From SAR202 cluster bacterium (GTDB taxonomy: Bacteria > Chloroflexota > Dehalococcoidia > Lucifugimonadales > Lucifugimonadaceae), in assembly GCA_016872495.1 (NCBI GenBank), contig VGZT01000002.1, positions 1-64,000 of the forward strand: a stretch of 64,000 bases of DNA. The letters are read 5' to 3'. The notes beneath the pieces are model-generated. The model was given only the letters and a program-made list of their open reading frames with translations. It made no database searches and was not told where the DNA came from. A program made the position numbers and the translations under genes. This document shows, one piece after another, positions 1 through 64,000 of the stretch (within the stretch, counting starts at the first letter, position 1; every line of letters starts with the position of its first letter).

Positions 1-556
1 CGCTCTGTCGGATCTCGACCACGCTGCGCCGGACCCGGTTGTAGACCTCAATGAAGTTCGGGAGGAACTGGTTGATGACGACTGCGGTGGCGGTTGGGAT
101 CGGCGTGGCGGTTGGGATCGGCGTGGCCGTCGGCAGCGGGGTCGGGATCAGGACCGGTGTAGGGGTCGGCTGGGGCGTGGCCGTCGGCAGCGGGGTCGGA
201 ATCAGGACCGGTGTAGGAGTCGGCTGGGGCGTCGCAGTCGGCAGCGGAGTCGGGATCAGGAGGGGTGTTGGAGTCGGCTGGGGCGTGGCTGTCGGCAGCG
301 GGGTCGGGATCAGGACCGGTGTTGGAGTCGGCTGGGGCGTGGCTGTCGGCAGCGGGGTCGGGATCAGGACCGGTGTAGGAGCCGGCTGGGGCGTGGCCGT
401 GGGGTGTGGCGTTGGACTGGGGAAGACGGCCAGGGCGGCATCGATCCGGGCGTCGATCGTCGCCTGCAGTTCGGCGTCATTGGGCCCGCAGGCGGCGAGC
501 AGCAGCGGCACGAGGGCCAGGGCCATGCATCTCAGCAGGCGAGCGGTTCGTGGCAA
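1..556 (-). CDS. Trypsin-like (HtrA/DegP-type) serine protease lipoprotein, N-terminal part, cut by window edge
   Basis: The gene reads leftward off the window. From a TTG start at 556 (a Met inside the signal lies at 526) the protein opens with an Arg-containing n-region, a hydrophobic stretch and a lipobox LLAAC-G near residue 23, so it should be a membrane-anchored lipoprotein. A short helical stretch follows, then about 125 residues of Pro/Thr/Ala-rich linker made of an 18-residue unit repeated five times ([18 protein letters not shown]). After the linker the text becomes globular ([22 protein letters not shown]). That closely resembles the first strand of HtrA/Do proteases ('V..v.PSVV.I'). 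The catalytic triad lies outside the window, so protease identity is inferred from this start only. It begins 17 bases after the dehydrogenase stop and may share its transcript. Confidence 0.7.
87..392 (-). repeat. In-frame tandem repeats (five 54-bp units plus two 18-bp units)
   Basis: Five consecutive 54-bp units fill 123-392 and differ at only a few bases each. Two 18-bp units (87-104, 105-122) precede them on the plus strand. Both lengths are multiples of three, so copy-number changes keep the lipoprotein frame. Read on the minus strand they encode the Pro/Thr linker. Read on the plus strand they give a meaningless Gly/Val-rich ORF. Confidence 0.9.
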
Positions 557-573
557 GTTCAGGCTTTCGCCAG

Positions 574-1617
574 CTAAGTCCAGCATTCGTCGAACCGCTT
601 GCCGGTGACCGGCTCGCTGCGCATGATCGATTCGGTGTCGCGGCCAGCCTTCTCTTCGCCCATCCAGCGAGGGAGTTCTTCAAGGCCTCGCCGCAGCTCC
701 CCCCGCCCGATGTCCATGTCGCGTGGCCTGAACATCACCTTGCACGTATCGAGGCGCTCGATCAGGGTCTCCGGCGACTGTCCGGTGTGCCATGCGACGA
801 TCACCGCGCCCAGGGCGCACTCTTCGCCGTGGATCCAGAAGCGGTCGTTCGCCAGCTCGAGCGCGAAGCAGAAGCCGTGGTCCGCAGACGGCGCGGCAAG
901 GTGGCGGAGCATCGGATCGTCACGGTCCTGCACGGCCTTCATGATGAACTGCACGCTGTTGCAGGTCAGGTGTTTCTGCGGATCGAGGGTTGCAGGGAAC
1001 CTTGAGACGATCTCAGAGCGGTGGGCGATGACGTCCCTGGTCGCTTCCGCGTCGAACGCGGGGCCGCGCCCACGGGCGGCGCTGTGCCGCCACTCTGATA
1101 GCCCGGCATCGCCGCACAGGACGTCGCCCGGGCCCGCGGTGTTAAGGCGTTCCGGGGCGCTGAGGGCGATGTCGTAGTCGACCAGGACATATTCACAGTT
1201 CACGATGCAGGCGACGCCGTGAATGACGCGCCCCGTCCAGTCGCCGCAGAATCCGTGGATGATCGCGCCGGTCGATACGACTGTTGGTACCTGCATCAGG
1301 GGCACCTTCTTCTTGTGTGCCACGTACTCCGCGTGATCCAGGGCGCGTCCCGCGCCGACCCCCACGGCCAGGTCCATGTCGTCAGGCAACGCGCCTGTCG
1401 TCTCGTCGAGGTGATTGGGATCAAGCCACTTGTTGTAGGCGATGCCCGCCGGCTGCTTGCTGAGCATGGGGTCGGCGACTTTCCATGCCGAGGGCGTGGT
1501 TACCACGGCATAGCGCGGCCATCGAGCGGAGTCGGACCTGGCCAGGCCGTGTCCGAACCGGATGTCGTAGTCCCGCGCGGGGCGCTGCCGGGTAGTCGTG
1601 CTGTTCTCCTCTGTCAG
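574..1617 (-). CDS. Glycerol-1-phosphate dehydrogenase-like iron/zinc-dependent dehydrogenase (Fe-ADH_2/AraM-EgsA type)
   Basis: Members of this family reduce dihydroxyacetone phosphate or similar ketones with NAD(P)H and a divalent metal. Visible are the nucleotide-binding [15 protein letters not shown], the PTVVSTGA segment, [10 protein letters not shown] near the metal/substrate site, and a C-terminal IHGEECALG with a likely metal-ligand His. The first usual start is GTG at 1506 (310 residues), but family-like sequence continues upstream in frame ([12 protein letters not shown]). No ATG, GTG or TTG exists there. The frame runs back to a CTG at 1617 whose bases overlap the TGA of the upstream hydrolase (CTGA). 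An ACG at 1599, six bases after GAGGAG, is another candidate. The 1617 start gives 347 residues, a normal family length. Substrate is uncertain; sn-glycerol-1-phosphate is the best-known one. Confidence 0.75.
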
Positions 1618-2702
1618 GCCCCGAACGCCGCCCTGACCGTCCGCGACATCGACGACAGGCGCTCACGGTTGACCTCATCGCCCTGGATTCCGGACGTCAG
1701 ATAGGCCATCGCGATGCCGGATTCCGGGTCGCCCCAGGCGATCGACGTGCCAAAGCCTCCGTGGGCGAAAGCCCGGGGGCTCGAGTTCGGACCCAGCGCA
1801 TACGCGCCAGGGTGCGAGCCCCCGAGCGCGATGCCCAGGCCCCAGCGCCTTAGCTCTCCGTCATCCTTTGCCAGTCCTTCGGCGTGTGGGGCGGTAGCCT
1901 CGGCGACGGCGGCCTCGCCGATCCAGCGCTTGCCGTCTAGCGATCCACCATCGACGAGCGAGGCGTAGAAACGGGCCAGGTCGCGCGCGGTCGTGATGAT
2001 GTTGGCGGCAGGGATAACCGCCTCCTGGATTCGAGCGAGATTGAGGAGCTGGGCTGCTCCGGGTGGGTCAATGCCCGCGGCCTCGGTGAGCCTGGCCACC
2101 CTGCCAGCCAGCCCTGGAGGGCGTCCGAAGTACGTGTCACTCAGCCCGAGCGGCTGCTTGACCACTGACTCGAAGAACTCCCGGAACGGCTTGCACGCGA
2201 TGCGCTGCACCAGTTCGCCGACCAGCCAGCCGAAAGTGACCGAATGGTACTGGATGGCGCTGCCTGGCTTGTACTCCGGTTCCGCGTCGGCCATGAGTTG
2301 CGTTGCCAGGGCGAAGTCGCCCATTCGAACGCCATTGACAGGCGGCGGGGTGGTGGGTAAACCTGCTCGGTGCGTCAGTACTTGTCGAATCGTCGTCGAG
2401 CCCTTGCCCCTGGCGGCAAATTCGGGCCAGTATCTGGCGACCGGATCATCCCAGTTGAACCGTCCCTGTTCCCGGAGGACCCAGAGACACGCGGCGGCCA
2501 GCGGCTTGCCGCAGGAGAATCCGACGAAGAGTATGCGGTCGGCTTCGGAACCGACGCGGTGACCAGCGCGCCCTTGCAGGTCGATCGTGAGCTGTCCGCG
2601 CACGGATATGGCGAGAGACGCGGCTCCGTGCCAGCCCTCCTCTAGCTGAGCGTTGAACAGTTGCTCGATGTCACCGGTGTGGGCAGCCAGACGCCGGTCC
2701 AG
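1614..2702 (-). CDS. Serine hydrolase, beta-lactamase/class C PBP fold
   Basis: This protein has the beta-lactamase/transpeptidase-like fold (PF00144): SCGK as the SxxK nucleophile motif, YHS as the YxN-type motif, and the typical TTIRQVLTHRAGLP and WGLGIALGG segments. Such proteins are usually esterases, D-amino peptidases or related hydrolases rather than resistance enzymes. No clear signal peptide is seen. A GTG at 2603 would give 329 residues but cuts into the first strand; the preceding in-frame text (HGAASLAISV) fits the family N-terminus. The only plausible start upstream is CTG at 2702, nine bases after GGGGG, giving 362 residues. Its stop overlaps the start region of the dehydrogenase, which suggests coupled translation. 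Physiological substrate unknown. Confidence 0.8.
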   Translation of the reverse strand: MDRRLAAHTGDIEQLFNAQLEEGWHGAASLAISVRGQLTIDLQGRAGHRVGSEADRILFVGFSCGKPLAAACLWVLREQGRFNWDDPVARYWPEFAARGKGSTTIRQVLTHRAGLPTTPPPVNGVRMGDFALATQLMADAEPEYKPGSAIQYHSVTFGWLVGELVQRIACKPFREFFESVVKQPLGLSDTYFGRPPGLAGRVARLTEAAGIDPPGAAQLLNLARIQEAVIPAANIITTARDLARFYASLVDGGSLDGKRWIGEAAVAEATAPHAEGLAKDDGELRRWGLGIALGGSHPGAYALGPNSSPRAFAHGGFGTSIAWGDPESGIAMAYLTSGIQGDEVNRERLSSMSRTVRAAFGA

Positions 2703-2760
2703 TCCGCGTTACCCCCGGCGCACGAAGCCGGGAAAGCTACGATTATATGGGGATCGACAA

Positions 2761-3345
2761 ATGACCGTAGATAGCGCCAACCTGCCTGACGACCGCTTCG
2801 GGTACAGCGTCTACGCGGTCGTGATCGTGGCGCCACGCGAGATCATGCAGATGGTGGGGGGCCTGCGACAGACGCTCAGGATTACGCGCCCCATGATTCC
2901 TGCGCACGTGACGGTGAAAGGTACCTTTTACGACGTTCCCGATCTTGACGACCTCAGGAAGAGGCTCGCCGCGCTGGCCACCCGCATGCGGTCCTTCCGC
3001 TTGCGGTTCGACGGCCAGCAGCACGCGAACGAAGGCAGGCACCGGTTTTTCGCGGTACAGAAGACCTACGAGCTCATGAACCTGCACCGGGACCTGGAAT
3101 CGCTTATCGGTCCGGTCTCGAAGAATGCCTACGGGGACCATGAGTACCAACCACACCTGACGATCTACGAAAGAGTGACGGAAGAGCAGGCAGCTACGGG
3201 CCAGGTAATTGCCGAGTTCATGGATCCGGGGGCAGGGTTCATTGCGACCGCCTTCTCGCTGATGGCGCGGAAGGGGAAGGCGGCCGACGGAACCTGGGTA
3301 GAGGTCCAGCGCTATGCGCTGGGAAGCTCAGGCGGCGGCGACTGA
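2761..3345 (+). CDS. 2'-5' RNA ligase/2H phosphoesterase superfamily protein
   Basis: The 194-residue protein carries both HxT motifs of the 2H phosphoesterase fold: AHVTVKG near residue 48 and PHLTIYE near residue 137. These motifs hydrolyse or form 2'-5' or cyclic phosphodiester bonds in RNA or nucleotides. The open frame extends further upstream (2653), but the ATG at 2761 gives the normal length and opens just before the first core strand (YSVYAVVIVAP). The gene is divergent from the serine hydrolase and stands alone. True substrate unknown, as for most bacterial members. It could equally be called a LigT-like cyclic phosphodiesterase. Confidence 0.8.
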   Translation: MTVDSANLPDDRFGYSVYAVVIVAPREIMQMVGGLRQTLRITRPMIPAHVTVKGTFYDVPDLDDLRKRLAALATRMRSFRLRFDGQQHANEGRHRFFAVQKTYELMNLHRDLESLIGPVSKNAYGDHEYQPHLTIYERVTEEQAATGQVIAEFMDPGAGFIATAFSLMARKGKAADGTWVEVQRYALGSSGGGD

Positions 3346-3795
3346 AGGAGGGTCGAGCACGGTCGCCTTCACTGTCTCGTGAATGCCCTTTAGCGTGAGC
3401 ACCTTCTCGATAGCTCGCGGGTATTCGCTACTGACGGACCTGCACGCGTCCTCGGTAACCATGGGCTCGCCCGGGGCGGCCTCGCACTGGAAGCAGCTCG
3501 CGATGTCCAGCGCGTCACCCGGCGCTGTGTAGTCGTCGCAGCTGATCGGACCCACCGCGCCGGTCGGTGCGACGCCGGTACTGGTTCCGATACCCACTTG
3601 CAGCAGGCGTTCGCCACCGGCGCGGGCACCTATCTCGGGGATCATCCCTTGGACTACCGCCGCACGGACTGCCAGCAGGCCGTGATCGGGTGGGGTCGCC
3701 CGGGCTCCCAGTGGACCTCTCACTTGTTGCAGACGTTCGGATTCTTGGTGCTGCGCTTTTGGCCGAGCGGGACCACATGCGCCCCCTGATTCCAT
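3328..3795 (-). CDS. Doubtful ORF of unknown function
   Basis: This 155-codon frame lies in a 640-base stretch (3346-3989) with no recognisable gene. The C-terminal half (CDDYTAPGDALDIASCFQCE, then a region ending KGIHETVKATVLDPP) has protein-like composition with four cysteines. The N-terminal half looks like shadow coding, rich in Arg, Pro and Gly. It overlaps the tail of the 2H phosphoesterase by 18 bases, convergently. It may be a small secreted or redox protein, the remains of one, or chance. No family recognised; plus-strand frames here are no better. Confidence 0.25.
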   Translation of the reverse strand: MESGGACGPARPKAQHQESERLQQVRGPLGARATPPDHGLLAVRAAVVQGMIPEIGARAGGERLLQVGIGTSTGVAPTGAVGPISCDDYTAPGDALDIASCFQCEAAPGEPMVTEDACRSVSSEYPRAIEKVLTLKGIHETVKATVLDPPSVAAA

Positions 3796-3989
3796 TGAAG
3801 TGCATCAAGCGATCGAGGGCGGACATCGGTATCAGCAGACACTCCCGGAACGCGCGCGATCCGGTTGGCAACTCTTCTGAGAGGTAGCCGGCTATTCAGT
3901 GATCTGGGAGGCGCCGGTGCTGGGTCATGCTTACTCCCTGACAGGCCTGCATGGCCGGAAGCTCCGGACGAAGAGCAAGGTGATATCGC

Positions 3990-4949
3990 TCAGGCGCGCG
4001 CCGGGACGGGTTTCGCCCGCGTCGGCCAGCGCTGCACCAGCGCTGCGCCGATCATCACGAACAGCGCGCCGACCCACAGCATGGGCGTCAGTGGCTCGCC
4101 GAGGATCAGCCAGGCGGCGAGGATCGCAAAGATCGGCTGAGTAAGGTTCAGGACGCTGACCTGTGACGGGAAGAATCGCTGGATCAGCCACAGGTTGCTG
4201 ATGAATCCGAAGCCGGCGATCACCACGCCCTGGTACAAGACAGCAAGGCCCAGGCGGTTGCTCCAGACATAGCCGTCCGATTCGAAGAGGAGGCTGGCCA
4301 CGACGAACGTGACCGTCCCGATCAACGCCTGGGCGAGGAGCAGCTTGGCGGGATGAATGTTCTGCGAAGCCTTGGCGATGTAGACCTGGCGTTCCGCCAG
4401 CAGGAACCCCGAGGCCAGCATGAAGGCGTCGCCCATGAGTCTCCCTGGATCGAACTGGAAGCTCTGCGCCAGCAGGGCGACGATGCCGCCGTAGGCTATC
4501 AACACGCCGGCGAGCTTGCGCTTGGTGAGGCGGTCGCCGGCGATCTGGAAATGCGCCAGGATTGCGACCCAGATGGGGAACGTGATGGTCAGCACGCCGC
4601 CGTTGCCGGCGGTTGTCAGGCTGAGCCCGATGTTCATGAATGCCAGCTGAACGGAGAAGATGCCGCCCAGCACGATCAGGGGTAACCATTCATTACGCTT
4701 GACGCGCAGGTCGGCCTTCACGGCGATCGCCCAGATCAAGACGACCAGCCCGCCGAGGACGAACCGGTACCAGCCAAGCCGTAGCGGTGGCGCATCCTCC
4801 AGCCCTGCCTTGATCGAGATCGGGTTACCGGCCCACAGGATCGACAGGAACAGGGAGAACAGACCTGCCGGGAGGGTCAGGTTGCGATGTGAGGTTTGGG
4901 TCGGGCCGGGCCGGTCGCGCCGGGCCTCATCGTGAAGCGCCTTCGACAG
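3990..4949 (-). CDS. EamA/DMT-family permease
   Basis: This is an inner-membrane drug/metabolite transporter-superfamily protein with about ten hydrophobic segments in two EamA repeats (for example LTTAGNGGVLTITFPIWVAI in the first, LTQPIFAILAAWLILGE in the second). Members export amino acids, nucleobases or other metabolites. A TTG at 4739 would delete most of the first helix and loop. In-frame sequence upstream (LFSLFLSILWAGNPISIKAG) is a textbook EamA first helix. The frame stays open back to the aminotransferase stop, with no ATG/GTG/TTG. A CTG at 4949 has GGAAGG seven bases upstream and gives 319 residues, so it is the proposed start. The gene directly follows the aminotransferase, so an amino-acid or keto-acid substrate is a reasonable guess. 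Confidence 0.85.
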   Translation of the reverse strand: MSKALHDEARRDRPGPTQTSHRNLTLPAGLFSLFLSILWAGNPISIKAGLEDAPPLRLGWYRFVLGGLVVLIWAIAVKADLRVKRNEWLPLIVLGGIFSVQLAFMNIGLSLTTAGNGGVLTITFPIWVAILAHFQIAGDRLTKRKLAGVLIAYGGIVALLAQSFQFDPGRLMGDAFMLASGFLLAERQVYIAKASQNIHPAKLLLAQALIGTVTFVVASLLFESDGYVWSNRLGLAVLYQGVVIAGFGFISNLWLIQRFFPSQVSVLNLTQPIFAILAAWLILGEPLTPMLWVGALFVMIGAALVQRWPTRAKPVPARA

Positions 4950-4952
4950 GGT

Positions 4953-5888
4953 TTAGCCTTCCAGGCGCTTGAGGTGTTGACCTACAAAGTCGTAGCTGAC
5001 GAGCTCGATGTAGGCGTCAGTGAGGGCCTTGGTGACCGGGCCGGGAGGCGCCCCGTTGCCGACCTGCGCGCCGTTGAGCGAGCGCACGCCGCAGATGCAA
5101 AGGCTGGTCGAGGTCAGGAAGATCTCGTCGGCAGTGGCCGCGTCGTACAGGTCCAGGTCGGCCTCTTTGAGCGGGATGTCGAGCTTCTGAGCGAGTTCGA
5201 AAACGGTCTCGCGACTTATGCCGCCAAGAACGTACTGGTTGCGCGGTGTGTAAACGGCGCCGTCTTTCACCGTGAAGATGTTGCTGCCGGTGCCCTCGGC
5301 CAGGAAACCACGCGTGTCGAGAAGTACTGCCCACGCTTCGGGATCGCGCGCCTTGGCTTCCATGTCACCGAGGGTAAGGTTCAGGTAGTTGTGCGTCTTC
5401 GCGCGCGGGCTGACCGACTCCGGAGGAGTGCGACGTGTGCTCGGCACAATGACGTCGATCCCGTCTCTGAACAAGCGCGCGCGTGCCCTGAGCGAAAGTG
5501 GCATGCATTCAACGATGACCGTGGGCCCCTCGAACAGCGGGGGGTCGCCTTCGGGGGTCCGGTAGCCGCGCGAGATGCGCTGACTTACCCAGTAGTCGTC
5601 GTCCGGTCCGATCAGTTTCAGGTTGGCCTCGGTCACCTGCATCGTGATGTCTTTAAGTTGTTTGGCCGAAAGGCCCGGATCGATCTGCACGTACTTCAAC
5701 GACCGGAAGAAGCGGTCGATGTGCTCGTCGAGCTTGAAGATCCGATGCCCGAACGTGCGGGTAGTGTCGAAGACGGCGTCGCCGTACAGGAAGCCGCGGT
5801 CTCTGAAGGAGACGCGGGCCTGGCTTTCAGGGACGATCTTTCCGTTGAAGTAGGCGACGCGCTCACGGGCTGCTTCTCGAGCTGGCAT
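4953..5888 (-). CDS. ilvE: Branched-chain amino acid aminotransferase (class IV PLP)
   Basis: The enzyme transfers the amino group between Leu/Ile/Val and 2-oxoglutarate, using PLP. The class IV fold is plain: FNGKIVPE start, RDRGFLYGDAVFDTTRTF, the Schiff-base Lys in RAKTHNYLN, and the cofactor loops EGTGSNIFTV and LGGISRETV. The start at 5888 follows GGGGGG with good spacing and gives 311 residues, the usual length. The longer in-frame extension upstream is Arg/Pro-rich and unlikely to be translated. D-amino-acid transaminases and 4-amino-4-deoxychorismate lyases share the fold; length and overall pattern favour IlvE. The EamA permease follows immediately. Confidence 0.85.
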   Translation of the reverse strand: MPAREAARERVAYFNGKIVPESQARVSFRDRGFLYGDAVFDTTRTFGHRIFKLDEHIDRFFRSLKYVQIDPGLSAKQLKDITMQVTEANLKLIGPDDDYWVSQRISRGYRTPEGDPPLFEGPTVIVECMPLSLRARARLFRDGIDVIVPSTRRTPPESVSPRAKTHNYLNLTLGDMEAKARDPEAWAVLLDTRGFLAEGTGSNIFTVKDGAVYTPRNQYVLGGISRETVFELAQKLDIPLKEADLDLYDAATADEIFLTSTSLCICGVRSLNGAQVGNGAPPGPVTKALTDAYIELVSYDFVGQHLKRLEG

Positions 5889-6114
5889 CTGGTCCCCCCT
5901 GGCCGGGCGTTCTGGTGGGCGACGGTCCCTCGGTGCCCGGCTGATGTTATGCCGTACCGCGCACGCCGGCAACGCGGCGCCCTCAGAAAACAAATCTCTT
6001 GAAAGGCGTCGCGCTTTCCCCGTGCCAGCCGGCATGCGCGACCGCTACATACATATATTGCGCGGCATGTCGACTCGACCGCCGCAGATTCCAAACGCGT
6101 GACGGAGGCTCGAA

Positions 6115-7254
6115 ATGGTCCAGATGGCCGACCTGGAGATCGCCGACGAAACCGGGCACCTGCTTGCCAGCGTCGCCCGCAAGCGCGGGGAGTCGGTGGA
6201 CGACGTCGTTCGTTCGATGCTTGGAGCCCGGGAAGCTGTGCCATGTAAGGCCGACAGGAGCGACGATTCGTTCCACGCGGTCTGGACACAGATCTGCGAG
6301 CTGGCCGGCACGGAGTTCCGAACTCGGAACGGCCAACGGTTTAGCTACCGGATCGAGGGCGATTATGTTGAGCCAAGCACCAGCGACGTTCGAATTCCCG
6401 TAAGCCAGTTCAAGAAAGGCCTGGCGATGGGCCCGGTGCGGGGCCCGTCATCCCTCAGGGGTGTATTCGCTCCCAGCCTGGTCTGGGCGATTCTCAATGA
6501 CAATCGGATCATGGAGGCGGTCGAGGCGTCGACCGCAGGGTCGGCCGTTTCCAACGGCGCACACCCACGCGGCAGACCCGCAGAAGCAAGGGGCGAATCG
6601 TTACCACCGGTGGACGCCCAGATCTCCAGGGTCCATCAGACGTGGCCCGACGACAGCGCCTATGACGAAGGGGACATGCCGTTCAAGACAATCGAGCCGC
6701 TTCGCAAGCCGGCTGAACCGGCCGGCGTCCCGCTCTACCCGGAGAACGCCCACGTGTGGGCGATTGGCCCGGCGTCGATCGCCAGTAGTCCGGACCCTGA
6801 GGAGGAAGCTACGCCGGAAGAGCCAGCCGTCGAGGAAACCCGGGCCGCGATGGCGTTCCCGGTGAGCCGCGTGAACGCCGCTGCAATGGCCGCTCTGACG
6901 CAGGCCGGAGTGGCCGAGCTTCAGCGCGCGCAGTCGAGGGGGTCGGGTCATCTCGCCCGCCCTGAAAGCGGGACGGACCAGCCGTTCCCGGTGACCGCGC
7001 TCGCCGACCTGATGGTCGCCGAGGTCTTTCCGGGCAACGGGCAAGCAGAGCGCGGGACCGAGTGGCAGGCACCAGTAGAGGCCGCTGCGTCCGGCGGGGA
7101 CCGGGCACCTGACCTTACGTCGGAGGACGCCACCACGCCTCCCCACGCAGACGACGCGGATCGACCCGAGCATGCCCTGCGCGCGTCGCCACTGGAGGCC
7201 CCGGCGTCCCCGAAGCTACGAGGACTGATCAGGAAGCTGTTCTCCAGCGCATAG
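6115..7254 (+). CDS. Unknown protein with short N-terminal helical unit and acidic/Ala-Pro linker
   Basis: The 379-residue protein starts at ATG with GGAGG upstream. Residues 1-40 (LEIADETGHLLASVARKRG, then SVDDVVRSML) look like an antitoxin/ribbon-helix-helix-type strand-helix-helix. Residues about 60-135 form a globular unit with RTRNGQRFSYRIEGDYVEP and SLVWAILNDNRI. The rest is low in hydrophobics and rich in Glu, Ala and Pro, probably disordered, and ends in a short Leu/Lys helix (LRGLIRKLFSS). No signal peptide or membrane segment is seen. No family recognised. Possible roles are a DNA-binding or regulatory adaptor, but nothing in the sequence settles that. It stands alone between ilvE (divergent) and a decayed two-component locus. 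Confidence 0.65.
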   Translation: MVQMADLEIADETGHLLASVARKRGESVDDVVRSMLGAREAVPCKADRSDDSFHAVWTQICELAGTEFRTRNGQRFSYRIEGDYVEPSTSDVRIPVSQFKKGLAMGPVRGPSSLRGVFAPSLVWAILNDNRIMEAVEASTAGSAVSNGAHPRGRPAEARGESLPPVDAQISRVHQTWPDDSAYDEGDMPFKTIEPLRKPAEPAGVPLYPENAHVWAIGPASIASSPDPEEEATPEEPAVEETRAAMAFPVSRVNAAAMAALTQAGVAELQRAQSRGSGHLARPESGTDQPFPVTALADLMVAEVFPGNGQAERGTEWQAPVEAAASGGDRAPDLTSEDATTPPHADDADRPEHALRASPLEAPASPKLRGLIRKLFSSA

Positions 7255-7429
7255 TCGCTCATCAACCTGAGCGCAGGCGGCGTTGCTGGGTCCGCCGCGC
7301 CTCGCGAGGTACGCCGAACGGCGCCACCGGCGCGATCCGCACCCGGCTGCCGATTGCGCCATGGCCAGGCGTGATCTGGTGAAATCGCCAACCGGGGCAG
7401 GGAACGGTCGCGCAACGGTTGCCGAGAGG

Positions 7430-8041
7430 CTGAGATCGCGTGATGAACAGGGTTGTTTTGGGTAGCAGGACGGTGGGATGGCGCGGATCCGTCCCACGAG
7501 GACTTTCAGGGGCTGAAGCTCCTCGCCGCGCTCGCGGCCCCAGGCCTTGGCCAGCAACCTGCCGTGCTCGAGTGGTGTCAGCGGTACCTGTTTGTCGTCG
7601 AAAAATACAGCATGAGCAGCGAAGCCATCTTGAATGGCCCGATGACAGACGGCGGCCCGGCGCCGCCTGGGGGCTACCGCCGGCCCGCCGCATGACCGCA
7701 CGAACTCGGGCAAGCAATTTGAGTTGATAGAACGGCCTGTTGTTGTGGTCGTCGGCGCCAGGCTCAAGGCCTCCTGCAACGTCGACGTGGCCCCCTCGTC
7801 AGGTCAACAGACGATCGGTACCCGGGACGTCACGCGGATCGCCTTTCACACTTCGAAACCGGTGACGTCCGGAAGGTCCAGGTGGAGGATAACCAGGTCC
7901 GAATCCTCTGCGCGAAACTTCCGGACGGCAGTCTGGCCCTCCGGGGCTTCGACTTTTACGGCGTCTGGCCAACGTATCGTGAACCCTGGCTGGACCGCCT
8001 CGAGGGTGATGGGATCGTCGTTAAGCCAGAAGGACTTTCAT
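7430..8041 (-). pseudogene. Decayed OmpR-family response regulator
   Basis: Reading leftward from ATG at 8041 gives MKVLLA, then one base out of frame NDDPITLEAV (the acidic pocket). It continues through DLVILHLDLPDVTGFEV, where an in-frame TGA appears, then KAIRVTSRVPIV, a second TGA, and in another frame LARVRAVMRRAGG. A winged-helix-like stretch (FFDDKQVPLTPLEHGRLLAK, then LVGRIRA) follows. These match, in order, an OmpR receiver domain, linker and DNA-binding domain, but at least two stops and several frameshifts break it. The receiver phospho-acceptor position reads HLDLPD. The ATG overlaps the stop of the kinase remnant. No function expected. The left edge is approximate, and 7255-7430 holds nothing else recognisable. 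Confidence 0.75.
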
Positions 8042-8369
8042 CGTTCCCCTGGGCAGGTAGCGACACGAAGAGCCAGCGGTCCTGCCGTGAGGTGGTCGGT
8101 ATCCAGCAGGTCCGAGATCTGCCGCGCCAGCCGCTCGACGCTCTTGCCAGAGCTCTCGATCAGGTGCCTGAAACGGTCCGGGTGCGCCTGCAGTGACTTG
8201 AACGGGGAGGGGGCGCGCAGGAGGTCGCAAGCGCTGCGGATCGATGACAGCGGGCTCCGGACTCATGCGCCCCCCGGGCCACGCGATCGAGGATGGCCTT
8301 CTCGGTTTCGGCCGAATATTCAGGCCGGACAGGGTCTGATTGAGGCATCGAAGCCAGAAGTTCAGGCAA
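8038..8369 (-). pseudogene. Decayed sensor histidine kinase (HisKA part only)
   Basis: From 8369/8348 leftward the frame gives ETEKAILDRVARGAHE and then slips. One base out of frame the text resumes RSPLSSIRSACDLLRAPS, then HPDRFRHLIESSGKSVERLA and RQISDLLDTDHLTAGPLALR, and ends TCPGER-stop. Together these are a HisKA dimerisation/phosphoacceptor domain with a single-base deletion exactly at the H-box (near 8258). No ATP-binding domain (N, G1, G2 boxes) follows; the reading frame stops where it should begin and the regulator ATG overlaps that stop (ATGA). No sensor domain precedes it. An internal deletion plus frameshift therefore removed kinase activity. Confidence 0.75.
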
Positions 8370-8405
8370 CGGTCATGACTTCCGGACTCCGCGGAATCGC
8401 GTACT

Positions 8406-9092
8406 TCAAGCTGAGATTCGGTGGACTACCGAGGACCAGATCGCTCGCCGGGCCTGTTCGATGGCGTCAGAGCGCGGTCGGTCGACGGGCACGCGGCGGG
8501 CGATTTCGCGATCCCGTAGTCTCGCCAGCGCCGGGCAGTGGACGAGGAACCGGCCCAGTACGATGCGGTCTCCGCCGAGCGCGAGGTGATCGAGCCTCCC
8601 GGCAAGCGGCCCGCACGATTCTTGCCAGGCCGAGCAGGCGCGGTCGAACAGGGCTTCGATCCACTGGTCCCGGTTGCGTTCCCAGCGCCGCTGCGACTGA
8701 CCGCCCGCCCTGTGGCGTCCGTGTACATATCGGCTACCGCCCCTGGCAACTTCGACTGCCCCGTTGTTGACCACGCCGACCGCGAAATAGCCGAGTCGCA
8801 AGAGGACGACGCCGATTCGGCGCGGCTCGGACAGGGTGCGCCGAAGATCAGCCTTCCAATCGGTGTAGGGGGGGGCGGGCGCGAACGGGGGGACAATGGC
8901 CAATTGCATTGCCGGTCCTGATATCAGGTACACACCAGTGCGGCTGGTGCGGGCACTGCCCGGCAACCACTCCCAATCGTCGGCCAGCACGCTGCTTTCC
9001 GGGCAGTATGTCCCCTCTTCCGTTCGAATTCCAGCCAGCAGCTCATCGATCCGACCGACCGACCACGTCTCGTTCAGGACGCGGCCGTTCAT
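8406..9092 (-). CDS. acVLRF1-family peptidyl-tRNA hydrolase (Vms1/eRF1-like)
   Basis: The 228-residue protein resembles the bacterial Vms1-like release-factor family, which cleaves peptidyl-tRNA on stalled 50S-nascent chain complexes. The core shows GVVLLRLGYFAVGVV, then HGRHRAGGQSQRRWERNRDQ, which contains the GGQ triplet used by release factors for hydrolysis. Next comes DHLALGGDRIVLGRFL and a C-terminal PRSDAIEQARRAIWS. The N-terminal 90 residues (DDWEWLPGSA, TGVYLISGP) fit the same family. The gene lies 48 bases after the Gfo/Idh/MocA gene on the same strand. Family assignment rests on pattern recall; activity depends on the intact GGQ, which is present. Confidence 0.75.
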   Translation of the reverse strand: MNGRVLNETWSVGRIDELLAGIRTEEGTYCPESSVLADDWEWLPGSARTSRTGVYLISGPAMQLAIVPPFAPAPPYTDWKADLRRTLSEPRRIGVVLLRLGYFAVGVVNNGAVEVARGGSRYVHGRHRAGGQSQRRWERNRDQWIEALFDRACSAWQESCGPLAGRLDHLALGGDRIVLGRFLVHCPALARLRDREIARRVPVDRPRSDAIEQARRAIWSSVVHRISA

Positions 9093-9140
9093 GGTGTCGT
9101 GTCAGGACCGACCGGCAGGAAACAACGATGGGCGGGCATG

Positions 9141-10319
9141 TCACGATGCGGGGGGCTTTGTCCGGTATTTTGCGTACTGTGGGCTATTCGAGAAGGCGTC
9201 TATTGAGACGCGCTCACCTTTGCGCTCGTCCGAGACGTTTGCCGCCAGGACCGCAGCCAGCGAGTTCAGCCCGCCACGAAAATCGGTCTTGAGCAGACCC
9301 TGGTCCTGCTGGGACACGGCCCTGACAAACGCCTGGTCGAGCTTGAGCGTGTTGTGCTGGCCCATCGCATCCTGGTGAGGTCCCCTTGCGAGGATGTGGC
9401 GTAGCTCTGCGTCGGTAGGACGCTTCGCGGGCCTGAACTCCTTGCCTTCGTACCAGTAGCCGACGAGGTCGTCCTCGAACTTCACCAGGCTGCGCGACGA
9501 CAGGATGTAGTCGTAGCGCTCGTTGGCCATCACGCGCCCCGGGCGGGTGAAGATGAGGCTGGCGACCCAGCCTTTCTTGAACCCGTACGTGACGTGGTAG
9601 GCGATCGGATTGTCGCCCTGCTCTTCGACGTCGGCGGCAGGCCGCGGGACGTACGCCGACTGCACCCAGGCGACGTCGTCATGTCCCCAGAAGCGCATCA
9701 GGTCCGTCTGGTGGATGCCGGCCTCGACGACCGTTGTCCCTGACCAGGCGCGGTGGGCGGTCCAGATCCGGCTTTTCGGCCCGCCGAGCTTCTCGGCCGC
9801 CGTGTGTTTCACGCCGTGGCTTTCCACTGGTGCGATTACGACCATCGAGACGCTGGCCATGGTCTTGTCCGCGAGGTGCTCGCGCAGCACCCCGTACCAG
9901 TTGTCGTAGCGCATCTGGAATCCGACTGTCGAGATCACTCCGGCCTTCTCGATCTCGTCGGCCATTTCCTTCGCCTCGTCGAAGAAGAGCGTCATCGGCT
10001 TTTCCGCCAGGACATGTATGCCTTTCCGGACAGCCCGGACGATTTCTCGCTTGTGCAGGTTCGGCGGGATCACGAACAGGACGGCGTCCGGCCGGGCCTC
10101 CTTGATGAGGTCGTCGACGTCGTCGAAAAGGCCGATATCGCGCTGGCGATAGGCGGGAACCTTCTGCTTGATGTTGGTTTCGACCAGGTTGTCCGGGTTA
10201 GGGTCGGCGAGGGCGACAAGCCGCGCCTCTTCGTGTTCCTGCAGCGCCACCAGCGCTGCGACGTGCTGGAGGCCGCGCTGGCCAACGCCGGCTACGGCAA
10301 CCTTGACAGGCGTGCTCAT
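9141..10319 (-). CDS. Gfo/Idh/MocA-family NAD(P)-dependent oxidoreductase
   Basis: The 392-residue enzyme has an N-terminal Rossmann fold (VAVAGVGQRGLQH) and the family AEKPMTL motif, whose Lys is catalytic. A C-terminal alpha/beta substrate domain contains EAGIHQTDLMRFWG, with the conserved His used in sugar dehydrogenases. These enzymes oxidise or reduce sugars, inositols and similar polyols. The start at 10319 follows AAAGAAAGG; an in-frame extension upstream is basic and not needed. It is divergent, across 158 bases, from the enolase operon, so a shared substrate pathway is likely. Exact substrate unknown. Confidence 0.85.
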   Translation of the reverse strand: MSTPVKVAVAGVGQRGLQHVAALVALQEHEEARLVALADPNPDNLVETNIKQKVPAYRQRDIGLFDDVDDLIKEARPDAVLFVIPPNLHKREIVRAVRKGIHVLAEKPMTLFFDEAKEMADEIEKAGVISTVGFQMRYDNWYGVLREHLADKTMASVSMVVIAPVESHGVKHTAAEKLGGPKSRIWTAHRAWSGTTVVEAGIHQTDLMRFWGHDDVAWVQSAYVPRPAADVEEQGDNPIAYHVTYGFKKGWVASLIFTRPGRVMANERYDYILSSRSLVKFEDDLVGYWYEGKEFRPAKRPTDAELRHILARGPHQDAMGQHNTLKLDQAFVRAVSQQDQGLLKTDFRGGLNSLAAVLAANVSDERKGERVSIDAFSNSPQYAKYRTKPPAS

Positions 10320-10477
10320 GTAAGGGCCTTTCTTTTTACGTGGATGGGGGACGGCTTTGAGAGCCGCCACGTGGGCAGTTTAGCAGCCACCAATTGCATT
10401 CCCGGGTTGGCAGGCGTTCAATACCGCGCTGTTGCAGACGATCAGTGCCTGGCTGTGCGATTGGAGTTTCCGTCCCA

Positions 10478-11623
10478 ATGAAGATCACGAAAGTCGAAAC
10501 GCTGCGAGCGAGCCGTTTTACCTGGGTCAAGGTCCACACCGATGAAGGCCTGCACGGCATCGGGGAGGCCCACCCGGCGAGCGGTACGTCAGGGTGGCCG
10601 AAGGCGGTGTATGGCGGCATCGAGTACTGCGCCGACTACGTGGTCGGGAAGAACCCGCTCGAGGTCGAGAAGCACTGGCAGCACATGTTTCGCCGGCAGC
10701 TGTTCAGGGGCGGGTCCGACATCATGTCCGCCATGTCTGCGATCGACCAGGCGCTGTGGGACATCGCGGGCAAGGCCGCCGGCCTTTCGGTGAGCCGCAT
10801 GCTGGGCGGTCCGGTCCGGGACCGTGTCAAGGTCTATGTGCACATCAACGGCGAAACGCCGGAGGCGCTGGCTGACGACGCTCGCCGCAGGGCGGATGAG
10901 GGGTACAAGGCGCTCCGCTTCTATCCGCTGGCGTCGCTCAGGCAGGGGATGCCAGACAGCTACCAGGGCATCGTGAGGACTGCGGTGGCGTTCACGAAGG
11001 CCGTGCGGGAGGCCGCAGGCCCGGACATCGACATCATGATCGACGTCGTCAACCGCCTGTCGCCCCCGGAGGCCATCGCCATCGGCCGCGCCCTCGAGGA
11101 GTTCGGGCTGTACTTTTTCGAGGACCCGATCGAGCCCGACAACATCGAAGCCATGGCGGACGTCGCACGGGCCATGCCTGTTCCGGTAGCGACCGGTGAA
11201 CGCATGTACACGCTCTACCAGTTCAGGGAACTGCTGGCCAGGAAGGGCGCCGCCTACATTCGGCCCGACCCGGCCCTGGCCGGCGGAATCAGCCAGATCA
11301 AGAAGATCGCGGGTCTGGCGGAGGCTGACTACGTCGGCGTCGTACCCCACAACCCGCTCAGCCCCGTCTCAACCGCGGTCTGCGCGCAGCTGTGCGCGGC
11401 GATCCACAACGTCCCGGTGCAGGAGTACACCGGAACCGAGCACGAGCCGCAGAAGCGCGATCTGGTCAACGACGTGCTGGAGGTGGAGGACGGCTTTCTG
11501 AAGATCCCGGATCGACCCGGGATCGGCATCGACCTCAACATCGAGGCCTTCAAGCATCACCCCCCTGTGCCGTACGAGCGCCCGATTGCCTACCATCCGG
11601 ACGGGTCGCTCAGGGAATACTAG
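10478..11623 (+). CDS. Enolase-superfamily sugar-acid dehydratase-like protein, paralog 1
   Basis: This 381-residue protein belongs to the mandelate racemase/galactonate dehydratase branch. The metal ligands are visible: Asp in MIDVVNRL, Glu in FFEDPIEP, Glu in VATGERMY. A general-base His lies in VPHNPLSPVST. The usual KxK position reads KALRFYPL, so a second-strand Lys base is absent, as in galactonate-type dehydratases. The N-terminal capping domain spans about residues 1-115. Family reaction: proton abstraction next to a carboxylate, usually dehydration of an aldonic acid to a 2-keto-3-deoxy acid. ATG at 10478 begins MKITKVETL. It is the first gene of a tight plus-strand operon and closely similar to the next gene. 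Confidence 0.85.
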   Translation: MKITKVETLRASRFTWVKVHTDEGLHGIGEAHPASGTSGWPKAVYGGIEYCADYVVGKNPLEVEKHWQHMFRRQLFRGGSDIMSAMSAIDQALWDIAGKAAGLSVSRMLGGPVRDRVKVYVHINGETPEALADDARRRADEGYKALRFYPLASLRQGMPDSYQGIVRTAVAFTKAVREAAGPDIDIMIDVVNRLSPPEAIAIGRALEEFGLYFFEDPIEPDNIEAMADVARAMPVPVATGERMYTLYQFRELLARKGAAYIRPDPALAGGISQIKKIAGLAEADYVGVVPHNPLSPVSTAVCAQLCAAIHNVPVQEYTGTEHEPQKRDLVNDVLEVEDGFLKIPDRPGIGIDLNIEAFKHHPPVPYERPIAYHPDGSLREY

Positions 11624-11625
11624 AC

Positions 11626-12771
11626 GTGAAAGTCACGCGCCTCGAGGTGCTCAGGGCGTCATGGTTCATGTGGGTCAAGGTCCACACCGACGAAGGGATA
11701 AGCGGGATCGGGGATCTTCATGGCGGGAGCGGCGGGGTAGGTGACCCTGCTGCGGTCCGGGCCGGCGTCGAAATGTGCGGCGACTATCTCGTCGGGAAGG
11801 ACCCGCTCCAGGTCGAGAACCACTGGCAGCACATGTTCCGCATGTGCCTGTTCCGGGGCGGCGCTGACCTGATGGCGGCAATCGGGTCGGTCGACATGGC
11901 CCTCTGGGACATCGCGGGCAAGGCGGCGGGACTCCCGGTCCACCGTCTGCTCGGAGGCCCGGTCAGGGATCGGGTCAAGGTGTACGGCCACCTGGTGGGC
12001 GACTCCCCGGAAGCCATGGCTGAAAACGCGCTGTCGATGAAGGAAAAAGGTTTCAAGGCCCTGCGGTTTTACCCGCTCGGCCCGTTCTCGGAAGGCGTCC
12101 CGGATTCGTACACCGGTATCGTGCGCCGCGTTGTGTCGTTCGTCGAAGCGGTGAGGGAGGCGGTCGGTCCGGACCTTGACCTCATGATCGATGTGGTCTG
12201 CAGGCTGACTCCCCCCGAGGCGATCGCGGTCGGCAGGGCGATCGAGCCATACGGGCTGTTCTTCTTCGAAGATCCGATCGAGCCCGACAACATCGACGTA
12301 ATGGCAATGGTGGCGGAGCGCCAGCCGGTGCCGATCGCGACCGGCGAAAGGCTCTACACGATCTACCAGTTCAGGGAGCTGCTGAACAAGAAGGCCGCGG
12401 CGTACATAAGGCCCGACCCGAGCGTTTCTGGCGGGATCACGAACCTGAAGAAGATGGCTGCGCAGGCCGAGGCTCAGTACGTCGGGATCGTCCCGCACAA
12501 CCCGTGCACACCGGTCATGACTGCTGCGAATCTGCAGATCTGCGGGGCCGTGCACAATGTCCCGGTGCTGGAGTACACCGCCAACGAACACCGGTCGCCA
12601 AAGTGCGACGTGGTGAACCGGCTGCCGGAGTTCCGGGACGGATTCTTGATGGTCCCAAAGGGGCCTGGGCTCGGGATCGAACTGGACGAAAAGGCCCTCA
12701 AACGGTTCCCGCCGGAGCGGCATTCTCGCGCCCCGGTCATGGCGGGCGACGGGTCGCTGCGGGACTATTAG
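11626..12771 (+). CDS. Enolase-superfamily sugar-acid dehydratase-like protein, paralog 2
   Basis: It starts at GTG two bases after the stop of paralog 1 and has the same length (381 residues). The same ligand pattern is kept: MIDVVCRL, FFEDPIEPDN, IATGERLY, VPHNPCTP, with ALRFYPL at the KxK position. Long stretches match paralog 1, for example around the ADLM/DIMS capping loop and the RPDP segment. Differences cluster in the N-terminal specificity loop (DLHGGSGG against EAHPASGT), suggesting divergence in substrate after duplication. Both may act on epimeric sugar acids, or together as a hetero-oligomer; the latter is only a guess. Confidence 0.85.
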   Translation: MKVTRLEVLRASWFMWVKVHTDEGISGIGDLHGGSGGVGDPAAVRAGVEMCGDYLVGKDPLQVENHWQHMFRMCLFRGGADLMAAIGSVDMALWDIAGKAAGLPVHRLLGGPVRDRVKVYGHLVGDSPEAMAENALSMKEKGFKALRFYPLGPFSEGVPDSYTGIVRRVVSFVEAVREAVGPDLDLMIDVVCRLTPPEAIAVGRAIEPYGLFFFEDPIEPDNIDVMAMVAERQPVPIATGERLYTIYQFRELLNKKAAAYIRPDPSVSGGITNLKKMAAQAEAQYVGIVPHNPCTPVMTAANLQICGAVHNVPVLEYTANEHRSPKCDVVNRLPEFRDGFLMVPKGPGLGIELDEKALKRFPPERHSRAPVMAGDGSLRDY

Positions 12772-12805
12772 TGACGGTCTTGGACCGCCTGCTGAGGAGC
12801 CATAA

Positions 12806-14023
12806 ATGACCACGGCGCAGTCTTTCGAGCTCGTAGTAAAGGGCGGCCGGGTCTTCGACCCCGCCCGGCGTATCGACGACATCCAGGACATTGGAATTTC
12901 CGGCGGCAAGATCGTCCGAGTCGCAAGATCGCTGGACACCGGCAAGGCGGCGCGCGTCGTCGAGGCGGGCGGCCGCCTGGTGGTGCCAGGCTTGATCGAC
13001 CTGCACACCCATGTCGCGGGGTCGCTGCGCAAGGCCGTTGGCGAAGACGCCTTCGTAGAGCCCGATGTCGCCGGCGTGCATGGCGGCGTGACCACGGTCG
13101 TCGACGCCGGATCCGTGGGCGCCTATACGTTCGGTGGCTTCAGCAGGTTTGTCATTCCGAACGCCCGCACGCGGATCATCTCGTTCCTGAACGCCGGGGC
13201 GGTAGGCATCTTCCAGGCCCCGGAGATACGTGACCGGGCGAGCATGGACGTTGAGTCGACGGTCGCTACCATCAAGGCGCACCCACAGGTTGTGAAGGGT
13301 GTGAAGTTCCGGATGGTCAGCCCGGCGATCGTGGACCTGGGCCTGGACCTGCCTAAGCTGGCCAAGCAGATGGCGGTGGAAGGCGGAGTCAGGGTGATGG
13401 TTCACGTCGGCGACATCATTGCCGACAACCCGAAGGGCGCCGAGCTTGCGCCGAAGCTGCTCTCGGAGGTCCTGACCGCGGGCGATATCGTCACCCACAC
13501 GACCAGCCACCGTGTCGGTGCGCTGCTGGGCCGGGACGGCAGACTCCTCCCGGAGGCGCTCGATGCCCGCAAGCGCGGGGTGAACTTCGACGTCGGCCAC
13601 GGCATGGCGAATTTCACGTTCAAGAGCGCGCGCACAGTACTGGACCAGGGGTTCATTCCGGACACCCTCAGTTCCGACCTGACGGTGCGTGGCCGATTTG
13701 GACCCTTGAAGAGCCTCACCGAGGTGATGGGCAAGTTCCTGGCGCTCGGACTCTCGCTCGAAGACGTGATCCGCATGACGACCAGTAATTCGGCGCGTTC
13801 CATCGGCATGGAGTCAGAACTCGGCTCACTGGCCGAAGGCAGGACGGCAGACATCTCGATCCTGGAGCTTCATGAAGGCAAGTTTCTTTTCAGGGACAAT
13901 TTCGGCGGGACGCTCGAGGGAAAGATCGCCATCGCGCCCTGGCGGGCGATCAGAGCGGGCCAGCCCATGCCGCTCGACCACGGCCCCCACCCCTGGGGAT
14001 GGCTCCCCGAGCGGGCAGGGTAG
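12806..14023 (+). CDS. Amidohydrolase (dihydroorotase/hydantoinase-like)
   Basis: The 405-residue metal-dependent hydrolase has the amidohydrolase layout. A small N-terminal beta domain is followed by DLHTHVAGS (two His ligands), VKGVKFRMV (a likely carbamylated Lys), MVHVGD and HTTSHRVG (His ligands), and LSSDLTVRG with the catalytic Asp. The C-terminal composite domain ends with ELHEGKFLFRDN. It resembles the EF_0837/AHA_3915-type uncharacterised amidohydrolases, which open cyclic amides or remove acyl groups. ATG at 12806 follows TGAGGAG. Its position after two dehydratases and before a PLP enzyme suggests an N-acylated or cyclic amino-acid-type substrate in this operon. Confidence 0.85.
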   Translation: MTTAQSFELVVKGGRVFDPARRIDDIQDIGISGGKIVRVARSLDTGKAARVVEAGGRLVVPGLIDLHTHVAGSLRKAVGEDAFVEPDVAGVHGGVTTVVDAGSVGAYTFGGFSRFVIPNARTRIISFLNAGAVGIFQAPEIRDRASMDVESTVATIKAHPQVVKGVKFRMVSPAIVDLGLDLPKLAKQMAVEGGVRVMVHVGDIIADNPKGAELAPKLLSEVLTAGDIVTHTTSHRVGALLGRDGRLLPEALDARKRGVNFDVGHGMANFTFKSARTVLDQGFIPDTLSSDLTVRGRFGPLKSLTEVMGKFLALGLSLEDVIRMTTSNSARSIGMESELGSLAEGRTADISILELHEGKFLFRDNFGGTLEGKIAIAPWRAIRAGQPMPLDHGPHPWGWLPERAG

Positions 14024-14064
14024 CCAGAGGATCAGTTGGCTTTCTCCGAGGAGGGGGATCGATC

Positions 14065-15114
14065 ATGGCGACCACCAGGACTGCTCAGAAAGTGCTGACT
14101 CGTTCGGAATTGCGGGCGAGGCTCGAGAAGCTGCCGAGGGTGCGGCTGGGACACCTTCCGACGCCGCTCGACGAGGCGCCGAGACTGAGCGAAGCCCTTG
14201 GCGGTCCCCGGATCCTGATCAAGCGGGACGATGCCACCGGAATGGCGTTCGGTGGAAACAAGGTCAGGCACTACGAGTTCGAGATGGGCCACGTCCGAGA
14301 CCTGGGCTACGACGCGCTGGTCAACATCATGGATTACCACTCGAACAACGCTCGCCTTACGGGCGCGGCCGCCAATCGGACGGGCCTGAAGTACGTCCTG
14401 ATTTTGAAGAACTCCAGTGGCCGCGCGGTGCAGGGGAATCGGCTCATCGACAAGCTGCTCGGGGCGGAGATCCACGACCTCGACGCGAAAGCCTCGAAAA
14501 AGGCAACGGAGTACGCGCGCGCCGTTGGTGACCGTTTGAGGAAGGAAGGCTACAACCCCTACCTGCTACAGGATCACGAGTTCCCGAAGATCGCCGGCAC
14601 CATCGCGTACCTGGACGGTGGTCTCGAGCTGGCGCAGCAGCTCGACGATCTGGGGATCAAGAAAAATGTCCACATCTTCGGCGTGGCCGGGCGCTCGACC
14701 GCGGGGTTGGTCCTGGCCTCGAAGAATCTCGGCCTGGGCTGGAAGGTGACCGGGGTCAGGGTCACGTACGACATCACGATGCAGGACTACCTCTACGACG
14801 TGGTCGGCGGGGCCGTGCGTGAGATGAAGCTTCCGGTCGGCTTTGAGCCGGACGACATGGAGGTTCTCGAAGACTACGTCGGCGAGGGCTACGGGATCAT
14901 GACCGAACAGGTCGCGGAGGCGATCCACCTGTTCGCGGGCAAGGAAGCACTGTTCGTCGACCCGAACTACACGGGCACGGTTGCCGCCGCGCTGGTGGAC
15001 CAGATTCGCAAGGGCCGCGTAGGCAAGGGGGAGACGGTCGTCTTCCTGCACACCGGGGGCCTGCCGGCGATATTCACGTTCGCCGACGAACTGGCCGGCT
15101 GGCGCGGCGCGTAA
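14065..15114 (+). CDS. D-cysteine desulfhydrase/ACC deaminase-family PLP enzyme
   Basis: The 349-residue fold-type II PLP protein carries the PLP Lys in AFGGNKVRHYE, preceded by ILIKRDDATGMAFG, and a glycine-rich phosphate loop (HIFGVAGRSTAGLVLASK). Family members deaminate or desulfurate D-amino acids or 1-aminocyclopropane-1-carboxylate, releasing ammonia. The ATG at 14065 has GAGGAGGGGG upstream. Substrate cannot be fixed: the residues that separate ACC deaminase from D-cysteine desulfhydrase were not assessed. As last gene of the operon, it could release the amino group of the product made by the amidohydrolase. Confidence 0.85.
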   Translation: MATTRTAQKVLTRSELRARLEKLPRVRLGHLPTPLDEAPRLSEALGGPRILIKRDDATGMAFGGNKVRHYEFEMGHVRDLGYDALVNIMDYHSNNARLTGAAANRTGLKYVLILKNSSGRAVQGNRLIDKLLGAEIHDLDAKASKKATEYARAVGDRLRKEGYNPYLLQDHEFPKIAGTIAYLDGGLELAQQLDDLGIKKNVHIFGVAGRSTAGLVLASKNLGLGWKVTGVRVTYDITMQDYLYDVVGGAVREMKLPVGFEPDDMEVLEDYVGEGYGIMTEQVAEAIHLFAGKEALFVDPNYTGTVAAALVDQIRKGRVGKGETVVFLHTGGLPAIFTFADELAGWRGA

Positions 15115-15146
15115 GACCGGCACTTGTGCCGCGCTCAGGCCGGTCT
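15114..15146. other. Inverted repeat in convergent intergenic region
   Basis: AGACCGGC at 15114-15121 and GCCGGTCT at 15139-15146 form a perfect 8-bp stem with a 17-base loop. It starts at the stop codon of the PLP enzyme gene. No T-run follows, so terminator function is possible but unproven. Confidence 0.45.
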
Positions 15147-15431
15147 GCGCGCCTTCAGGCTGAAAGAAAGCGGGATCTGAGGGAGTCCTTCCGGAATCCG
15201 CCAGAGCCCGCCAGCGCCCTGGACCATGCCCTTGAACATGCGCCACGCGAGCGCGGGCCTCTCACGGAACATCGCGATCCGAAGGCCCGCCTCCAGGAGA
15301 ACGTCGAAGATCTCTGACATCGGGTGGGGCCACTCGTTGGTTGGCAGCGCGTGCCGGAAGCTCGGGTCCGCGTAGTCGGGGTCCCCGTCTCCCTGTGGCT
15401 GGTACCTGATCCCGCCGCTGGCTGAATGCAC
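15135..15431 (-). pseudogene. C-terminal remnant of a class I SAM-dependent methyltransferase
   Basis: The 98-codon frame contains DPDYADPSF, then WPHPMSEIFDVLLEAGLRIA and GLPQIPLSFSLKARRP. This matches the end of small-molecule methyltransferases, where 'Hp..Ei...L..AGLrie.l.E' is followed by 'lPl.fsl.A.kP'. The SAM-binding N-terminal two thirds are absent: the upstream bases hold a dispersed short repeat (15466-15484) and the end of the next gene. A deletion probably removed the rest. No independent function is expected. Confidence 0.65.
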
Positions 15432-15465
15432 ACTGGCGCGGCAGGTGATCCCGTCACGCCCGGCG

Positions 15466-15484
15466 GCTGAACCTGTCGAAGCCC
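15466..15484 (+). repeat. Dispersed short repeat (CTGARCCTGTCGAAG type)
   Basis: GCTGAACCTGTCGAAGCCC is one of several intergenic copies in this window of a YTGAGCYYGTCGAAG consensus. Others lie at 51783-51797, 53052-53070 and 53089-53109. They resemble small extragenic palindromic elements seen in many GC-rich genomes. Confidence 0.5.
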
Positions 15485-15515
15485 CGGAACCGGGACGCGC
15501 CTCAGCGCGATCTGC

Positions 15516-15815
15516 CTAGGCGACCTCTTCGAGGATCTCGGTGTGGTGTGTCTTTTCCAGGGTCGGATAGATCTTTTCGAAGACCGAGGTGATAGCCGGG
15601 GTCTTTCGCACCTTTTCACGGGACGACTCGTAGGCCAGGACGCTCTCCCAGCGCTGCTCCGAATAGATCACTCCGTGGTCACCGTGCCATCCCCGGAGTA
15701 GCCGGGGGGCGTCAAATCCGGCGGCACCCATTGCGGCGCTTGCCTGCTTGAGGAGCGCCAGCATCTGTCCCCCATGGCCGGCCTTCGGGACATAAGTGCG
15801 GCGAACGATGATCAT
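15516..15815 (-). CDS. Small unknown protein (ABM/NIPSNAP-like ferredoxin-fold guess)
   Basis: The 99-residue protein starts at ATG 15815 (MIIVRRTYVPKAG) and has the look of a small dimeric alpha/beta-barrel monooxygenase-like domain. A first strand is followed by a helix (HGGQMLALLKQASAAM), a strand (VIYSEQRWESVLAYE) and a helix with KTPAITSVFEKIYP. No catalytic motif can be named. It lies after the FBP aldolase/phosphatase terminator, on the same strand, and before the methyltransferase remnant. A fold-level guess only. Confidence 0.6.
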   Translation of the reverse strand: MIIVRRTYVPKAGHGGQMLALLKQASAAMGAAGFDAPRLLRGWHGDHGVIYSEQRWESVLAYESSREKVRKTPAITSVFEKIYPTLEKTHHTEILEEVA

Positions 15816-15833
15816 CAAGGGCCCCCAGAGGCT

Positions 15834-15866
15834 GAAAAACGTGGCCCCGGGTGCTCCCGGGGCCAC
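15834..15866 (-). terminator. Rho-independent terminator after FBP aldolase/phosphatase
   Basis: On the minus strand GTGGCCCCGGG (15866-15856), loop AGCA and CCCGGGGCCAC (15851-15841) form a perfect 11-bp stem, followed directly by GTTTTTC. It ends the FBP aldolase/phosphatase transcript 34 bases beyond its stop. Confidence 0.85.
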
Positions 15867-15899
15867 GAATGTTACTCGAGTGCGGTACGCGGCCGGCCT

Positions 15900-17090
15900 C
15901 TAGTCCGGATCCTTGGCGTCCTTCGACGCCTTTCGGCTCTCCTTGCTGACCGCCGCGTCGTCACGCCGCATCTCGAACTTCTTGTCGAGCGCTGTGAGGG
16001 TGTCGGTCAGACCGGTGTAGGCCAGTTCGGTCTTGGAAGCCATGGCGACTCCGAAGAACCCCTGCCGGCGGAAGTCGACCGCCTTCTCCTGCACCTTGTG
16101 GCGAACGTAGTCGAATGCCTCTCCGCCGAAGAAGTCGACGTAGTTGCTCGAAAACTTGCCCTCCTTGTTCAGCGAGAAGCCGAGGGAGGAGACGATCGGA
16201 AGGCAGTACGGCCCGGTAACCGCCTGGTTGATCGCCGTGGGCATGATCGGCATGTTGTGCGATCCGCGGCAGTCGCCCGTGACGATCTGGTGGATGGTAG
16301 CCCAGGGTTCGACCAGCTCTTCAGGCGCTGGGAATAACGACTGCACTCGAACGAGCGCTACGGGGTCGTCCTTGCCGGTGTACTTTCCCGCTACGTTGTG
16401 GAGCCGCGTGGCTGCCACAGAAACGATCTGTTCGTCGGGGTGAACCCTGGAGTGGATCGCTTCGATCGCGAACCGGTCCTCGTCGCGGATCAGGGCCGCA
16501 AGGTCCCAGACCTGCTCGGGGATGTTCAGCTTGATGACACGGTCTTCCTTGCCTCTGTGGTCCATGTCGATCACAGTCACCGTGAACCCCTTGTGCAGCA
16601 CCGGGCTGAGGAGCAGGCCACCGTTGTGCATCGGGTCGCAGAATGAAAGGTAAAGCGGCAGGTTGTAGGCGCCCGGCGCGCACTTGTCGGCGGCGAATAC
16701 CATGAATGCTTCAGCCGGCCGGTGCTTTGGCAGGAGTTCAAAGCTGATTTCGGCAACCGCGGGGCCGGCGCCCCGCACATTCCCAGATGGGGCGTCGACG
16801 AGGAGATCCTGGCCGGCGCCGTAGTTACCTTCGGAGCGCGCGATTGCCGTCGCCTGCAGGAATACGTCCCAGGCAAAATTGTGTACAGGCGCCGCCGCGG
16901 TCCCGTGCTGGTGCGACATGATGAGGGCGATATCGTCACCGGTATAGGTGACCATCCCATCAAGCAGCAAGCCTTTCTTGACCGCGTCGGCGACTAATTG
17001 TTTGGCTCGGCCGACCATCGCGGCGCTGGGCATCGTGTGGCCGCCGACCGATCCCACGTCGGCCTTGATTACGCTCAGAGTGACGCGCAT
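15900..17090 (-). CDS. Bifunctional fructose-1,6-bisphosphate aldolase/phosphatase
   Basis: The 396-residue protein matches the archaeal-type FBPA/P along its length: MRVTLSVIKADVGSVGGHT at the N-terminus, DDIALIMSHQHG, NFAWDVFLQAT, NLPLYLSFCDPMHNGGLLLSP, and DFFGGEAFDYVR near the end. It condenses triose phosphates and then dephosphorylates FBP, making the gluconeogenic direction irreversible. It is typical of Archaea and deep or thermophilic bacteria, including Chloroflexota. The last 20 residues are a charged Lys/Asp tail. ATG at 17090 with GGGAGAGA upstream. A strong terminator follows it. Confidence 0.9.
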   Translation of the reverse strand: MRVTLSVIKADVGSVGGHTMPSAAMVGRAKQLVADAVKKGLLLDGMVTYTGDDIALIMSHQHGTAAAPVHNFAWDVFLQATAIARSEGNYGAGQDLLVDAPSGNVRGAGPAVAEISFELLPKHRPAEAFMVFAADKCAPGAYNLPLYLSFCDPMHNGGLLLSPVLHKGFTVTVIDMDHRGKEDRVIKLNIPEQVWDLAALIRDEDRFAIEAIHSRVHPDEQIVSVAATRLHNVAGKYTGKDDPVALVRVQSLFPAPEELVEPWATIHQIVTGDCRGSHNMPIMPTAINQAVTGPYCLPIVSSLGFSLNKEGKFSSNYVDFFGGEAFDYVRHKVQEKAVDFRRQGFFGVAMASKTELAYTGLTDTLTALDKKFEMRRDDAAVSKESRKASKDAKDPD

Positions 17091-17243
17091 AAGTCTCTCT
17101 CCCGGTGTTGGTTCGTTAATGGAGTGGTATCAGGAACGGGCTTTTCGCCATCGTTAACAAGTGCCCGGTGAGTATAAACCGGCTGTAACGGACCCGACCA
17201 CCTCGACCGACACGCGCGTCTCCGATCGGTAAACTTGATCGCC

Positions 17244-18137
17244 ATGATTGAGATCTACACAGATGGCGCATGCCGAGGCAACCCGGGACCCGGCGGGTGG
17301 GGCGCGGTGATCGTCAGGGACGGCCAGCCCGAGACCGAGCTTTCCGGCCACAGCCCTCGGACCACCAACAACCGCATGGAGATCCAGGCCGTGATCGAGG
17401 GCCTGGGCGCCGTCCCCCCCGGCGAACCGGTGTGCGTGGTCAGTGACAGTGAGTACGTGATCAAGACCCAGACCCGTGGCTGGCAGAAGAAGGCCAATCA
17501 GGACCTCTGGGCCGAACTGGATCGCGCCACACAGGGTCGCCGGATCGAATGGCGTTGGACGCAGGGGCACTCCGGCGATCCTTTCAATGAGCTGGCCGAC
17601 AGGCTGGCGGTGGCCGCATCAATGCCGCCGAATGGCGGTAGCGACGTCCAGCCGGAGGGCGCCCCGAGGCTAAGCCACATTACGGAAACAGGCGAGGCTC
17701 GCATGGTCGATGTGGGCGACAAGGAGATCACGGAGCGTGTGGCGGTGGCCCGGGCCACGCTGGTCATGAAGCCTGAAACCATCAAGTTGATCCAGAGCGG
17801 CGGCTTCGAGAAGGGTGATGTCCTGGGTGTCGCCCGGGTAGCGGGTGTCATGGCAGCCAAGCAGACTCACGGCCTGATTCCGTTGTGCCACCCGATCCCG
17901 TTGGCGCAGGTGACGATCGATTTCGACACGACCTCGAGAGAGGGCGAGCTTCAGCTCACAGCGATGGCGAGGGCGACCTGGAAGACCGGGGTCGAGATGG
18001 AAGCGCTGACGGCGGTGACCGTGTCAGCCCTGACGGTCTATGACATGTGCAAGGCGGTCGACCGCGGGATGTTGATCAAGGACGTGCGGCTCGTGAAGAA
18101 GACCGGGGGCAAGTCCGGGGACTGGTCCGCCGAGTAG
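17244..18137 (+). CDS. Fusion of ribonuclease HI and cyclic pyranopterin monophosphate synthase (MoaC)
   Basis: One uninterrupted 297-codon frame encodes two enzymes. Residues 1-130 are RNase HI with all acidic residues: YTDGACRGNPGPGGWG (Asp), NNRMEIQAV (Glu), VSDSEYV (Asp), and TQGHSGDPFNELADRLA (His and Asp). It would remove RNA from RNA-DNA hybrids. After a short linker, residues 146-297 are MoaC (RLSHITETGEARMVDV, THGLIPLCHPIPL, TGVEMEALTAVTVSALTVYD, MCKAVDRGM). MoaC makes cPMP for molybdenum cofactor. The MoaC part has no credible internal start with a ribosome site before its first strand. Each half is full length, so both activities are expected. ATG at 17244; a TTG lies at 17235. Confidence 0.9.
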   Translation: MIEIYTDGACRGNPGPGGWGAVIVRDGQPETELSGHSPRTTNNRMEIQAVIEGLGAVPPGEPVCVVSDSEYVIKTQTRGWQKKANQDLWAELDRATQGRRIEWRWTQGHSGDPFNELADRLAVAASMPPNGGSDVQPEGAPRLSHITETGEARMVDVGDKEITERVAVARATLVMKPETIKLIQSGGFEKGDVLGVARVAGVMAAKQTHGLIPLCHPIPLAQVTIDFDTTSREGELQLTAMARATWKTGVEMEALTAVTVSALTVYDMCKAVDRGMLIKDVRLVKKTGGKSGDWSAE

Positions 18138-18160
18138 GTCCCGGGATCCGGGTGAGGGGG

Positions 18161-18236
18161 TGGCGCGCTTGGCGGGGCTCGAACCCACAACCTCAGCCTT
18201 CGCAGGGCTGCGCTCTATCCATTGAGCTACAAGCGC
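18161..18236 (-). tRNA. tRNA-Arg (anticodon GCG)
   Basis: On the minus strand the cloverleaf is complete: acceptor GCGCTTG/CAAGCGC, D-stem GCTC/GAGC, anticodon stem CAGCC/GGCTG with loop CTGCGAA, T-stem GTGGG/CCCGC, discriminator G and an encoded CCA. Confidence 0.95.
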
Positions 18237-18275
18237 GTGAGCGGTCGGTGACCGGTCATCACCATTCTAACGGTG

Positions 18276-18361
18276 TGGTGCCGAGGGAGAGATTCGAACT
18301 CTCACGCCCGTGAAGGCACTACGCCCTGAACGTAGCGCGTCTGCCATTTCGCCACCTCGGC
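18276..18361 (-). tRNA. tRNA-Leu (anticodon CAG)
   Basis: A class II tRNA with long variable arm (TGCCTTCACGGGCGT): acceptor GCCGAGG/CCTCGGC, anticodon stem CTACG/CGTAG with loop TTCAGGG, T-stem GAGAG/CTCTC, discriminator A and an encoded CCA. Confidence 0.95.
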
Positions 18362-18402
18362 CGGGTGGTCAACTAACGCAAACAGGCCTGGAACCGTTGT
18401 AC

Positions 18403-18479
18403 TGGTGGGCGATGGAGGGCTCGAACCTCCGACCTCATGCGTGTGAAGCATGCGCTCTAACCGGCTGAGCTAACCGCCC
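18403..18479 (-). tRNA. tRNA-Val (anticodon CAC)
   Basis: Acceptor GGGCGGT/ATCGCCC (one G-T pair), anticodon stem CATGC/GCATG with loop TTCACAC, T-stem GGAGG/CCTCC, discriminator A and an encoded CCA. Its body resembles the tRNA-Val(TAC) gene at 22353. Confidence 0.95.
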
Positions 18480-18514
18480 ACTCTTAGACGTCGAGCGATT
18501 TCAGGCCGTACACC

Positions 18515-18682
18515 GGAAGCCAAACGCCATCGCTATTGTACATACGGGCCACGATCTGTCAGCGGAGCCCGGTCTGGCGGTAGCAGCGATGGCGTTCCGT
18601 CTTGATCCAGACACGGTACGAGCGGCCCCGTACAGAGCCGCTCGTGTGGCGCCGTTCGGACTCCGACTCGCAAGAGCCGAAC
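18515..18682. other. Spacer with nested inverted repeats between tRNA-Met and tRNA-Val
   Basis: The 216-base spacer holds three inverted repeats. An imperfect pair has AACGCCATCGCTA near 18523-18535 against TAGCAGCGATGGCGTT near 18581-18596. A perfect 9-bp stem is ACGAGCGGC (18618-18626) with GCCGCTCGT (18637-18645). A third is GTTCGGACTC (18654-18663) with GAGCCGAAC (18674-18682) and one bulge. No tRNA, protein or clear promoter explains them. They could be processing signals of the tRNA transcript, a small RNA, or remains of an inserted element. Confidence 0.5.
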
Positions 18683-18695
18683 GAGCTAATCGACC

Positions 18696-18771
18696 TGGTA
18701 GCAAGGACAGGATTTGAACCTGTGACCTAGCGCTTATGAAGCGCCCGCTCTAACCACTGAGCTACCTTGCC
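18696..18771 (-). tRNA. tRNA-Met (anticodon CAT)
   Basis: Acceptor GGCAAGG/CCTTGCT, anticodon stem GGCGC/GCGCT with loop TTCATAA, T-stem ACAGG/CCTGT, discriminator A and an encoded CCA. The anticodon stem lacks the three G-C pairs of initiators, so this is an elongator or a tRNA-Ile2 read by lysidine. It is the first gene of the four-tRNA cluster on this strand. Confidence 0.92.
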
Positions 18772-18844
18772 TCGGGCATCGGAGCCGACCTCCGAACCTG
18801 ATTCGATGGTACACGACGTGAAAGTGGCCCTCAACGCTACGGCG

Positions 18845-19825
18845 CTATACCGGCAGAACCACCGACTCCGGCTCCTTGCCCTGGATCACCCGCACGGCGT
18901 TGTGCACCGCGAAGTCGAGCGACTTCTCGCGCGCTTCGATCGATAGGCCCGCCAGGTGTGGCGTCAGGACGACGTTGTCCATCTTCAAGAGCGGATTATC
19001 GGCGCCGATCGGCTCGAGTTCCTGGACGTCGAGCCCGGCTCCCGCGATCTTCCGGGCCTTGAGCGCCCGGATCAGGGCCGCTTCGTCGACGACCGGTCCA
19101 CGGCACGTGTTAATCAGGACTGCGGTCGGCTTCATCAGGTCCAGTTCAGCGTCGGAGATCATGCCGCGCGTCACGCGGTTCAGCGGGACATGCAGCGACA
19201 CGATGTCGGAAGTCTTCAAGAGCTCGTGGAGCGTGACCTTCTTGACGTTGGCCGCTTTTTCATCAGCCGCCGGGATCCTGGCGACGTCGTGGTAGACGAT
19301 CTCGCACTCCCAGCCAGCCAGTCTCTTGGCCACCCGTGAGCCGATGCGCCCGAGGCCGATGATCCCGACCCGCTTGTTGGTCAGCTCGTGGTACTGCTCC
19401 CATCGTTCGAAGAACCCCTGGGCGTATGTGCCTCCGTACAGCTGGCGCATCTGCACGTGGGCCTGCCGATAGGTCGAAACCATGAGCATGACGGCGTACT
19501 CTGCGACCGCAACGGCGTTGCCGCCGAAGTTGTTGGCGGTCTTGATGCCCATTTCGGCCATGTTATTGACCGGGAGGTAGTCGGTACCTGCCGACAGGAC
19601 CTGCACGAGCTTCAGGCGCCTGGCCGAGCGTGCGACGTCCATGTTGAAGAAACGGCCCCAGGGGATGATCACTGTGGCATCGGCTACCGCCACCATGATC
19701 TGCTCCGGCGTGGCGGTCGGTGGAAGGGCCACGATCTCGAGGTCGGGCGGCGCCTTCGACTTGAGCCGCTCCACCTCCCAGTCCTGGCGGTATCCGATGT
19801 AGACGAGTTTGCCCTTCGCCGGCAT
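18845..19825 (-). CDS. D-isomer-specific 2-hydroxyacid dehydrogenase
   Basis: The 326-residue NAD(P)-dependent enzyme interconverts 2-hydroxy acids and 2-keto acids. Visible are the Rossmann motif VGIIGLGRIGSRVAK (about residue 155), the catalytic Arg in NTCRGPVVDE, Glu in VQELEPIG and His in LTPHLAGLS. The N-terminal substrate domain has VQVLSAGTDYLP. It could be a D-glycerate, glyoxylate/hydroxypyruvate or phosphoglycerate dehydrogenase-like enzyme; no ACT domain is present, so classical SerA is unlikely. It stands alone upstream of the tRNA cluster. Confidence 0.88.
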   Translation of the reverse strand: MPAKGKLVYIGYRQDWEVERLKSKAPPDLEIVALPPTATPEQIMVAVADATVIIPWGRFFNMDVARSARRLKLVQVLSAGTDYLPVNNMAEMGIKTANNFGGNAVAVAEYAVMLMVSTYRQAHVQMRQLYGGTYAQGFFERWEQYHELTNKRVGIIGLGRIGSRVAKRLAGWECEIVYHDVARIPAADEKAANVKKVTLHELLKTSDIVSLHVPLNRVTRGMISDAELDLMKPTAVLINTCRGPVVDEAALIRALKARKIAGAGLDVQELEPIGADNPLLKMDNVVLTPHLAGLSIEAREKSLDFAVHNAVRVIQGKEPESVVLPV

Positions 19826-19930
19826 TTCACTGCTTTCCTATGAATGGTGGGTCGCAATTGGCCCGGCGATTCTACCCGCACTCAGCCCGGTCGGGTGATC
19901 GTCGCCTGACAAGGACGCGGCGAATTGTGC

Positions 19931-20953
19931 CTACTCGACCGGCCTGGCGCCGTTCGACGTCGTTCTCGGACGCGGATTTCGACGTCTGCCACGTGGCATG
20001 CCCGGCGTAGCCCGGCCAGTTGCGGCCTTTTCTTCGTTCATGAACCACATGATGAAGACCACGCCTGCGATGAGCACGCTCATCATCTCCATCGGCAGCC
20101 AGAGGATGAGGCCACCGATCAGCTGATCGTCCAGGGCGCTGAGATTGAAGGAGTGACCGGTCTCGCCGTAGGCGGAGTAGAGCACGACGCTTGAGAAGAC
20201 CACGAGCGCGCCCAGCGCGGTGTTAGGGATGATCGTGATCGCCACGTAGAGCACGCGCAGGCCATAGTGGATGCGGGAACGGTGCGGCGCCGGATCGATA
20301 ACAAGCCACCAGTAGAGCATCGCGGACGCGAACATCGTGAAGTGCATGAGCAGGTGGGCAAGGGTGTTCCGTACGACCAGGTTCTGCAGCTCCTGGATCT
20401 GCCAGACCCACAGCGTGCCGATGAATAACGAGAGCGCGAGGAGCGGATTGGTGATGAACGCGTAGGCCCGGCGAACCCGCTGGTTACCCGTGATCGGGCG
20501 GACGTAGTCGTACAGGAAGCCGTCGGGGAGCCCTCTGAGTACGGGCGTGAGGGGAGCGCCCAGGAGGATCAGCACCGGCCCGATCACCCGCAGCATCAGA
20601 TGCTGGATCTGGTGCATCAAGAACAGCTGATCGGACAGGGCGTCGATGGGGGAGACCAGGGCGGCAAATACCGTCAACTGGCCGAGGACAAACGAGATTC
20701 TCTGCCAGAGGCGCACCGGGTGGGACGGGCTGCGCCATCTACTCAGGCCGTTGAAGTACAGGTAACTGAAGAGGAGCGGGCCGACGATCCCGATGGGGTC
20801 GATCGACCACATCGCCCAGATCGGCGTGGTGGTCCCATGCGGGCCGTCATGTCCGGGTGCGGCGCCGACCAGCAGGAAAGCAGAAACCGCCAGGATTGGG
20901 AGCATCAACGCCGGCCTGGTCAAGGAACTTTGGGGAGCGGTCCTTCGAATCAT
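19931..20953 (-). CDS. ctaG: Cytochrome c oxidase assembly factor CtaG (caa3 type)
   Basis: The 340-residue inner-membrane protein has a signal-like N-terminus, GHDGPHG with possible metal-binding His, and about seven hydrophobic helices. Family marks include LFLMHQIQHLMLRVIGPVL, LLGAPLTPVLRG, HLLMHFTMFASAMLYWWLVI and PNTALGALVVFSS. CtaG of this type helps assemble CuA/caa3 oxidase under aerobic growth. The last 40 residues are a basic, Arg/Pro-rich cytoplasmic tail. ATG at 20953 was chosen because it opens just before the signal-like helix; an in-frame extension exists upstream. It diverges from the Fur-family gene over a 90-base spacer. No oxidase subunit is in the window. Confidence 0.85.
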   Translation of the reverse strand: MIRRTAPQSSLTRPALMLPILAVSAFLLVGAAPGHDGPHGTTTPIWAMWSIDPIGIVGPLLFSYLYFNGLSRWRSPSHPVRLWQRISFVLGQLTVFAALVSPIDALSDQLFLMHQIQHLMLRVIGPVLILLGAPLTPVLRGLPDGFLYDYVRPITGNQRVRRAYAFITNPLLALSLFIGTLWVWQIQELQNLVVRNTLAHLLMHFTMFASAMLYWWLVIDPAPHRSRIHYGLRVLYVAITIIPNTALGALVVFSSVVLYSAYGETGHSFNLSALDDQLIGGLILWLPMEMMSVLIAGVVFIMWFMNEEKAATGRATPGMPRGRRRNPRPRTTSNGARPVE

Positions 20954-20981
20954 CGTGGAGAAGTTTAGGCTCTGGCCCGGA

Positions 20982-21010
20982 TTGACGCTCGTAATGCCCC
21001 ACAATAGAGT
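20982..21010 (+). promoter_or_regulatory. Likely sigma-70 promoter of the Fur-family gene
   Basis: TTGACG at 20982-20987 and TAGAGT at 21005-21010 are separated by 17 bases. They precede the Fur-family start by about 32 bases, so the transcript start would fall in the operator-like palindrome. Confidence 0.55.
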
Positions 21011-21014
21011 GAAG

Positions 21015-21030
21015 ATGCAAATTTTCGCAT
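21015..21030. promoter_or_regulatory. Operator-like imperfect palindrome
   Basis: ATGCAAATTTTCGCAT pairs at 12 of 16 positions with its own reverse complement. It is AT-rich in a GC-rich setting and sits between the probable -10 box and the Fur-family start. This is where an autoregulatory Fur/Zur/Nur box would lie. It does not match a known box exactly. Confidence 0.5.
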
Positions 21031-21041
21031 GAGGGAACTCT

Positions 21042-21473
21042 GTGGCCTGTGACGAAATGACCGCGCAGGGCCTGAAAGCGGCCGGACAGCGCCTGACGCC
21101 GATCAGACTTAGCGTACTCGGTGCGCTTCGACACGCGCGTCGCCACATGACGCCGGCGGAAGTGATCGACCAGGCGATGCAGGCTTATCCGCACGTCACG
21201 CCTTCGACGGTCTACCGGGCGCTGTCCACGCTCCGGGACGTCGGCCTCATTAAGGAAACTCGGCGGGGTGGCGACACCCAGTACGAGTGGCTCGAGGAAC
21301 CTCACCATCACCTGACCTGTCGGAGCTGCCACGACGAGGTCAGTGTGCCCCACGCCTCCTTTGCTTCCGCCGAGAGGAAGATCGAGGCGGACTCCGGTTA
21401 TCGAATCGATCTCTCTCATGTTTCGCTGACCGGGCTGTGCCCGGAATGCCTCGCCGAAAGCGGCGAGAAGTGA
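21042..21473 (+). CDS. Fur-family metal-responsive repressor
   Basis: The 143-residue regulator has an N-terminal winged helix (AAGQRLTPIRLSVLGALRH, then STVYRALSTLRDVGLI) and a C-terminal metal/dimer domain. The latter contains EEPHHHLTCRSCHDEV and GLCPECLAE, giving two CxxC pairs for structural zinc. Fur, Zur, Nur and PerR cannot be told apart by this view; the neighbouring NicO permease favours Zur or Nur. GTG at 21042 follows GAGGGA; an ATG at 21057 is also possible. It shares a transcript with the permease 13 bases downstream. Confidence 0.88.
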   Translation: MACDEMTAQGLKAAGQRLTPIRLSVLGALRHARRHMTPAEVIDQAMQAYPHVTPSTVYRALSTLRDVGLIKETRRGGDTQYEWLEEPHHHLTCRSCHDEVSVPHASFASAERKIEADSGYRIDLSHVSLTGLCPECLAESGEK

Positions 21474-21486
21474 AGCCGGAGGCGAA

Positions 21487-22233
21487 ATGACCGGCGAGAT
21501 CGGCATCGCCCTTCTGGTATCCGGCGTTGGACTCGGGCTGCGCCACGGGATCGACTGGGACCACATCGCGGCGATCACCGACGTGACGGGTTCGCAGCCG
21601 TCTCGAGTGCGCGCGCTGGCGATGGCCACGTGCTATGCGGTCGGCCACGCCGCGGTCGTGGTTGCGCTGGGCCTGCTGGCGATCTGGTTTGGCTCGACCC
21701 TGCCAGGCTGGGTCGACGGCTACATGGAGACCGTCGTCGGCGTGACGCTGATCGCGCTCGGGCTCTGGGTTTTCTGGTCTCTCCGTGCAAATCACGGCCA
21801 CCTGGTCCTGCGCAGCCGCTGGATGCTGGTCGGCTACGGCATACGCAAGGTCTGGGACAAGGCCTTCAGGCGTCCCCCTGCGGCTGTGGGCCACACCCAT
21901 GGACGTGGCACAGCCTACGGGCCGATGGCCTCCACCGGCATCGGGATGGTCCACGCGATCGGGGCAGAGACGGGCACGCAAGCGTTGCTGCTCGCTTCCG
22001 TGGCGGGCGCCACATCAGTCCTTGCCGGCAGCTTCTTGCTCGCGGCCTTTGCCGTCGGGCTGGTCGTCTCGAATACCGCTATCGCCATCGCGTCTCTGAC
22101 AGGCGTCATCGGGGCGAGCGGTAGCCGTCGAATTCAGATCGTCCTGGGCGCCGCGATTGGCTCTTTGAGCCTGGTCCTTGGGTTCCTGTTCCTTTTCCAG
22201 AAAGGCAGCATCCTGCCGGGGTTCTTCGCGTAG
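21487..22233 (+). CDS. NicO-superfamily metal transporter (nickel/cobalt, UreH-like)
   Basis: The 248-residue inner-membrane protein has about six hydrophobic segments. The family signature RHGIDWDHIAAITDV (an HxxxxDH metal site in helix 1) is intact, and IGMVHAIGAETGTQ is the second signature with a conserved His. A His-containing loop (VGHTHGRG) may bind metal. It moves nickel, cobalt or possibly another divalent ion; direction is unknown. ATG follows GGAGGCGA. Co-transcription with the Fur-family regulator suggests metal-dependent repression. Confidence 0.85.
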   Translation: MTGEIGIALLVSGVGLGLRHGIDWDHIAAITDVTGSQPSRVRALAMATCYAVGHAAVVVALGLLAIWFGSTLPGWVDGYMETVVGVTLIALGLWVFWSLRANHGHLVLRSRWMLVGYGIRKVWDKAFRRPPAAVGHTHGRGTAYGPMASTGIGMVHAIGAETGTQALLLASVAGATSVLAGSFLLAAFAVGLVVSNTAIAIASLTGVIGASGSRRIQIVLGAAIGSLSLVLGFLFLFQKGSILPGFFA

Positions 22234-22352
22234 AAGCGTCTGCCGATCGACCGTGCGGCGTGTGAATCCGAAAAGGCTCGCCGGGGGTATTACACGGAAG
22301 CTTCGCCGGAGTTCGTAGGATAGAATTCGACTGCCTGAATCAATGCAAGCAA

Positions 22353-22426
22353 GGGCGATTAGCTCAGCCGGTTAGAGCGTCTGTCTTACACACAGAAGGT
22401 CAGAGGTTCGAGCCCTCTATCGCCCA
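22353..22426 (+). tRNA. tRNA-Val (anticodon TAC)
   Basis: Acceptor GGGCGAT/ATCGCCC, D-stem GCTC/GAGC, anticodon stem TCTGT/ACAGA with loop CTTACAC, T-stem AGAGG/CCTCT, discriminator A. The following bases are CTTCC, so CCA is not encoded, unlike in the four minus-strand tRNA genes. Confidence 0.95.
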
Positions 22427-22532
22427 CTTCCGGCAGCACGGGTGCGGTTACATCGCTTGCAGGCTGAACGCTGTACGGGGATTTTGACCCGGCGTAGCGC
22501 TAGCGCGCCGCCCTGGTGGAAGGGGACGCACC

Positions 22533-23504
22533 GTGACCGTTGCCGCTGAGCCTGGCCTGCATGCGCAGTCGATTGTCGAAAACGTTGCCAGGGTGATCGT
22601 CGGTAAGACCGACGCAATCAAACTGGGAGTGATCGCCCTCATTGCGCGCGGGCACGTTCTCATCGAGGACGTTCCCGGAGTCGGCAAGACGATGCTCGCC
22701 CGAAGCCTCGCGCGGTCGGCCGGTTGCAAGTTCCGCCGCATCCAGTTCACGCCTGACATACTCCCAAGCGATGTGACCGGGGTTTCGGTCTACAACCAGC
22801 GGGACAACGAATTCGAGTTCCGGCCAGGACCGATCATGGCCGAGATCGTGCTCGCCGATGAGGTGAACAGGGCAACCCCCAAGACCCAGTCCGCACTCCT
22901 GGAAGCGATGGAGGAGCGGCAGGTCACGGTCGACGGCGTCACCTACGGTCTGCCAAGGCCTTTCATGGTCCTGGCGACGCAGAACCCGATCGAGTACGAG
23001 GGCACCTTCCCGTTACCCGAGGCTCAGCTTGATCGATTCTTCCTGCGCATCGGACTCGGCTATCCGGACGCGGCAGAAGAGGTCTCGATCATGAACCGTC
23101 AGCAGATGGTCGATCCCTTTGACACACTCGAACCGGTGACCACGCCGGCAGAAATCGCGACCCTGCAGGATGCTGCCCGCAGCATCTACATCGACGATCT
23201 CGTGAAGGAGTACATCGTAGCTCTCGTCAGCGCCACGCGTTCGCATCCAGACACCTCTCTGGGTGCGTCCCCGCGGGCGTCTCTGGCGCTCATGCGTGGC
23301 GCCCAGGCCAGGGCGTTGATGGACGCACGCGATTACGTGTTGCCGGACGACGTCAAGTCGATCGCGTCTGCGGTGCTGAGCCATCGCGTCATCCTTGCTC
23401 CGGGCGCCCGAATGCGCGGCGCTAGCGGGGAGACGTTGGTGGCGGAGGTGCTGGGCCGAGTTCCGGTGCCTGGGGCCAAGCCCAGGGTCAAAGCCGGGCG
23501 CTGA
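22533..23504 (+). CDS. MoxR-family AAA+ ATPase
   Basis: The 323-residue chaperone-like ATPase has Walker A in [12 protein letters not shown] (about residue 50), Walker B in [21 protein letters not shown], sensor 1 in [21 protein letters not shown] and the C-terminal lid with [16 protein letters not shown]. MoxR proteins remodel or activate partners, commonly DUF58/VWA proteins. It is the first gene of a three-gene cell-envelope cluster (MoxR, DUF58, transglutaminase), separated from the next coding start by about 100 bases. Confidence 0.92.
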
Positions 23505-23607
23505 GTCGATAGCAACGGCGACAGCACGGGGCGGCCGACAGCGCGGGGCGAGCCGCGTCACTCGGCTCGCCTCAAGCGGGTTCGTCTCGGCCCTGACGCT
23601 CAGGGGC

Positions 23608-24864
23608 GTGCTGCAGCGGCGTCCGCTGCTGATCGTGCTCGTGCTCATGCTCATCCTGTTCGTTTCGGGGCTGGCCACCGGTTTCGATCTCGCGGTTCGA
23701 CTGAACTACGTCCTCGGGCTTGTGGTCGTGATCGCCTATATCTGGGCCAAGTGGGGCACCGGGCGGCTGACCGCGCGCATTGAACGCCCGCAAGGCGACC
23801 TTTCCGTTGGCGACGAGTTGCGCGAGACGATTACGATCCGCAACTCGGGCGGCCTCCCTCGCGCCTGGCTCGAGGTCGAGGACGTTACCGACATTCCCGG
23901 GGTCAGCCTGGGCAGGGTGGTCAGCATGCCGGGGATCGTCACGTTCCGCCGCGTGGACGCGAGCGTCCGGCTGACGAAACGAGGCGACTACACCCTGGGT
24001 CCCCTCGTGATCCGCTCCGCCGACCCCTTCGGCATCTTCCCGCAGGAGAAGCGGCTGGCGGGAGCACGCCCTTTGAAGGTGTACCCGCAGATCCTCGATA
24101 TCCCTGACTACGTGACGCCTTCGGCGGAGCTCTCGGGGGAGCACGCCAGGCGACGACGGTCGCTGACCTTGTCGCCCGAGGTCTCCTCGGTGCGCGAGTA
24201 CCAGCCGGGTGATGCGATCAGCCGGATCCACTGGCCCAGCACGGCTCGAACCTCTCAGCTGATGGTGAAGCTGTTCGACCGCGGCCGCGCGGGCGAAGTC
24301 TGGATCGTGTTCGATCAGCACCATCGCTATCAGGCTGGTGAGGGCGCCGAATCGACCGACGAGTATGGCGCCACGATCGCGGCCTCGACCGCTCACAGGT
24401 ACCTGTCGATTCAGATACCCGTCGGCTACGTGGCCCACGGCGGCCGGTCGCTGGTGATGGTCCCGGAGCGAGGCGCGACCCAGCACCAGGCGATCTTTGA
24501 CCACCTCGCATCGAGCAAGCCAACCGGCTCCCGTGAACTATTCGATTCGCTTGCCGATGTCGAACGCGAGCTCGGCCGCAGCTCGTCGGTTGTTGTGATC
24601 ACGGCTTCGCCCGATGGTGACTGGGTCGATGCCCTGATCAACCTTCAGCAAAGGGGTATTCGCACCAGTACCGTGTTGCTGGATCCGGCGTCGTTCGGGG
24701 CGGCCTGGTCCATCGATGGCGCGCGCAAGCGCCTGCTCGCTTCAGAGGCGCGCGTCTTCACCGTGCGACGCGGCGCCTTCATCCCAGCTGCACTGTCGGA
24801 GCCAGAAATAATCGGTCCGCAAACATCAAAGGGGCGACGACCCCACCAGGGCATCTACCGATGA
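23608..24864 (+). CDS. DUF58-domain membrane protein
   Basis: From GTG at 23608 the protein has 418 residues: two N-terminal membrane segments (LLIVLVLMLILFVSGLATG and LGLVVVIAYIW), an extracellular-like beta region, and the DUF58 signature REYQPGDAISRIHWPSTAR followed by a VWA-like domain (WIVFDQHHRY, VVVITASPDGDW). It is the usual partner of MoxR. The frame is open upstream into moxR, but only CTG or ATA occur between the moxR stop and 23608, so the true start may lie a little upstream. Its stop overlaps the next ATG (ATGA). Confidence 0.85.
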   Translation: MLQRRPLLIVLVLMLILFVSGLATGFDLAVRLNYVLGLVVVIAYIWAKWGTGRLTARIERPQGDLSVGDELRETITIRNSGGLPRAWLEVEDVTDIPGVSLGRVVSMPGIVTFRRVDASVRLTKRGDYTLGPLVIRSADPFGIFPQEKRLAGARPLKVYPQILDIPDYVTPSAELSGEHARRRRSLTLSPEVSSVREYQPGDAISRIHWPSTARTSQLMVKLFDRGRAGEVWIVFDQHHRYQAGEGAESTDEYGATIAASTAHRYLSIQIPVGYVAHGGRSLVMVPERGATQHQAIFDHLASSKPTGSRELFDSLADVERELGRSSSVVVITASPDGDWVDALINLQQRGIRTSTVLLDPASFGAAWSIDGARKRLLASEARVFTVRRGAFIPAALSEPEIIGPQTSKGRRPHQGIYR

Positions 24865-27455
24865 CCGCCGGCGCGGACGCAATTGGCCGGACAGCCATTC
24901 ATCCGGCGTCGAACCGGGCAGCCGCGGGCTGGTTCATCCGTTTCCTGGAGCGGAACTTCCAGTTCGCCGTTTACGAGGATGTCGTCGCCATCATCCTCAT
25001 GGGTGGGATCCTGGCGACGGTCGGCTGGTCCGTGCAGCTTGCGAGGTGGGGCAACTCGCCCTTCATGCACGCGACCCTGCTGCTTGCGGGCGTTGCCGGC
25101 CTCCTGTTCGCACGCTGGCGGCCACACTGGCTGCTGGGTCATCTGCTGGCCGTCGCCGGTGGATTTGCCGTGGTCTTCTGGCAGGCCGCGTACCGGACCG
25201 AAGGCGACAACATCATCGAGCGCACCAGGGACGTCTGGGAACGCTTCTTTGCCTGGCTCGAGGCCGCCAACACCGGCGGAACGAGCACCGATCTCGTGCC
25301 CTTCACGGTCATGTTGCTGTCCGTCGCCTGGATCGTGGGGTACCTGGCTTCGTGGTCGGTGTTCCGCTGGCGCTCTCCCTGGGTGGCTACGGTGCTCCTG
25401 GGCTCGGCGCTACTGATCAACCTGAGCTACCGACCCGGCCTGTACGAATACACGTTGTTCCTGTTTGTGGGGATCTCGATGCTTCTCTTCGCCCACCTGG
25501 CGCACGTGCGTCGAACCAGGCGCTGGCGGTCAACCGGGACGCGCTATCCACCAGAGACGCGGTTGCTCAGCGTCCAGGACGGGTTCTTCCTGACATCTGC
25601 GATCGTCCTCATCGCGGTGGTCATCCCGCTGGTGGAGCCGAGGTCGCGCTTGCTGACCGAAACCGTCGGGCGTGCGCTGCGGGCACCGTCTGCGCGCCTG
25701 GAGGAGCCGGCCAAGCGCCTGCTCTCCGGGGTGAGCGGCCGCCCGAGGGTGCTGTTGCGAGATTTCGGACACAACCTCCCGTTCCTGGGAGCCTTCGAGC
25801 TCGCCGACAACACTGCCATGTCGATCGAAACGGAATATCCGGCGATGAGCCCGGGCCGCATCTACGACATCTACACGTCTTCCGGTTGGAAGAACAGCCC
25901 GCTGCTTGAGCTGGACATTCCCAGGGGCGGCGTGATCGAGCCTTCCGAGCAGTATCTCGAGCGAATCGTCGTGTCTCAGCGGGTCCAGCCGGGCTTCAAC
26001 ACGGTGTCGGCCATCTCCGCCAGCGGGATCGTAGGCGCCAGCCAGAAGCTCCGCGTGATGACGCCAATGCCAGTGGAATGGGTCTGGCGTCCGGGGATCA
26101 ACGAGCCGCCACGCGATGCGCCGGACGAGGTAGTCGAGTTCGCCCGGAACATCGTGACGACGCCGATCACGGCTGGCCGCACCGCCACTGCCGCCGAGCA
26201 GGAGCTCAGGAGCAGGCTGCCGCCTTCGCTCGTTCTGAACTCGATCCGCATGGACGGTGAACGACTGACTGAAGTGAATGTCGGACGAGCGGGCGCGCTG
26301 ATCCTCGATCCGATTGCCGTCGACCTGCCCGGGGGGGTCATGGCGGGAAGCACTTACACGGCCAATCTCAGCATGTCACGTGCCTCCGACGAACAGCTGG
26401 CCGAGTCCGGAGACGACTACCCGGCCTGGGTGACCGACCGGTATTTGCAGTTGCCCGAGACCTTGCCGGGCCGGGTAAGGGACCTGGCTGCCAGGATCGC
26501 AAAGCACTCCGGGGCCGAAACGCCCTGGGAGAAGACGGTGGCCATCTCAGGCTACCTGCAGTCGCTGAGCTACTCCGAGATGATCCGGGGCCCCGCCGCC
26601 GGAGTGCAGGACGGCATCGACTACTTCCTGTTCGATACGAGGTTCGAGCCGTGCCCGGCGGGGACTCGCCTGGGGGCCAACTGCGAGGACAACGCGCCCA
26701 AAGGCTACAGCCAGTACTTTGGCTCGGCGCTGGCGGTAATGCTGCGCTCGGTCGGAGTGCCCGCCCGCATGGTCGCAGGCTATGCGGTGGGAGAGTACAT
26801 ACCGGAGGAGAAACGGTTCTTGATCCGCGACACCGACCGCCACGGGTGGGCGCAGGTTTACTTCCCGGGTTACGGCTGGATCGACATCGAGGCCACACCC
26901 GGGTACCCGGCGGTCGGCAGGGGGGTTACCGTGGACGAATTCGCCAGGCGCACCAACAGCCCGGTGCCCTTCCCCTTCTCCGAGTTCGAGCAGGGGTTCG
27001 TCGATGATGTGAGTGAGTTCGAGGCGCTGGCACGCCTTAACGCACAGCGGCGGCTTGCTCAGGCTGCAGAGCCGCCGGAGTCGTCCGTGCGGTGGGTAGC
27101 CGTTCCCATCGCCGGCCTGGCCGCAGTACTGCTGGCTCTGGCGGTCGCCTGGAACTTCGGGATGGGCAGGCTTGCGCCGGCGCAGCGCGCCTACGTCAAG
27201 ATGAACCGCCTGGGGTGGCTGGCGGGAGCGCGGAGGCGGCAGGGTCAGACATCCGCCGAGTATGGCCGTGCGCTCGACGCGCTGCTTCCGCGCAGCCAGG
27301 GTGCGGCAGAAGCGATTGCTCATCGCTATAACGCCTACCTTTATGCCCCGCGGCCGCCGGTTGAGCACGACAGCCAGGAGGTCGAGGGTCTCTGGCGGAT
27401 GGTCAGGTCCGCCCTGGTACGCCGGGCGGCACGGCGGATTCTGCCGACGGCCTAG
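24861..27455 (+). CDS. Transglutaminase-like membrane protein (TgpA type) with Ser in place of catalytic Cys
   Basis: The 864-residue protein starts with five to six hydrophobic helices (about residues 35-270). A long extracytoplasmic region includes a transglutaminase-like core (about 540-700), then one more helix (WVAVPIAGLAAVLLALAVAW) and a cytoplasmic DUF4129-like tail. The core keeps the His (RDTDRHGWAQVYFPGYGW) and acidic (IDIEATPGYP) positions. The nucleophile position, normally Cys in 'G.C.yFasA..vmLR..GvPAR', reads KGYSQYFGSALAVML; the codon is AGC at about 26710. Peptide-bond or cross-linking chemistry may therefore be lost or changed. It overlaps DUF58 by four bases and completes the MoxR/DUF58/Tgp cluster. 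Confidence 0.88.
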   Translation: MTAGADAIGRTAIHPASNRAAAGWFIRFLERNFQFAVYEDVVAIILMGGILATVGWSVQLARWGNSPFMHATLLLAGVAGLLFARWRPHWLLGHLLAVAGGFAVVFWQAAYRTEGDNIIERTRDVWERFFAWLEAANTGGTSTDLVPFTVMLLSVAWIVGYLASWSVFRWRSPWVATVLLGSALLINLSYRPGLYEYTLFLFVGISMLLFAHLAHVRRTRRWRSTGTRYPPETRLLSVQDGFFLTSAIVLIAVVIPLVEPRSRLLTETVGRALRAPSARLEEPAKRLLSGVSGRPRVLLRDFGHNLPFLGAFELADNTAMSIETEYPAMSPGRIYDIYTSSGWKNSPLLELDIPRGGVIEPSEQYLERIVVSQRVQPGFNTVSAISASGIVGASQKLRVMTPMPVEWVWRPGINEPPRDAPDEVVEFARNIVTTPITAGRTATAAEQELRSRLPPSLVLNSIRMDGERLTEVNVGRAGALILDPIAVDLPGGVMAGSTYTANLSMSRASDEQLAESGDDYPAWVTDRYLQLPETLPGRVRDLAARIAKHSGAETPWEKTVAISGYLQSLSYSEMIRGPAAGVQDGIDYFLFDTRFEPCPAGTRLGANCEDNAPKGYSQYFGSALAVMLRSVGVPARMVAGYAVGEYIPEEKRFLIRDTDRHGWAQVYFPGYGWIDIEATPGYPAVGRGVTVDEFARRTNSPVPFPFSEFEQGFVDDVSEFEALARLNAQRRLAQAAEPPESSVRWVAVPIAGLAAVLLALAVAWNFGMGRLAPAQRAYVKMNRLGWLAGARRRQGQTSAEYGRALDALLPRSQGAAEAIAHRYNAYLYAPRPPVEHDSQEVEGLWRMVRSALVRRAARRILPTA

Positions 27456-27636
27456 GGCCAATCGACAATTGAGAGAAGCCTTGTGGCCAGCTTGCGGTGC
27501 TGGCCGGAGGCGGGGGTCGGCAGGTGGTAGGGCTCCAGCTCCTGGAGCGTCTGAATCTAGATTGGCCCCGGATGCCACGCACCCGGTGACTCGCCCCGCC
27601 CGATTGCACATAATGCGGTTGATCGGGAGGTCACAG

Positions 27637-28188
27637 ATGGTCGCCAAGTCGAATGCGCACACGCGCGTTGAAGCCCTGTCCTACGACGTTTTCGAGACCC
27701 CGCTAGGCTGGGTTGGCGTCGTTGCCTCGGTAAACGGCGTGAGGAAGACGACCCTGCCGGAGCCGTCGGTCGATGCTGCGCTTTCCGGCCTGGGGCCTGA
27801 TCGCGCGGGCGCGGCGCACGATCCTGAAGCGCTTGCGCAGTATCGAAAGGTCATCGAGGAATACCTGGCGGGCAAGCGGACCGACCTGTCCACGCTGCCG
27901 GTCGACTCACGACGCTCGACGGAGTTCTTCACGAAGGCGTGGGCGGCATGCCGGCGGATCCCTGCCGGCGAGACGCGCACCTATGCGTGGCTGGCAAACG
28001 AGGCGGGCCGACCGCGCGCCATGCGGGCTGCCGGCCAGGCGATGGCCAGAAACCCGCTGCCGCTGGTCGTGCCCTGCCACCGGGTAGTTGGATCGGACGG
28101 CGGCCTGCACGGGTTCGGCGGTTCGGTCGGCCTGCCACTCAAGAAGCGCCTGCTCGAGCTCGAGAGGCGGGGGAAGCCCGCCGGGTAG
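27637..28188 (+). CDS. Methylated-DNA-protein cysteine methyltransferase (Ogt-type)
   Basis: The 183-residue suicide repair protein moves alkyl groups from O6-alkylguanine to its own Cys. The active site VVPCHRVVGSDG is intact, preceded by the recognition helix GRPRAMRAAGQAMARNPLP and the C-terminal GFGGSVGLPLKKRLLELE. The N-terminal domain (VFETPLGWVGVVAS) lacks the Ada-type Zn cysteines. ATG at 27637 has GGGAGG seven bases upstream; another in-frame ATG at 27613 has no such site. Stands alone after a 181-base gap with nothing recognisable. Confidence 0.9.
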   Translation: MVAKSNAHTRVEALSYDVFETPLGWVGVVASVNGVRKTTLPEPSVDAALSGLGPDRAGAAHDPEALAQYRKVIEEYLAGKRTDLSTLPVDSRRSTEFFTKAWAACRRIPAGETRTYAWLANEAGRPRAMRAAGQAMARNPLPLVVPCHRVVGSDGGLHGFGGSVGLPLKKRLLELERRGKPAG

Positions 28189-28196
28189 TGCCCGGG

Positions 28197-28418
28197 TCAG
28201 GGTTCCGGGCGCTCGGAAAGGGCGGAAGCTAGGACCGAGCGGGCGTTGTCGGCATCGGCTTCCGAGGTCATGAGCCTGACCGGAAGCTGCGATAGTCCGA
28301 GGAACGAAGTGACGTCGCCGGGTCCCAGCTCGCAGGTAATGCCGGCCTGGCGCACAATCTCGCGCCAAATTTCCGCCGTTAGCTGGTCAGGCGCGGTGGC
28401 GATCGTGACGAACTTCAA
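28197..28418 (-). CDS. DUF2007 putative signal-transducing protein
   Basis: The 73-residue protein fits PF09413: a first strand MKFVTIATAPDQLTA, a helix (EIWREIVRQAGITCELG), a strand with LPVRLMTSEADADNARSVLA. The fold is ferredoxin-like and P-II-related, and its role is unknown. It starts nine bases after the dnaE stop, on the same strand, and is probably cotranscribed. Confidence 0.75.
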   Translation of the reverse strand: MKFVTIATAPDQLTAEIWREIVRQAGITCELGPGDVTSFLGLSQLPVRLMTSEADADNARSVLASALSERPEP

Positions 28419-28427
28419 GGCCTTGGA

Positions 28428-31400
28428 TCACGCGGCGCGTACGTTATCGGCGCCCAGCAGCGCAGTCAGGCGCTCGGTCAGCTCCTTGCATGGGCGGATG
28501 GTCACGAAGGGCATTTCCAGGCGGACCAGGCGGCCGCGGGTCGCGACCTCCAAGGTCACTGGCCTGTCACCGCGGAACTCGAGCAGCATCTTGACCAGGT
28601 CTTCGAGCCGGTAGCGGTCTTCCAGTTCCTGGCCGGACTCCGCGATCCGGATCACCAGGCCCGACGTTTCATTCTGATGCGCCTGGGAGTGCCCATTGGT
28701 AGCGCCGTTCAAGTGGGCGGGCATTCCGGGCAGTTCATTTGAGGGAGCCAATTCACCTTCCAAGTTCCTGTTTGTTTCCGGTGTTCGGACGGCCGGCACG
28801 TCGGCTTCGGTCCGAACGTCGTTGATCAGGCTCGCCGCCGGGGCCCTGGCGTCGCCAGGCAGTGCGTACTCCGTAGCTTCTCTTACGGCGACCGAAACGC
28901 GATCGTCACGCGCTCGGATGGTTCCCGTCAGCGCGATCAAGCGGCCTTCCAGCCACAGCGCCTCCGTCTGGGAGAGTACGTTGTTCCAGACGATCGCCTC
29001 TACTTCCCCGTCGAGCAGAGCCATTGCTACCGCCAGGAAGGCGTCGCCTCGCCTGGTGGTCAGGCGCCGGATCGACTTCACCTGTCCGAGCAGGCTGATC
29101 TCCTCGCCCGAGCGCTCGGCGGTTACCTGGCCTGAGAAGACCACGTAATCGGCCGAGCCGGCAAGCATCTCACGTGTGACTGCGCTTTCGGTCAGGGCGA
29201 TCCCGAGGAGGTCCTTTTCCCAGAGGGCCTGCTCGCGATCCGTGACGTCGTCGCCTCCCGGGATCTCGAGCGCCGGGAGCGGGGCGCTGACCTCGGCGCC
29301 AAAGAGGTCGAACATCGACGTCTGTCCCGACTCTCGTTGTCGCGAGGCTTGCTGGCACAGGGCAAGGATTCGATCGAGGCCGGAGAGCAGCGAGCCGCGC
29401 GCGCCCAGCTCGTCGAAAGCCCCTACCTTGATGAGGCTTTCCAGCGTCCGCTTGTTCAGATGGCTGGCGTCGACGCGCTTGCAGAAGTCCTCAATCGAGT
29501 GGAATGGGCCGTCCTTCTTGCGGGCGTCGATAACCGGTTGGACGGCGGCTGCGCCGACGTTCTTGACCGCCGAAAGGCCGAAGCGGATCGCCGATCCTTC
29601 GGGGCCGGTCGCTACCGAGAACCCCACGTCGCCGTGATTGATGTTCGGCCCCTTGACTTCGATACCAAGCCGTCTGCACTCGAGGACCGCCTGCGCCACG
29701 CGATCGGAGTTGCCGGAAGCTGCGTCCATGATCGCGACGAAGTATTCGACCGGGTAGTTTGCCTTCAGCCACGCGGTCCAGTAGCCGATCATGGCGTAGC
29801 TGGCGCTGTGGGCCTTGTTGAAGGCGTATCCGGCGAACGGCAGGATCAGTTCGAAGATCTGGGTTGCCAGCGCCTGGGTAAAGCCCTTGCTGACCGCGCC
29901 GCTCGTGAACTTCTCACGCTCGGTCGCCATCACCTCCGGGATCTTCTTGCCCATCGCTTTTCGGAGGATGTCGGCCTCACCCAGCGTGTAGCCGCCAAAT
30001 GTCTGAGCGATGAGTAGGACCTGGTCCTGGTAGACGATGACGCCATACGTCTCCTCCAGGATGTCGTGCAGCGCCGGATGGGGGTACTTGATCGGCGCGC
30101 GGCCATGCTTGGCGTCACAGAAGGTCGTGATGTGTTCCATCGGGCCCGGACGGTAGAGGGCGATCATGGCCGAGATGTCCGCGATCGACGACGGCCTGAG
30201 CTCTCGGATATAGCGGCGCATGCCGTCCGACTCGAGCTGGAACACGCCGAAGGTTTCGCCCGCGGACAGCATCTCGAACGTCTTCGCATCGCCGTGGGGG
30301 ATCGATTCGAGCGACAGCGTCACGCCGCGCTTATCGAGCAGCTTGATTGCGCGGTCGAGGATCGTGAGGTTCGTAAGCCCAAGGAAGTCCATCTTGAGTA
30401 GGCCGAGCTTGGCAACCGGCCCCATCGCGTACTGGGTCATCGGCGTCGACTCTTCGTCGCCGCTGGTGGGCCGTTGGACGGGCACGAAATCGGTAAGCGG
30501 CTCCTCCGTGATCACCACGCCGGCCGCGTGCGTGCTGGCGTGCCTGACCGTGCCTTCCAGGCCCCTGGCTATCTGGTACAGACGGGCTGCCCGCTCGTCG
30601 GTCTCGACCAGCGTCGCCAGCTCGGCGCTCTGTTCACGGGCAAGATCCAGGGTCATCCCGAGGCGCTGAGGGATCAGCTTGGCCATTCGGTCGATGTCAG
30701 GCAGTGCCATTCCCATCGCCCTGCCCACGTCGCGCACCGCCGCCTTGGCGCCCAGGGTGCCGAATGTGATGATCTGGGCGACGTGGTCCCGGCCGTACTT
30801 GCTGACGCAGTAGCGGATCATCTCGTCACGCCGGTCATCCTGGAAGTCCATGTCGATGTCAGGCATTTCGCGTCGCTCAAGATTGAGGAAGCGCTCGAAG
30901 ACGAGCCGCGTTGCGAGCGGATCGACGTCCGTGACGCCGATGCAGTAGAGGACCACGCTCGACGCGGCGCTGCCACGCACGCTCATCAGGATCTTTCGCT
31001 CGCGGGCGAAGCGCGCGAGATCCCATACGATGAGGATGTAGGAGGCGAAGCCCGTTTTCTCGATTACCGAGAGCTCATAGTTGAGCCGCTGCACGATGGC
31101 GGGTGTGGCGTGCGGGTACCGGCGGGCGGCACCCTCCGTGCAGAGGTCCCTCAGGAAGCCGATCGCGGTCTTGCCGTTGGGCGTCGCGAAGCTGGGAAGC
31201 CTGACCTTTCCGAACTCCAGGTTGACCTGGCACGAATCGGCTATTCGCTGCGTCTCCTCGACCGCTTCTGGCAGCTCCGGCCAGAGGGCCTGCATCTCCT
31301 CCGAGCTCTTCAGGTAGTAGGAATTCCCGGCGAAGCGCATCCGCTTGGGGTCGTCGATCACCGAGTTGGTCTGGATGCAAAGCAGGACGTCGTGCAAGGA

Positions 31401-32039
31401 GTGATCATCCTTGCGGACGTAATGGGAGTCGTTCGTGACAACCGGCGGGATGCCGGTCTCCCTGGAGAGTTCAATCAACCCCTTGTTGATCGCGGGCTGT
31501 TCGGGCAAGCCCTCGTGCGACATCAGCTCGATGTAGAAGTTGCCACGGAAGACCTCGCGATACCACTCAGCGGCCGCGCGGGCCTGCTCCGGGCGTCCCG
31601 ACGTGATCATGCGTGGGATCTCTCCCGACGGGCAGCCGGAGAGAACAATTACTCCTTCCGAATGCCGCTCAAGGATCTCGCGGTCCATTCGGGGCCGGTA
31701 ATAAAAGCCTTCGAGGTGTGCTTTCGACTGCAGGGCGATCAGGTTGCGGTAGCCAGTGTCGCTGCGCGCCAGCAGGGTGATGTGGTAGGGGAAACGGTCG
31801 TTCGAATCCTTCTCGAAGCGGCTTCCGGTTGCCACGTAGCCTTCGCAGCCGATGATCGGCTTGATACCCACCGCGCGCGCGGCGGCGTAGAAATCAATCG
31901 CGCCGTACATATTGCCGTGATCGGTGATGGCGATCGCGGTCTGGCCGAGCTCCTTTACCCGCCCGACCATCGCCTCCAGCCGGCTCTGGCCGTCGAGCAA
32001 GCTGTATTCGGAATGGTTATGCAGGTGTACGAAGGACAA
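28428..32039 (-). CDS. dnaE: DNA polymerase III alpha subunit
   Basis: The 1203-residue replicative polymerase is full length. It begins with the PHP domain (HLHNHSEYSLLDG, ITDHGNMYG). The polymerase active site has PDIDMDFQDDRR, with the acidic triad completed further on. Also visible are the helix-hairpin-helix/tandem-HhH region (FAGYAFNKAHSASYAMIGYWTAW), and an OB-fold (VVFSGQVTAE and following). The last 100 residues are variable. It is the C-family DnaE1 type rather than PolC (no internal exonuclease). Downstream lies DUF2007; malate synthase lies 147 bases upstream. Confidence 0.97.
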   Translation of the reverse strand: MSFVHLHNHSEYSLLDGQSRLEAMVGRVKELGQTAIAITDHGNMYGAIDFYAAARAVGIKPIIGCEGYVATGSRFEKDSNDRFPYHITLLARSDTGYRNLIALQSKAHLEGFYYRPRMDREILERHSEGVIVLSGCPSGEIPRMITSGRPEQARAAAEWYREVFRGNFYIELMSHEGLPEQPAINKGLIELSRETGIPPVVTNDSHYVRKDDHSLHDVLLCIQTNSVIDDPKRMRFAGNSYYLKSSEEMQALWPELPEAVEETQRIADSCQVNLEFGKVRLPSFATPNGKTAIGFLRDLCTEGAARRYPHATPAIVQRLNYELSVIEKTGFASYILIVWDLARFARERKILMSVRGSAASSVVLYCIGVTDVDPLATRLVFERFLNLERREMPDIDMDFQDDRRDEMIRYCVSKYGRDHVAQIITFGTLGAKAAVRDVGRAMGMALPDIDRMAKLIPQRLGMTLDLAREQSAELATLVETDERAARLYQIARGLEGTVRHASTHAAGVVITEEPLTDFVPVQRPTSGDEESTPMTQYAMGPVAKLGLLKMDFLGLTNLTILDRAIKLLDKRGVTLSLESIPHGDAKTFEMLSAGETFGVFQLESDGMRRYIRELRPSSIADISAMIALYRPGPMEHITTFCDAKHGRAPIKYPHPALHDILEETYGVIVYQDQVLLIAQTFGGYTLGEADILRKAMGKKIPEVMATEREKFTSGAVSKGFTQALATQIFELILPFAGYAFNKAHSASYAMIGYWTAWLKANYPVEYFVAIMDAASGNSDRVAQAVLECRRLGIEVKGPNINHGDVGFSVATGPEGSAIRFGLSAVKNVGAAAVQPVIDARKKDGPFHSIEDFCKRVDASHLNKRTLESLIKVGAFDELGARGSLLSGLDRILALCQQASRQRESGQTSMFDLFGAEVSAPLPALEIPGGDDVTDREQALWEKDLLGIALTESAVTREMLAGSADYVVFSGQVTAERSGEEISLLGQVKSIRRLTTRRGDAFLAVAMALLDGEVEAIVWNNVLSQTEALWLEGRLIALTGTIRARDDRVSVAVREATEYALPGDARAPAASLINDVRTEADVPAVRTPETNRNLEGELAPSNELPGMPAHLNGATNGHSQAHQNETSGLVIRIAESGQELEDRYRLEDLVKMLLEFRGDRPVTLEVATRGRLVRLEMPFVTIRPCKELTERLTALLGADNVRAA

Positions 32040-32186
32040 CGATTCAACGTACCTGTTCTCCCTGGAGGGAGAGCCTTGGGGGGAGTGGCCGGCTACCCGA
32101 TTCTAGTCGCCACTTGTCCCCGCTGAATCCACATCTCGCTTGGCCCTGCCGGGGCTTGTCTGGGAAGTCCGGTGTGCGGCCGCTCG

Positions 32187-33866
32187 TCAGAACGCATCCG
32201 GCGAGGCTGCGATCTTGTCCAGGTCTTCCCTGGTGTAGGACCCCAGGCTTCGGAAGTCGAACTCGGTGTAGTTCTTGATCCACCGCAATGCGATCCTGGC
32301 CGCACGCGCATAGCGTTCGGCCTGGGCGTCCCTTTCGGGCCCCTCGGGAAGCCGGCGGATGATGTCATCTCGCTCGCTGACCACCAGGCGCTTGATGACC
32401 GGCAGTCCGTGTTCTTCCCCGGTGTCGCTGGTCCGAGAGCGATGCAGGACCCGCTGCGCGGTCTGTGCTACCGAGATACGGGCGGTCGCGAGGTCCTCCA
32501 TCAGGGCCGGATGCGTGCCCGGTTTTCCTTCGAGGCTGTCGATTCCCTTGGCTCCGCGGCCGTTGAGCCAACCCTCGAGGTACTCGATGATCGTTCGAAC
32601 GTTCCGGCGGCTGCCCTCGAGGGTTATCTCGCCACGCGGGGTTTCAATGCGAACCGGAAAGTTGTCCGGGCCCGCCAGTTCCGGTCCCGGTTGCCATCCG
32701 GTGGCGCGCCACACCTTGAAGGGCGTCGCTGCGGTCTGCATGTGATAGATGTGGGCCACCCAGCCGCGCAAGAACCCCTGGCGGGCTTCCCACTCTTTGT
32801 CGGCCCGAATCGCCCCGGCCGCGGCACGGTTCACATCTTCGTCCTTGCTCGGCAGCGCCGTGGCCATCCCGCCGATCGGCACGGCGTCGTGCTTCAGACA
32901 GACCGCAACCAGCCGCCGGAACGTGTTGGCAAGGAACGGCGTGGTCTTGATATCGACCCCGAACCGGTCGGGCCAGACGGCCTTCGGGTCGGCCATGATG
33001 AACTCGAGGATGCTCGCCTTCAGGTCCCAGCGCGCCGCGTTGAGACCGGCCGCGTAGGGTCCCAGGGCGTGCAGCATCTCCTCCATCTGGTACACGGCCG
33101 GCAGCGATTCGACGAGGATGATCCCCCGGATCGTCGCTCGCTCCAGTCCCGGGATCTCTTTCTGGCACGCGGCGAAGAAGTCCTTCCAGAAGGCGGCTTC
33201 CGCGACCGCCTCGAGCTTTGGCAGATAAAAGTAGATGCCCTGGCCGCGCGCGGCCTGCTCGCGGCCGGTGTAGTAGAGCGTTAGCGCAGTCCCGAGGATC
33301 GCGGCGGGAATCGCCTTCCCATCGACCCTGAAGTGAGGTTCGTCCAGGGCCAGCCCCCGTTCCCGGTGCATGAAGAAGGGCAGGGTGCCGGGCTTAAGCC
33401 GGTATTCTCGGTTCCTGTTCATGTCGTGGTAGGTGAGCGTGCCCTGCGCGGCACGCAATCGATTATGGGCAGACATGACGGTGTCGATCAGGCGGTGCCC
33501 GCCGGAGTCTTCGTCGTCGTCCAGGTCACCTTCGGCCCGCGTCCCGTCTGCCACAGGATTCAGCGCGTTGATGAACATCTGCGTGATCGCCGCCGGCCCT
33601 GAGATCTCGATCCCCGGCTTCCGTAGTTCGTCCGGCACGTGGGGGACCACCCAGCTGGTGGTCGTTGCGGCGCTCGGCGGAAGCGGCGAAGGCAGCCTGC
33701 CCTTCTTCAGGGCGAGTTCGAGAACCGCCCGGCGCTGCTTGCGGAATTCGAGCACGCGCTCGGTAAACGAGTCGTGAAGCTTTTCGACGAGATGGCAGAA
33801 CTGAGATGTGAAGAGCTCAGCTGCTCCCTCAACGTCTTCGTAACAGATTCTGCCGATTGCAGGCAT
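32187..33866 (-). CDS. aceB: Malate synthase (A type)
   Basis: The 559-residue enzyme condenses glyoxylate and acetyl-CoA. Family marks run in order: LRKPGIEISGPAAITQMFIN and ALNP near residue 90-110, then MHRERGLALDEPH, YFYLPKLEA, RGIILVESLPAVYQMEE (with the glyoxylate-binding Arg/Glu), GLNAARWDLKASI, and EWEARQGFLRGWVAHIYHM, a variant of 'GfDGtWVAHP'. The variant loop is worth noting, but the metal-site Glu and Asp context is kept. No isocitrate lyase is in the window, so the glyoxylate source is not shown; it could also feed glyoxylate made by aldolases such as those in this region. Confidence 0.87.
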   Translation of the reverse strand: MPAIGRICYEDVEGAAELFTSQFCHLVEKLHDSFTERVLEFRKQRRAVLELALKKGRLPSPLPPSAATTTSWVVPHVPDELRKPGIEISGPAAITQMFINALNPVADGTRAEGDLDDDEDSGGHRLIDTVMSAHNRLRAAQGTLTYHDMNRNREYRLKPGTLPFFMHRERGLALDEPHFRVDGKAIPAAILGTALTLYYTGREQAARGQGIYFYLPKLEAVAEAAFWKDFFAACQKEIPGLERATIRGIILVESLPAVYQMEEMLHALGPYAAGLNAARWDLKASILEFIMADPKAVWPDRFGVDIKTTPFLANTFRRLVAVCLKHDAVPIGGMATALPSKDEDVNRAAAGAIRADKEWEARQGFLRGWVAHIYHMQTAATPFKVWRATGWQPGPELAGPDNFPVRIETPRGEITLEGSRRNVRTIIEYLEGWLNGRGAKGIDSLEGKPGTHPALMEDLATARISVAQTAQRVLHRSRTSDTGEEHGLPVIKRLVVSERDDIIRRLPEGPERDAQAERYARAARIALRWIKNYTEFDFRSLGSYTREDLDKIAASPDAF

Positions 33867-33996
33867 TTGTGCCGATCCTTCTGCGATGTGAGAAAGCGCG
33901 CCGCTGGTCCTCTATCGCCGGCGAACGCTCCGGAATAGTACCGGATCGTTTTCGCGAGCTGGGACGGTCATGAGGCCCCGGGGACGAGGGGTCGTA

Positions 33997-34305
33997 ATGA
34001 ACTGCTACTGCTGTGACCGGATCAGCGAATCGCAGCCGGACTGCGCAGCGTCCGAGGCCGCGTTCGGCCTGGCATCTTCCGCCCCCGGTGCGATCGCCAC
34101 TGGCGGTTCGTGTGGGCCGCCTGCGGGAACCCGCCCCATTTCATGTCAATGGCGTTCCAAGATCCCACCTACCGGTTCTACTGCGCCAGGTGCGACAGGC
34201 CGGATGACCGCGCGACGGCCTGGCCCTCCTGGGCATCGACCTGCCACCCGGGGTATCGCTCCCCGTGGACCCGTGAGTGGCGACCTGCGTTGGGTCGGCT
34301 CTAGC
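33997..34305 (+). pseudogene. Possible decayed zinc-ribbon ORF
   Basis: The 570 bases 33867-34439 hold no intact gene. From 33997 one frame gives MNCYCCDRISESQPDC; in another frame, from about 34134, the text is PHFMSMAFQDPTYRFYCARC. Together they resemble a small Zn-ribbon protein split by a frameshift. The evidence is only composition and Cys spacing. Confidence 0.25.
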
Positions 34306-34439
34306 GGAACGGTGCTCAGCCAATCCTGAATCTCGATCTCGAAAAGCTGGCCAGGGAGGCGATCGCGCGGGAGGCGTACCTCATTCGTTACCCGAGAACG
34401 AGGGACCACGGGCGGCCCGAAGGAGAGTTCACGGGCGAC

Positions 34440-35106
34440 GTGCGCGCCAACTGGAACCGCAACGCCGACCGGTGGACCGCCACCTGCGACGACGATGGCG
34501 ACTCGAACCGGCGCTACCAGAGTGATCCGCCGATGCTGGCGCTGCCGGGCGACCTCCGGGGCCTCGATGTGCTGGACCCTGGCTGTCGGGACAGATGCCT
34601 GTGCCGGAAGCTGGCCCGGGCCGGTGCGCGCATCACAGGCGTCGATCTGTCTGAACGGTTTCTCCGGCGGGCGACCCGGCGTGAGGGGGAGGAGCGCCTC
34701 GGCATCCGCTATGTCGCCGGTTCAGCGACCCGGATGCACTCCCTCGCCAGTGAGTCGTTCGATCGAGCGGTGAGCAACCACGTTCTCATGGACATCATCG
34801 ACTACGCGGCGGTGCTACGCGAAGGCTTCCGGGTCCTGGGGCCGGGTGGCTCCTTCGTGGCGGTGGTCTCGCACCCCTGCTTTGCGAGCGGTGACGGATG
34901 GGTTACCTCGGCGCACGGCTCCCCGCGCCCCGAATGAGGAAGAGGGTTGGCTGGTCGACCGCTTTTTCCACCGGGGCCCTTACCTTGGGGTCTCGGGAGC
35001 TCGCCCGGTCCTCTCGTTTCACCGCCCGCTTTGGGGCTACTGGGAGGGGTTTGCGGCGGTCGGATGCGCGATCACAGGATTCGCAGAGCCGAGCATATCC
35101 GAATGA
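34440..35106 (+). pseudogene. Frameshifted class I SAM methyltransferase
   Basis: The first part (GTG 34440 to stop at 34937) has a methyltransferase fold: GLDVLDPGCRDRCLCRKLAR, ARITGVDLSERFL, FDRAVSNHVLMDI, FRVLGPGGSFVAVVSHPCF. The C-terminal part continues in another frame (about 34930-35106): WLVDRFFHRGPYLG, then FHRPLWGYWEGFAAVGCAI, which matches the end of this family. A shift between about 34905 and 34945 separates them. SAM motif I, normally GCGxG, reads GCRDR, so cofactor binding was probably already lost. This points to a genuine dead gene rather than one sequencing error. Confidence 0.7.
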
Positions 35107-35194
35107 AGTAAGCGGGAGGTTTCGCAGTCCGGGCAGATTCAGTCCCTGCGTGTGCCGCTCTCCTGCATTTTCAAGCTGGCCAAACCAGCCTGAC

Positions 35195-36451
35195 CTACGC
35201 GGAGTAACGCCGGACGACCAGGCAGGCGTTCTGACCGCCGAAACCGAAGCTGTTGGAGAGGACCGTCTTGACGTCGGCCTTGCGCGCCTTCTGCGGCACG
35301 TAGTCGAGGTCGCACAGCGGGTCCGGCTCTTCATAGTTGGCCGTGGGATGGATCACGCCCTCGTTGATCGTCTTGAAAGCGACTACCGCTTCAAGCGCAC
35401 CGGAGGCGCCAAGCGAGTGCCCGATCATCGATTTGGTTGAACTGATTGGCACTCCTTTCGCGCGCTCACCGAAGACCAGCTTGATCGCCCTGGTCTCGGC
35501 GGCGTCGTTGAGCGGGGTGGACGTGCCATGTGCGTTGATGTAGTCGATCTCATTGACCGTGACGCCGGCGTCCTGGAGCGCCCATTTCATGGCGCGCGCC
35601 GCGCCGGCTCCGTCCTCCGGGGGTTGCACCAGGTGAAACGCATCCGAGGACGCGCTGTAGCCAGCTACTTCGCCGTAGATGCGTGCACCGCGTGCGACCG
35701 CGCGATCTTCCCGTTCGAGGATCAGGACGGCCGAGCCCTCTGAGGGCGCGAAGCCGTCCCGCTTTGCATCGAACGGTCGGCTGGCATGCGTCGGGTCATC
35801 GTTGCGCCGGGTAAGCGCCTGGATCGTGCAGAAGCCACCCAGGCCGAGCTCACAGATCCCCGCCTCGGTGCCGCCCGTGATCATCACGTCAGCCCGTCCG
35901 CGCACGATCGCGTCGCGGGCTTCGCCGATCGCTTGCGTCCCGGCCGCGCACGCGGTGATTGTCGTGTTGCTGAAGCCGGTCGCGCCGAACACGCGCGATA
36001 CGTTGGCGGTCGCCATGTTGGGGAGGATCATCGGGATGAAGAACGGGCTCATGCGCATCCCGCCCTTTGAAAGGAGGATGCGGCCTTGCTCCTCGGTCTC
36101 GGGGAATCCGCCGATACCGGTGCCGAGCAGGACCCCAATCCGCTCCCGGCCCTCCGACGCCATGTCCAGCTTTGCGTCGGTCAGCGCCTGGGCGGCGGCG
36201 CCCACGGCGAGCTGCGAGAAGCGCGCCATTCGGCGGGCATCTTTCTTGTCGACGAACTGCGTCGGGTCATAACCGCGCACCTCCCCGCCTATCTTGGTTG
36301 GATAGGGCGAGGTGTCTACGAGCGTCAGGGGAGCGATCCCGGACTTGCCGGCCACGAGGTTGTCCCAGAACTCACCGACCGAGTTCCCAAGGGGAGTCAA
36401 CGCTCCCATGCCGGTCACGACGACGCGCACTCTGGAATTGGAGTCGGCCAA
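35195..36451 (-). CDS. fabF: 3-oxoacyl-[ACP] synthase II
   Basis: The 418-residue condensing enzyme elongates acyl-ACP with malonyl-ACP in fatty acid synthesis. The Cys-His-His triad is present: TITACAAGTQAIG, INAHGTSTPLND and SMIGHSLGASGALEAV. The start RVVVTGMGALTPLGNS is typical. TTG at 36451 has GGGGGG at good distance and removes a meaningless 14-residue extension. It is the last gene of a minus-strand set with folC and an NDUFA9-like protein; no acpP or fabG adjoins it. Confidence 0.93.
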   Translation of the reverse strand: MADSNSRVRVVVTGMGALTPLGNSVGEFWDNLVAGKSGIAPLTLVDTSPYPTKIGGEVRGYDPTQFVDKKDARRMARFSQLAVGAAAQALTDAKLDMASEGRERIGVLLGTGIGGFPETEEQGRILLSKGGMRMSPFFIPMILPNMATANVSRVFGATGFSNTTITACAAGTQAIGEARDAIVRGRADVMITGGTEAGICELGLGGFCTIQALTRRNDDPTHASRPFDAKRDGFAPSEGSAVLILEREDRAVARGARIYGEVAGYSASSDAFHLVQPPEDGAGAARAMKWALQDAGVTVNEIDYINAHGTSTPLNDAAETRAIKLVFGERAKGVPISSTKSMIGHSLGASGALEAVVAFKTINEGVIHPTANYEEPDPLCDLDYVPQKARKADVKTVLSNSFGFGGQNACLVVRRYSA

Positions 36452-36520
36452 TGCATGACCCCCCGAACGTCTACATCCGGGCCGGCGGCGCAAACAGCTC
36501 CGGCCCCCAACCTCAAAAGC

Positions 36521-37987
36521 TTACACGCCCGGAGCGGGGATGGCTGTGGGCATGAGCTCTCCGCGCAAAGCCGGATATAGCTCGGGCTCTATGCCGAGGA
36601 CCGTCTCAATCATCTCGGCGGCCACGAACAGCGAGCCCGTCCCGAGGATAACGTCCGATGGGGTGGCCATCGCCAGCGCGGCGTGGTAAGCCGCGTCAGT
36701 GGTGGGTGATATCGCGGCAACTTCGATTTCCAGGCCACGCAGCGCGATCCCCAGCTCCACCGGGTCGATCGCCTTGGGGTGCCTGGTCCGGGTCACCACG
36801 ACGGCCGGCTTCAAGGGGGCCAGTTGACGGGCCGTTTCGGTCGCATCGTGGCCGCGCGTCCCTCCGTACACCATGATCAGCTTGCCCCGCACCGGAAACC
36901 GGGCTTCAAATGTCGTGCGCAGTGCAAGGGCGGAGTCCGCGTTGTGCGCCCCATCGACCACCACCGACGGGCCTGCCGTGGACAGCACCTGGAATCGGGC
37001 CGGCCAGGAGGTGCGGGCCAGCCCGCGCTCGATCCCGGCCGCGTTCAATGCCAACCCTGATTGCCACAGGACTTCCAGGGCGGCAATGGCCGTTCGGGCG
37101 TTGTCGACCTGGTGCGGCCCCAGCAGCGGGAGATCGACAGCGTAGCTGGTCCGGGCGGTCCGAACCGTGAAATGCTGCCTGTTGCCGGAGATCTGGGCGG
37201 TGTCGTTGTCAACGCGCGCGCTGGCCATGGCGTCAACCAGTTCGGAGTGGTTCTTCCTGGCCACGTCGGCGATGACGATTCTTCCCTCGATCGTCTGGCG
37301 GCCCATTACGACCGGGACGCCGGGCTTGATGATCCCGGCCTTCTCTGCCGCGATCTTCGGGATCGTGTCTCCGAGCACGGCGACGTGATCGATGCCAACA
37401 GGCGTAATCACCGAAACGCGCGGGCGCACCAGGTTCGTGGCGTCCAGTCGCCCGCCGAGCCCAACTTCGATGACCTGGAGCTGACACTTCTTCAGCCTGA
37501 AGTGCTCGAACGCCATCGCCGTCAGCATCTCGAAGACGGTGACGGTCCCGCGATCACCAAGGGACGCGACCGCCTCGACGTGCTCCCAGAGGTTGTCGAT
37601 CAGTTCTGCGAAGTCCGATTCCGCGACGGCCTGGCCATCGACCTGGATGCGCTCCCGGAACGTGTGGAGGTGCGGCGAGGTGTAGAGCCCCGTGCGTATT
37701 CCATGTGCGGTCGTGGCGGCCGCGATCATCGCGGAGGTGCTGCCTTTGCCCTTCGTGCCCGCCACGTGAACCGTCGGGATGGATAGATGGGGATCGCCCA
37801 TCAGGGCGAGCAACGTCTCCATACGGCGGAGGTGGAAGTCGGGCGGTTCACCTGCCCGCGCCTTGCGCTCGAAGTCGGCAAGCCCAAGAAGTCGATCTAT
37901 CGCAGCCCTGTAGGTAATCGTGGAGCTATCTCTTCCTGCGCGTGAGTACGCTTGAGCGCGCCCGGTAGGGCCCGGAAAATCGAGCAT
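36521..37987 (-). CDS. folC: Bifunctional folylpolyglutamate synthase/dihydrofolate synthase
   Basis: The enzyme adds Glu to dihydropteroate and folates with ATP. The P-loop HVAGTKGKGSTSAM, LYTSPHLHTFRERI, the Mur-ligase core VITPVGIDHVAVLG and the C-terminal VVDGAHNADSALAL with HATRTRHPKA-like text are all present. ATG at 37987 gives 488 residues, longer than usual, and has no clear ribosome site. The family N-terminus (YRAAIDRLLGLADFE) begins right after AGGAAGAG (37930-37937), with ACG (37921) or ATT (37918) as possible starts, so translation may begin there. A typical FolC is about 430 residues. Confidence 0.9.
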   Translation of the reverse strand: MLDFPGPTGRAQAYSRAGRDSSTITYRAAIDRLLGLADFERKARAGEPPDFHLRRMETLLALMGDPHLSIPTVHVAGTKGKGSTSAMIAAATTAHGIRTGLYTSPHLHTFRERIQVDGQAVAESDFAELIDNLWEHVEAVASLGDRGTVTVFEMLTAMAFEHFRLKKCQLQVIEVGLGGRLDATNLVRPRVSVITPVGIDHVAVLGDTIPKIAAEKAGIIKPGVPVVMGRQTIEGRIVIADVARKNHSELVDAMASARVDNDTAQISGNRQHFTVRTARTSYAVDLPLLGPHQVDNARTAIAALEVLWQSGLALNAAGIERGLARTSWPARFQVLSTAGPSVVVDGAHNADSALALRTTFEARFPVRGKLIMVYGGTRGHDATETARQLAPLKPAVVVTRTRHPKAIDPVELGIALRGLEIEVAAISPTTDAAYHAALAMATPSDVILGTGSLFVAAEMIETVLGIEPELYPALRGELMPTAIPAPGV

Positions 37988-38061
37988 CCGAAGACCGATC
38001 GCCGCACCGCAGGCCGCTGCGTCTGAGCGGCCCTGCAGGCGACCCGATGCAACGCCCCGTA

Positions 38062-39006
38062 TCAGTGGTCGCGAATATGCCGAGGCATGCGACCGGACAT
38101 GATGCGAACGGCGTCCCAGTACGAAACCATCCGAACGAAACCAATGTTGCCATGGAGGGGCCGCGGCTTGAAACGGAATTCCGCTTCGACTACGCCCGGT
38201 TTTGCGACGTTGTCGTAACGAAGCATCCGGAGCTGCTCCGAGGTAACCGGCGGGGTCTTCATGAGCCACCCCGTCGACCGCACCAGCGGCGCCATCAGAA
38301 ATAACGGGACCGGCAATTTCAGCCGTCGCTTGCCCATCTCGCGCGCCACGGCGTTGACCAGCTGGTGGTACTCCAGGATCTCGGGCCCGCCCAGCTCCAT
38401 CGTTCGCCCGGCGAACGATGGGTCAAGTGCCCTCACGCAGGCCTCGGCGGCGTCATCGACATGAACTGGCTGAAACTTGGACCTCCCAAGACCCGGGAGC
38501 GGGACGATCGGTCCGGCGCGCACGAGGGCCGCAAGCACGTTGAAGAATTCGTCGCCTTCACCAAACACGGAGGAGAACCTGACCACGGCGGTGGGCACGC
38601 CGCTCGCCCGGGCAGCCTCTTCACCGTCCCAGCGGGATTTGAAGTAACGCTCAGGGCTATCGGGCCCGGCGCCGATCACGCTCACGAACACCGACCGGCG
38701 AACGCCGGCGGCACTGGCCGCGGCGTAGATATTCCGGGCGCCTTCCACGTTGATCGACTGGAAGTTGGCGCCGCGACGCTCCCGAATGATCGCCACGAGG
38801 TGGATCAGCGCCGTAGCGCCCTCAAGCGCCCGGTTGAGCGAGGCGGCGTCCCTGATATCCGCCAGCGCGATGTCAACCTGGTGGGCGCCAAGTGCGCTCG
38901 CCTGTTCCGGACGCCGCAAGACGACACGGGTGGCCTCGCCCCGCTCGGCCAGGGCAGCGACGACTCTGCGCCCCAGGAATCCACCGGCACCGGTTACAAC
39001 GATCAT
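38062..39006 (-). CDS. NAD(P)-binding SDR protein, NDUFA9-like
   Basis: The 314-residue atypical short-chain dehydrogenase has GAGGFLGRRVVAAL at its N-terminus, VAIIRERRGANF, YFKSRWDGEEAARASG in place of YxxxK, and a C-terminal helical region. It belongs to the SDR_a5 group that includes the complex I NDUFA9 subunit and bacterial sugar epimerase-like proteins. Catalytic activity is uncertain because the Tyr/Lys pair is replaced by YFKSR. Upstream of folC with 75 bases between. Confidence 0.8.
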   Translation of the reverse strand: MIVVTGAGGFLGRRVVAALAERGEATRVVLRRPEQASALGAHQVDIALADIRDAASLNRALEGATALIHLVAIIRERRGANFQSINVEGARNIYAAASAAGVRRSVFVSVIGAGPDSPERYFKSRWDGEEAARASGVPTAVVRFSSVFGEGDEFFNVLAALVRAGPIVPLPGLGRSKFQPVHVDDAAEACVRALDPSFAGRTMELGGPEILEYHQLVNAVAREMGKRRLKLPVPLFLMAPLVRSTGWLMKTPPVTSEQLRMLRYDNVAKPGVVEAEFRFKPRPLHGNIGFVRMVSYWDAVRIMSGRMPRHIRDH

Positions 39007-39084
39007 CTGGTCATCCGGTCTATCCTAACGGTCGTAAACAGGAACACGCCAATACAATGGCTTCAGGCGATCCCGGGAGAACGC

Positions 39085-40053
39085 GTGGTGGGCCTGCAGG
39101 AGTTCCTCGAAAAATTACCTCCGGCCGACGTGCGGCCGCCGTATCGGGTGCTGGCCGAGCTTTCCGGCTCGTCCGAGTCCGATGCGCGCAAGCTGGCCCA
39201 GATCTGGACGGGCTGGCGGCCGGCGTACCTCAGGACCTTCCTCAGGCGGCTCGCCGCGCTTGCTGAAGAGAACATCCTCTACGAGTTCGAGGCAATCTTC
39301 AGCGCGGGACTCACGTCTGCCGACCCGGTCGCCCGCGCCACCTCGATCGCCGCACTGGGCGAAAGCTCAAACAAGCTACTGGCCCAGCGTTTCACCCGGA
39401 TCCTCAAGGAGGACTCTTCCCGCGAGGTGAGAGAGGCCGCCGCGCTGGGGCTGGCTCGTTTCGCAATCATGGCGTGCGAAGGGAAGATGATCGCGCGGGA
39501 CTATGAACGCATTCGCGAGGCCCTTGAGTTCGCGATACGTCGCCCCGAAGAGGCGCTCTCGGTTCGCCGGCGTGCGATCGAGGCCATCGGGTCGTACCCG
39601 AACGACGTCAACGAACGCATCATCGTGGACGCCTACCAGAGCGGCGACCGATTCCTGCAGCAGAGTGCGCTGTTTGCGATGGGGCGCAGCGGCAACCGGC
39701 GGTGGCTTCCGGAGATCACCAGGTCCGTTGAGAGCAACAATGCAGGCGTGCGCTATGAGGCGGTCGGCGCGCTGGGCCTGGTGGGCGAGGAAGACGACGC
39801 GCCGTTGCTGGTCGCCGCGCTGGAAGACGACGACCTGCAGGTGCGCGCTGCCGCCATCATTGCGCTGGGCCGCATCGGTGGTCCGGCGGCGGTCCGGATC
39901 ATCAAGCGCCAGATCGGAAGCAAGATCCCGGTAATCGCCGAAGCGGCGCGGGAAGCGTTCGAGGAACTGGAGCTGGGCGACCCAATCACGCCAGGCACTC
40001 CGGGCCTGCCGGGCAGCCCGCCCGACTCAAACGGCAACGGGCGATCGGTCTAG
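39085..40053 (+). CDS. HEAT-repeat protein
   Basis: The 322-residue protein is built from HEAT/PBS-lyase-like helical repeats: DPVARATSIAALGESSN, EVREAAALGLARFA, AGVRYEAVGALGLVGEEDDA, LQVRAAAIIALGRIGG. It ends in a Pro/Gly-rich tail (ITPGTPGLPGSPP). Such proteins act as scaffolds. GTG at 39085 follows GGGAGA; a second GTG follows directly. No membrane segment or signal. It is divergent from the SDR gene and its partner is unknown. Confidence 0.8.
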   Translation: MVGLQEFLEKLPPADVRPPYRVLAELSGSSESDARKLAQIWTGWRPAYLRTFLRRLAALAEENILYEFEAIFSAGLTSADPVARATSIAALGESSNKLLAQRFTRILKEDSSREVREAAALGLARFAIMACEGKMIARDYERIREALEFAIRRPEEALSVRRRAIEAIGSYPNDVNERIIVDAYQSGDRFLQQSALFAMGRSGNRRWLPEITRSVESNNAGVRYEAVGALGLVGEEDDAPLLVAALEDDDLQVRAAAIIALGRIGGPAAVRIIKRQIGSKIPVIAEAAREAFEELELGDPITPGTPGLPGSPPDSNGNGRSV

Positions 40054-40061
40054 CCAGCCGC

Positions 40062-41045
40062 TCACGTCTCCGCGGCATCGAATGCGATCGCCGCTGCGCC
40101 CATGAGTCCTACGTCGTCGCCCAGGGCGGCGATTGCGAGCGGAGCCTTCTCGTGGTACCTGAGCAGCGATCGGCTGCGGATGGCCGCGTCCAGGCGGTCC
40201 CAGTAAGGCCTTAGCCCTTCAATTCCGACGCTTCCGCCGACGATCAGGATCTCGGGCGCAAAGGTGTTCAACAGGCCCCCGAGCACGATCCCCAGGGCGG
40301 CGATGGCTCGTTCCACGAGATCCAGGGCCATCGCGTCTCCGAGCGCGGCTGCCTCGAACACGGTCCTGCCAACGATCCGTTCGGGGTCGCCTCCCGAGAG
40401 CTCCAGGATCCGTGTCTTCTCACCGGCCGCGATCCGCCTGCGGGCGGTATTGGCGACCCCGCCGCCCGACGCGATCACCTCGAGGCAGCCCCGGCAGCCG
40501 CCGTTGCAGGCCGTCCCGCCGGGGTCGACCACGATATGGCCCATTTCGCCGGCCAGGCCCTGAACGCCGTTGACGGGTCGCCCGTCGACCAGGATGCCGC
40601 CGCCGATGCCGGTCGAAACGGTTACATAGATCACGTTCTTCATGCCGCGTGCGACGCCCCAGCGCGCTTCGGCGATCGCGGCCACGCGTGCATCGTGGCC
40701 CATGACGGTAGTGAGCCTGAGCGAGGCCGCGATTTCGGGCTTCATCGTCTTGCGGTCCCAGCCGTGAAGGTTTGGCGGGTTGTAGTAAACGCCGGTGGTC
40801 GTATCCATGGGACCGGCGCTGGATACGCCGACCGCCGCGATCCCCCCGGGTGGTACCCCGCGTGAGGCCTGTCTGAGCAGCTCGACGAAACGCCGCGTGG
40901 CGACGTCGAAGCCATCCCGGGGCCTGGTCTCAGCGCTCGCCTTGTTCCTCAGGACCCCGTCGCGATCGACCAGCGCGGCACGCATCTGCGTCCCGCCGAT
41001 ATCCCCGGCCAGGGCGTAGGGTTTTAGTCGGGGTTGCTCGGTCAC
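40062..41045 (-). CDS. ROK-family sugar kinase (glucokinase-like)
   Basis: The 327-residue ROK protein has an N-terminal phosphate loop LAGDIGGTQMRAAL, the Zn signature CNGGCRGCLEVIASGGG, and MGHDARVAAIAEARWG, where the usual Asn before the catalytic Asp is His. IVGGSVGIEG lies near the C-terminus. No DNA-binding domain, so it is a kinase rather than an NagC-type repressor. Glucose or another hexose is phosphorylated with ATP. GTG start at 41045. It is convergent with the HEAT gene. Confidence 0.88.
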   Translation of the reverse strand: MTEQPRLKPYALAGDIGGTQMRAALVDRDGVLRNKASAETRPRDGFDVATRRFVELLRQASRGVPPGGIAAVGVSSAGPMDTTTGVYYNPPNLHGWDRKTMKPEIAASLRLTTVMGHDARVAAIAEARWGVARGMKNVIYVTVSTGIGGGILVDGRPVNGVQGLAGEMGHIVVDPGGTACNGGCRGCLEVIASGGGVANTARRRIAAGEKTRILELSGGDPERIVGRTVFEAAALGDAMALDLVERAIAALGIVLGGLLNTFAPEILIVGGSVGIEGLRPYWDRLDAAIRSRSLLRYHEKAPLAIAALGDDVGLMGAAAIAFDAAET

Positions 41046-41150
41046 GCCCGGATTCTAGCTGAGAGGCAGCGACCTGGTAGCGGAGGCGCAGCCCGCTTTG
41101 CTGATACCGTTGACAGCTCGGAGTTCCAGGACTGTGATTCGAGGTCCCGC

Positions 41151-41630
41151 TTGTCAGAAACAGATCCAGTCGCAGGAAAACGGGCGCGGGCCTGGCAGCG
41201 GCTAACGCCAGAAGAACAGGCGCGTGTGCCGGCCCTGCTTGAATCGTGCCGAAAGGCGACGGATATCCCGCCATTCCCGGTCGCCCGGAGCTCATTCGAG
41301 AAGGTGCTCTACGGCCTCGCCGCGGCGGGGCAGCCGGTCACCCCTGCCGAGCTGGCGTACCTGTTGATCTCATGCTGGGGCTACAACAGCGATGTGGCGT
41401 CGATTCGCAGGCGGATCGCACTGGCCGTGCAACAGGAGGTCGCTCGATCGACCGGCGGGGACCTTTACCGGGCGACCGATCTTGGTTTCGAGCGCCTCAC
41501 AGGCGTCGCTCCCTTCCGGCCGGACCACGGCCGGCCCGGGCCGGCCGTCGATCGCTTTCCTCGCTCAGGGGGACTGCGGCGCGGCCCGCCTGCGATTAAG
41601 CCGTGGCGGCGCGATGATCCCTCCCGATAG
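41151..41630 (+). CDS. Unknown conserved-looking protein
   Basis: From TTG at 41151 the 159-residue frame has a helical, possibly winged-helix-like core: RLTPEEQARVPALLESC, SSFEKVLYGLAAAG, ELAYLLISCWGYNSDVAS, then DLYRATDLGFERLTG. The last 35 residues are Arg/Pro-rich and overlap the tail of the convergent DUF502 gene by 66 bases. No family recognised. It is coding-like in its middle, less sure at both ends. Confidence 0.5.
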   Translation: MSETDPVAGKRARAWQRLTPEEQARVPALLESCRKATDIPPFPVARSSFEKVLYGLAAAGQPVTPAELAYLLISCWGYNSDVASIRRRIALAVQQEVARSTGGDLYRATDLGFERLTGVAPFRPDHGRPGPAVDRFPRSGGLRRGPPAIKPWRRDDPSR

Positions 41631-42230
41631 GCAGAACCGCAACGCACGGTCCACCGGCATGTCCAGGTCGAAGATGTCGTCGAGCGGAACGATCGCAACG
41701 TAACCCGAGTTCGGGGTCGGCGCGGTCGGGATATAGACCACGCCCATCACCTGCCCGTCCTCGTGCTCAAGGGTGTTCGTGAGGAAGCCGATTGCCCAGG
41801 TGCCGCGCCTCGGATACTCAAACTCGACGACCCGGCGGAAGCCGGTCGTTCCCTGGCCGCTGAACGACTCGACCAGTTGCTTCGATGCTGAATAGACGGT
41901 GCTGTAGACGGGGACCCTCAGCAGGGCAGCCTGCACCGACCTGACTATGAAGCGTCCCGCGTAGGTCGCCATGACCAGGCCCGCCCCGTAGGCGGCGGCG
42001 AGGATGATCGCAAACCCGACACCGGGTACCTCACGGCCCACCAGCAGGCGTATCGCGGGTTGAGGCAGGCGGTCCAGGCTGTTGAAGACGAAAGCCAGCA
42101 CCACGTACGTGATCAGTACCGGAATGAGGATCAAGAACCCCGCAATCAAGCGCGTGCGCACGTGGCGCCGAACGTGGAACCGCACACCCTCTCCGTTGGA
42201 TCCAGGTTCGTTGGGCGATATACCGGTCAT
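41565..42230 (-). CDS. DUF502-family membrane protein
   Basis: The 221-residue inner-membrane protein has an Arg-rich cytoplasmic N-terminus, two hydrophobic helices (LIAGFLILIPVLITYVVLAF and GVGFAIILAAAYGAGLVMA), and the family segment VPVYSTVYSASKQLVESFS, then FEYPRRGTWAIGFLTN and VYIPTAPTPNSGYVAIVP. PF04367 members are of unknown role. Its ATG overlaps the stop of the epimerase gene, so the three genes Nmad3-like, epimerase and DUF502 form one transcript. Confidence 0.88.
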   Translation of the reverse strand: MTGISPNEPGSNGEGVRFHVRRHVRTRLIAGFLILIPVLITYVVLAFVFNSLDRLPQPAIRLLVGREVPGVGFAIILAAAYGAGLVMATYAGRFIVRSVQAALLRVPVYSTVYSASKQLVESFSGQGTTGFRRVVEFEYPRRGTWAIGFLTNTLEHEDGQVMGVVYIPTAPTPNSGYVAIVPLDDIFDLDMPVDRALRFCLSGGIIAPPRLNRRRAAPQSP

Positions 42231-43033
42231 GCTCCCGTCCTTTGTCGGAGTCGACTTCGATACGTCTCGGCGTCATCTTGCGGCTGATATCCGATGGTCT
42301 TGCGGGCGTGCTCGATGTCCCAGAAGTGCCACTTGTTGTTCGACACCCCGTAGAAGATGTCGAACTTGAGATTCTTAGCGCTCAGGCAGCGGTCGATCAA
42401 CTGGGCGAGGTCACGATGGCTGCACCACGTCGCCAGCTGCCGCACGTCGTGTGTCGGATCGTTGTGACGGTTCACGGTCCCGATCCGGAGGCATGCAATC
42501 TCCATGCCGTGGTTCTCGGCATAGTAGGCGCCGATCGCCTCGCCGAACGCCTTGCTAACGCCGTAGTACCCGTCGGGGCGGATAGCTACGTTGTGATCGA
42601 TTCGCTTCAGCTTCACCGGATCAAGGCCGGCGTAGTCCCCCTTCCTGATCCGCCGGTACGGCTGGTCAAGCTCGAACATTCCCACCGCGTGGTTCGAGCT
42701 TGCGTAGACGATCCGCTTCGCGCCCGCCTGGCGCGCGGCCTCGAACACGTTATGCGTGGCGACGATGCCGTTATTAAGCGCCGAGTCCCATGCCTGATGC
42801 ATGTCGGCGTTTGCAGCGAGATGAACAACGGCGTCCATGCCGTCGAACGCCTTTCGGATCGAGGCGAGGTCGGCAACGTCACCCACGGACGTCGGTATGT
42901 TCGAGGCGCCGCCCTCGGACGGGCGGCGGTCCAGGCCGGAAAAGGTGTACCGGTCGCCCAGGTGCGCAACAAGCACCCCGCCAATGAGCCCGCCCGAGCC
43001 CGTGATCAGTACCTTCGGTTTCGCGGTAGACAT
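42227..43033 (-). CDS. NAD-dependent epimerase/dehydratase (uronate dehydrogenase-like)
   Basis: The 268-residue extended SDR protein has VLITGSGGLIGGVLVAHL at its start, VVHLAANADMHQAW, SSNHAVGMFE and the catalytic YYGVSKAFGEAIG. The length, SSNHAVG and CLRIGTVN patterns resemble uronate dehydrogenase, which oxidises hexuronates to aldaric acid lactones. That would link it to sugar-acid breakdown, but other SDR activities remain possible. ATG at 43033; its stop overlaps DUF502. Confidence 0.85.
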   Translation of the reverse strand: MSTAKPKVLITGSGGLIGGVLVAHLGDRYTFSGLDRRPSEGGASNIPTSVGDVADLASIRKAFDGMDAVVHLAANADMHQAWDSALNNGIVATHNVFEAARQAGAKRIVYASSNHAVGMFELDQPYRRIRKGDYAGLDPVKLKRIDHNVAIRPDGYYGVSKAFGEAIGAYYAENHGMEIACLRIGTVNRHNDPTHDVRQLATWCSHRDLAQLIDRCLSAKNLKFDIFYGVSNNKWHFWDIEHARKTIGYQPQDDAETYRSRLRQRTGA

Positions 43034-43806
43034 CAGGTCACTCCGGAATTGAACTCGTGAATACGCCGCCAGAGTATCGCCAGCCGGTGCCGGGCGTCCC
43101 CGGACAGTGCTGGGTCGATTATGCAGCGACAGGTCCGCGTGTATGAGCCGATAACCTGCAAATCGGAACGACCGGCACCCCACGTCAGAGGCTTGTCCGT
43201 CGCGTCCCTGAGGACCAGTTCGGCGATTCGACGATCGATCGGAACGGCACGGCGGAAGCGGCGCGACCGTTTCGAACCGCCGAAGACCCAGAAGCCGTCC
43301 CAGTGGCGGTCGTCGTTTCGCCCCTTCCTCACGTGGGCGTTCGCTTCGAACCGGCCAGGCAATCGCCCGGCGGGTCGCCCGGCCACATTGGCGACTACCT
43401 GATCAACCTCCAGGTACCCGATCAGAAAGAAACCGGCTTCCTGCGCTTCAGCCGGGCCGGTCGCACGACGCAGCCGGGCAATGAACATCAGCAGATCGCC
43501 GGGCTGGATCTGCCTCAGCGCGTGGGCGCGCGGTGCGCGCTCACAGTTGTCGCCGTAGGTCAGTTGCCGGAAGTCCGGATCGGCGTGGGCAGCCACCCCC
43601 CAGAGGCGCGCCGGGAGAAACCTCTTCAGAGACACACTGGGGTCGCCCCACGACCTGAGTTCAGCAAAGGTGACCGAATTCGGACCCGGTTCGGGTGGGG
43701 TCTCAGGGATGGGCAGGAGCTCGAACGACCCGTCGTCGAAAAGGGGGCTCGAATACCGATGGGAGGTATTTGCGCCTACATTCGCCAGGAAAACGCGAGA
43801 TTCCAC
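43033..43806 (-). CDS. Nmad3-like protein (nucleotide modification associated domain 3)
   Basis: The 257-residue frame from GTG 43806 opens RVFLANVGANTSHRYSSPLF and continues FDDGSFELLPIPETPP, then ARAPRAHALRQIQPGDLLMF-like text (one-domain alpha/beta), FFLIGYLEVDQVV, and a basic C-terminus. This pattern recalls the Nmad3 family (PF18754), first noted beside nucleotide-modifying enzymes in phage and bacteria. The name rests on recall, and the role is unknown. The gene overlaps the epimerase start by one base (TGATG). Confidence 0.6.
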   Translation of the reverse strand: MESRVFLANVGANTSHRYSSPLFDDGSFELLPIPETPPEPGPNSVTFAELRSWGDPSVSLKRFLPARLWGVAAHADPDFRQLTYGDNCERAPRAHALRQIQPGDLLMFIARLRRATGPAEAQEAGFFLIGYLEVDQVVANVAGRPAGRLPGRFEANAHVRKGRNDDRHWDGFWVFGGSKRSRRFRRAVPIDRRIAELVLRDATDKPLTWGAGRSDLQVIGSYTRTCRCIIDPALSGDARHRLAILWRRIHEFNSGVT

Positions 43807-44029
43807 GCCGCGAGTATGCGGCAACCGGGCCCGGCGGTTGTAGGCCAGGCGAAGCCCCAGGACATCCGGGCACTCAAGGCTGCGGGTGGACGGGGGCCAG
43901 GACCATGATCGGGGCATTCAAGGCGTTCGTGATGCGTGGGAACGTGCCGGGCCGCGCGGTGGCTTCATCCTCGGCCCCGCGTCCCGTGGCTGCCGGCCTG
44001 TATTCCAGGAGCTTTGGTACCCTTCTGCC

Positions 44030-45214
44030 GTGCTGATCACCAGAACAGACGAACTGAAGAAGATCTGCGCCGTGCTCGCGCGGCGGCCCTACGTGGCGGT
44101 CGACACCGAATTCGTCGGAGAGAACAGTTACTGGCCTCGCCTGTGCCTGATCCAGGTCGCGCACGGCGACCAGGCGGCTGCGATCGACCCGCTCGATAAG
44201 GACCTTGACATGGGTCCGCTGTTCGAGCTGATGGCCGCGCGTGAGGTGGTGAAGGTATTCCACTCCGGTAGTCAGGACCTGGCGATCTTCTTCCGGCTCA
44301 TGCGCCGGATGCCCGCGCCCGTTTTTGATACCCAGGTTGCGGCCATGGCGTGCGGTCTGGGGGACTCGATTTCCTACGCCAACCTGGTCGCGGCCCTGGT
44401 TGGCGTCGACATCCGCAAGAAGATGCAGGTCACGAACTGGGCCCACCGGCCGCTCACCCGAGCGCAGCTCGATTACTCGCTTGGCGATGTCTCTCACCTC
44501 TGCGATGCGTACGAGGTCCTTGCGGCGAAATTGAAGTCGCTGGCGCGCGAGTCGTGGATCGAAGAAGAGATGAACCGGTTGACCGACGAAACCAGGATCG
44601 AGACCGACCCTTCAGAGTCCTGGCGGAGGATCAACATCCGTGGAGCAGATCGTCGAACGCTGGCCGTCCTACGCGAGGTGGCCGCGTGGCGAGAGCGCTG
44701 TGCGATAAGCCTGAACATCCCACGCAATCGCGTGGCACGTGACGAGACCCTGATCGACGTCTCATTCCGCAAGCCCCGGGCGGCCGCAGACCTGGAGAAG
44801 GCGCGCGGCTTTTCCAGCGTGCCGGGCAATGGCGTCGCGGCTACCGAGATCCTGGCCGCGATCGAGCGAGGCCTGGCCGCGCCCGTGACTGATGCGCCAC
44901 GGCCCCATGCAAGGATCGAGTTGACCGACGGCCTCCAGGCGCAGGTCAGCCTGCTCCAGACATTGCTACGAGTAAGGGCCGAGGAGCACGGGATCGCCCA
45001 GCGGCTCATCGCCACCAGGTTGGACCTGGAGGCACTGGTTGATGCGCCGGAAGGGGAACATCGGCTCCTGGCGGGCTGGCGCCGTGACCTGTTCGGAGAG
45101 GATGCGCTGAAGCTGCTCAGGGGCGAGCTGGCGATCACGGGGGACGCTGCCGGTACCAGGATCGTGGCCACTCGGCCGGTTGCAGCCAGGCCGGCCAGGC
45201 CCCGCGCGAGCTAG
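44030..45214 (+). CDS. rnd: Ribonuclease D
   Basis: The 394-residue 3'-5' exonuclease trims tRNA and other small RNA precursors. DEDD catalytic motifs are visible: VAVDTEFVGENSYWP, HSGSQDLAIF, VFDTQVAAM and LDYSLGDVSHL (DEDDy type). HRDC-type helical domains follow (LREVAAWRERCAISLNIPRN and RGFSSVPGNGVA). GTG at 44030; AGGAG lies about 18 bases upstream. Divergent from the Nmad3 gene over 223 bases. Confidence 0.92.
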   Translation: MLITRTDELKKICAVLARRPYVAVDTEFVGENSYWPRLCLIQVAHGDQAAAIDPLDKDLDMGPLFELMAAREVVKVFHSGSQDLAIFFRLMRRMPAPVFDTQVAAMACGLGDSISYANLVAALVGVDIRKKMQVTNWAHRPLTRAQLDYSLGDVSHLCDAYEVLAAKLKSLARESWIEEEMNRLTDETRIETDPSESWRRINIRGADRRTLAVLREVAAWRERCAISLNIPRNRVARDETLIDVSFRKPRAAADLEKARGFSSVPGNGVAATEILAAIERGLAAPVTDAPRPHARIELTDGLQAQVSLLQTLLRVRAEEHGIAQRLIATRLDLEALVDAPEGEHRLLAGWRRDLFGEDALKLLRGELAITGDAAGTRIVATRPVAARPARPRAS

Positions 45215-45254
45215 AGTAGCGGCCCGGATCATCACAGCAGCCCGGAGGACGTGC

Positions 45255-46016
45255 GTGCAACCCAGGGTCCATGTCGGTGAATCGGTTCTTGAGCGCCTGA
45301 GAAAGCAGACCTCGGCGACGGCGTACAGTGCCGTTTATCGGCTGCCGATCCCGGGTAACGGCCAGTGGTTTGCGACTGTCGGCTGGCAACGCTGCCTGAT
45401 GCATGGCGTGCAGCCATTGACCGCCGGAAAACGCCTGGTAGGGCGGGCCAGGACGCTCAGATTCCTGCCCCCGCGCCCAGACCTTCTCGCGATCACGAGG
45501 CGTGGCGCCGACTCTCCCGAGTACCGAGCCATGGCGGAATGCGGTCCCGGCGACGTGCTGGTCGTCGAAGCGCACTCGGCCGACCCGTATGCGTGCATAC
45601 TTGGCAACATGAAGACCCGCCAGCTGTGGCACAACCGCGCCGGCGGAATAGTGACCGATGGTGCCATTCGAGACCTCGACCTGATTTCCCGGGAGTACGG
45701 ACTCGCGGTGTTCGCACGCCAGCGCTCTCCCATGGGCAATCTTCCGTTCATCGAAGCCTACGAATCCGGCGAACCCGTAAACGTCGGAGGCGTGCTGGTG
45801 ATGCCCGGGGACGTCATCGTCGCTGATGACGACGGCGTGGTAGTGGTGCCATGTCAGCACGCCGAGGCGGTCATCGACTGGATCGAGGAGCAGGAAGGCG
45901 CCGAGGAGTTCGTCCAGAAGCTCATCGACGAGGAGAAGGCGCGCCCGGGGAAGTACTATCCGATCTCCGAAGAAACCAAGGCGCGCTACCGGGAGTCGCT
46001 CAAGAAGTCCTCTTAG
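45255..46016 (+). CDS. RraA-family protein (HMG/oxaloacetate aldolase-like)
   Basis: The 253-residue protein has the RraA/class II pyruvate aldolase-like signature NRAGGIVTDGAIRDLDLI, preceded by GDVLVVEAHSADPYACILGN. It may cleave 4-hydroxy-4-methyl-2-oxoglutarate or related keto acids, or decarboxylate oxaloacetate; RNase E inhibition (true RraA) is less likely. GTG at 45255 follows CCGGAGGAC. It starts the accessory locus, 64 bases before enolase paralog 3. Confidence 0.82.
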   Translation: MQPRVHVGESVLERLRKQTSATAYSAVYRLPIPGNGQWFATVGWQRCLMHGVQPLTAGKRLVGRARTLRFLPPRPDLLAITRRGADSPEYRAMAECGPGDVLVVEAHSADPYACILGNMKTRQLWHNRAGGIVTDGAIRDLDLISREYGLAVFARQRSPMGNLPFIEAYESGEPVNVGGVLVMPGDVIVADDDGVVVVPCQHAEAVIDWIEEQEGAEEFVQKLIDEEKARPGKYYPISEETKARYRESLKKSS

Positions 46017-46080
46017 GGCGCGTTTCACATGCGCCTGCAACAAGTAGTGCCCATCGCTTGAATAAAGGGAGTCTGAGAAC

Positions 46081-47211
46081 GTGAAGATCGAAGAAGTCGA
46101 GTCATTTCTGATCGGTGACGCTTACGTTGTCCGCGTGCGCGCCGACAACGGGCTTACCGGCCTGGGCCAGACGGCCTGCTGGGGTTACCCGGAAGCGGTC
46201 GAACGGATCGTGGCCAGGTTCCGCTCATACCTGATCGGCAAGGACCCGTTCCGGATCGAGCACCACCACCAGTTCATGTATCGCATGGGCCCGTTCCGTG
46301 GATCTGCGCTTTCAGGCGCGGTCAGCGCGGTCGACATCGCCCTCTGGGACCTCAAGGGCAAGCACTTTCAGGTACCAGTCTGGGAGCTCCTGGGGGGCAA
46401 GTGCCGTGACAGGGTCCGGCTCCACCTGTTGATGGGCGGCAAGAATCCCGAGGACGCTGGTCGCCGCGCCCGCGAGGCACGCGAGGAGGGGTTTACCGCG
46501 GTCAAGCTCGATCCGCTCCCCGACACCTTCCATTCGATGACCCTTCAGCGGCTGATCAAGTCGACGCGCGAGACCGTTGCCGCGGTGCGCAAAGGCGCGG
46601 GCGATGACGTCGACGTGATCCTGGAGTTGCATCGAAAGCTCACGCCGATGGTTTCGATCGCGCTGGCCGATGCACTGGTCGAGTTCAATCCGCTGTTCAT
46701 CGAAGACCCGATCCAGATCGACTCCATCCAGTCGCAGGGGGAGCTGGCAAAGAGGTTCACGTCGCCGCTTGCGAACGGCGAGCGCATGCACACGATCTGG
46801 GAGTTCCGTGAGCTGCTGACGAGCGGCGGGCCTCAGTACGTCCGGCCTGACATCGGCCTGGCCGGTGGCATTACCCACTGCAAGAAGATCGCGGCCGTTG
46901 CCGAATCGTTCCACTCCGCGGTAGTAACCCACAACTACCTCGGACCGATTCTTACGGCGGCGTCGGTGCAGCTCGACGTCTCGATCCCGAATTTCGTCGT
47001 GCAGGAGTACTCGAAGGGCGACGAGTCACCGAAGAACCGCGTGTACAAGAACTCGGTGAAGCGGAAGGGCGGGTTCATCCCGACGCCGGAGACGCCGGGC
47101 ATCGGGGTCGAACTCGACGAGGCGCTATTGAAGAAGGCGAAGCACGAGCCACGGGACCTGACAAAGATCGTACCGATGCGAGACGACGGATCGGTCGCTT
47201 ACTCGGTGTAA
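46081..47211 (+). CDS. Enolase-superfamily sugar-acid dehydratase-like protein, paralog 3
   Basis: The 376-residue protein belongs to the mandelate racemase-like group. Ligands read Glu in DVILELHRKL (instead of the usual Asp), Glu in FIEDPIQID and Glu in ANGERMHTI. The base His lies in VVTHNYLGPIL; the KxK site reads AVKLDPL. The Asp-to-Glu change at the first ligand also occurs in some dehydratases. It follows the RraA gene on the same transcript, which fits a dehydratase feeding an aldolase. GTG start at 46081, GGGAG upstream. Confidence 0.85.
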   Translation: MKIEEVESFLIGDAYVVRVRADNGLTGLGQTACWGYPEAVERIVARFRSYLIGKDPFRIEHHHQFMYRMGPFRGSALSGAVSAVDIALWDLKGKHFQVPVWELLGGKCRDRVRLHLLMGGKNPEDAGRRAREAREEGFTAVKLDPLPDTFHSMTLQRLIKSTRETVAAVRKGAGDDVDVILELHRKLTPMVSIALADALVEFNPLFIEDPIQIDSIQSQGELAKRFTSPLANGERMHTIWEFRELLTSGGPQYVRPDIGLAGGITHCKKIAAVAESFHSAVVTHNYLGPILTAASVQLDVSIPNFVVQEYSKGDESPKNRVYKNSVKRKGGFIPTPETPGIGVELDEALLKKAKHEPRDLTKIVPMRDDGSVAYSV

Positions 47212-47214
47212 GTC

Positions 47215-47811
47215 ATCGACTTCTCTGCGTCCGCCCGATCGAGCACCCGTGCCAGCCGGGCAAGGTGCGCGGGCTTCAGGCCTCCGGTCTCGTCGATCCC
47301 GGTGCTGATCCACGGCTGATACTGCGGCGATGCGACGCCGCGCCAGATTTCCGCGTCGGATGCGCGCGCCCAATTCGTCGAGCCGTTGCCTCACTGCTGG
47401 CTCCTTGTAGCACTGGAGCGGGCTGCCCCCCGCAAATTGACGGTGAAACCTGTCAAGCCGTGCGACCTCCAGGCCGGCATCGCGGCAATGAACTCGGCCG
47501 TGTTTCGGGCAGGATCCCAGCGCCCTGCGTCCGGATAGGCCCGGAAGCGCGCAGTGACCGGGTTCTCGTCGTCGAAGGCGGCCTGGGCCACGCGGCTTTT
47601 GAGGATGAATCCTCAATCGAGGTGTCCTGGGCGTACTGCCTCTCGTACCGCGGACGACCTTTAACCAGCCAATCTTCACCGTCGATGGCGACCAGGGTGT
47701 TTCGGGCCACGGCCTGCGCCTCCTCCAGAACCGGTTCGTCGGTCTTGCGGTGGTATGCTCCACCCGCCTCGCAGTGGCGGTCTGAGCTCCACGCTGCGGG
47801 CGCCCTCTCAC
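47215..47811 (-). pseudogene. Decayed sugar-active TIM-barrel-like protein
   Basis: Three frames on the minus strand continue one protein. First VLEEAQAVARNTLVAIDGED (about 47735), then YPDAGRWDPARNTAEFIAAM and PAWRSHGLTGFTVNL, then QPWISTGIDETGGLKPAHL and RLARVLDRADAEKS. These match the N-terminal half of a family of glycoside-hydrolase-like proteins, in which 'WDp..NtaEFv..mP.Wr.hGL' is followed by 'NLQGGSP' and 'QPW...af...G.L...yl.RL..il..aD'. Several frameshifts break it and the rest of the barrel is absent (it ends at the enolase stop). Dead gene. It suggests the locus once handled a polysaccharide. Confidence 0.65.
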
Positions 47812-47851
47812 GCTGCCGAGAGGGTGCGGTCACTGAGGGGATGCAGGGGCA

Positions 47852-48886
47852 ATGGCGATAAAACGAATCGGAATTATCGGCGCTGGCGCAATCGGCAGCG
47901 TCGTCGGCGGATTACTGACGAAAGCTGGACGGGACGTGACGCTGGTCGACCAGTGGCCCGAGCACGTGAACGCCATTAGAAAAAACGGTCTGAAGCTGAG
48001 CGGAACGTGCGGCGAGCACACGATCAAGGCCAGGGCCCTTCACATCCACGAGGCGCAGTCGATTCGTGAACCGGTCGACGCCGTGTTCATCGCCGTCAAG
48101 TCCTACGACACCGAGTGGGCAACCCAGCTGGGGCTTCAATACCTGTCGCCAGGGGGCTGCGTGGTCGATTTCCAGAACGGGATCAACGACGAGCGCGTTG
48201 CGGCGGTGGCGGGCAGGGAACGGACGCTGGGCTGCATTATCACGATCGGCGCGGGCATGTACGAGCCGGGGCACGCAATGCGCACGGACACCAACAAGGT
48301 TGGGTTCAAGATCGGGGAGCTCGACGGCAAGGCCACCCCCCGGGCGAATGAGCTCGCCGAGATCATGAACGCGGTCGCTCCCTCGAAGGTCACGACAAAC
48401 CTGTGGGGCGAGCGCTGGTCGAAGCTGGCTGTGAACTGCATGGCGAACCCGATCGCCGGCCTTACGGGCCTTGGAAGCGCCGAAGTGCGCACCGACCCCA
48501 ACGCCCGGCGCGTCGCGATCAAGCTCGCGGCCGAGGTGATCAGGGTTGGCAGGGCGCTCGGTCATGAGATCGAGCCGATCTTCGGGATCCCCGCACAGCG
48601 GTTCGTCGACGCGTCCGACGGCAAGGGCGTGGAGGAGCTGGAGACCGACATGGCAACCGGCGCTGGATCGCTTGCCGGTGGAAAGCCTTCCTTCCTGCAG
48701 GACGTGCTCAAAGGCCGGAGGACCGAGGTCGAGTATCTGAACGGATACGTTTCGGAGCAGGGCCGGAAAGCCGGTATCCAGACGCCATATTGCGACGCGA
48801 TAGTGAAGGTGGTCACCGGGTTCCCGGTCGGCGGGTTGAAGCCGGATCCCAGGAACCTCGCGCCACTCGTCGCGATGTTGCGGTAA
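47852..48886 (+). CDS. Ketopantoate reductase-family oxidoreductase
   Basis: The 344-residue NADPH-dependent reductase has GIIGAGAIGSVVGG at its start, the family AVKSYDTEWA, DFQNGINDERVA, and the catalytic Lys in WSKLAVNCMANPIAG. PanE reduces ketopantoate for CoA, but in this catabolic setting a different 2-keto acid is equally likely; the C-terminal domain is a little longer than in PanE. It is followed by marC after six bases. Confidence 0.85.
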   Translation: MAIKRIGIIGAGAIGSVVGGLLTKAGRDVTLVDQWPEHVNAIRKNGLKLSGTCGEHTIKARALHIHEAQSIREPVDAVFIAVKSYDTEWATQLGLQYLSPGGCVVDFQNGINDERVAAVAGRERTLGCIITIGAGMYEPGHAMRTDTNKVGFKIGELDGKATPRANELAEIMNAVAPSKVTTNLWGERWSKLAVNCMANPIAGLTGLGSAEVRTDPNARRVAIKLAAEVIRVGRALGHEIEPIFGIPAQRFVDASDGKGVEELETDMATGAGSLAGGKPSFLQDVLKGRRTEVEYLNGYVSEQGRKAGIQTPYCDAIVKVVTGFPVGGLKPDPRNLAPLVAMLR

Positions 48887-48892
48887 GGGCAC

Positions 48893-49504
48893 TTGTCCGG
48901 AGTTTCGGACCAGCTCGGGGAGTTCATCCTCGTATTCGTCCCGCTCTTCGTGGCGATGGATCCGCTCGGTGCCCTGCCGTTCCTGGTGCCGTTCCTGGGC
49001 CGGACGCCCCCGGCGCGACGCGGTCGGGTAGTAAGAATCGCTCTCCTGACCGGCCTCGTGCTCGGCCTGGCATTCCTGGCCCTTGGCCGGATGGTCTTCG
49101 ATGTGCTCGGCATTCAACTTGCCGACTTCCTCGTGGCAGGCGGGTTGATCCTGCTGGTGCTCGCATTGCGGGACATGATCGGCCCCGGCCCATCAGAACC
49201 GCCGGAGCCAGACGAGCTGCTGGCCGTGGTGCCGATCGGAACACCGCTGCTGATCGGCCCGGCCGCAATCTCGATGTTGATCCTTCTCAGCAGCCTTTAC
49301 GGGTACGCGGTCACGCTCATCGCGTTCGTGGCGAACATGGTGCTCGCGTGGATCGTCTTCAGGTTTTCGGCCCGCATCGGTGAATTTCTCGGCAGGGGAG
49401 GCCTCTTGGCGATGAGCCGTGTGGCCGACCTCCTGCTGGCGGCGATCGCAATCCAGCTGATTCGCAGAGGCGTGGTCGATATCTGGACCGGTCTGCGGGC
49501 ATGA
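48893..49504 (+). CDS. MarC-family integral membrane protein
   Basis: The 203-residue protein has six hydrophobic helices. MarC marks include FVPLFVAMDPLGALPFLVPF, DFLVAGGLILLVLALRD, VPIGTPLLIGPAAISMLIL and MSRVADLLLAAIAIQLIRRG. The role of MarC is unknown despite its name; metabolite export has been suggested for relatives. TTG at 48893. Confidence 0.87.
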   Translation: MSGVSDQLGEFILVFVPLFVAMDPLGALPFLVPFLGRTPPARRGRVVRIALLTGLVLGLAFLALGRMVFDVLGIQLADFLVAGGLILLVLALRDMIGPGPSEPPEPDELLAVVPIGTPLLIGPAAISMLILLSSLYGYAVTLIAFVANMVLAWIVFRFSARIGEFLGRGGLLAMSRVADLLLAAIAIQLIRRGVVDIWTGLRA

Positions 49505-49514
49505 GCGTCGGCAA

Positions 49515-50678
49515 GTGAGGGCGCCCGACTACCTGTACTTCTCGTTGGACGAGTACGCGGCGCGCTTGCGCGGGTTGCGAAACCGCATGCAAGAGCGGTC
49601 GATCCAGGCGCTGATCGTGACGACGCCCGAGAACATCTTCTACCTCAGCGGCTACCAGACTCCCGGCTATTACTGGTCGATGGCGTTAATTGTCTTCCTG
49701 GACCGGGAGCCTGTCCTGGTGCCACCTCCTCACGAGGAGTCACTGGTCTCGGCCTTCTGCGTCTTCGAGGAGTACCAGACTTACCGCGACACGGCTGACT
49801 GGATCAGTGTCACTTCGGAGGTCATTAAGACCGGTCGCGCAGGCACCGCGCGGATCGCGTACGAAGCGGAATCGTGGTTCATGCGGATCGGCGAGTTCGG
49901 GCGGCTGCAAGCAGCGCTGCCGGATGCGGTGCTGGTCGACGGGTCCGGCCTGGTGGAGTCTGGCCGCCTGATCAAGTCACCCGCCGAGATCTGTTACATC
50001 CGAGAGGCTTCGGTGGCGTCGCAGGCGGGCATGAGGGCGGGCATCGACGCGGTCGCGGTCGGCGCCACCGAGAACGAGATCGCGGCCGCGGTGGTCGCCG
50101 CACAACTGGAGAACGGCAGCGAATACAGCGGGCTGCCGCCTTTCATCAATTCGGGCCCGCGCACGATGCTGGTGCACGTTACATGGTCGGGCAGACGAGT
50201 CGGAAGCGATGAGCCCGTCTTTCTAGAGATCCCGGGCTGCATACACAGGTACCACGCGGCCATGACCAGGACCGTGTGGACGGGTTCAGCCCCGGACCTC
50301 CTGCGTCGGGCCAACGAGACGAACACGGATGCGCTCAGGCTGGCCAAGGCTGCCATCAAGCCCGGCGTGAAGGCCAGGACGGTTTTCGAGCGCGCGCGCG
50401 ATCGGATCGCGGCGGGCGACGTCGGGTATCGGCAGGGGAGGCGCGTCGCCTACGGGATCGGCATCGGCTTTCCGCCTCGCTGGGACGAAGGCCACATCAT
50501 GAGCATCAACGACGGTGAAGAGCGTGTGCTGCGGGCGGGGATGACATTCCACCTCATAACAACCATGCGCATACGGGGTCTCGGGGCAGTCGGCTGCAGC
50601 GATACCGTACTGGTGACAGATAGCGGCTGCGAGACGTTGACTTCGTCCATAGAGCCCGGAGTGATCCTCAAGCCGTAG
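49515..50678 (+). CDS. M24 creatinase-like hydrolase (ectoine hydrolase DoeA-type)
   Basis: The 387-residue protein has the creatinase N-terminal domain (RLRGLRNRMQERSIQALIVT) and a pita-bread domain. Metal ligands of Xaa-Pro peptidases are missing: the first Asp is Glu in VFLEIPGCIHRYHAAMTRTV, the second is Ala, and the GHGxG His site reads YGIGIGFPPRWDEG. These changes match the metal-free DoeA/creatinase group, which hydrolyses ectoine or similar C-N bonds in small molecules. Likely to act on a nitrogenous small molecule. GTG at 49515. Confidence 0.8.
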   Translation: MRAPDYLYFSLDEYAARLRGLRNRMQERSIQALIVTTPENIFYLSGYQTPGYYWSMALIVFLDREPVLVPPPHEESLVSAFCVFEEYQTYRDTADWISVTSEVIKTGRAGTARIAYEAESWFMRIGEFGRLQAALPDAVLVDGSGLVESGRLIKSPAEICYIREASVASQAGMRAGIDAVAVGATENEIAAAVVAAQLENGSEYSGLPPFINSGPRTMLVHVTWSGRRVGSDEPVFLEIPGCIHRYHAAMTRTVWTGSAPDLLRRANETNTDALRLAKAAIKPGVKARTVFERARDRIAAGDVGYRQGRRVAYGIGIGFPPRWDEGHIMSINDGEERVLRAGMTFHLITTMRIRGLGAVGCSDTVLVTDSGCETLTSSIEPGVILKP

Positions 50679-50784
50679 ATCTTCGGAGTGCCGGCCCTTC
50701 GGACGTTTTCTGCCGTCCGAGTCCGAGATGGACCGAGCGTGGAAAGATGGCTGAACCAGGGATTGGACGCGAAGGGAGGGATTC

Positions 50785-51714
50785 TTGAAGATCGGACTCG
50801 GAATAGGGCTGAGTTCCCAGATCCCCGCAAGTGTTTCGGCGTACTTGGACCAGATCGTTGCGGCCGAGCGTGACGGCTTCCCCGTCGCCTGGTTGCCACA
50901 GATACTTGGCTTCGATTCTCTGACCATGATCGCCATGGCGGGGCCGCGCACTTCGCGCATCGAATTCGTGACCGGCGTGGTCCCGATCTATCCGCGCCAT
51001 CCGGTGATGCTCGCGCAGCAGGCGCTGACGGTCGCGCAGGCGACCGGCGACCGCCTTGCGCTTGGAATCGGGCTGGCCCACCCTGAGACGGTCACGACCT
51101 GGTGGGGAGTGCCCTATGAGCGCCCCGCCCGCTACATGCGCGAGTACCTCTCGGTGCTCATGCCGCTGCTGGCCGAGCGCCGGGTCAAGTTCGCCGGTGA
51201 TTTCTTCAAGTCCGAGGTCGGTCTGCGAATCGGCCAGGTCAAGCCCCCCAGCGTGTTGCTGGCGGCGCTGGCCCCGAAGATGCTCGAAATGGCAGGCTCG
51301 ATAGCCGACGGCACTGTTCTCTGGGTCGTCGGCCGCAGGGCTGTCGAGTCGCATATCCTGCCCAGGATCAACGAGGCCGCGCAAAAGGCAGGGAAGCCAC
51401 CGCCCAGGGTGTGTGTCGGGCTGCCGGTCTGTGTCACCGACGATGCGCGCCGCGGCAGGGCATCCGCCGACCAGCAGTTCGCCCGGTATGGTCAACTCGT
51501 GAACTACCGAAGGGTGCTGGACATCGAAGGCGTCGAAGGCCCGGGTTCGGTTGCCGTCGTCGGCAATGAAAAGGAAGTTGAACGGGAGTTGCGCGCCCTG
51601 GCGTCGACCGGGGCGTCCGACTTCTTCGCGTCCATCTTTGTCCCGGACGGGGAACCTTCCGGATCTGAGGCGCGCACCCGCGCTTGCCTGAGATCGCTGG
51701 TCGGCAAAATCTGA
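50785..51714 (+). CDS. LLM-class flavin-dependent oxidoreductase (group 1)
   Basis: The 309-residue luciferase-like TIM-barrel oxidoreductase begins KIGLGIGLSSQIPAS and has WLPQILGFDSLTMIA, EFVTGVVPIYPRHPVMLAQQ and ALGIGLAHPETV. Cofactor may be FMN/FADH2 or F420. Such enzymes are abundant in SAR202-type bacteria and are thought to oxygenate resistant organic compounds, but no substrate is known here. TTG at 50785 follows GGGAGGG. Confidence 0.85.
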   Translation: MKIGLGIGLSSQIPASVSAYLDQIVAAERDGFPVAWLPQILGFDSLTMIAMAGPRTSRIEFVTGVVPIYPRHPVMLAQQALTVAQATGDRLALGIGLAHPETVTTWWGVPYERPARYMREYLSVLMPLLAERRVKFAGDFFKSEVGLRIGQVKPPSVLLAALAPKMLEMAGSIADGTVLWVVGRRAVESHILPRINEAAQKAGKPPPRVCVGLPVCVTDDARRGRASADQQFARYGQLVNYRRVLDIEGVEGPGSVAVVGNEKEVERELRALASTGASDFFASIFVPDGEPSGSEARTRACLRSLVGKI

Positions 51715-51782
51715 CGCCGCGCTGCCGTTCGCGGATCTCGGAGTCCCTCGCCTGATCCCCTTGACCCGCACGGAGACGACGT

Positions 51783-51797
51783 CCTGAGCCCGTCGAA
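51783..51797 (+). repeat. Dispersed short repeat
   Basis: CCTGAGCCCGTCGAA, a copy of the same element as at 15466 and 53089, in the 172-base gap before the first SelA-like gene. Nothing else is recognisable in that gap. Confidence 0.45.
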
Positions 51798-51886
51798 CGA
51801 AGGTGGCGAAGGCCGGTGAGAGTGCGCTGCCTGTACCCCCGGGGTAGAATCCCCCCGGCGTCGTTGCAACCCTTCGGAGCAGTACC

Positions 51887-53056
51887 TTGCCCACTTACAA
51901 GCGCCAGCCCAGTATCTACGAGCGCCTCGGCATCCCCACCGTGATCAATGCCCAGAGCTGGGTGACCATGCTCGGCGGCAGCCTGATGCGACCAGAAGTC
52001 TTCGCGGCGATGGAAGAGGCCGGGCGTCATTTCGTCGAGATCGAGAAGCTCCACGATGTCGCCGGAAACTTCGTGGCGAAGGCGGTAGGGGCAGAAGCAG
52101 GGTTCGTTTGTGCTGGAGCCGCCGCCGGCAACCTGCTGATGTCGGCTGCGGTCATGACCGGTACCGACGAGGCCAAGGTCGAACAGCTGCCTGACACGAC
52201 TGGGATGAAGAGCGAAATTCTCATCTTCAAGTGCCAGCGCAACTACTACGACAAGGCGTTCGAGGTGGCGGGCGCAAGGCTCGTGGACGTCGGCATGCCA
52301 GGCGGCGCCAAGCAGTACCACCTCGAGGCTGCGTTTAGCGAGAACACCGCTGCCGTCGCTTACGTCTTCGCCCCGTTCATGAAGTACCCGCTATCGCTGT
52401 TCGAGGTCGTCGAGATCGCCCACAGCCGGGGCGTCCCGGTCGTGGTGGACGCTTCGGCCGAAGTCCCTCCCGTGGCGAACCTGCGCCGCTACACCGAAGA
52501 AGGGGCCGACCTGGTGACCTTCTCGGGTGGCAAGGGACTCCGGGGGCCCCAGAACTCCGGCATCTTGGCCGGGAAGAAGGAACTGGTCCGAGCGGCCAGG
52601 ATGAACTACCAGTACCCGGGGCCGTCCAGGGCGGGCGTTGCGCGCGCCGCCAAGGTCTCAAAGGAGACGCTGGTCGGGATGATCACCGCCCTGGATCTGT
52701 TCTTGAAGACCGACCACGAGGCGGAATGGGCCGCCTGGCGCGCAATGGCCGAGCACATCGCCGGCAGGTTGAAGGATATCTCCGGGCTGCGGGTCGTGGT
52801 CGAGGAAGAAGAGAATCGGCAGGGGCCTCAGCCAGTCATCTACTTCGAGAGTGGCTGGTCTGGGCCAAGCCCGTCGGAGGTACGGCAGAGGCTGCGTGAT
52901 GGCGACCCGCCGATCTTCGTTGGCGGCGGAGGCTATGGCGATGAGATCAACATGGCGATGGTGAATGTGCAGGAGGGCGAGGAGAAGATCATCGCCGATC
53001 GCCTGCTCTCGATCCTGAAGCCGGCACGAAAGTCCGGGCCGGTGGTCGATCGCTGA
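51887..53056 (+). CDS. SelA/DgaE-like PLP-dependent enzyme, paralog 1
   Basis: The 389-residue fold-type I PLP enzyme carries TVINAQSWVTMLGGSLM at its start, GAEAGFVCAGAAAGNLL, DASAEVPPVAN and the PLP Lys in FSGGKGLRGPQNSG. SelA proper acts on Ser-tRNA(Sec), but this lacks a clear tRNA-binding N-terminal extension, and no selenocysteine gene or tRNA-Sec is nearby. The DgaE-type D-glucosaminate-6-phosphate ammonia-lyase branch, which releases ammonia from an amino sugar acid, is the better guess. TTG at 51887. The next gene is a close copy. Confidence 0.85.
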   Translation: MPTYKRQPSIYERLGIPTVINAQSWVTMLGGSLMRPEVFAAMEEAGRHFVEIEKLHDVAGNFVAKAVGAEAGFVCAGAAAGNLLMSAAVMTGTDEAKVEQLPDTTGMKSEILIFKCQRNYYDKAFEVAGARLVDVGMPGGAKQYHLEAAFSENTAAVAYVFAPFMKYPLSLFEVVEIAHSRGVPVVVDASAEVPPVANLRRYTEEGADLVTFSGGKGLRGPQNSGILAGKKELVRAARMNYQYPGPSRAGVARAAKVSKETLVGMITALDLFLKTDHEAEWAAWRAMAEHIAGRLKDISGLRVVVEEEENRQGPQPVIYFESGWSGPSPSEVRQRLRDGDPPIFVGGGGYGDEINMAMVNVQEGEEKIIADRLLSILKPARKSGPVVDR

Positions 53057-53109
53057 GCTTGTCGAAGCGCTGGCGAACTTGAGCGTCCCCTGAGCCCGTC
53101 GAAGGGCCC
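53052..53109 (+). repeat. Two copies of the dispersed short repeat
   Basis: GCTGAGCTTGTCGAAGCGC (53052-53070, partly over the stop of paralog 1) and CCTGAGCCCGTCGAAGGGCCC (53089-53109) lie between the two SelA-like genes. The intervening bases contain GCGAACTTGAGCG, possibly a third degraded copy. Confidence 0.5.
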
Positions 53110-53146
53110 ACGCTTCGAACCATTAGCTCCTATCGAAGGAAAGAAG

Positions 53147-54292
53147 ATGACCCAGAAAAGAGTTCCCGAAGCCTACGCCCGCCTCGGCATCAAGCCGATC
53201 ATCAATGCCCAGAGCTGGGTGACCGCGCTGGGCGGCAGCCTCATGCGTCCGGAAGTGCTGCAGGCCATGAACGAGGCCGCTACGGCCTTTGTGGACATGA
53301 CGGAACTTAACCTGGCGGCCGGCAAGGTCGTGGCACGTGCGTGCGGGGCGGAAGCCGGTCTGGTTACCGCCGGCGCTTCGGCCAGCCAGACGATCGCGGC
53401 CGCGTCGTGCATGACCGGCACCGACGAAGCGAAAGTCGAACAGCTGCCCGACACCACGGGGATGAAGGACCAGATCCTGATTTTCAAGGGCGAGCGCAAT
53501 CGCTACGACATGGCCTTTGAAGTGCCGGGCGGGCGGCTGGTTGAGTGGGGCATGCTCGGCGGGGCGAAGCCATACCAGCTTGAGGCGGCCATAACGGATC
53601 GAACAGCAGCCATCGCTACGATCTTCGGCCCCTTCATTCGGCGTGGCTTGCCGCTTCCCGAACTCTGCGCGATCGCGCACAGGCGTGGCGTACCGGTGAT
53701 CGTTGACGCCGCCGCCGAAGTCCCGCCCATGGAGAATCTGACCAAGTTCATCAAGCAGGGCGCCGATCTCGTCCTGTTTTCGGGCGGCAAGGGGATCGGC
53801 GGTCCTCAGAACGCGGGACTGCTGGCTGGCCGCAAGGACCTGATCGACGCCGCGATCGCGAACTCGCTGAACCTCCACAGCCCGCGTGCCGGCATCGCGC
53901 GCGGCATGAAGGTATCGAAAGAGTCGATGGTCGGCATGGTTACCGCGCTCGAGCTGTTCCTCGAGACCGACGAGCAGTCGCTGCTGGCGGGTTGGCGCAA
54001 CAAGGCCGAGTACATCCAGGGTCGCCTGAGGGGTATCCCCGGCCTGCGCGTCGCAATCGAGGGGCCCGACGCCAACCGGCAGGGCGTGCAGCCTGTCATC
54101 TACTTCGATAGCGGGTATGCCGGGCCATCGCCCGCCGAGATCCGCAAGCGCTTGCTCGTCGGCGACCCGCCGATCCACGTGGGCGGCGGAGGCTACCGCG
54201 ACGAGATCAACATGGCGATGGTTAATGTGCAGGACGGAGAGGAGAAGATCATCGCCGACCGCCTGCTTGCGATCCTGAAGCCGAAGCGCTGA
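53147..54292 (+). CDS. SelA/DgaE-like PLP-dependent enzyme, paralog 2
   Basis: The 381-residue protein parallels paralog 1 almost end to end: IINAQSWVTALGGSLMRPEV, MTGTDEAKVEQLPDTTGMK, DAAAEVPPMENLTKF, and the PLP Lys in FSGGKGIGGPQNAG. The shared C-terminus (GGGGYRDEINMAMVNVQ, EEKIIADRLL) confirms duplication. Differences in the region after NRYDMAFEVPGGRLVEW suggest a separate substrate. ATG at 53147 follows CGAAGGAAAGAAG. A strong terminator follows the gene. Confidence 0.87.
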   Translation: MTQKRVPEAYARLGIKPIINAQSWVTALGGSLMRPEVLQAMNEAATAFVDMTELNLAAGKVVARACGAEAGLVTAGASASQTIAAASCMTGTDEAKVEQLPDTTGMKDQILIFKGERNRYDMAFEVPGGRLVEWGMLGGAKPYQLEAAITDRTAAIATIFGPFIRRGLPLPELCAIAHRRGVPVIVDAAAEVPPMENLTKFIKQGADLVLFSGGKGIGGPQNAGLLAGRKDLIDAAIANSLNLHSPRAGIARGMKVSKESMVGMVTALELFLETDEQSLLAGWRNKAEYIQGRLRGIPGLRVAIEGPDANRQGVQPVIYFDSGYAGPSPAEIRKRLLVGDPPIHVGGGGYRDEINMAMVNVQDGEEKIIADRLLAILKPKR

Positions 54293-54323
54293 TCCCACTG
54301 CCCGTTTCGACAGGCAAGCTTGA

Positions 54324-54356
54324 GAAGGGCCCGGAGCGATCCGGGCCCCTTCTTTT
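54324..54356 (+). terminator. Rho-independent terminator after the SelA-like pair
   Basis: GAAGGGCCCGGA (54324-54335), loop GCGA, TCCGGGCCCCTTC (54340-54352) and TTTT form a 12-bp stem with one bulged C and a U-run. A partial dispersed-repeat sequence (TTTCGACAGGCAAGCTTGAG) lies just before it. Confidence 0.85.
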
Positions 54357-54430
54357 GCCCATGAAATGAATCTCGACCCGCCAGTCCCGACGCGGTAGGC
54401 TTCTGGCCACACGACGCGCAGGGGAGTCAG

Positions 54431-55570
54431 ATGAAGATCACCGACGTTACGGTCCAGACGTTCAGGTACACATCCAGCGAGGGCAGAGACGCGGAGGGCC
54501 ACGGACATCCGGCTGACCCGCACGACGCAACGCAGACGATCATGACGGTTACGGCCGACAACGGGGCGCAAGGGCATGTCTTCGGTGCAAACCCACAGCA
54601 CGTGGCGGCGCTGGTCAAGCCACACCTCGTGGGCGAAGACCCTTTCTATCGCGAGAAGATCTGGCACCAGCTCTACACGTACCAGCGAGGCAACACTGGT
54701 GTCTTGACCGACCATTTGCTCGGGCTCGTCGACATGGCCCTGTGGGACCTGGCAGGGCAGCACTTCAAGACGCCAATTCACAAGCTTCTCGGCGCCACGC
54801 GCGACAAGGTGCCTGCGTACGGAAGCACGATGTGCGGCGATGAGCTGCCAAATGGCCTCAGCACGCCCGAGGAGTACGGGCGCTTCGCCGAGTGGCTCGT
54901 GAAGCGTGGCTACAAGGCGATCAAGCTTCATACCTGGATGCCGCCGATCAAGTGGGCGCCCGATGCCAGGATGGACGTGCGAGCATGCGCAGCCGTGCGC
55001 GAGGCGGTCGGCCCCGATATCGAGCTCATGATCGACTGCTACCACCACTATTCGCGGTCCGAGGCCTACTACATCGGCAAGGAGCTCGAGAAGCTCGACT
55101 ACAAGTGGATAGAAGAGCCGATGGACGAGTACAGCGTCTCCTCGTATGTCTGGCTCGCCGAGCAGCTCGAAATCCCCGTGATCGGTCCCGAATATCACGC
55201 CGGGAAGATGCAATCGCGCGCCGAGTGGATCGTGCGCGGCGCCTGTGATATCACCCGTGGTGGCGTGACGGACAACGGCGGGATCTCGCCCCTGATGAAG
55301 ATCGTTCACCTCGCCGAGGCGTTCAACATGGCCATGGAGGTCCACGGCGGCGGCCCAGGAAATCTGCACGTCCTCTGCGCGATGAGCATCCCGGGGCAGT
55401 ACTACGAGCGCGGCTTACTGCACCCGTTCATCGACTGGGAGAAACCCAAACCCTGGCTGAAGACGATCGATGACCCGATGGACGAAGACGGCTTCGTGCA
55501 CATCTCGCAGAAGCCTGGTCTTGGCCAGGACATCGACTTCGACTACATCAAGGCGAACCTGGTCAAGTAG
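54431..55570 (+). CDS. Enolase-superfamily sugar-acid dehydratase-like protein, paralog 4
   Basis: The 379-residue protein has Asp in LMIDCYHHYSR, Glu in KWIEEPMDEY, Glu in VIGPEYHAGK, a KxH motif in AIKLHTWMPP, and His in MEVHGGGPGNLHV. The third ligand context (GPEYH instead of GER) and the two His near it set it apart from paralogs 1-3 and resemble paralog 5. ATG at 54431 follows GGGGAG. It stands after the SelA-like terminator with its own start region. Confidence 0.85.
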   Translation: MKITDVTVQTFRYTSSEGRDAEGHGHPADPHDATQTIMTVTADNGAQGHVFGANPQHVAALVKPHLVGEDPFYREKIWHQLYTYQRGNTGVLTDHLLGLVDMALWDLAGQHFKTPIHKLLGATRDKVPAYGSTMCGDELPNGLSTPEEYGRFAEWLVKRGYKAIKLHTWMPPIKWAPDARMDVRACAAVREAVGPDIELMIDCYHHYSRSEAYYIGKELEKLDYKWIEEPMDEYSVSSYVWLAEQLEIPVIGPEYHAGKMQSRAEWIVRGACDITRGGVTDNGGISPLMKIVHLAEAFNMAMEVHGGGPGNLHVLCAMSIPGQYYERGLLHPFIDWEKPKPWLKTIDDPMDEDGFVHISQKPGLGQDIDFDYIKANLVK

Positions 55571-55582
55571 CTCTAACGGCGG

Positions 55583-56521
55583 TCAGCCGAGCGCCTTCCA
55601 GCGCGCTTCATAGGCCTGCCGGGCACGCGTCGCGTCCTCATCTGAAAAGGTCTCGTACGGAGGAAGCAACCGGCGCGGGAACGAAGGATCGGTCAGCCAC
55701 ACGAGCAGCTTGTCATACGCGCCGTCCATGTGGGCGCTCTTGGCCGACCCGTAAAGGGATTCGCCAACGTCGATGAACGTCCTCTGCAGCTCGAACGCAC
55801 GGGCGGCGTCGCCAGTCCGGCCAGCCTCGAAGTACTCCCTGGTGAGCTTCGGGAACAGTCCGGCCATGCTGCAAAGGAGTGAACACTCGCCGAACAATGA
55901 GCCGTAGGCGAACGAGTGTTGAAGGAAGAAATGCTGCAACTCGGGTGCCCGCAGCATCCAGCCACGGATGAGCCCCATGTCATACGTGCTCTGCTTGGTC
56001 GACGTCAGATTCGGAATGAGATCCACTATCTTGCGATAGTCGTCCCCGGTCAGGACGCGCTTGGTGCGCACGAGGTTGTAGTGGAGGAACTCGGAGTCCG
56101 GGAAGGAACCGCACACCACGCGGAAGAACGTCAGCATCTCTGAGTCGCTCACCGGCCCCCAGGACGGCAACGAGATCTGGAACGACCGGACGCCTTTGCC
56201 GTGCGCGTATCGAACACGTTCGATGACCTGCTGAGTCGAAAGGCTGATGGCGCCGACCTGAGGGACCAGGCCCGGCCCGCGCATCTCCTCGACGAACACA
56301 TCGACGACGTCGCGGAACAGGGCGTCGGACATCGCGTAACCCTCGCCCGCGGTGCCCATCACGTACAACCTGCCGAACCCGTGGCCCTTTAGCCTCTTCA
56401 GCAGCCGCCGAAACGAGTTCTCATCCAGCCGGAAATCGTCTGTCCATGGGATGTCGACCGCGCCAAGCATGCCCTGAGGCGAGCGGGCCTTTGGTCGACT
56501 CCTCCGGTCGTACGTGGCCAT
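55583..56521 (-). CDS. Dihydrodipicolinate synthase (DapA)-family aldolase
   Basis: The 312-residue TIM-barrel class I aldolase has the Schiff-base Lys in LTSTKQSTYD and Tyr in LHYNLVRTKR. The start GMLGAVDIPWTDDFRLDENS and VMGTAGEGYAMSD fit the family. In this branch (KDG aldolase, NAL, HOGA types) the enzyme splits a 2-keto-3-deoxy acid into pyruvate and an aldehyde, the expected product of the enolase-type dehydratases here. Convergent with paralog 4; 30 bases after paralog 5 on the same strand. Confidence 0.85.
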   Translation of the reverse strand: MATYDRRSRPKARSPQGMLGAVDIPWTDDFRLDENSFRRLLKRLKGHGFGRLYVMGTAGEGYAMSDALFRDVVDVFVEEMRGPGLVPQVGAISLSTQQVIERVRYAHGKGVRSFQISLPSWGPVSDSEMLTFFRVVCGSFPDSEFLHYNLVRTKRVLTGDDYRKIVDLIPNLTSTKQSTYDMGLIRGWMLRAPELQHFFLQHSFAYGSLFGECSLLCSMAGLFPKLTREYFEAGRTGDAARAFELQRTFIDVGESLYGSAKSAHMDGAYDKLLVWLTDPSFPRRLLPPYETFSDEDATRARQAYEARWKALG

Positions 56522-56551
56522 AGTCTGTGGCCCCCAGCTGTCTCGTGTCGG

Positions 56552-57661
56552 TCAGCGAAGCACGCGGGTGGTCTTCTTCTTGATGAGGTCAAAGTCGATC
56601 TCGGCGCCTAACCCCGGCCCGGTCGGTGCGTGGACGTAGCCCTCGGCGTCGACCTTGATGTCTTTCACCAGGCCGTACTTCTGGGCGTGGTCCGGCAACA
56701 GGACCTCGAAGTAGTCGCAGTTCTCGATCGCCATCGTGAGGTTGAGGTTGGCCACGTTGTTCAGCGAATTCCCGCCGTGGTGCACCTCGCACTTCATGCG
56801 GAACGCCTCGGCGAGATAGGCGATCTTGAGCATCGGTGTGATGCCACCCTTGACCGCCACATCGCCCCGCAACATGTCGGTGGCCTGCGCCGTTATGAAC
56901 TGCGCCATCGGGTAGAGGCCGCCGGGGTTGGCTTCGGTCGCCAGGATCGGTATATCCAGCTTCTGGCGTAGCTTGATATATCCATACATATCGTCTTCGG
57001 CCAGAGGATCCTCGTACCAGTAGTAACCCATCTCCTCGATTGCCCTGCCGACACGCACCGCGTCTTCGTAGCAGTACGCCCACACGGAATCGAGCATGAG
57101 GACCATGTCGTCGCCGACAGCCTTTCGCACGGCCTCGCAGACTTCGATGTCCTCCTTCGGCACCGCCGGCGGGTGGATCTTGTAGGCGGTCCAGCCCTTC
57201 GACTTGTAGTAGAGGGCTTCTTCGGCGTACGCCTCGGGCGACTCCTGCAGGGCCGAGCTGGCATAGGCCGGGGCGCGCTCGCGGCAGGTGCCGATCAGCT
57301 GGTGGACCGGCATGTTTGCAGCCTTCCCTGCCAGGTCCCATAGCGCGACGTCGACGGCGCCGATGCACCGGATCGGGAAGAACCGGTTCTTGGACCAGAG
57401 AGCGCTGTAAAGCCGGCCCCGCTCCAGGGGATCCTGGCCCATGACGACCGGCTTTAGCGTACTCAGGAGCTGCGCCACGTCGACAGCGGCGCTCTGGCTC
57501 GAGTTCCCGAGGAAAGAGTGACCCTCGATCCCCTGGTCGGTGTGAATCGTAACCAGGCCCATCTCGACGGACCCGCCGATCGGCTTCCACTTGCGGGTGT
57601 ACTTCGTCTCGGGGATGTTGTCCCACGAGAACATCGTCACGCTCAGATCGGTGATCTTCAT
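56552..57661 (-). CDS. Enolase-superfamily sugar-acid dehydratase-like protein, paralog 5
   Basis: The 369-residue protein has Asp in VLMLDSVWAYCY, Glu in YWYEDPLAEDD, Glu in LATEANPGGLYP, a KxH motif in AYKIHPPAVP and His in CEVHHGGNSLNNVAN. It is most similar in layout to paralog 4. ATG at 57661 is six bases from the LLM oxidoreductase stop upstream, so LLM, paralog 5 and the DapA aldolase appear to be one minus-strand operon. Confidence 0.85.
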   Translation of the reverse strand: MKITDLSVTMFSWDNIPETKYTRKWKPIGGSVEMGLVTIHTDQGIEGHSFLGNSSQSAAVDVAQLLSTLKPVVMGQDPLERGRLYSALWSKNRFFPIRCIGAVDVALWDLAGKAANMPVHQLIGTCRERAPAYASSALQESPEAYAEEALYYKSKGWTAYKIHPPAVPKEDIEVCEAVRKAVGDDMVLMLDSVWAYCYEDAVRVGRAIEEMGYYWYEDPLAEDDMYGYIKLRQKLDIPILATEANPGGLYPMAQFITAQATDMLRGDVAVKGGITPMLKIAYLAEAFRMKCEVHHGGNSLNNVANLNLTMAIENCDYFEVLLPDHAQKYGLVKDIKVDAEGYVHAPTGPGLGAEIDFDLIKKKTTRVLR

Positions 57662-57666
57662 TGCGA

Positions 57667-58752
57667 TCAGATTCCTGCCTTCGCTAGCTTCGGTTGGACG
57701 ACCTGCCTCAATAGCCGGAACGATTCCTTCCACCTGGGCGCCGGCGCCCATTCGTGAGCCATCGCCAGCAGCACACCAAACCCGCCCACCGCAGCGTGGA
57801 GCTTCGCGATCTTCTCTGCGACTTCGTCCGGACCACCTACGATCCACACGTTCTCGGCCATGTAGTCGGCGGTGACGGCCCTGTCGGGCATATCCTGGTC
57901 GATCTTGCACAACTTCAACATGCCGTCACGCTTGAGCAGCGGGTAGAAGTACTGGTTCCAGTCCCTCGCCAGCACACCCTTCTTCGCCTCGTTCATGGCG
58001 GCCCGGGCGGTCGTTCCGACGAACACCTCGCGAGCTATGCGCCACGTCTTGCGCTGGGGCCGCCTTCCCGCCCGCTTCGCACCTTCTTGCACGGCCACCC
58101 AGTGCGTCTTGAGCACCCATTCCGGAACGAGGTTGATACTCATCGGTATCCACCCTCGCTCGCCCGCCAGTGCCAGAGTGCTGGACTTCGGGGTCACCCC
58201 GGCGACGCCGATCGGAGGATGCGGCTTCTGGTACGGCTTCAAGTAGACGCGCAGCCCGATGTTCTTCTCGGGCCTGGGTACGGTGTAATCAAAGTAGTTG
58301 GTGTTATGGTTCCCGGGCTTGGGGCTGCGCCATAACTCGAGGACCGCCTCGACCGCCTGGCGGGTCATTATCCGGTTGTCCTTCTTGCCCTCACCGTAGC
58401 CGAACACCTCGAGGTCGCCAGGAAAGCCGCCGGAGCCAACCCCCCAGTGAAAGCGGCCTCTTGCCATGTGATCCAGCTGTGCGATGCGATGGGCCAGGAC
58501 GAACGGGTTGTGGTTGGGTAAACACGAGACGCCGGTCGCCAGGACGATGTTCTTCGTGCGCTCGAGCGCGGCGGCGATGAACAGGTCGGGGGCGGGGATG
58601 TTCTCCCATTCAGACGTGAAGTGCTCGCCGATCCAGGCCTCTCGGTAGCCCAGCCGGTCTAGCTCGACGATCTGGTCGAGGTCGCCGTGCAGGGATCGGG
58701 TGTAGTCGGTCCCGGGCGGGTGCAAAGGCATCGCGAAATAGCCGAAATCCAA
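57667..58752 (-). CDS. LLM-class flavin-dependent monooxygenase-like protein (group 2)
   Basis: The 361-residue luciferase-like protein reads FGYFAMPLHPPGTDYTRSLH, YREAWIGEHFTSEWENIPAP, NIVLATGVSCLPNHNPFVLA and GRFHWGVGSGGFPGDLEVFG. It is the longer two-component monooxygenase type (FMNH2-dependent, needing a flavin reductase), unlike the shorter protein at 50785. TTG at 58752 is preceded by CGGAGGAGC-like bases. It leads the operon with enolase paralog 5 and the DapA aldolase, so it may oxidise the substrate before or after dehydration. Confidence 0.85.
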   Translation of the reverse strand: MDFGYFAMPLHPPGTDYTRSLHGDLDQIVELDRLGYREAWIGEHFTSEWENIPAPDLFIAAALERTKNIVLATGVSCLPNHNPFVLAHRIAQLDHMARGRFHWGVGSGGFPGDLEVFGYGEGKKDNRIMTRQAVEAVLELWRSPKPGNHNTNYFDYTVPRPEKNIGLRVYLKPYQKPHPPIGVAGVTPKSSTLALAGERGWIPMSINLVPEWVLKTHWVAVQEGAKRAGRRPQRKTWRIAREVFVGTTARAAMNEAKKGVLARDWNQYFYPLLKRDGMLKLCKIDQDMPDRAVTADYMAENVWIVGGPDEVAEKIAKLHAAVGGFGVLLAMAHEWAPAPRWKESFRLLRQVVQPKLAKAGI

Positions 58753-58873
58753 GGCGAAGCTCCTCCGCTGTGTAGCCGGTAGAAAGTGGCGGGATTCTAC
58801 ACGCTACAGGCACGGTTGGCGTATTTGAGCGTCCGGCCATGGTCGCCAGTACGTGGCATCGCGGGCAGCCCGG

Positions 58874-59062
58874 TCAGGACAGCTGGCGAAGACGTGGGTC
58901 CAGGCGGTCTCGCAACCAGTCACCCATGAAGTTGAGTGACATCACGACCATGAAGATTGCCATGCCAGGGAAGAAGGCGAGCCGCCAGGCGGTGGCGACG
59001 TAGTCGCGGGCTTCGGCGATCATTACGCCCCAGGCCGGGCTGGTCGCCACACGCCGGCGCAT
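58874..59062 (-). pseudogene. C-terminal stub of a DppC/OppC-type ABC permease
   Basis: The 62-codon frame (SPAWGVMIAEARDYVATAW, then FPGMAIFMVVMSLNFMGDWL and RDRLDPRL) is the last membrane helix and tail of a peptide/nickel ABC transporter permease. The 220 upstream residues of a normal permease are missing; mutS2 ends 12 bases upstream. No other transporter subunits are near. Remnant of a deleted operon. Confidence 0.7.
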
Positions 59063-59073
59063 CGATCAGTGAA

Positions 59074-61491
59074 TCAGGCTAGCTCGACCACGGTGACGCC
59101 GTCGCCGCCCGCCGATGGCTCGGCGGGGCTGAATGCCGCCGCCGAGGGGTGGCGAGCCAGCGCCTCTCGGACCGCCTGGCGGACCGCCCCGGTCCCCCTG
59201 CCGTGCACGATACGAGCAGACCTGAGACCCATCAGGGTGCAACGGTCGAGGAAAGCGGCGACCTTATCTTCGACCTCGTGTGCCCGCATGCCACGCAGGT
59301 CGAGTGACGTGGTCACGGTGTCCGCAGGTGCGGCGTCGAACGAAACGCGCTTCGGCAAGCGCGACTGCTGCGCACCGTCCACACGACGGAGCTCGCCTTC
59401 GTCGAGCGCCACCCGCACGGCGCCCATCAGGAGGTCGACCCTGCCGTCGCTATTGAACCCTTCGACCTCGGCCCGCACGCCAAGGCCCTTTACTTCCACG
59501 ACGTCCCCGACGGCCAGCGGTCTTTCGGGGGGGCGAACCGGCGCCCCAGGGGCGCGCTGCGGGGCCGCCCATGACTTGTCTCGAATCCGCTGGCGGACGC
59601 GGTCGATCTGCGCGAGCGCCTGGCTCAGCTCTCCGGTGGATCGGGCACGGTCCTCGATATCTTTCAGAAGGGCGCGCACCTCCGACACCTCACGGTCCAG
59701 GTCACGCCGGGACGAAGCCAGGAGGTCCTCCTGGCCGGTCGCCAACGAGGCCAGCCTGGATTCCAGCTGGCGCCGCAGGTCGGCGGCTACCGTCCGATCA
59801 GCCTCCGCCTCTCCCGCCGCCGCGGCGATCTTCTTGCGTTCGGACTGGAGCTCCCGCAGCAGTTGCTCGGAATCCACGTGGGAAGAAGAGAGAAATCCGC
59901 GCGCAGCATCGATGATCGACGGCTTGAGTCCGAGCCTTGCCGCAACCGTGATCGCATAGCTCCGGCCAGGGAGGCCCATCGCGAAGCGGTACGTAGGCAG
60001 CATCGTGTCCGGGTCGAGGTCCACACTCGCGTTCTCCATGCCCTCCCTCCGCCCGGCGAAATCGGCGACGGTGCGATGGTGGGTGGTAACGATGGCCGGG
60101 ATTCGGCGCTCAGCCAGCTCCTCCAGGACCGCACGCGCCAGCGCCGACCCCTCCTCAGGGTCGGTGCCGGTCCCCAGCTCGTCGATCAGGACGAGCGATT
60201 CGGGACCTGCCCCTTCGAGAATCTCGACGACGTTGCCTATGTGCGAGGAGAAGGTTGAAACGGACCGCTCGATGCTCTGCGCGTCTCCGATGTCCGCAAA
60301 TATCCCGTCGAAGATCCGGAGCGCGCTGCCTGAGTTTGCAGGAATCTGGAGCCCGGCCTGGTGCATCAGGGCCAGGAGGCCGGCGGTCTTCAGGGCCACC
60401 GTCTTGCCACCCGTGTTCGGTCCGGTGATGACCAGGGCGCTGAAGCCCGGCCCGACCCACAGCGACAGCGGAACCGCGCCGGCACCCAGCAATGGATGGC
60501 GGGCGTCAACGAGCTGCACCGCGGCCTCCTGCGGGCCGGACCTGATCTCCGGGCGGACCGCCCGCAAGTCGTGTGCCAGCCGGGCGCGGGCAAAGATGAG
60601 ATCGATCTCGCCGGCGACTGCTATCGAATCCAGCGCCTCGGCCGCACGTTCGGCAGCCATCTCCGACAGCGAGCGAAGGATGCGCTCCTCTTCGCGTGCC
60701 GCCTCCGCCGAGGTCTCCCGCCAGTCGTTGCAGATCTCGACCGCGCCGAAGGGCTCGACGAAGAGCGTCAGGCCGGATTTAGAAACATCGTGAACGATCC
60801 CCGGGACCGCCTTCCGGTCCTCGATCTTGACCTCGAGCACCAGTCGGTCGCCGCGCGTCGCAATCGCGGAGGATTGCAGGGCGCGCTGCAGGTGGCCGTC
60901 GGAGGTCATCCTTTCAAGGTGCCGCACCAGCCGGTTGTAAGACGTGGCGACCTTTCGCCGCAACGGACCGAGCTCCGGGGAGGCACGATCCAGGACGTCG
61001 CCCTTTTCGGAAAGCGCGTGATCGATCGCCCGCTTCAGCTGGCGAAAGTCCCCGATCCTCGAAGCCAGTTCGTGCAGATGCGGGATCCGCTCTTCGAAAG
61101 GCTTCAGCGCTGCGCGCGCCTGCCATGTCGCATCCAGCGCGACCGAGATCGCGACCAGTTCGGCGCCGGAGAGCGAGCCACCCAGGCTGGCCCTCGACAA
61201 CGCCGGCCTTGGGTCAGGCAATGCAATCAGGCCTATGTCACCCCGTGCATCCAGAAAGAGCCGGGCTTCGGCGGTTTCTCGTTGAAGCCGGTCGACAAGA
61301 TCCTGGTCTACCGATGGCCGCAGCTGGTGCGCGAGCTCTGTCGCAACGAAGAAATGCGTGCGGGCGACTAGCAGGTCTCGAACCTTTGGGAACTCGAGCA
61401 GCATTTCCGACCGCGTCCACAGGTCGCCGGGGCCGCTATCGGAAGGCCCTGGCGAACTGGCAGAGGCGGACCTGTTCACTGACAGACTCAC
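59074..61491 (-). CDS. mutS2: Endonuclease MutS2
   Basis: The 805-residue protein has the MutS core and ATPase (ALVITGPNTGGKTVALKT Walker A, LVLIDELGTGTDPEEGSALA Walker B, VTTHHRTVAD), a coiled coil (residues about 515-630), and a C-terminal Smr nuclease (SLDLRGMRAHEVEDKVAAF, IVHGRGTGAVRQAV). It restrains homologous recombination and, in other bacteria, rescues collided ribosomes. ATG overlaps the stop of the formyltransferase gene by four bases (ATGA), so the two are translationally coupled. Confidence 0.93.
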   Translation of the reverse strand: MSLSVNRSASASSPGPSDSGPGDLWTRSEMLLEFPKVRDLLVARTHFFVATELAHQLRPSVDQDLVDRLQRETAEARLFLDARGDIGLIALPDPRPALSRASLGGSLSGAELVAISVALDATWQARAALKPFEERIPHLHELASRIGDFRQLKRAIDHALSEKGDVLDRASPELGPLRRKVATSYNRLVRHLERMTSDGHLQRALQSSAIATRGDRLVLEVKIEDRKAVPGIVHDVSKSGLTLFVEPFGAVEICNDWRETSAEAAREEERILRSLSEMAAERAAEALDSIAVAGEIDLIFARARLAHDLRAVRPEIRSGPQEAAVQLVDARHPLLGAGAVPLSLWVGPGFSALVITGPNTGGKTVALKTAGLLALMHQAGLQIPANSGSALRIFDGIFADIGDAQSIERSVSTFSSHIGNVVEILEGAGPESLVLIDELGTGTDPEEGSALARAVLEELAERRIPAIVTTHHRTVADFAGRREGMENASVDLDPDTMLPTYRFAMGLPGRSYAITVAARLGLKPSIIDAARGFLSSSHVDSEQLLRELQSERKKIAAAAGEAEADRTVAADLRRQLESRLASLATGQEDLLASSRRDLDREVSEVRALLKDIEDRARSTGELSQALAQIDRVRQRIRDKSWAAPQRAPGAPVRPPERPLAVGDVVEVKGLGVRAEVEGFNSDGRVDLLMGAVRVALDEGELRRVDGAQQSRLPKRVSFDAAPADTVTTSLDLRGMRAHEVEDKVAAFLDRCTLMGLRSARIVHGRGTGAVRQAVREALARHPSAAAFSPAEPSAGGDGVTVVELA

Positions 61492-62405
61492 CCCAGCTGC
61501 GCGCCCGCCTTGAGACCGACGCTACTGGCGAACTCGGTGGCAGTCACCTTCTTCGCTCCCACCGTCTGGACACGCTTGACCAGGACCGACCCCCGTCCGG
61601 CGGCGACTTCAATGCCACCGGGGCCGATTGCGACTACCATCCCGGGACGTGCCTGGCCCGCGCCGCCCGCCGCCGAGTCGAAGATCCGCAGCTCCTGGCC
61701 TTCGAGGGTGGTGTGAGCGCCCGGTTGCGGGTTGCACCCCCGGATGAGGTTGTAGACCTCGGCCGCAGGCCGCTTCCAGTCGATCACGGCATCTTCCTTC
61801 TTACACCAGCCTTCATATGTGGCGTGCTTCTCGTCCTGCGGCGTGCGCGGCGCCTTTCCGGACCGGACCAGGTCGAGCGACTCAACGATCGCCTTGACCC
61901 CCAGGGGGAAGAGGTGGTTGAAATACAGCGAGGCGACGGTGTCGTCCGGACCTATGGGGACCTTTATCTGAAGCAGAATTGGCCCAGTGTCGAGCCCCTT
62001 GTCGGGCCAGAAAATCGATAGCCCGGTCTCGGTTTCACCCTGGATGATGGGCCAGTTGATCGAGCTGGGGCCGCGGTGGCGGGGCAAGAGCGACGGGTGG
62101 TACTGAATCGTGCCCAGCTTCGGATAGAAAAGCACCTCTTCGGGCACGAAGTCGGTTACGTAAGCCATCACGCAGAGGTCAGGGGCGAGCCCCTTGAACG
62201 CATCGATGGCGGCGCGCGACCGGTAACGGCCGGGCAACAAGACCGGAACGCCACGGCTCTTCCCGGCCTCTGCGATCGGGTCTTCCGGGACCCCCTCCTT
62301 CGGTGGAGGAGGAAACACTCCGACGATCTCGTCATGTCCGGCGTCAACGATCGCCTCGACCACCGCCTTGCCGAAGGCTGATTGACCGAACACTGCCAGT
62401 TTCAC
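61488..62405 (-). CDS. Formyltransferase-fold protein (10-formyl-THF dehydrogenase hydrolase-domain type)
   Basis: The 305-residue protein resembles the N-terminal hydrolase domain of eukaryotic 10-formyltetrahydrofolate dehydrogenase more than ordinary Fmt: LAVFGQSAFGKAVVEAIVDA, then IQYHPSLLPRHRGPSSINWP (catalytic His), GLDTGPILLQIKV (catalytic Asp), LFPLGVKAIVESLDLV and ATYEGWCKKEDAVIDW. It would bind 10-formyl-THF and release or transfer formate. The fused ACP-like and aldehyde dehydrogenase parts are absent. GTG at 62405 follows AGGAAGGGGA. Whether it also serves as methionyl-tRNA formyltransferase cannot be told; no def gene is adjacent. Confidence 0.82.
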   Translation of the reverse strand: MKLAVFGQSAFGKAVVEAIVDAGHDEIVGVFPPPPKEGVPEDPIAEAGKSRGVPVLLPGRYRSRAAIDAFKGLAPDLCVMAYVTDFVPEEVLFYPKLGTIQYHPSLLPRHRGPSSINWPIIQGETETGLSIFWPDKGLDTGPILLQIKVPIGPDDTVASLYFNHLFPLGVKAIVESLDLVRSGKAPRTPQDEKHATYEGWCKKEDAVIDWKRPAAEVYNLIRGCNPQPGAHTTLEGQELRIFDSAAGGAGQARPGMVVAIGPGGIEVAAGRGSVLVKRVQTVGAKKVTATEFASSVGLKAGAQLG

Positions 62406-62523
62406 GGGCGTCCCCTTCCTGACCAGGACAACGATTCTAAGTGAGTATGCCGTAGCCATTACGTGCCGATCAACGGAAGGCAAATGGGCCGCTGCCACGC
62501 GAAAGCTGCGGTACGATTGGCCC

Positions 62524-63084
62524 ATGACAGATCCGAAGTACCGTCAGTGGCACGATGGCGAGGCCGGCGTTCCAGAGCGCGTGCCGACCGATGCCGAACT
62601 CGACGCCTGGCCGGCGCCGGATACCGCGCAGGGCTTCTTCAAGCGCGGTCTGCGACTGGCGCAGCTCGGCTTCCCGGAGCGCGCCGCGAAAGATTTCGAG
62701 GAGGCGGTTCAACTCGATCCGGACAACCCGGAGATCCAGTACAACCTGGGCACGGCGTGTCTTTCGCTCGGCCTGTTCGAACAGGCCCTGCGCAATTTCG
62801 ACCGTGCCATTGCTCTGAAACCCGGCGTCGCCGACGCCCATGGCAACCGGGCAATTGCTTTCGCGGCCCTCGGCGAAGACCTTCAGATGCGACAGGACCT
62901 TGACCTGGCCGTGAAGCTTGGAGCCGATCGGGCCCGCCTGGAGGCCATCGCCGGTTATGTCAGGGCCCGCAGGAAGACGGGTCACGGCCTGCTCAACCCT
63001 GGAGACGACGCGCAGCACGACCACGGGCACGACCTCCCGCACCCACGTTGGGGTGGATTCCCACGCAACCCCCAGACCCGCTGA
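62524..63084 (+). CDS. TPR-repeat protein
   Basis: The 186-residue protein has two to three tetratricopeptide units (QGFFKRGLRLAQLGFPERAA, NPEIQYNLGTACLSLGLFEQ, VADAHGNRAIAFAALGEDLQ) and a His/Asp-rich tail (DDAQHDHGHDLPHP) that could bind metal. TPR proteins mediate protein contacts; partner unknown. Divergent from the formyltransferase. The 170 bases after it hold nothing recognisable. Confidence 0.85.
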   Translation: MTDPKYRQWHDGEAGVPERVPTDAELDAWPAPDTAQGFFKRGLRLAQLGFPERAAKDFEEAVQLDPDNPEIQYNLGTACLSLGLFEQALRNFDRAIALKPGVADAHGNRAIAFAALGEDLQMRQDLDLAVKLGADRARLEAIAGYVRARRKTGHGLLNPGDDAQHDHGHDLPHPRWGGFPRNPQTR

Positions 63085-63254
63085 CCCGGAGAGCCGTAAC
63101 CTTCAGGCCGGCCCAGGAGACAGGGAAGCGAGTTGGAGCTGCGGTATCGTGCACCGGTGGCAGCCCAATCGCCTCTCGGTTGTCAGGGACCGCTTGAGGC
63201 CAAGTACCCGGCAGATGCGGGCCTGGTTCAGGCGACGGCCTGTACCCTGATCAC

Positions 63255-63656
63255 ATGGCAGACCCCATCATCTACACCCCGGAACAGTGCAACGCGCTCT
63301 TGCCCTGGTTGCGCATCAGGCTCGAGGAACTCAAGAGCGCGGCGGTAGACCTGCGGCAAGCGCAGGGGGTCGTACAGGGGATCACGCGCCAGGCGAGGGG
63401 CAACGGGCACCACGACCTGAGCGGCGCGTTGTCCGCGGCAGAGCGAGCCGCTGCCGATGGCCTCGCCAGGGCGCAGGGTCTGCTGAAGGAGATAAATGAT
63501 CGCGGGATCCAGGTCCGCGACGTCGAGGGCGGCCTGGTCGACTTCCCTGGCCAGATGGACGGACGGCCGATCTGGCTATGCTGGAAGCTCGGAGAGCCAA
63601 GCGTCACCCACTGGCACGACTACGACAAAGGCTTTTCCAGCCGCCAGCCCCTTTGA
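63255..63656 (+). CDS. DUF2203-family protein
   Basis: The 133-residue protein shows IYTPEQCNALLPWLRIRLEE at the start, a long helical middle, and the family end GLVDFPGQMDGRPIWLCWKL followed by EPSVTHWHD. PF09969 members have no known function; a helical, possibly metal-binding fold is likely. Convergent with the P-II gene, seven bases apart. Confidence 0.82.
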   Translation: MADPIIYTPEQCNALLPWLRIRLEELKSAAVDLRQAQGVVQGITRQARGNGHHDLSGALSAAERAAADGLARAQGLLKEINDRGIQVRDVEGGLVDFPGQMDGRPIWLCWKLGEPSVTHWHDYDKGFSSRQPL

Positions 63657-63662
63657 GGCCGC

Positions 63663-64000
63663 CTAGCTCCTGGGGGCGGCCGCAGGCTTTTTCTTACGAC
63701 GCAGGCGCAGCCGCCGGCTCGGCTTCTTCTCCGCTTTCTTCTTACTGGGCGGCTCTTCGGAGTCGAGCAGCGCAGCATCGTCTTTCTCACCGGTCCGTAT
63801 CCGGTACGCGCGCTTGACCTCGGAAACGAAGACCTTGCCGTCGCCGACGCGTCCGCTGCGGGCGCTCTCGATGATGGCTTCGACCGCCTTGTCAACCAGC
63901 TTGTCGGGGACGACAACGTCGATCCGGACCTTCGGAAGGAGATCGACCCGGTACTCGACCCCGTGCGAGGTATCGGTCACCCCGCCCTGCTGCCCGAAGC
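63663..64000 (-). CDS. P-II nitrogen regulatory protein with basic C-terminal tail, cut by window edge
   Basis: The visible 111 codons begin inside the T-loop region (FGQQGGVTDTSHGVEY), then VDLLPKVRIDVVVPD, AVEAIIESARSGRVGDGKVF and YRIRTGEKDDAALLD, the normal P-II end. About 35 extra residues follow, rich in Lys, Arg and Pro. The Tyr uridylylated in E. coli GlnB (ELYRG) is replaced by Ser in TDTSHG. GlnB/GlnK sense 2-oxoglutarate, ATP and ADP and control ammonium uptake and glutamine synthetase. The true start lies beyond 64000. Confidence 0.88.
   Translation of the reverse strand, partial: FGQQGGVTDTSHGVEYRVDLLPKVRIDVVVPDKLVDKAVEAIIESARSGRVGDGKVFVSEVKRAYRIRTGEKDDAALLDSEEPPSKKKAEKKPSRRLRLRRKKKPAAAPRS

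Follow-up and report, generated by a model that had tools for sequence, protein, structure and literature searches.

A locus of two convergent modules in a SAR202-type bacterium, with a putative role in non-phosphorylative catabolism of sugar acids and amino-sugar acids

The window analysed here is a stretch of 64,000 nt from a SAR202-type bacterium whose family includes Candidatus Lucifugimonas marina, in keeping with the SAR202 setting recognised by the initial annotation. The host is apparently non-marine, because its nearest relative comes from groundwater. Between positions 45255 and 58752, every enzyme class named in that annotation (an RraA-like protein, three enolases, a DapA-type aldolase, a PanE-like reductase, two SelA/DgaE-like enzymes, an M24 hydrolase and two LLM proteins) was located, each over its Pfam cut-off (Table 1). 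The inventory had overlooked a MarC gene and a coding-poor gap. Rather than the single locus first described, the region is composed of two convergent modules with different conservation, module A on the plus strand and module B (LLM2-Eno3-DapA) on the minus strand. Consecutive genes from PanE through Eno2 are spaced by 6-172 bp. No sugar transporter, deacetylase or regulator was found within the locus and a sigma-70 promoter search there found none, while terminator-like sites were at chance level. An Rfam scan of the locus returned no elements; tRNAs alone were detected, located elsewhere.

Table 1. Genes and features of the locus (window coordinates)
Feature	Position	Strand	Basis and remarks
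RNase D-like housekeeping gene	43886..45214	+	Flanks the locus; named by sequence reading, without family scan
RraA-like aldolase/decarboxylase, candidate 2-keto-3-deoxy acid aldolase	45255..46016	+	PF03737, 102 bits; best solved relative 5x15
Eno1, putative enolase-superfamily acid-sugar dehydratase	46081..47211	+	PRK14017, 308 bits; 3rr1; active-site residues
Gap of 640 bp, no recognisable gene, coding-poor	47212..47851		Profile and homology scans
PanE/ApbA-type 2-keto acid reductase	47852..48886	+	TIGR00745, 205 vs cut-off 141 bits
MarC-family integral membrane protein	48893..49504	+	PF01914, 113 bits
M24 hydrolase of 'pita-bread' fold, similar to ectoine hydrolase DoeA	49515..50678	+	Peptidase_M24 plus Creatinase_N
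LLM1, F420-dependent LLM-class oxidoreductase	50785..51714	+	TIGR03564; Bac_luciferase; marker gene of the conserved module
SelA1, PP-type SelA/DgaE-like PLP enzyme	51887..53056	+	SelA Pfam match, 41 bits
SelA2, PP-type SelA/DgaE-like PLP enzyme	53147..54292	+	SelA Pfam match, 41 bits; 64% identity to SelA1
Eno2, enolase-superfamily enzyme	54431..55570	+	51-52% identity to Agrobacterium enzyme 1rvk/4hch
DapA-like class I aldolase, module B	55583..56521	-	PF00701 (DHDPS), 49 bits
Eno3, enolase-superfamily enzyme, module B	56552..57661	-	Nearest 1rvk/4hcd
LLM2, luciferase-like protein (Bac_luciferase)	57667..58752	-	Opens the minus-strand run; best F420 family match below cut-off

As the genome of 2.34 Mb contains 73 MR_MLE_C matches over the cut-off, the occurrence of three enolases within 13.5 kb is unsurprising. 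Seven overlapping sets of this density were counted genome-wide (two touching the locus), compared with 4.8 expected from random placement of the enolases on one molecule (P about 0.2), and enolase density was therefore ruled out as the surprise of the locus. The proposed expansion of enolases was thus borne out, but that of flavin monooxygenases was not, with only 9 LLM matches genome-wide. In alignments Eno1, Eno2 and Eno3 each keep the three acidic metal ligands of the MR subgroup and the strand-7 His, with catalytic residues intact. The Eno1 active site is galactonate dehydratase/ManD-like (E-L-H, E, E, H), and its score fell 3 bits short of the cut-off of 311 for the galactonate dehydratase model. 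Eno2 carries KxH, D, E, E and H, and its Agrobacterium relative is titled D-glucarate dehydratase; the Eno2 predicted structure, of low confidence (pLDDT 66), served solely for titles of the closest entries. The Eno3 reading frame opens at 57910, yet homology begins at Met 57661. The DapA-like aldolase also has intact catalytic residues, retaining the Schiff-base Lys, the Tyr and the GTxGE motif. RraA-type proteins are frequently non-aldolases.

Since LLM1 belongs to the F420-dependent subfamily TIGR03564 (300 vs 234 bits) and the genome carries the F420 biosynthesis gene CofD (298 vs 257 bits), the label 'oxygenase' is probably wrong for LLM1, and the oxygenation step once assigned to it is not upheld. 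Like ectoine hydrolase DoeA/EutD, the M24 protein has the fold and has lost the prolidase metal ligands, while the counterpart of the DoeA nucleophile, Glu255, is kept as Glu238 in the alignment. An assignment as DoeA itself is nevertheless not supported, for the protein scored 350 and 170 bits against the curated DoeA models NF038259 and TIGR02993 (cut-offs 575 and 613), and no further doe/eut gene lies in the run.

The lack of a conserved neighbourhood in relatives had been set beforehand as a refutation test; such a neighbourhood turned out to be partly present. The congener with the sole informative contig (L066/L109) preserves the block Eno1-PanE-M24-LLM1-SelA1-SelA2-Eno2; MarC is missing, RraA is missing at the equivalent place, and an extra enolase gene stands at the place of the gap. 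Minus-strand frames in the gap resemble a putative frameshifted coding remnant. A remnant of that extra enolase was rejected, as the gap matched neither this enolase nor any window protein and gave no Pfam match. In the genus g80, PanE, LLM1, SelA, Eno2, RraA and RNaseD lie inside about 15 kb, the RraA copies near the cluster are 70-71% identical, and one locus (L129) has an inserted HpcH/HpaI (2-keto-3-deoxy-glucarate type) aldolase. The RNase D-like homolog, a synteny marker, flanks the cluster in the congener (59% identity) and in g80 loci L121 and L129 (44-46%). LLM1 orthologs (E<=1e-50) were found in 6/61 family genomes, with SelA within about 1.5 kb in all six. Module B is partly conserved in a third genus (g6), where Eno3, an Eno3 paralog, an HpcH aldolase and DapA co-locate. 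The order is kept across two genera, with proteins that are 50-70% identical, and gene order exceeds chance.

SelA1 and SelA2 were compared with D-glucosaminate-6-P ammonia-lyase (DGL), which acts on a 2-amino-3-hydroxy sugar acid and shares their fold. The PLP lysine of DGL is retained (K215) in both proteins and in 53/53 relatives, the Asp that goes with it is likewise invariant (53/53), and the position of the alpha-carboxylate Arg226 is Arg or Lys in 47/53 SelA-like relatives. In contrast, at the positions of DGL His162 and His163 both proteins show Pro/Phe or a gap; among the 53 relatives, His occurs at 162 in none and at 163 in two. The DGL phosphate arginines Arg301, Arg332 and Arg346 are replaced by Gln, Gly and Val in both proteins, which moreover carry a PP insertion after DAAAE. 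Scores of SelA1/SelA2 were 206/202 bits against TIGR01437 (cut-off 385) and 195/196 bits against NF047797 (cut-off 600). In the tree, which has long branches, DGL and the capuramycin enzyme Cap15 group together (100/99), while SelA1 and SelA2 fall in a separate PP-type clade. An assignment of the pair as DgaE proper is thus not supported, and the absence of DGL His163 might indicate a different reaction. A recent tandem duplication was ruled out, because each copy belongs to a different supported clade that other genera share. The predicted model of SelA2 (pLDDT 93.7) has Cap15 and DGL as its closest solved folds: the Cap15 holoenzyme 8t7j was the top match (Z 43.4, 1.9 A over 354 residues, 34% identity), followed by DGL 7lc0 (Z 41.0, 2.6 A). 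Among the records examined, members of this branch are annotated merely as 'aminotransferase class V-fold PLP-dependent enzyme'. A search of the open literature for a gene for unphosphorylated glucosaminate lyase and for 'SelA-like' proteins found nothing assigning the PP-type branch.

The neighbours of PP-type relatives in other phyla were surveyed in hand-read loci without matched background. Relatives there adjoin heparinase II/III, a PL8 lyase and an AGE epimerase, or RraA plus RidA. Acidobacterial loci L175 and L181 (in part L183) place the gene near RraA, RidA, MFS, a KDG-kinase-like PfkB and Eda; L176 has a NagB-II-like isomerase plus DapA nearby, and the Caldilineaceae locus L163 has enolases, UxuA, a sulfatase and RraA. 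For several PP-type relatives, in Lucifugimonas and other genera, the surroundings are unrelated, with RlmN-like and phosphate-transport-like genes close by. Of the non-SAR202 loci scanned, many (e.g. L160, L166-L171, L177) contained none of the marker genes.

Overall, we give roughly even odds (about 0.5) to a pair of convergent modules for the non-phosphorylative breakdown of sugar acids, in which SelA1 and SelA2 would be ammonia-lyases with unphosphorylated amino-sugar acids as putative substrates. The sequence shows the enzyme families, the intact catalytic residues of Eno1-3 and DapA, the partly conserved order and the lost DGL phosphate site. The locus probably degrades sugar acids and amino-sugar acids to pyruvate without phosphate, and the tandem SelA pair probably removes ammonia from unphosphorylated amino-sugar acids. 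SelA1 and SelA2 would take water and ammonia off unphosphorylated 2-amino-2-deoxy-aldonates (glucosaminate/galactosaminate type) to give 2-keto-3-deoxy-aldonates, and the enolase dehydratases would lead from ordinary aldonates or aldarates to the same product class. RraA or another aldolase would then cleave the 2-keto-3-deoxy acid to pyruvate plus an aldehyde. PanE and the F420-dependent LLM1 may oxidise or reduce 2-keto acids or aldehydes, the DoeA-like M24 protein may hydrolyse an upstream C-N bond and so free the amino acid substrate, and module B may supply a second dehydratase-aldolase pair for a different acid sugar. The initial annotation's order of events, with water or ammonia removed first and acidic (amino) sugars then split by aldol cleavage, is supported, helped by the SelA-like gene neighbours in other phyla.

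A loose collection of catabolic neighbours, drawn from several unrelated short pathways with no common substrate, seems unlikely, although it has to be taken seriously. The near-random enolase spacing and the two runs on opposite strands would fit it, and so would the Eno2 orthologs, which occur in 39/61 genomes and are SelA-adjacent solely in g1 and g80, and the M24 and DapA orthologs, which are located elsewhere in most relatives. However, the tie of every LLM1 ortholog to SelA, the order kept over two genera at such protein divergence and the short PanE-to-Eno2 gaps argue against it.

Appreciably less likely is a nitrogen-compound pathway, in which M24 would open or hydrolyse a cyclic or acylated amino acid, the beta-hydroxy or diamino acid so released would be the substrate of SelA1/2, working as lyases or dehydratases, PanE would reduce the 2-keto acid, and the enolases would be bystanders or racemases. 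DoeA hydrolyses ectoine, and the best matches of M24 are DoeA models and structures; in G124 and L137, a class IV aminotransferase also lies near the two SelA genes. Yet the run has no DoeB/EutE deacetylase, only in genus g1 is M24 part of the cluster, and PP-type relatives accompany polysaccharide lyases and KDG-pathway genes. The least probable of these readings makes SelA1/2 O2-dependent PLP enzymes like Cap15, a PLP- and O2-dependent monooxygenase-decarboxylase, that would oxidatively decarboxylate a beta-hydroxy-alpha-amino acid to a carboxamide. Cap15 activity requires two lysines, K262 and K265 (PMC6411801); these are kept as K255 (53/53) and a nearly invariant K258, and Cap15 ranks just above DGL in the structural comparison. 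But the same two lysines occur in DGL, and Cap15 both clusters with DGL and has the phosphate arginines, neither of which holds for SelA1/2.

Among the closest known systems are the non-phosphorylative pathways of SAR202 group I, whose cultured members react to fucose and rhamnose as well as to the acids and lactones of these sugars (PMC10444878). As in the present locus, Ca. Lucifugimonas marina, of the same family, pairs expanded COG4948 enolases with COG3836/COG0329-type aldolases, and kinases are unneeded; unlike here, its model relies on SDR/MDR dehydrogenases and lacks any step by a PLP-lyase, PanE, F420-LLM or M24 enzyme (PMC10444878). Lucifugimonas has a SelA2-clade gene, but outside such a neighbourhood (L162). 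The locus is a variant within a known theme, and the PP-type SelA pair is its unusual part. In the GlcNAc route predicted for Natrarchaeobius, chitin clusters hold a DGL homolog next to a galactonate dehydratase and a glucose dehydrogenase, and an unknown kinase is assumed (PMC12343721). Because the haloarchaeal PP-type proteins examined here have no phosphate arginines, we infer that a kinase would be unnecessary for them.

We tentatively extend the proposal to the PP-type branch as a whole (SAR202, Acidobacteriota, Caldilineaceae, other bacteria and haloarchaea), which may be an ammonia-lyase family for unphosphorylated amino-sugar acids. If so, a function would be assigned to a SelA-like branch so far carried under a generic PLP-enzyme name, and the branch would provide a kinase-free route from amino sugars derived from chitin, peptidoglycan or glycosaminoglycans to 2-keto-3-deoxy acids; in this SAR202 lineage such lyases would be integrated with the enolase-based handling of sugar acids. 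SAR202 bacteria are regarded as degraders of old dissolved organic matter, yet few of their many paralogs have been matched to a substrate. The tight, partly conserved cluster of enolase dehydratases and a distinct PLP-lyase pair points to amino-sugar acids as a class of substrate that can be tested, and this reading would connect the SAR202 enzymes with the degradation of cell walls and other polymers of amino sugars.

Every enzyme class named in the initial annotation, which had read 45255-58752 as a dense catabolic locus of dehydratases, aldolases, PLP lyases and flavin oxygenases, was found at the locus. The plus-strand run from RraA to Eno2 (module A) and the minus-strand run LLM2-Eno3-DapA (module B) are convergent, with only 12 bp between Eno2 and DapA.

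Features of the locus and of a second catabolic group in the window
Feature	Position (nt)	Strand	Remark
Gfo/Idh/MocA oxidoreductase	9141-10370		strand opposite to neighbouring enolases
Enolase	10394-11623		adjacent pair
Enolase	11392-12771		adjacent pair
Amidohydrolase	12806-14023
PALP-type PLP enzyme	13999-15114
RraA	45255	+
Eno1	46081	+
Gap, 640 bp	47212-47851		coding-poor, between Eno1 and PanE
PanE	47852	+
MarC	48893	+
M24	49515	+
LLM1	50785	+
SelA1	51887	+
SelA2	53147	+
Eno2	54431	+
DapA	56521	-
Eno3	57661	-
LLM2	58752	-

Minus-strand frames in the gap resemble a frameshifted gene (e.g. ENPVTARFRAYPDAGRWDPARNTAEFIAAMPAWRSHGLTGFTVNLRG), with no match to Pfam or among the loci compared. The second group spans 9141-15114, and a relative of its amidohydrolase is present in locus L037, near the SelA pair of genome G074. 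At 18161-22427, the minus strand carries tRNA genes for Arg, Leu, Val and Met, and the plus strand a fifth, for Val.

Because its family includes Candidatus Lucifugimonas marina JH1073 (G086, L162), the lineage belongs to SAR202 group I; it is probably non-marine, as the congener G147 (L109) is a groundwater MAG. The anticipated enolase expansion was borne out, with 73 MR_MLE_C domains above cut-off in the whole genome (2.34 Mb, 98% complete), while the anticipated flavin-monooxygenase expansion, a group III trait, was not, as only 9 luciferase-like proteins were found. These counts fit the published enolase-rich profile of group I (PMC6946804, PMC10444878), and three neighbouring enolases are unremarkable in such a genome.

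The expectation of a conserved neighbourhood held in part. In congener G147, order and strand are kept for RNaseD, Eno1, a second enolase, PanE, M24, LLM1, SelA1, SelA2 and Eno2, with proteins 67-87% identical as far as the contig end (RNaseD, 59%), but RraA and MarC are missing from the corresponding place. No close SelA match was found in the other congener, G148 (61% complete, 510 contigs). Four loci of genus g80, which includes MAG UBA1151, retain parts of the PanE, LLM1, SelA, Eno2, RraA and RNaseD set, with insertions of an HpcH/HpaI aldolase gene (L129) or a DUF429 gene (L121). LLM1 is the most telling marker of the module: orthologs (E<=1e-50) occur in 6 of the 61 family genomes, all six with SelA adjacent. 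Eno2 orthologs occur in 39 of the 61, adjacent to SelA only in the window's own genus and g80; SelA pairs in genera g4 and g8 have different neighbours. Module B is a separate unit, its DapA having orthologs only in the window's genome and five of genus g6, where, in loci of sufficient length, DapA has an HpcH aldolase and two relatives of Eno3 close by.

The SelA tree places SelA1 with single g80 copies and SelA2 with g4 and g8 partners, near most remaining single copies including that of Lucifugimonas, a pattern that shows an old duplication. Both score far under the cut-offs of models for DgaE, D-glucosaminate-6-phosphate ammonia-lyase (DGL). In the DGL mechanism (PMC9529869), His-163 is the proton donor and His-162 is conserved, Arg-301/332/346 lie close to the phosphate and Arg-226 close to the carboxylate. 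As revealed by profile and direct alignments, SelA1 and SelA2 retain the PLP lysine and a basic residue at position 226, whereas the His-162/His-163 positions hold Pro, Phe or a gap, and the Arg-301/332/346 positions Gln, Gly and Val. The predicted SelA2 fold (pLDDT 93.7, good) matched Cap15 best (Z 43.4), followed by DGL (Z 41.0). Cap15 is phosphate dependent, keeps the phosphate arginines lacking in SelA1/SelA2, and has a phosphate anion in its structure. DGL and Cap15 group together, separate from a SelA-like branch marked by DAAAxxPPxxNL, here named PP-type, which includes haloarchaeal and acidobacterial proteins.

PP-type genes elsewhere adjoin heparinase II/III and transporters (Natronococcus), a PL8 polysaccharide lyase and AGE epimerase (Haloarcula), or RraA, RidA and an amidohydrolase (Granulicella); enolases, UxuA, an arylsulfatase and RraA lie nearby in Caldilineaceae L163. 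Acidobacterial L175 and L181 (L183 in part) carry RraA, RidA, an MFS carrier closest to D-galactonate transporters, a PfkB kinase closest to KHG/KDPG-aldolase/kinase and KDG-kinase models, and Eda above its own cut-off. RidA clears enamine/imine products of PLP eliminations, and KDG kinase with Eda uses up the product expected from glucosaminate. In acidobacterial L176 (6957-8893), the PP-type gene comes right after genes for a NagB-II-like SIS protein and a DapA-like protein, a compact, possible amino-sugar set. Because these loci were read by hand with no matched background, and many other PP-type loci scanned carried none of these markers, the sugar-acid context is offered as suggestive rather than as a statistical result. 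The PP-type proteins of L175, L181 and L182 (genes near 8779-10107) bear N-terminal RRTFLG/RRGFM-like twin-arginine motifs, suggesting a putative exported form; the RidA adjoining SelA in L181 has a similar tag. A SelA pair, its second copy apparently frameshifted, also occurs with an enolase, an aldo-keto reductase and a class IV aminotransferase in L137 (JAGWAU010000067.1, from a MAG labelled Alphaproteobacteria); this layout is that of SAR202 G124/L036, reflecting either transfer or a misbinned contig.

M24 aligned best with DoeA (137 bits; prolidase, 86 bits) and scored under the DoeA cut-off. It has lost its prolidase metal ligands at four of the five positions, and Glu238 corresponds to DoeA Glu255; it therefore likely hydrolyses C-N bonds without a metal and does not act as a peptidase. 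LLM1, proposed to oxygenate, passes the TIGR03564 cut-off in a genome encoding CofD, which favours an F420 reductase or dehydrogenase over an oxygenase. For LLM2, the best-scoring F420 family stayed below its cut-off. Eno1-3 have intact metal ligands and catalytic bases, and DapA likewise retains its Schiff-base Lys, its Tyr and its GTxGE motif. Eno2 shares 51-52% identity with the Agrobacterium enzyme of entry 4hch, whose title, 'D-glucarate dehydratase', is not functional proof; Eno1 scores 308 against the galactonate dehydratase model, just under its cut-off of 311.

The general sugar-acid theme is already known for SAR202 group I, and no description of a PP-type PLP arm or of the present gene arrangement was found in the searchable open literature. 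Alongside the family assignments, residue losses and synteny observed here, we infer substrates, products and step order. Most likely, the locus comprises two kinase-free sugar-acid modules, one with an added PLP-lyase arm for amino-sugar acids, which would converge with the dehydratase arm on 2-keto-3-deoxy acids.
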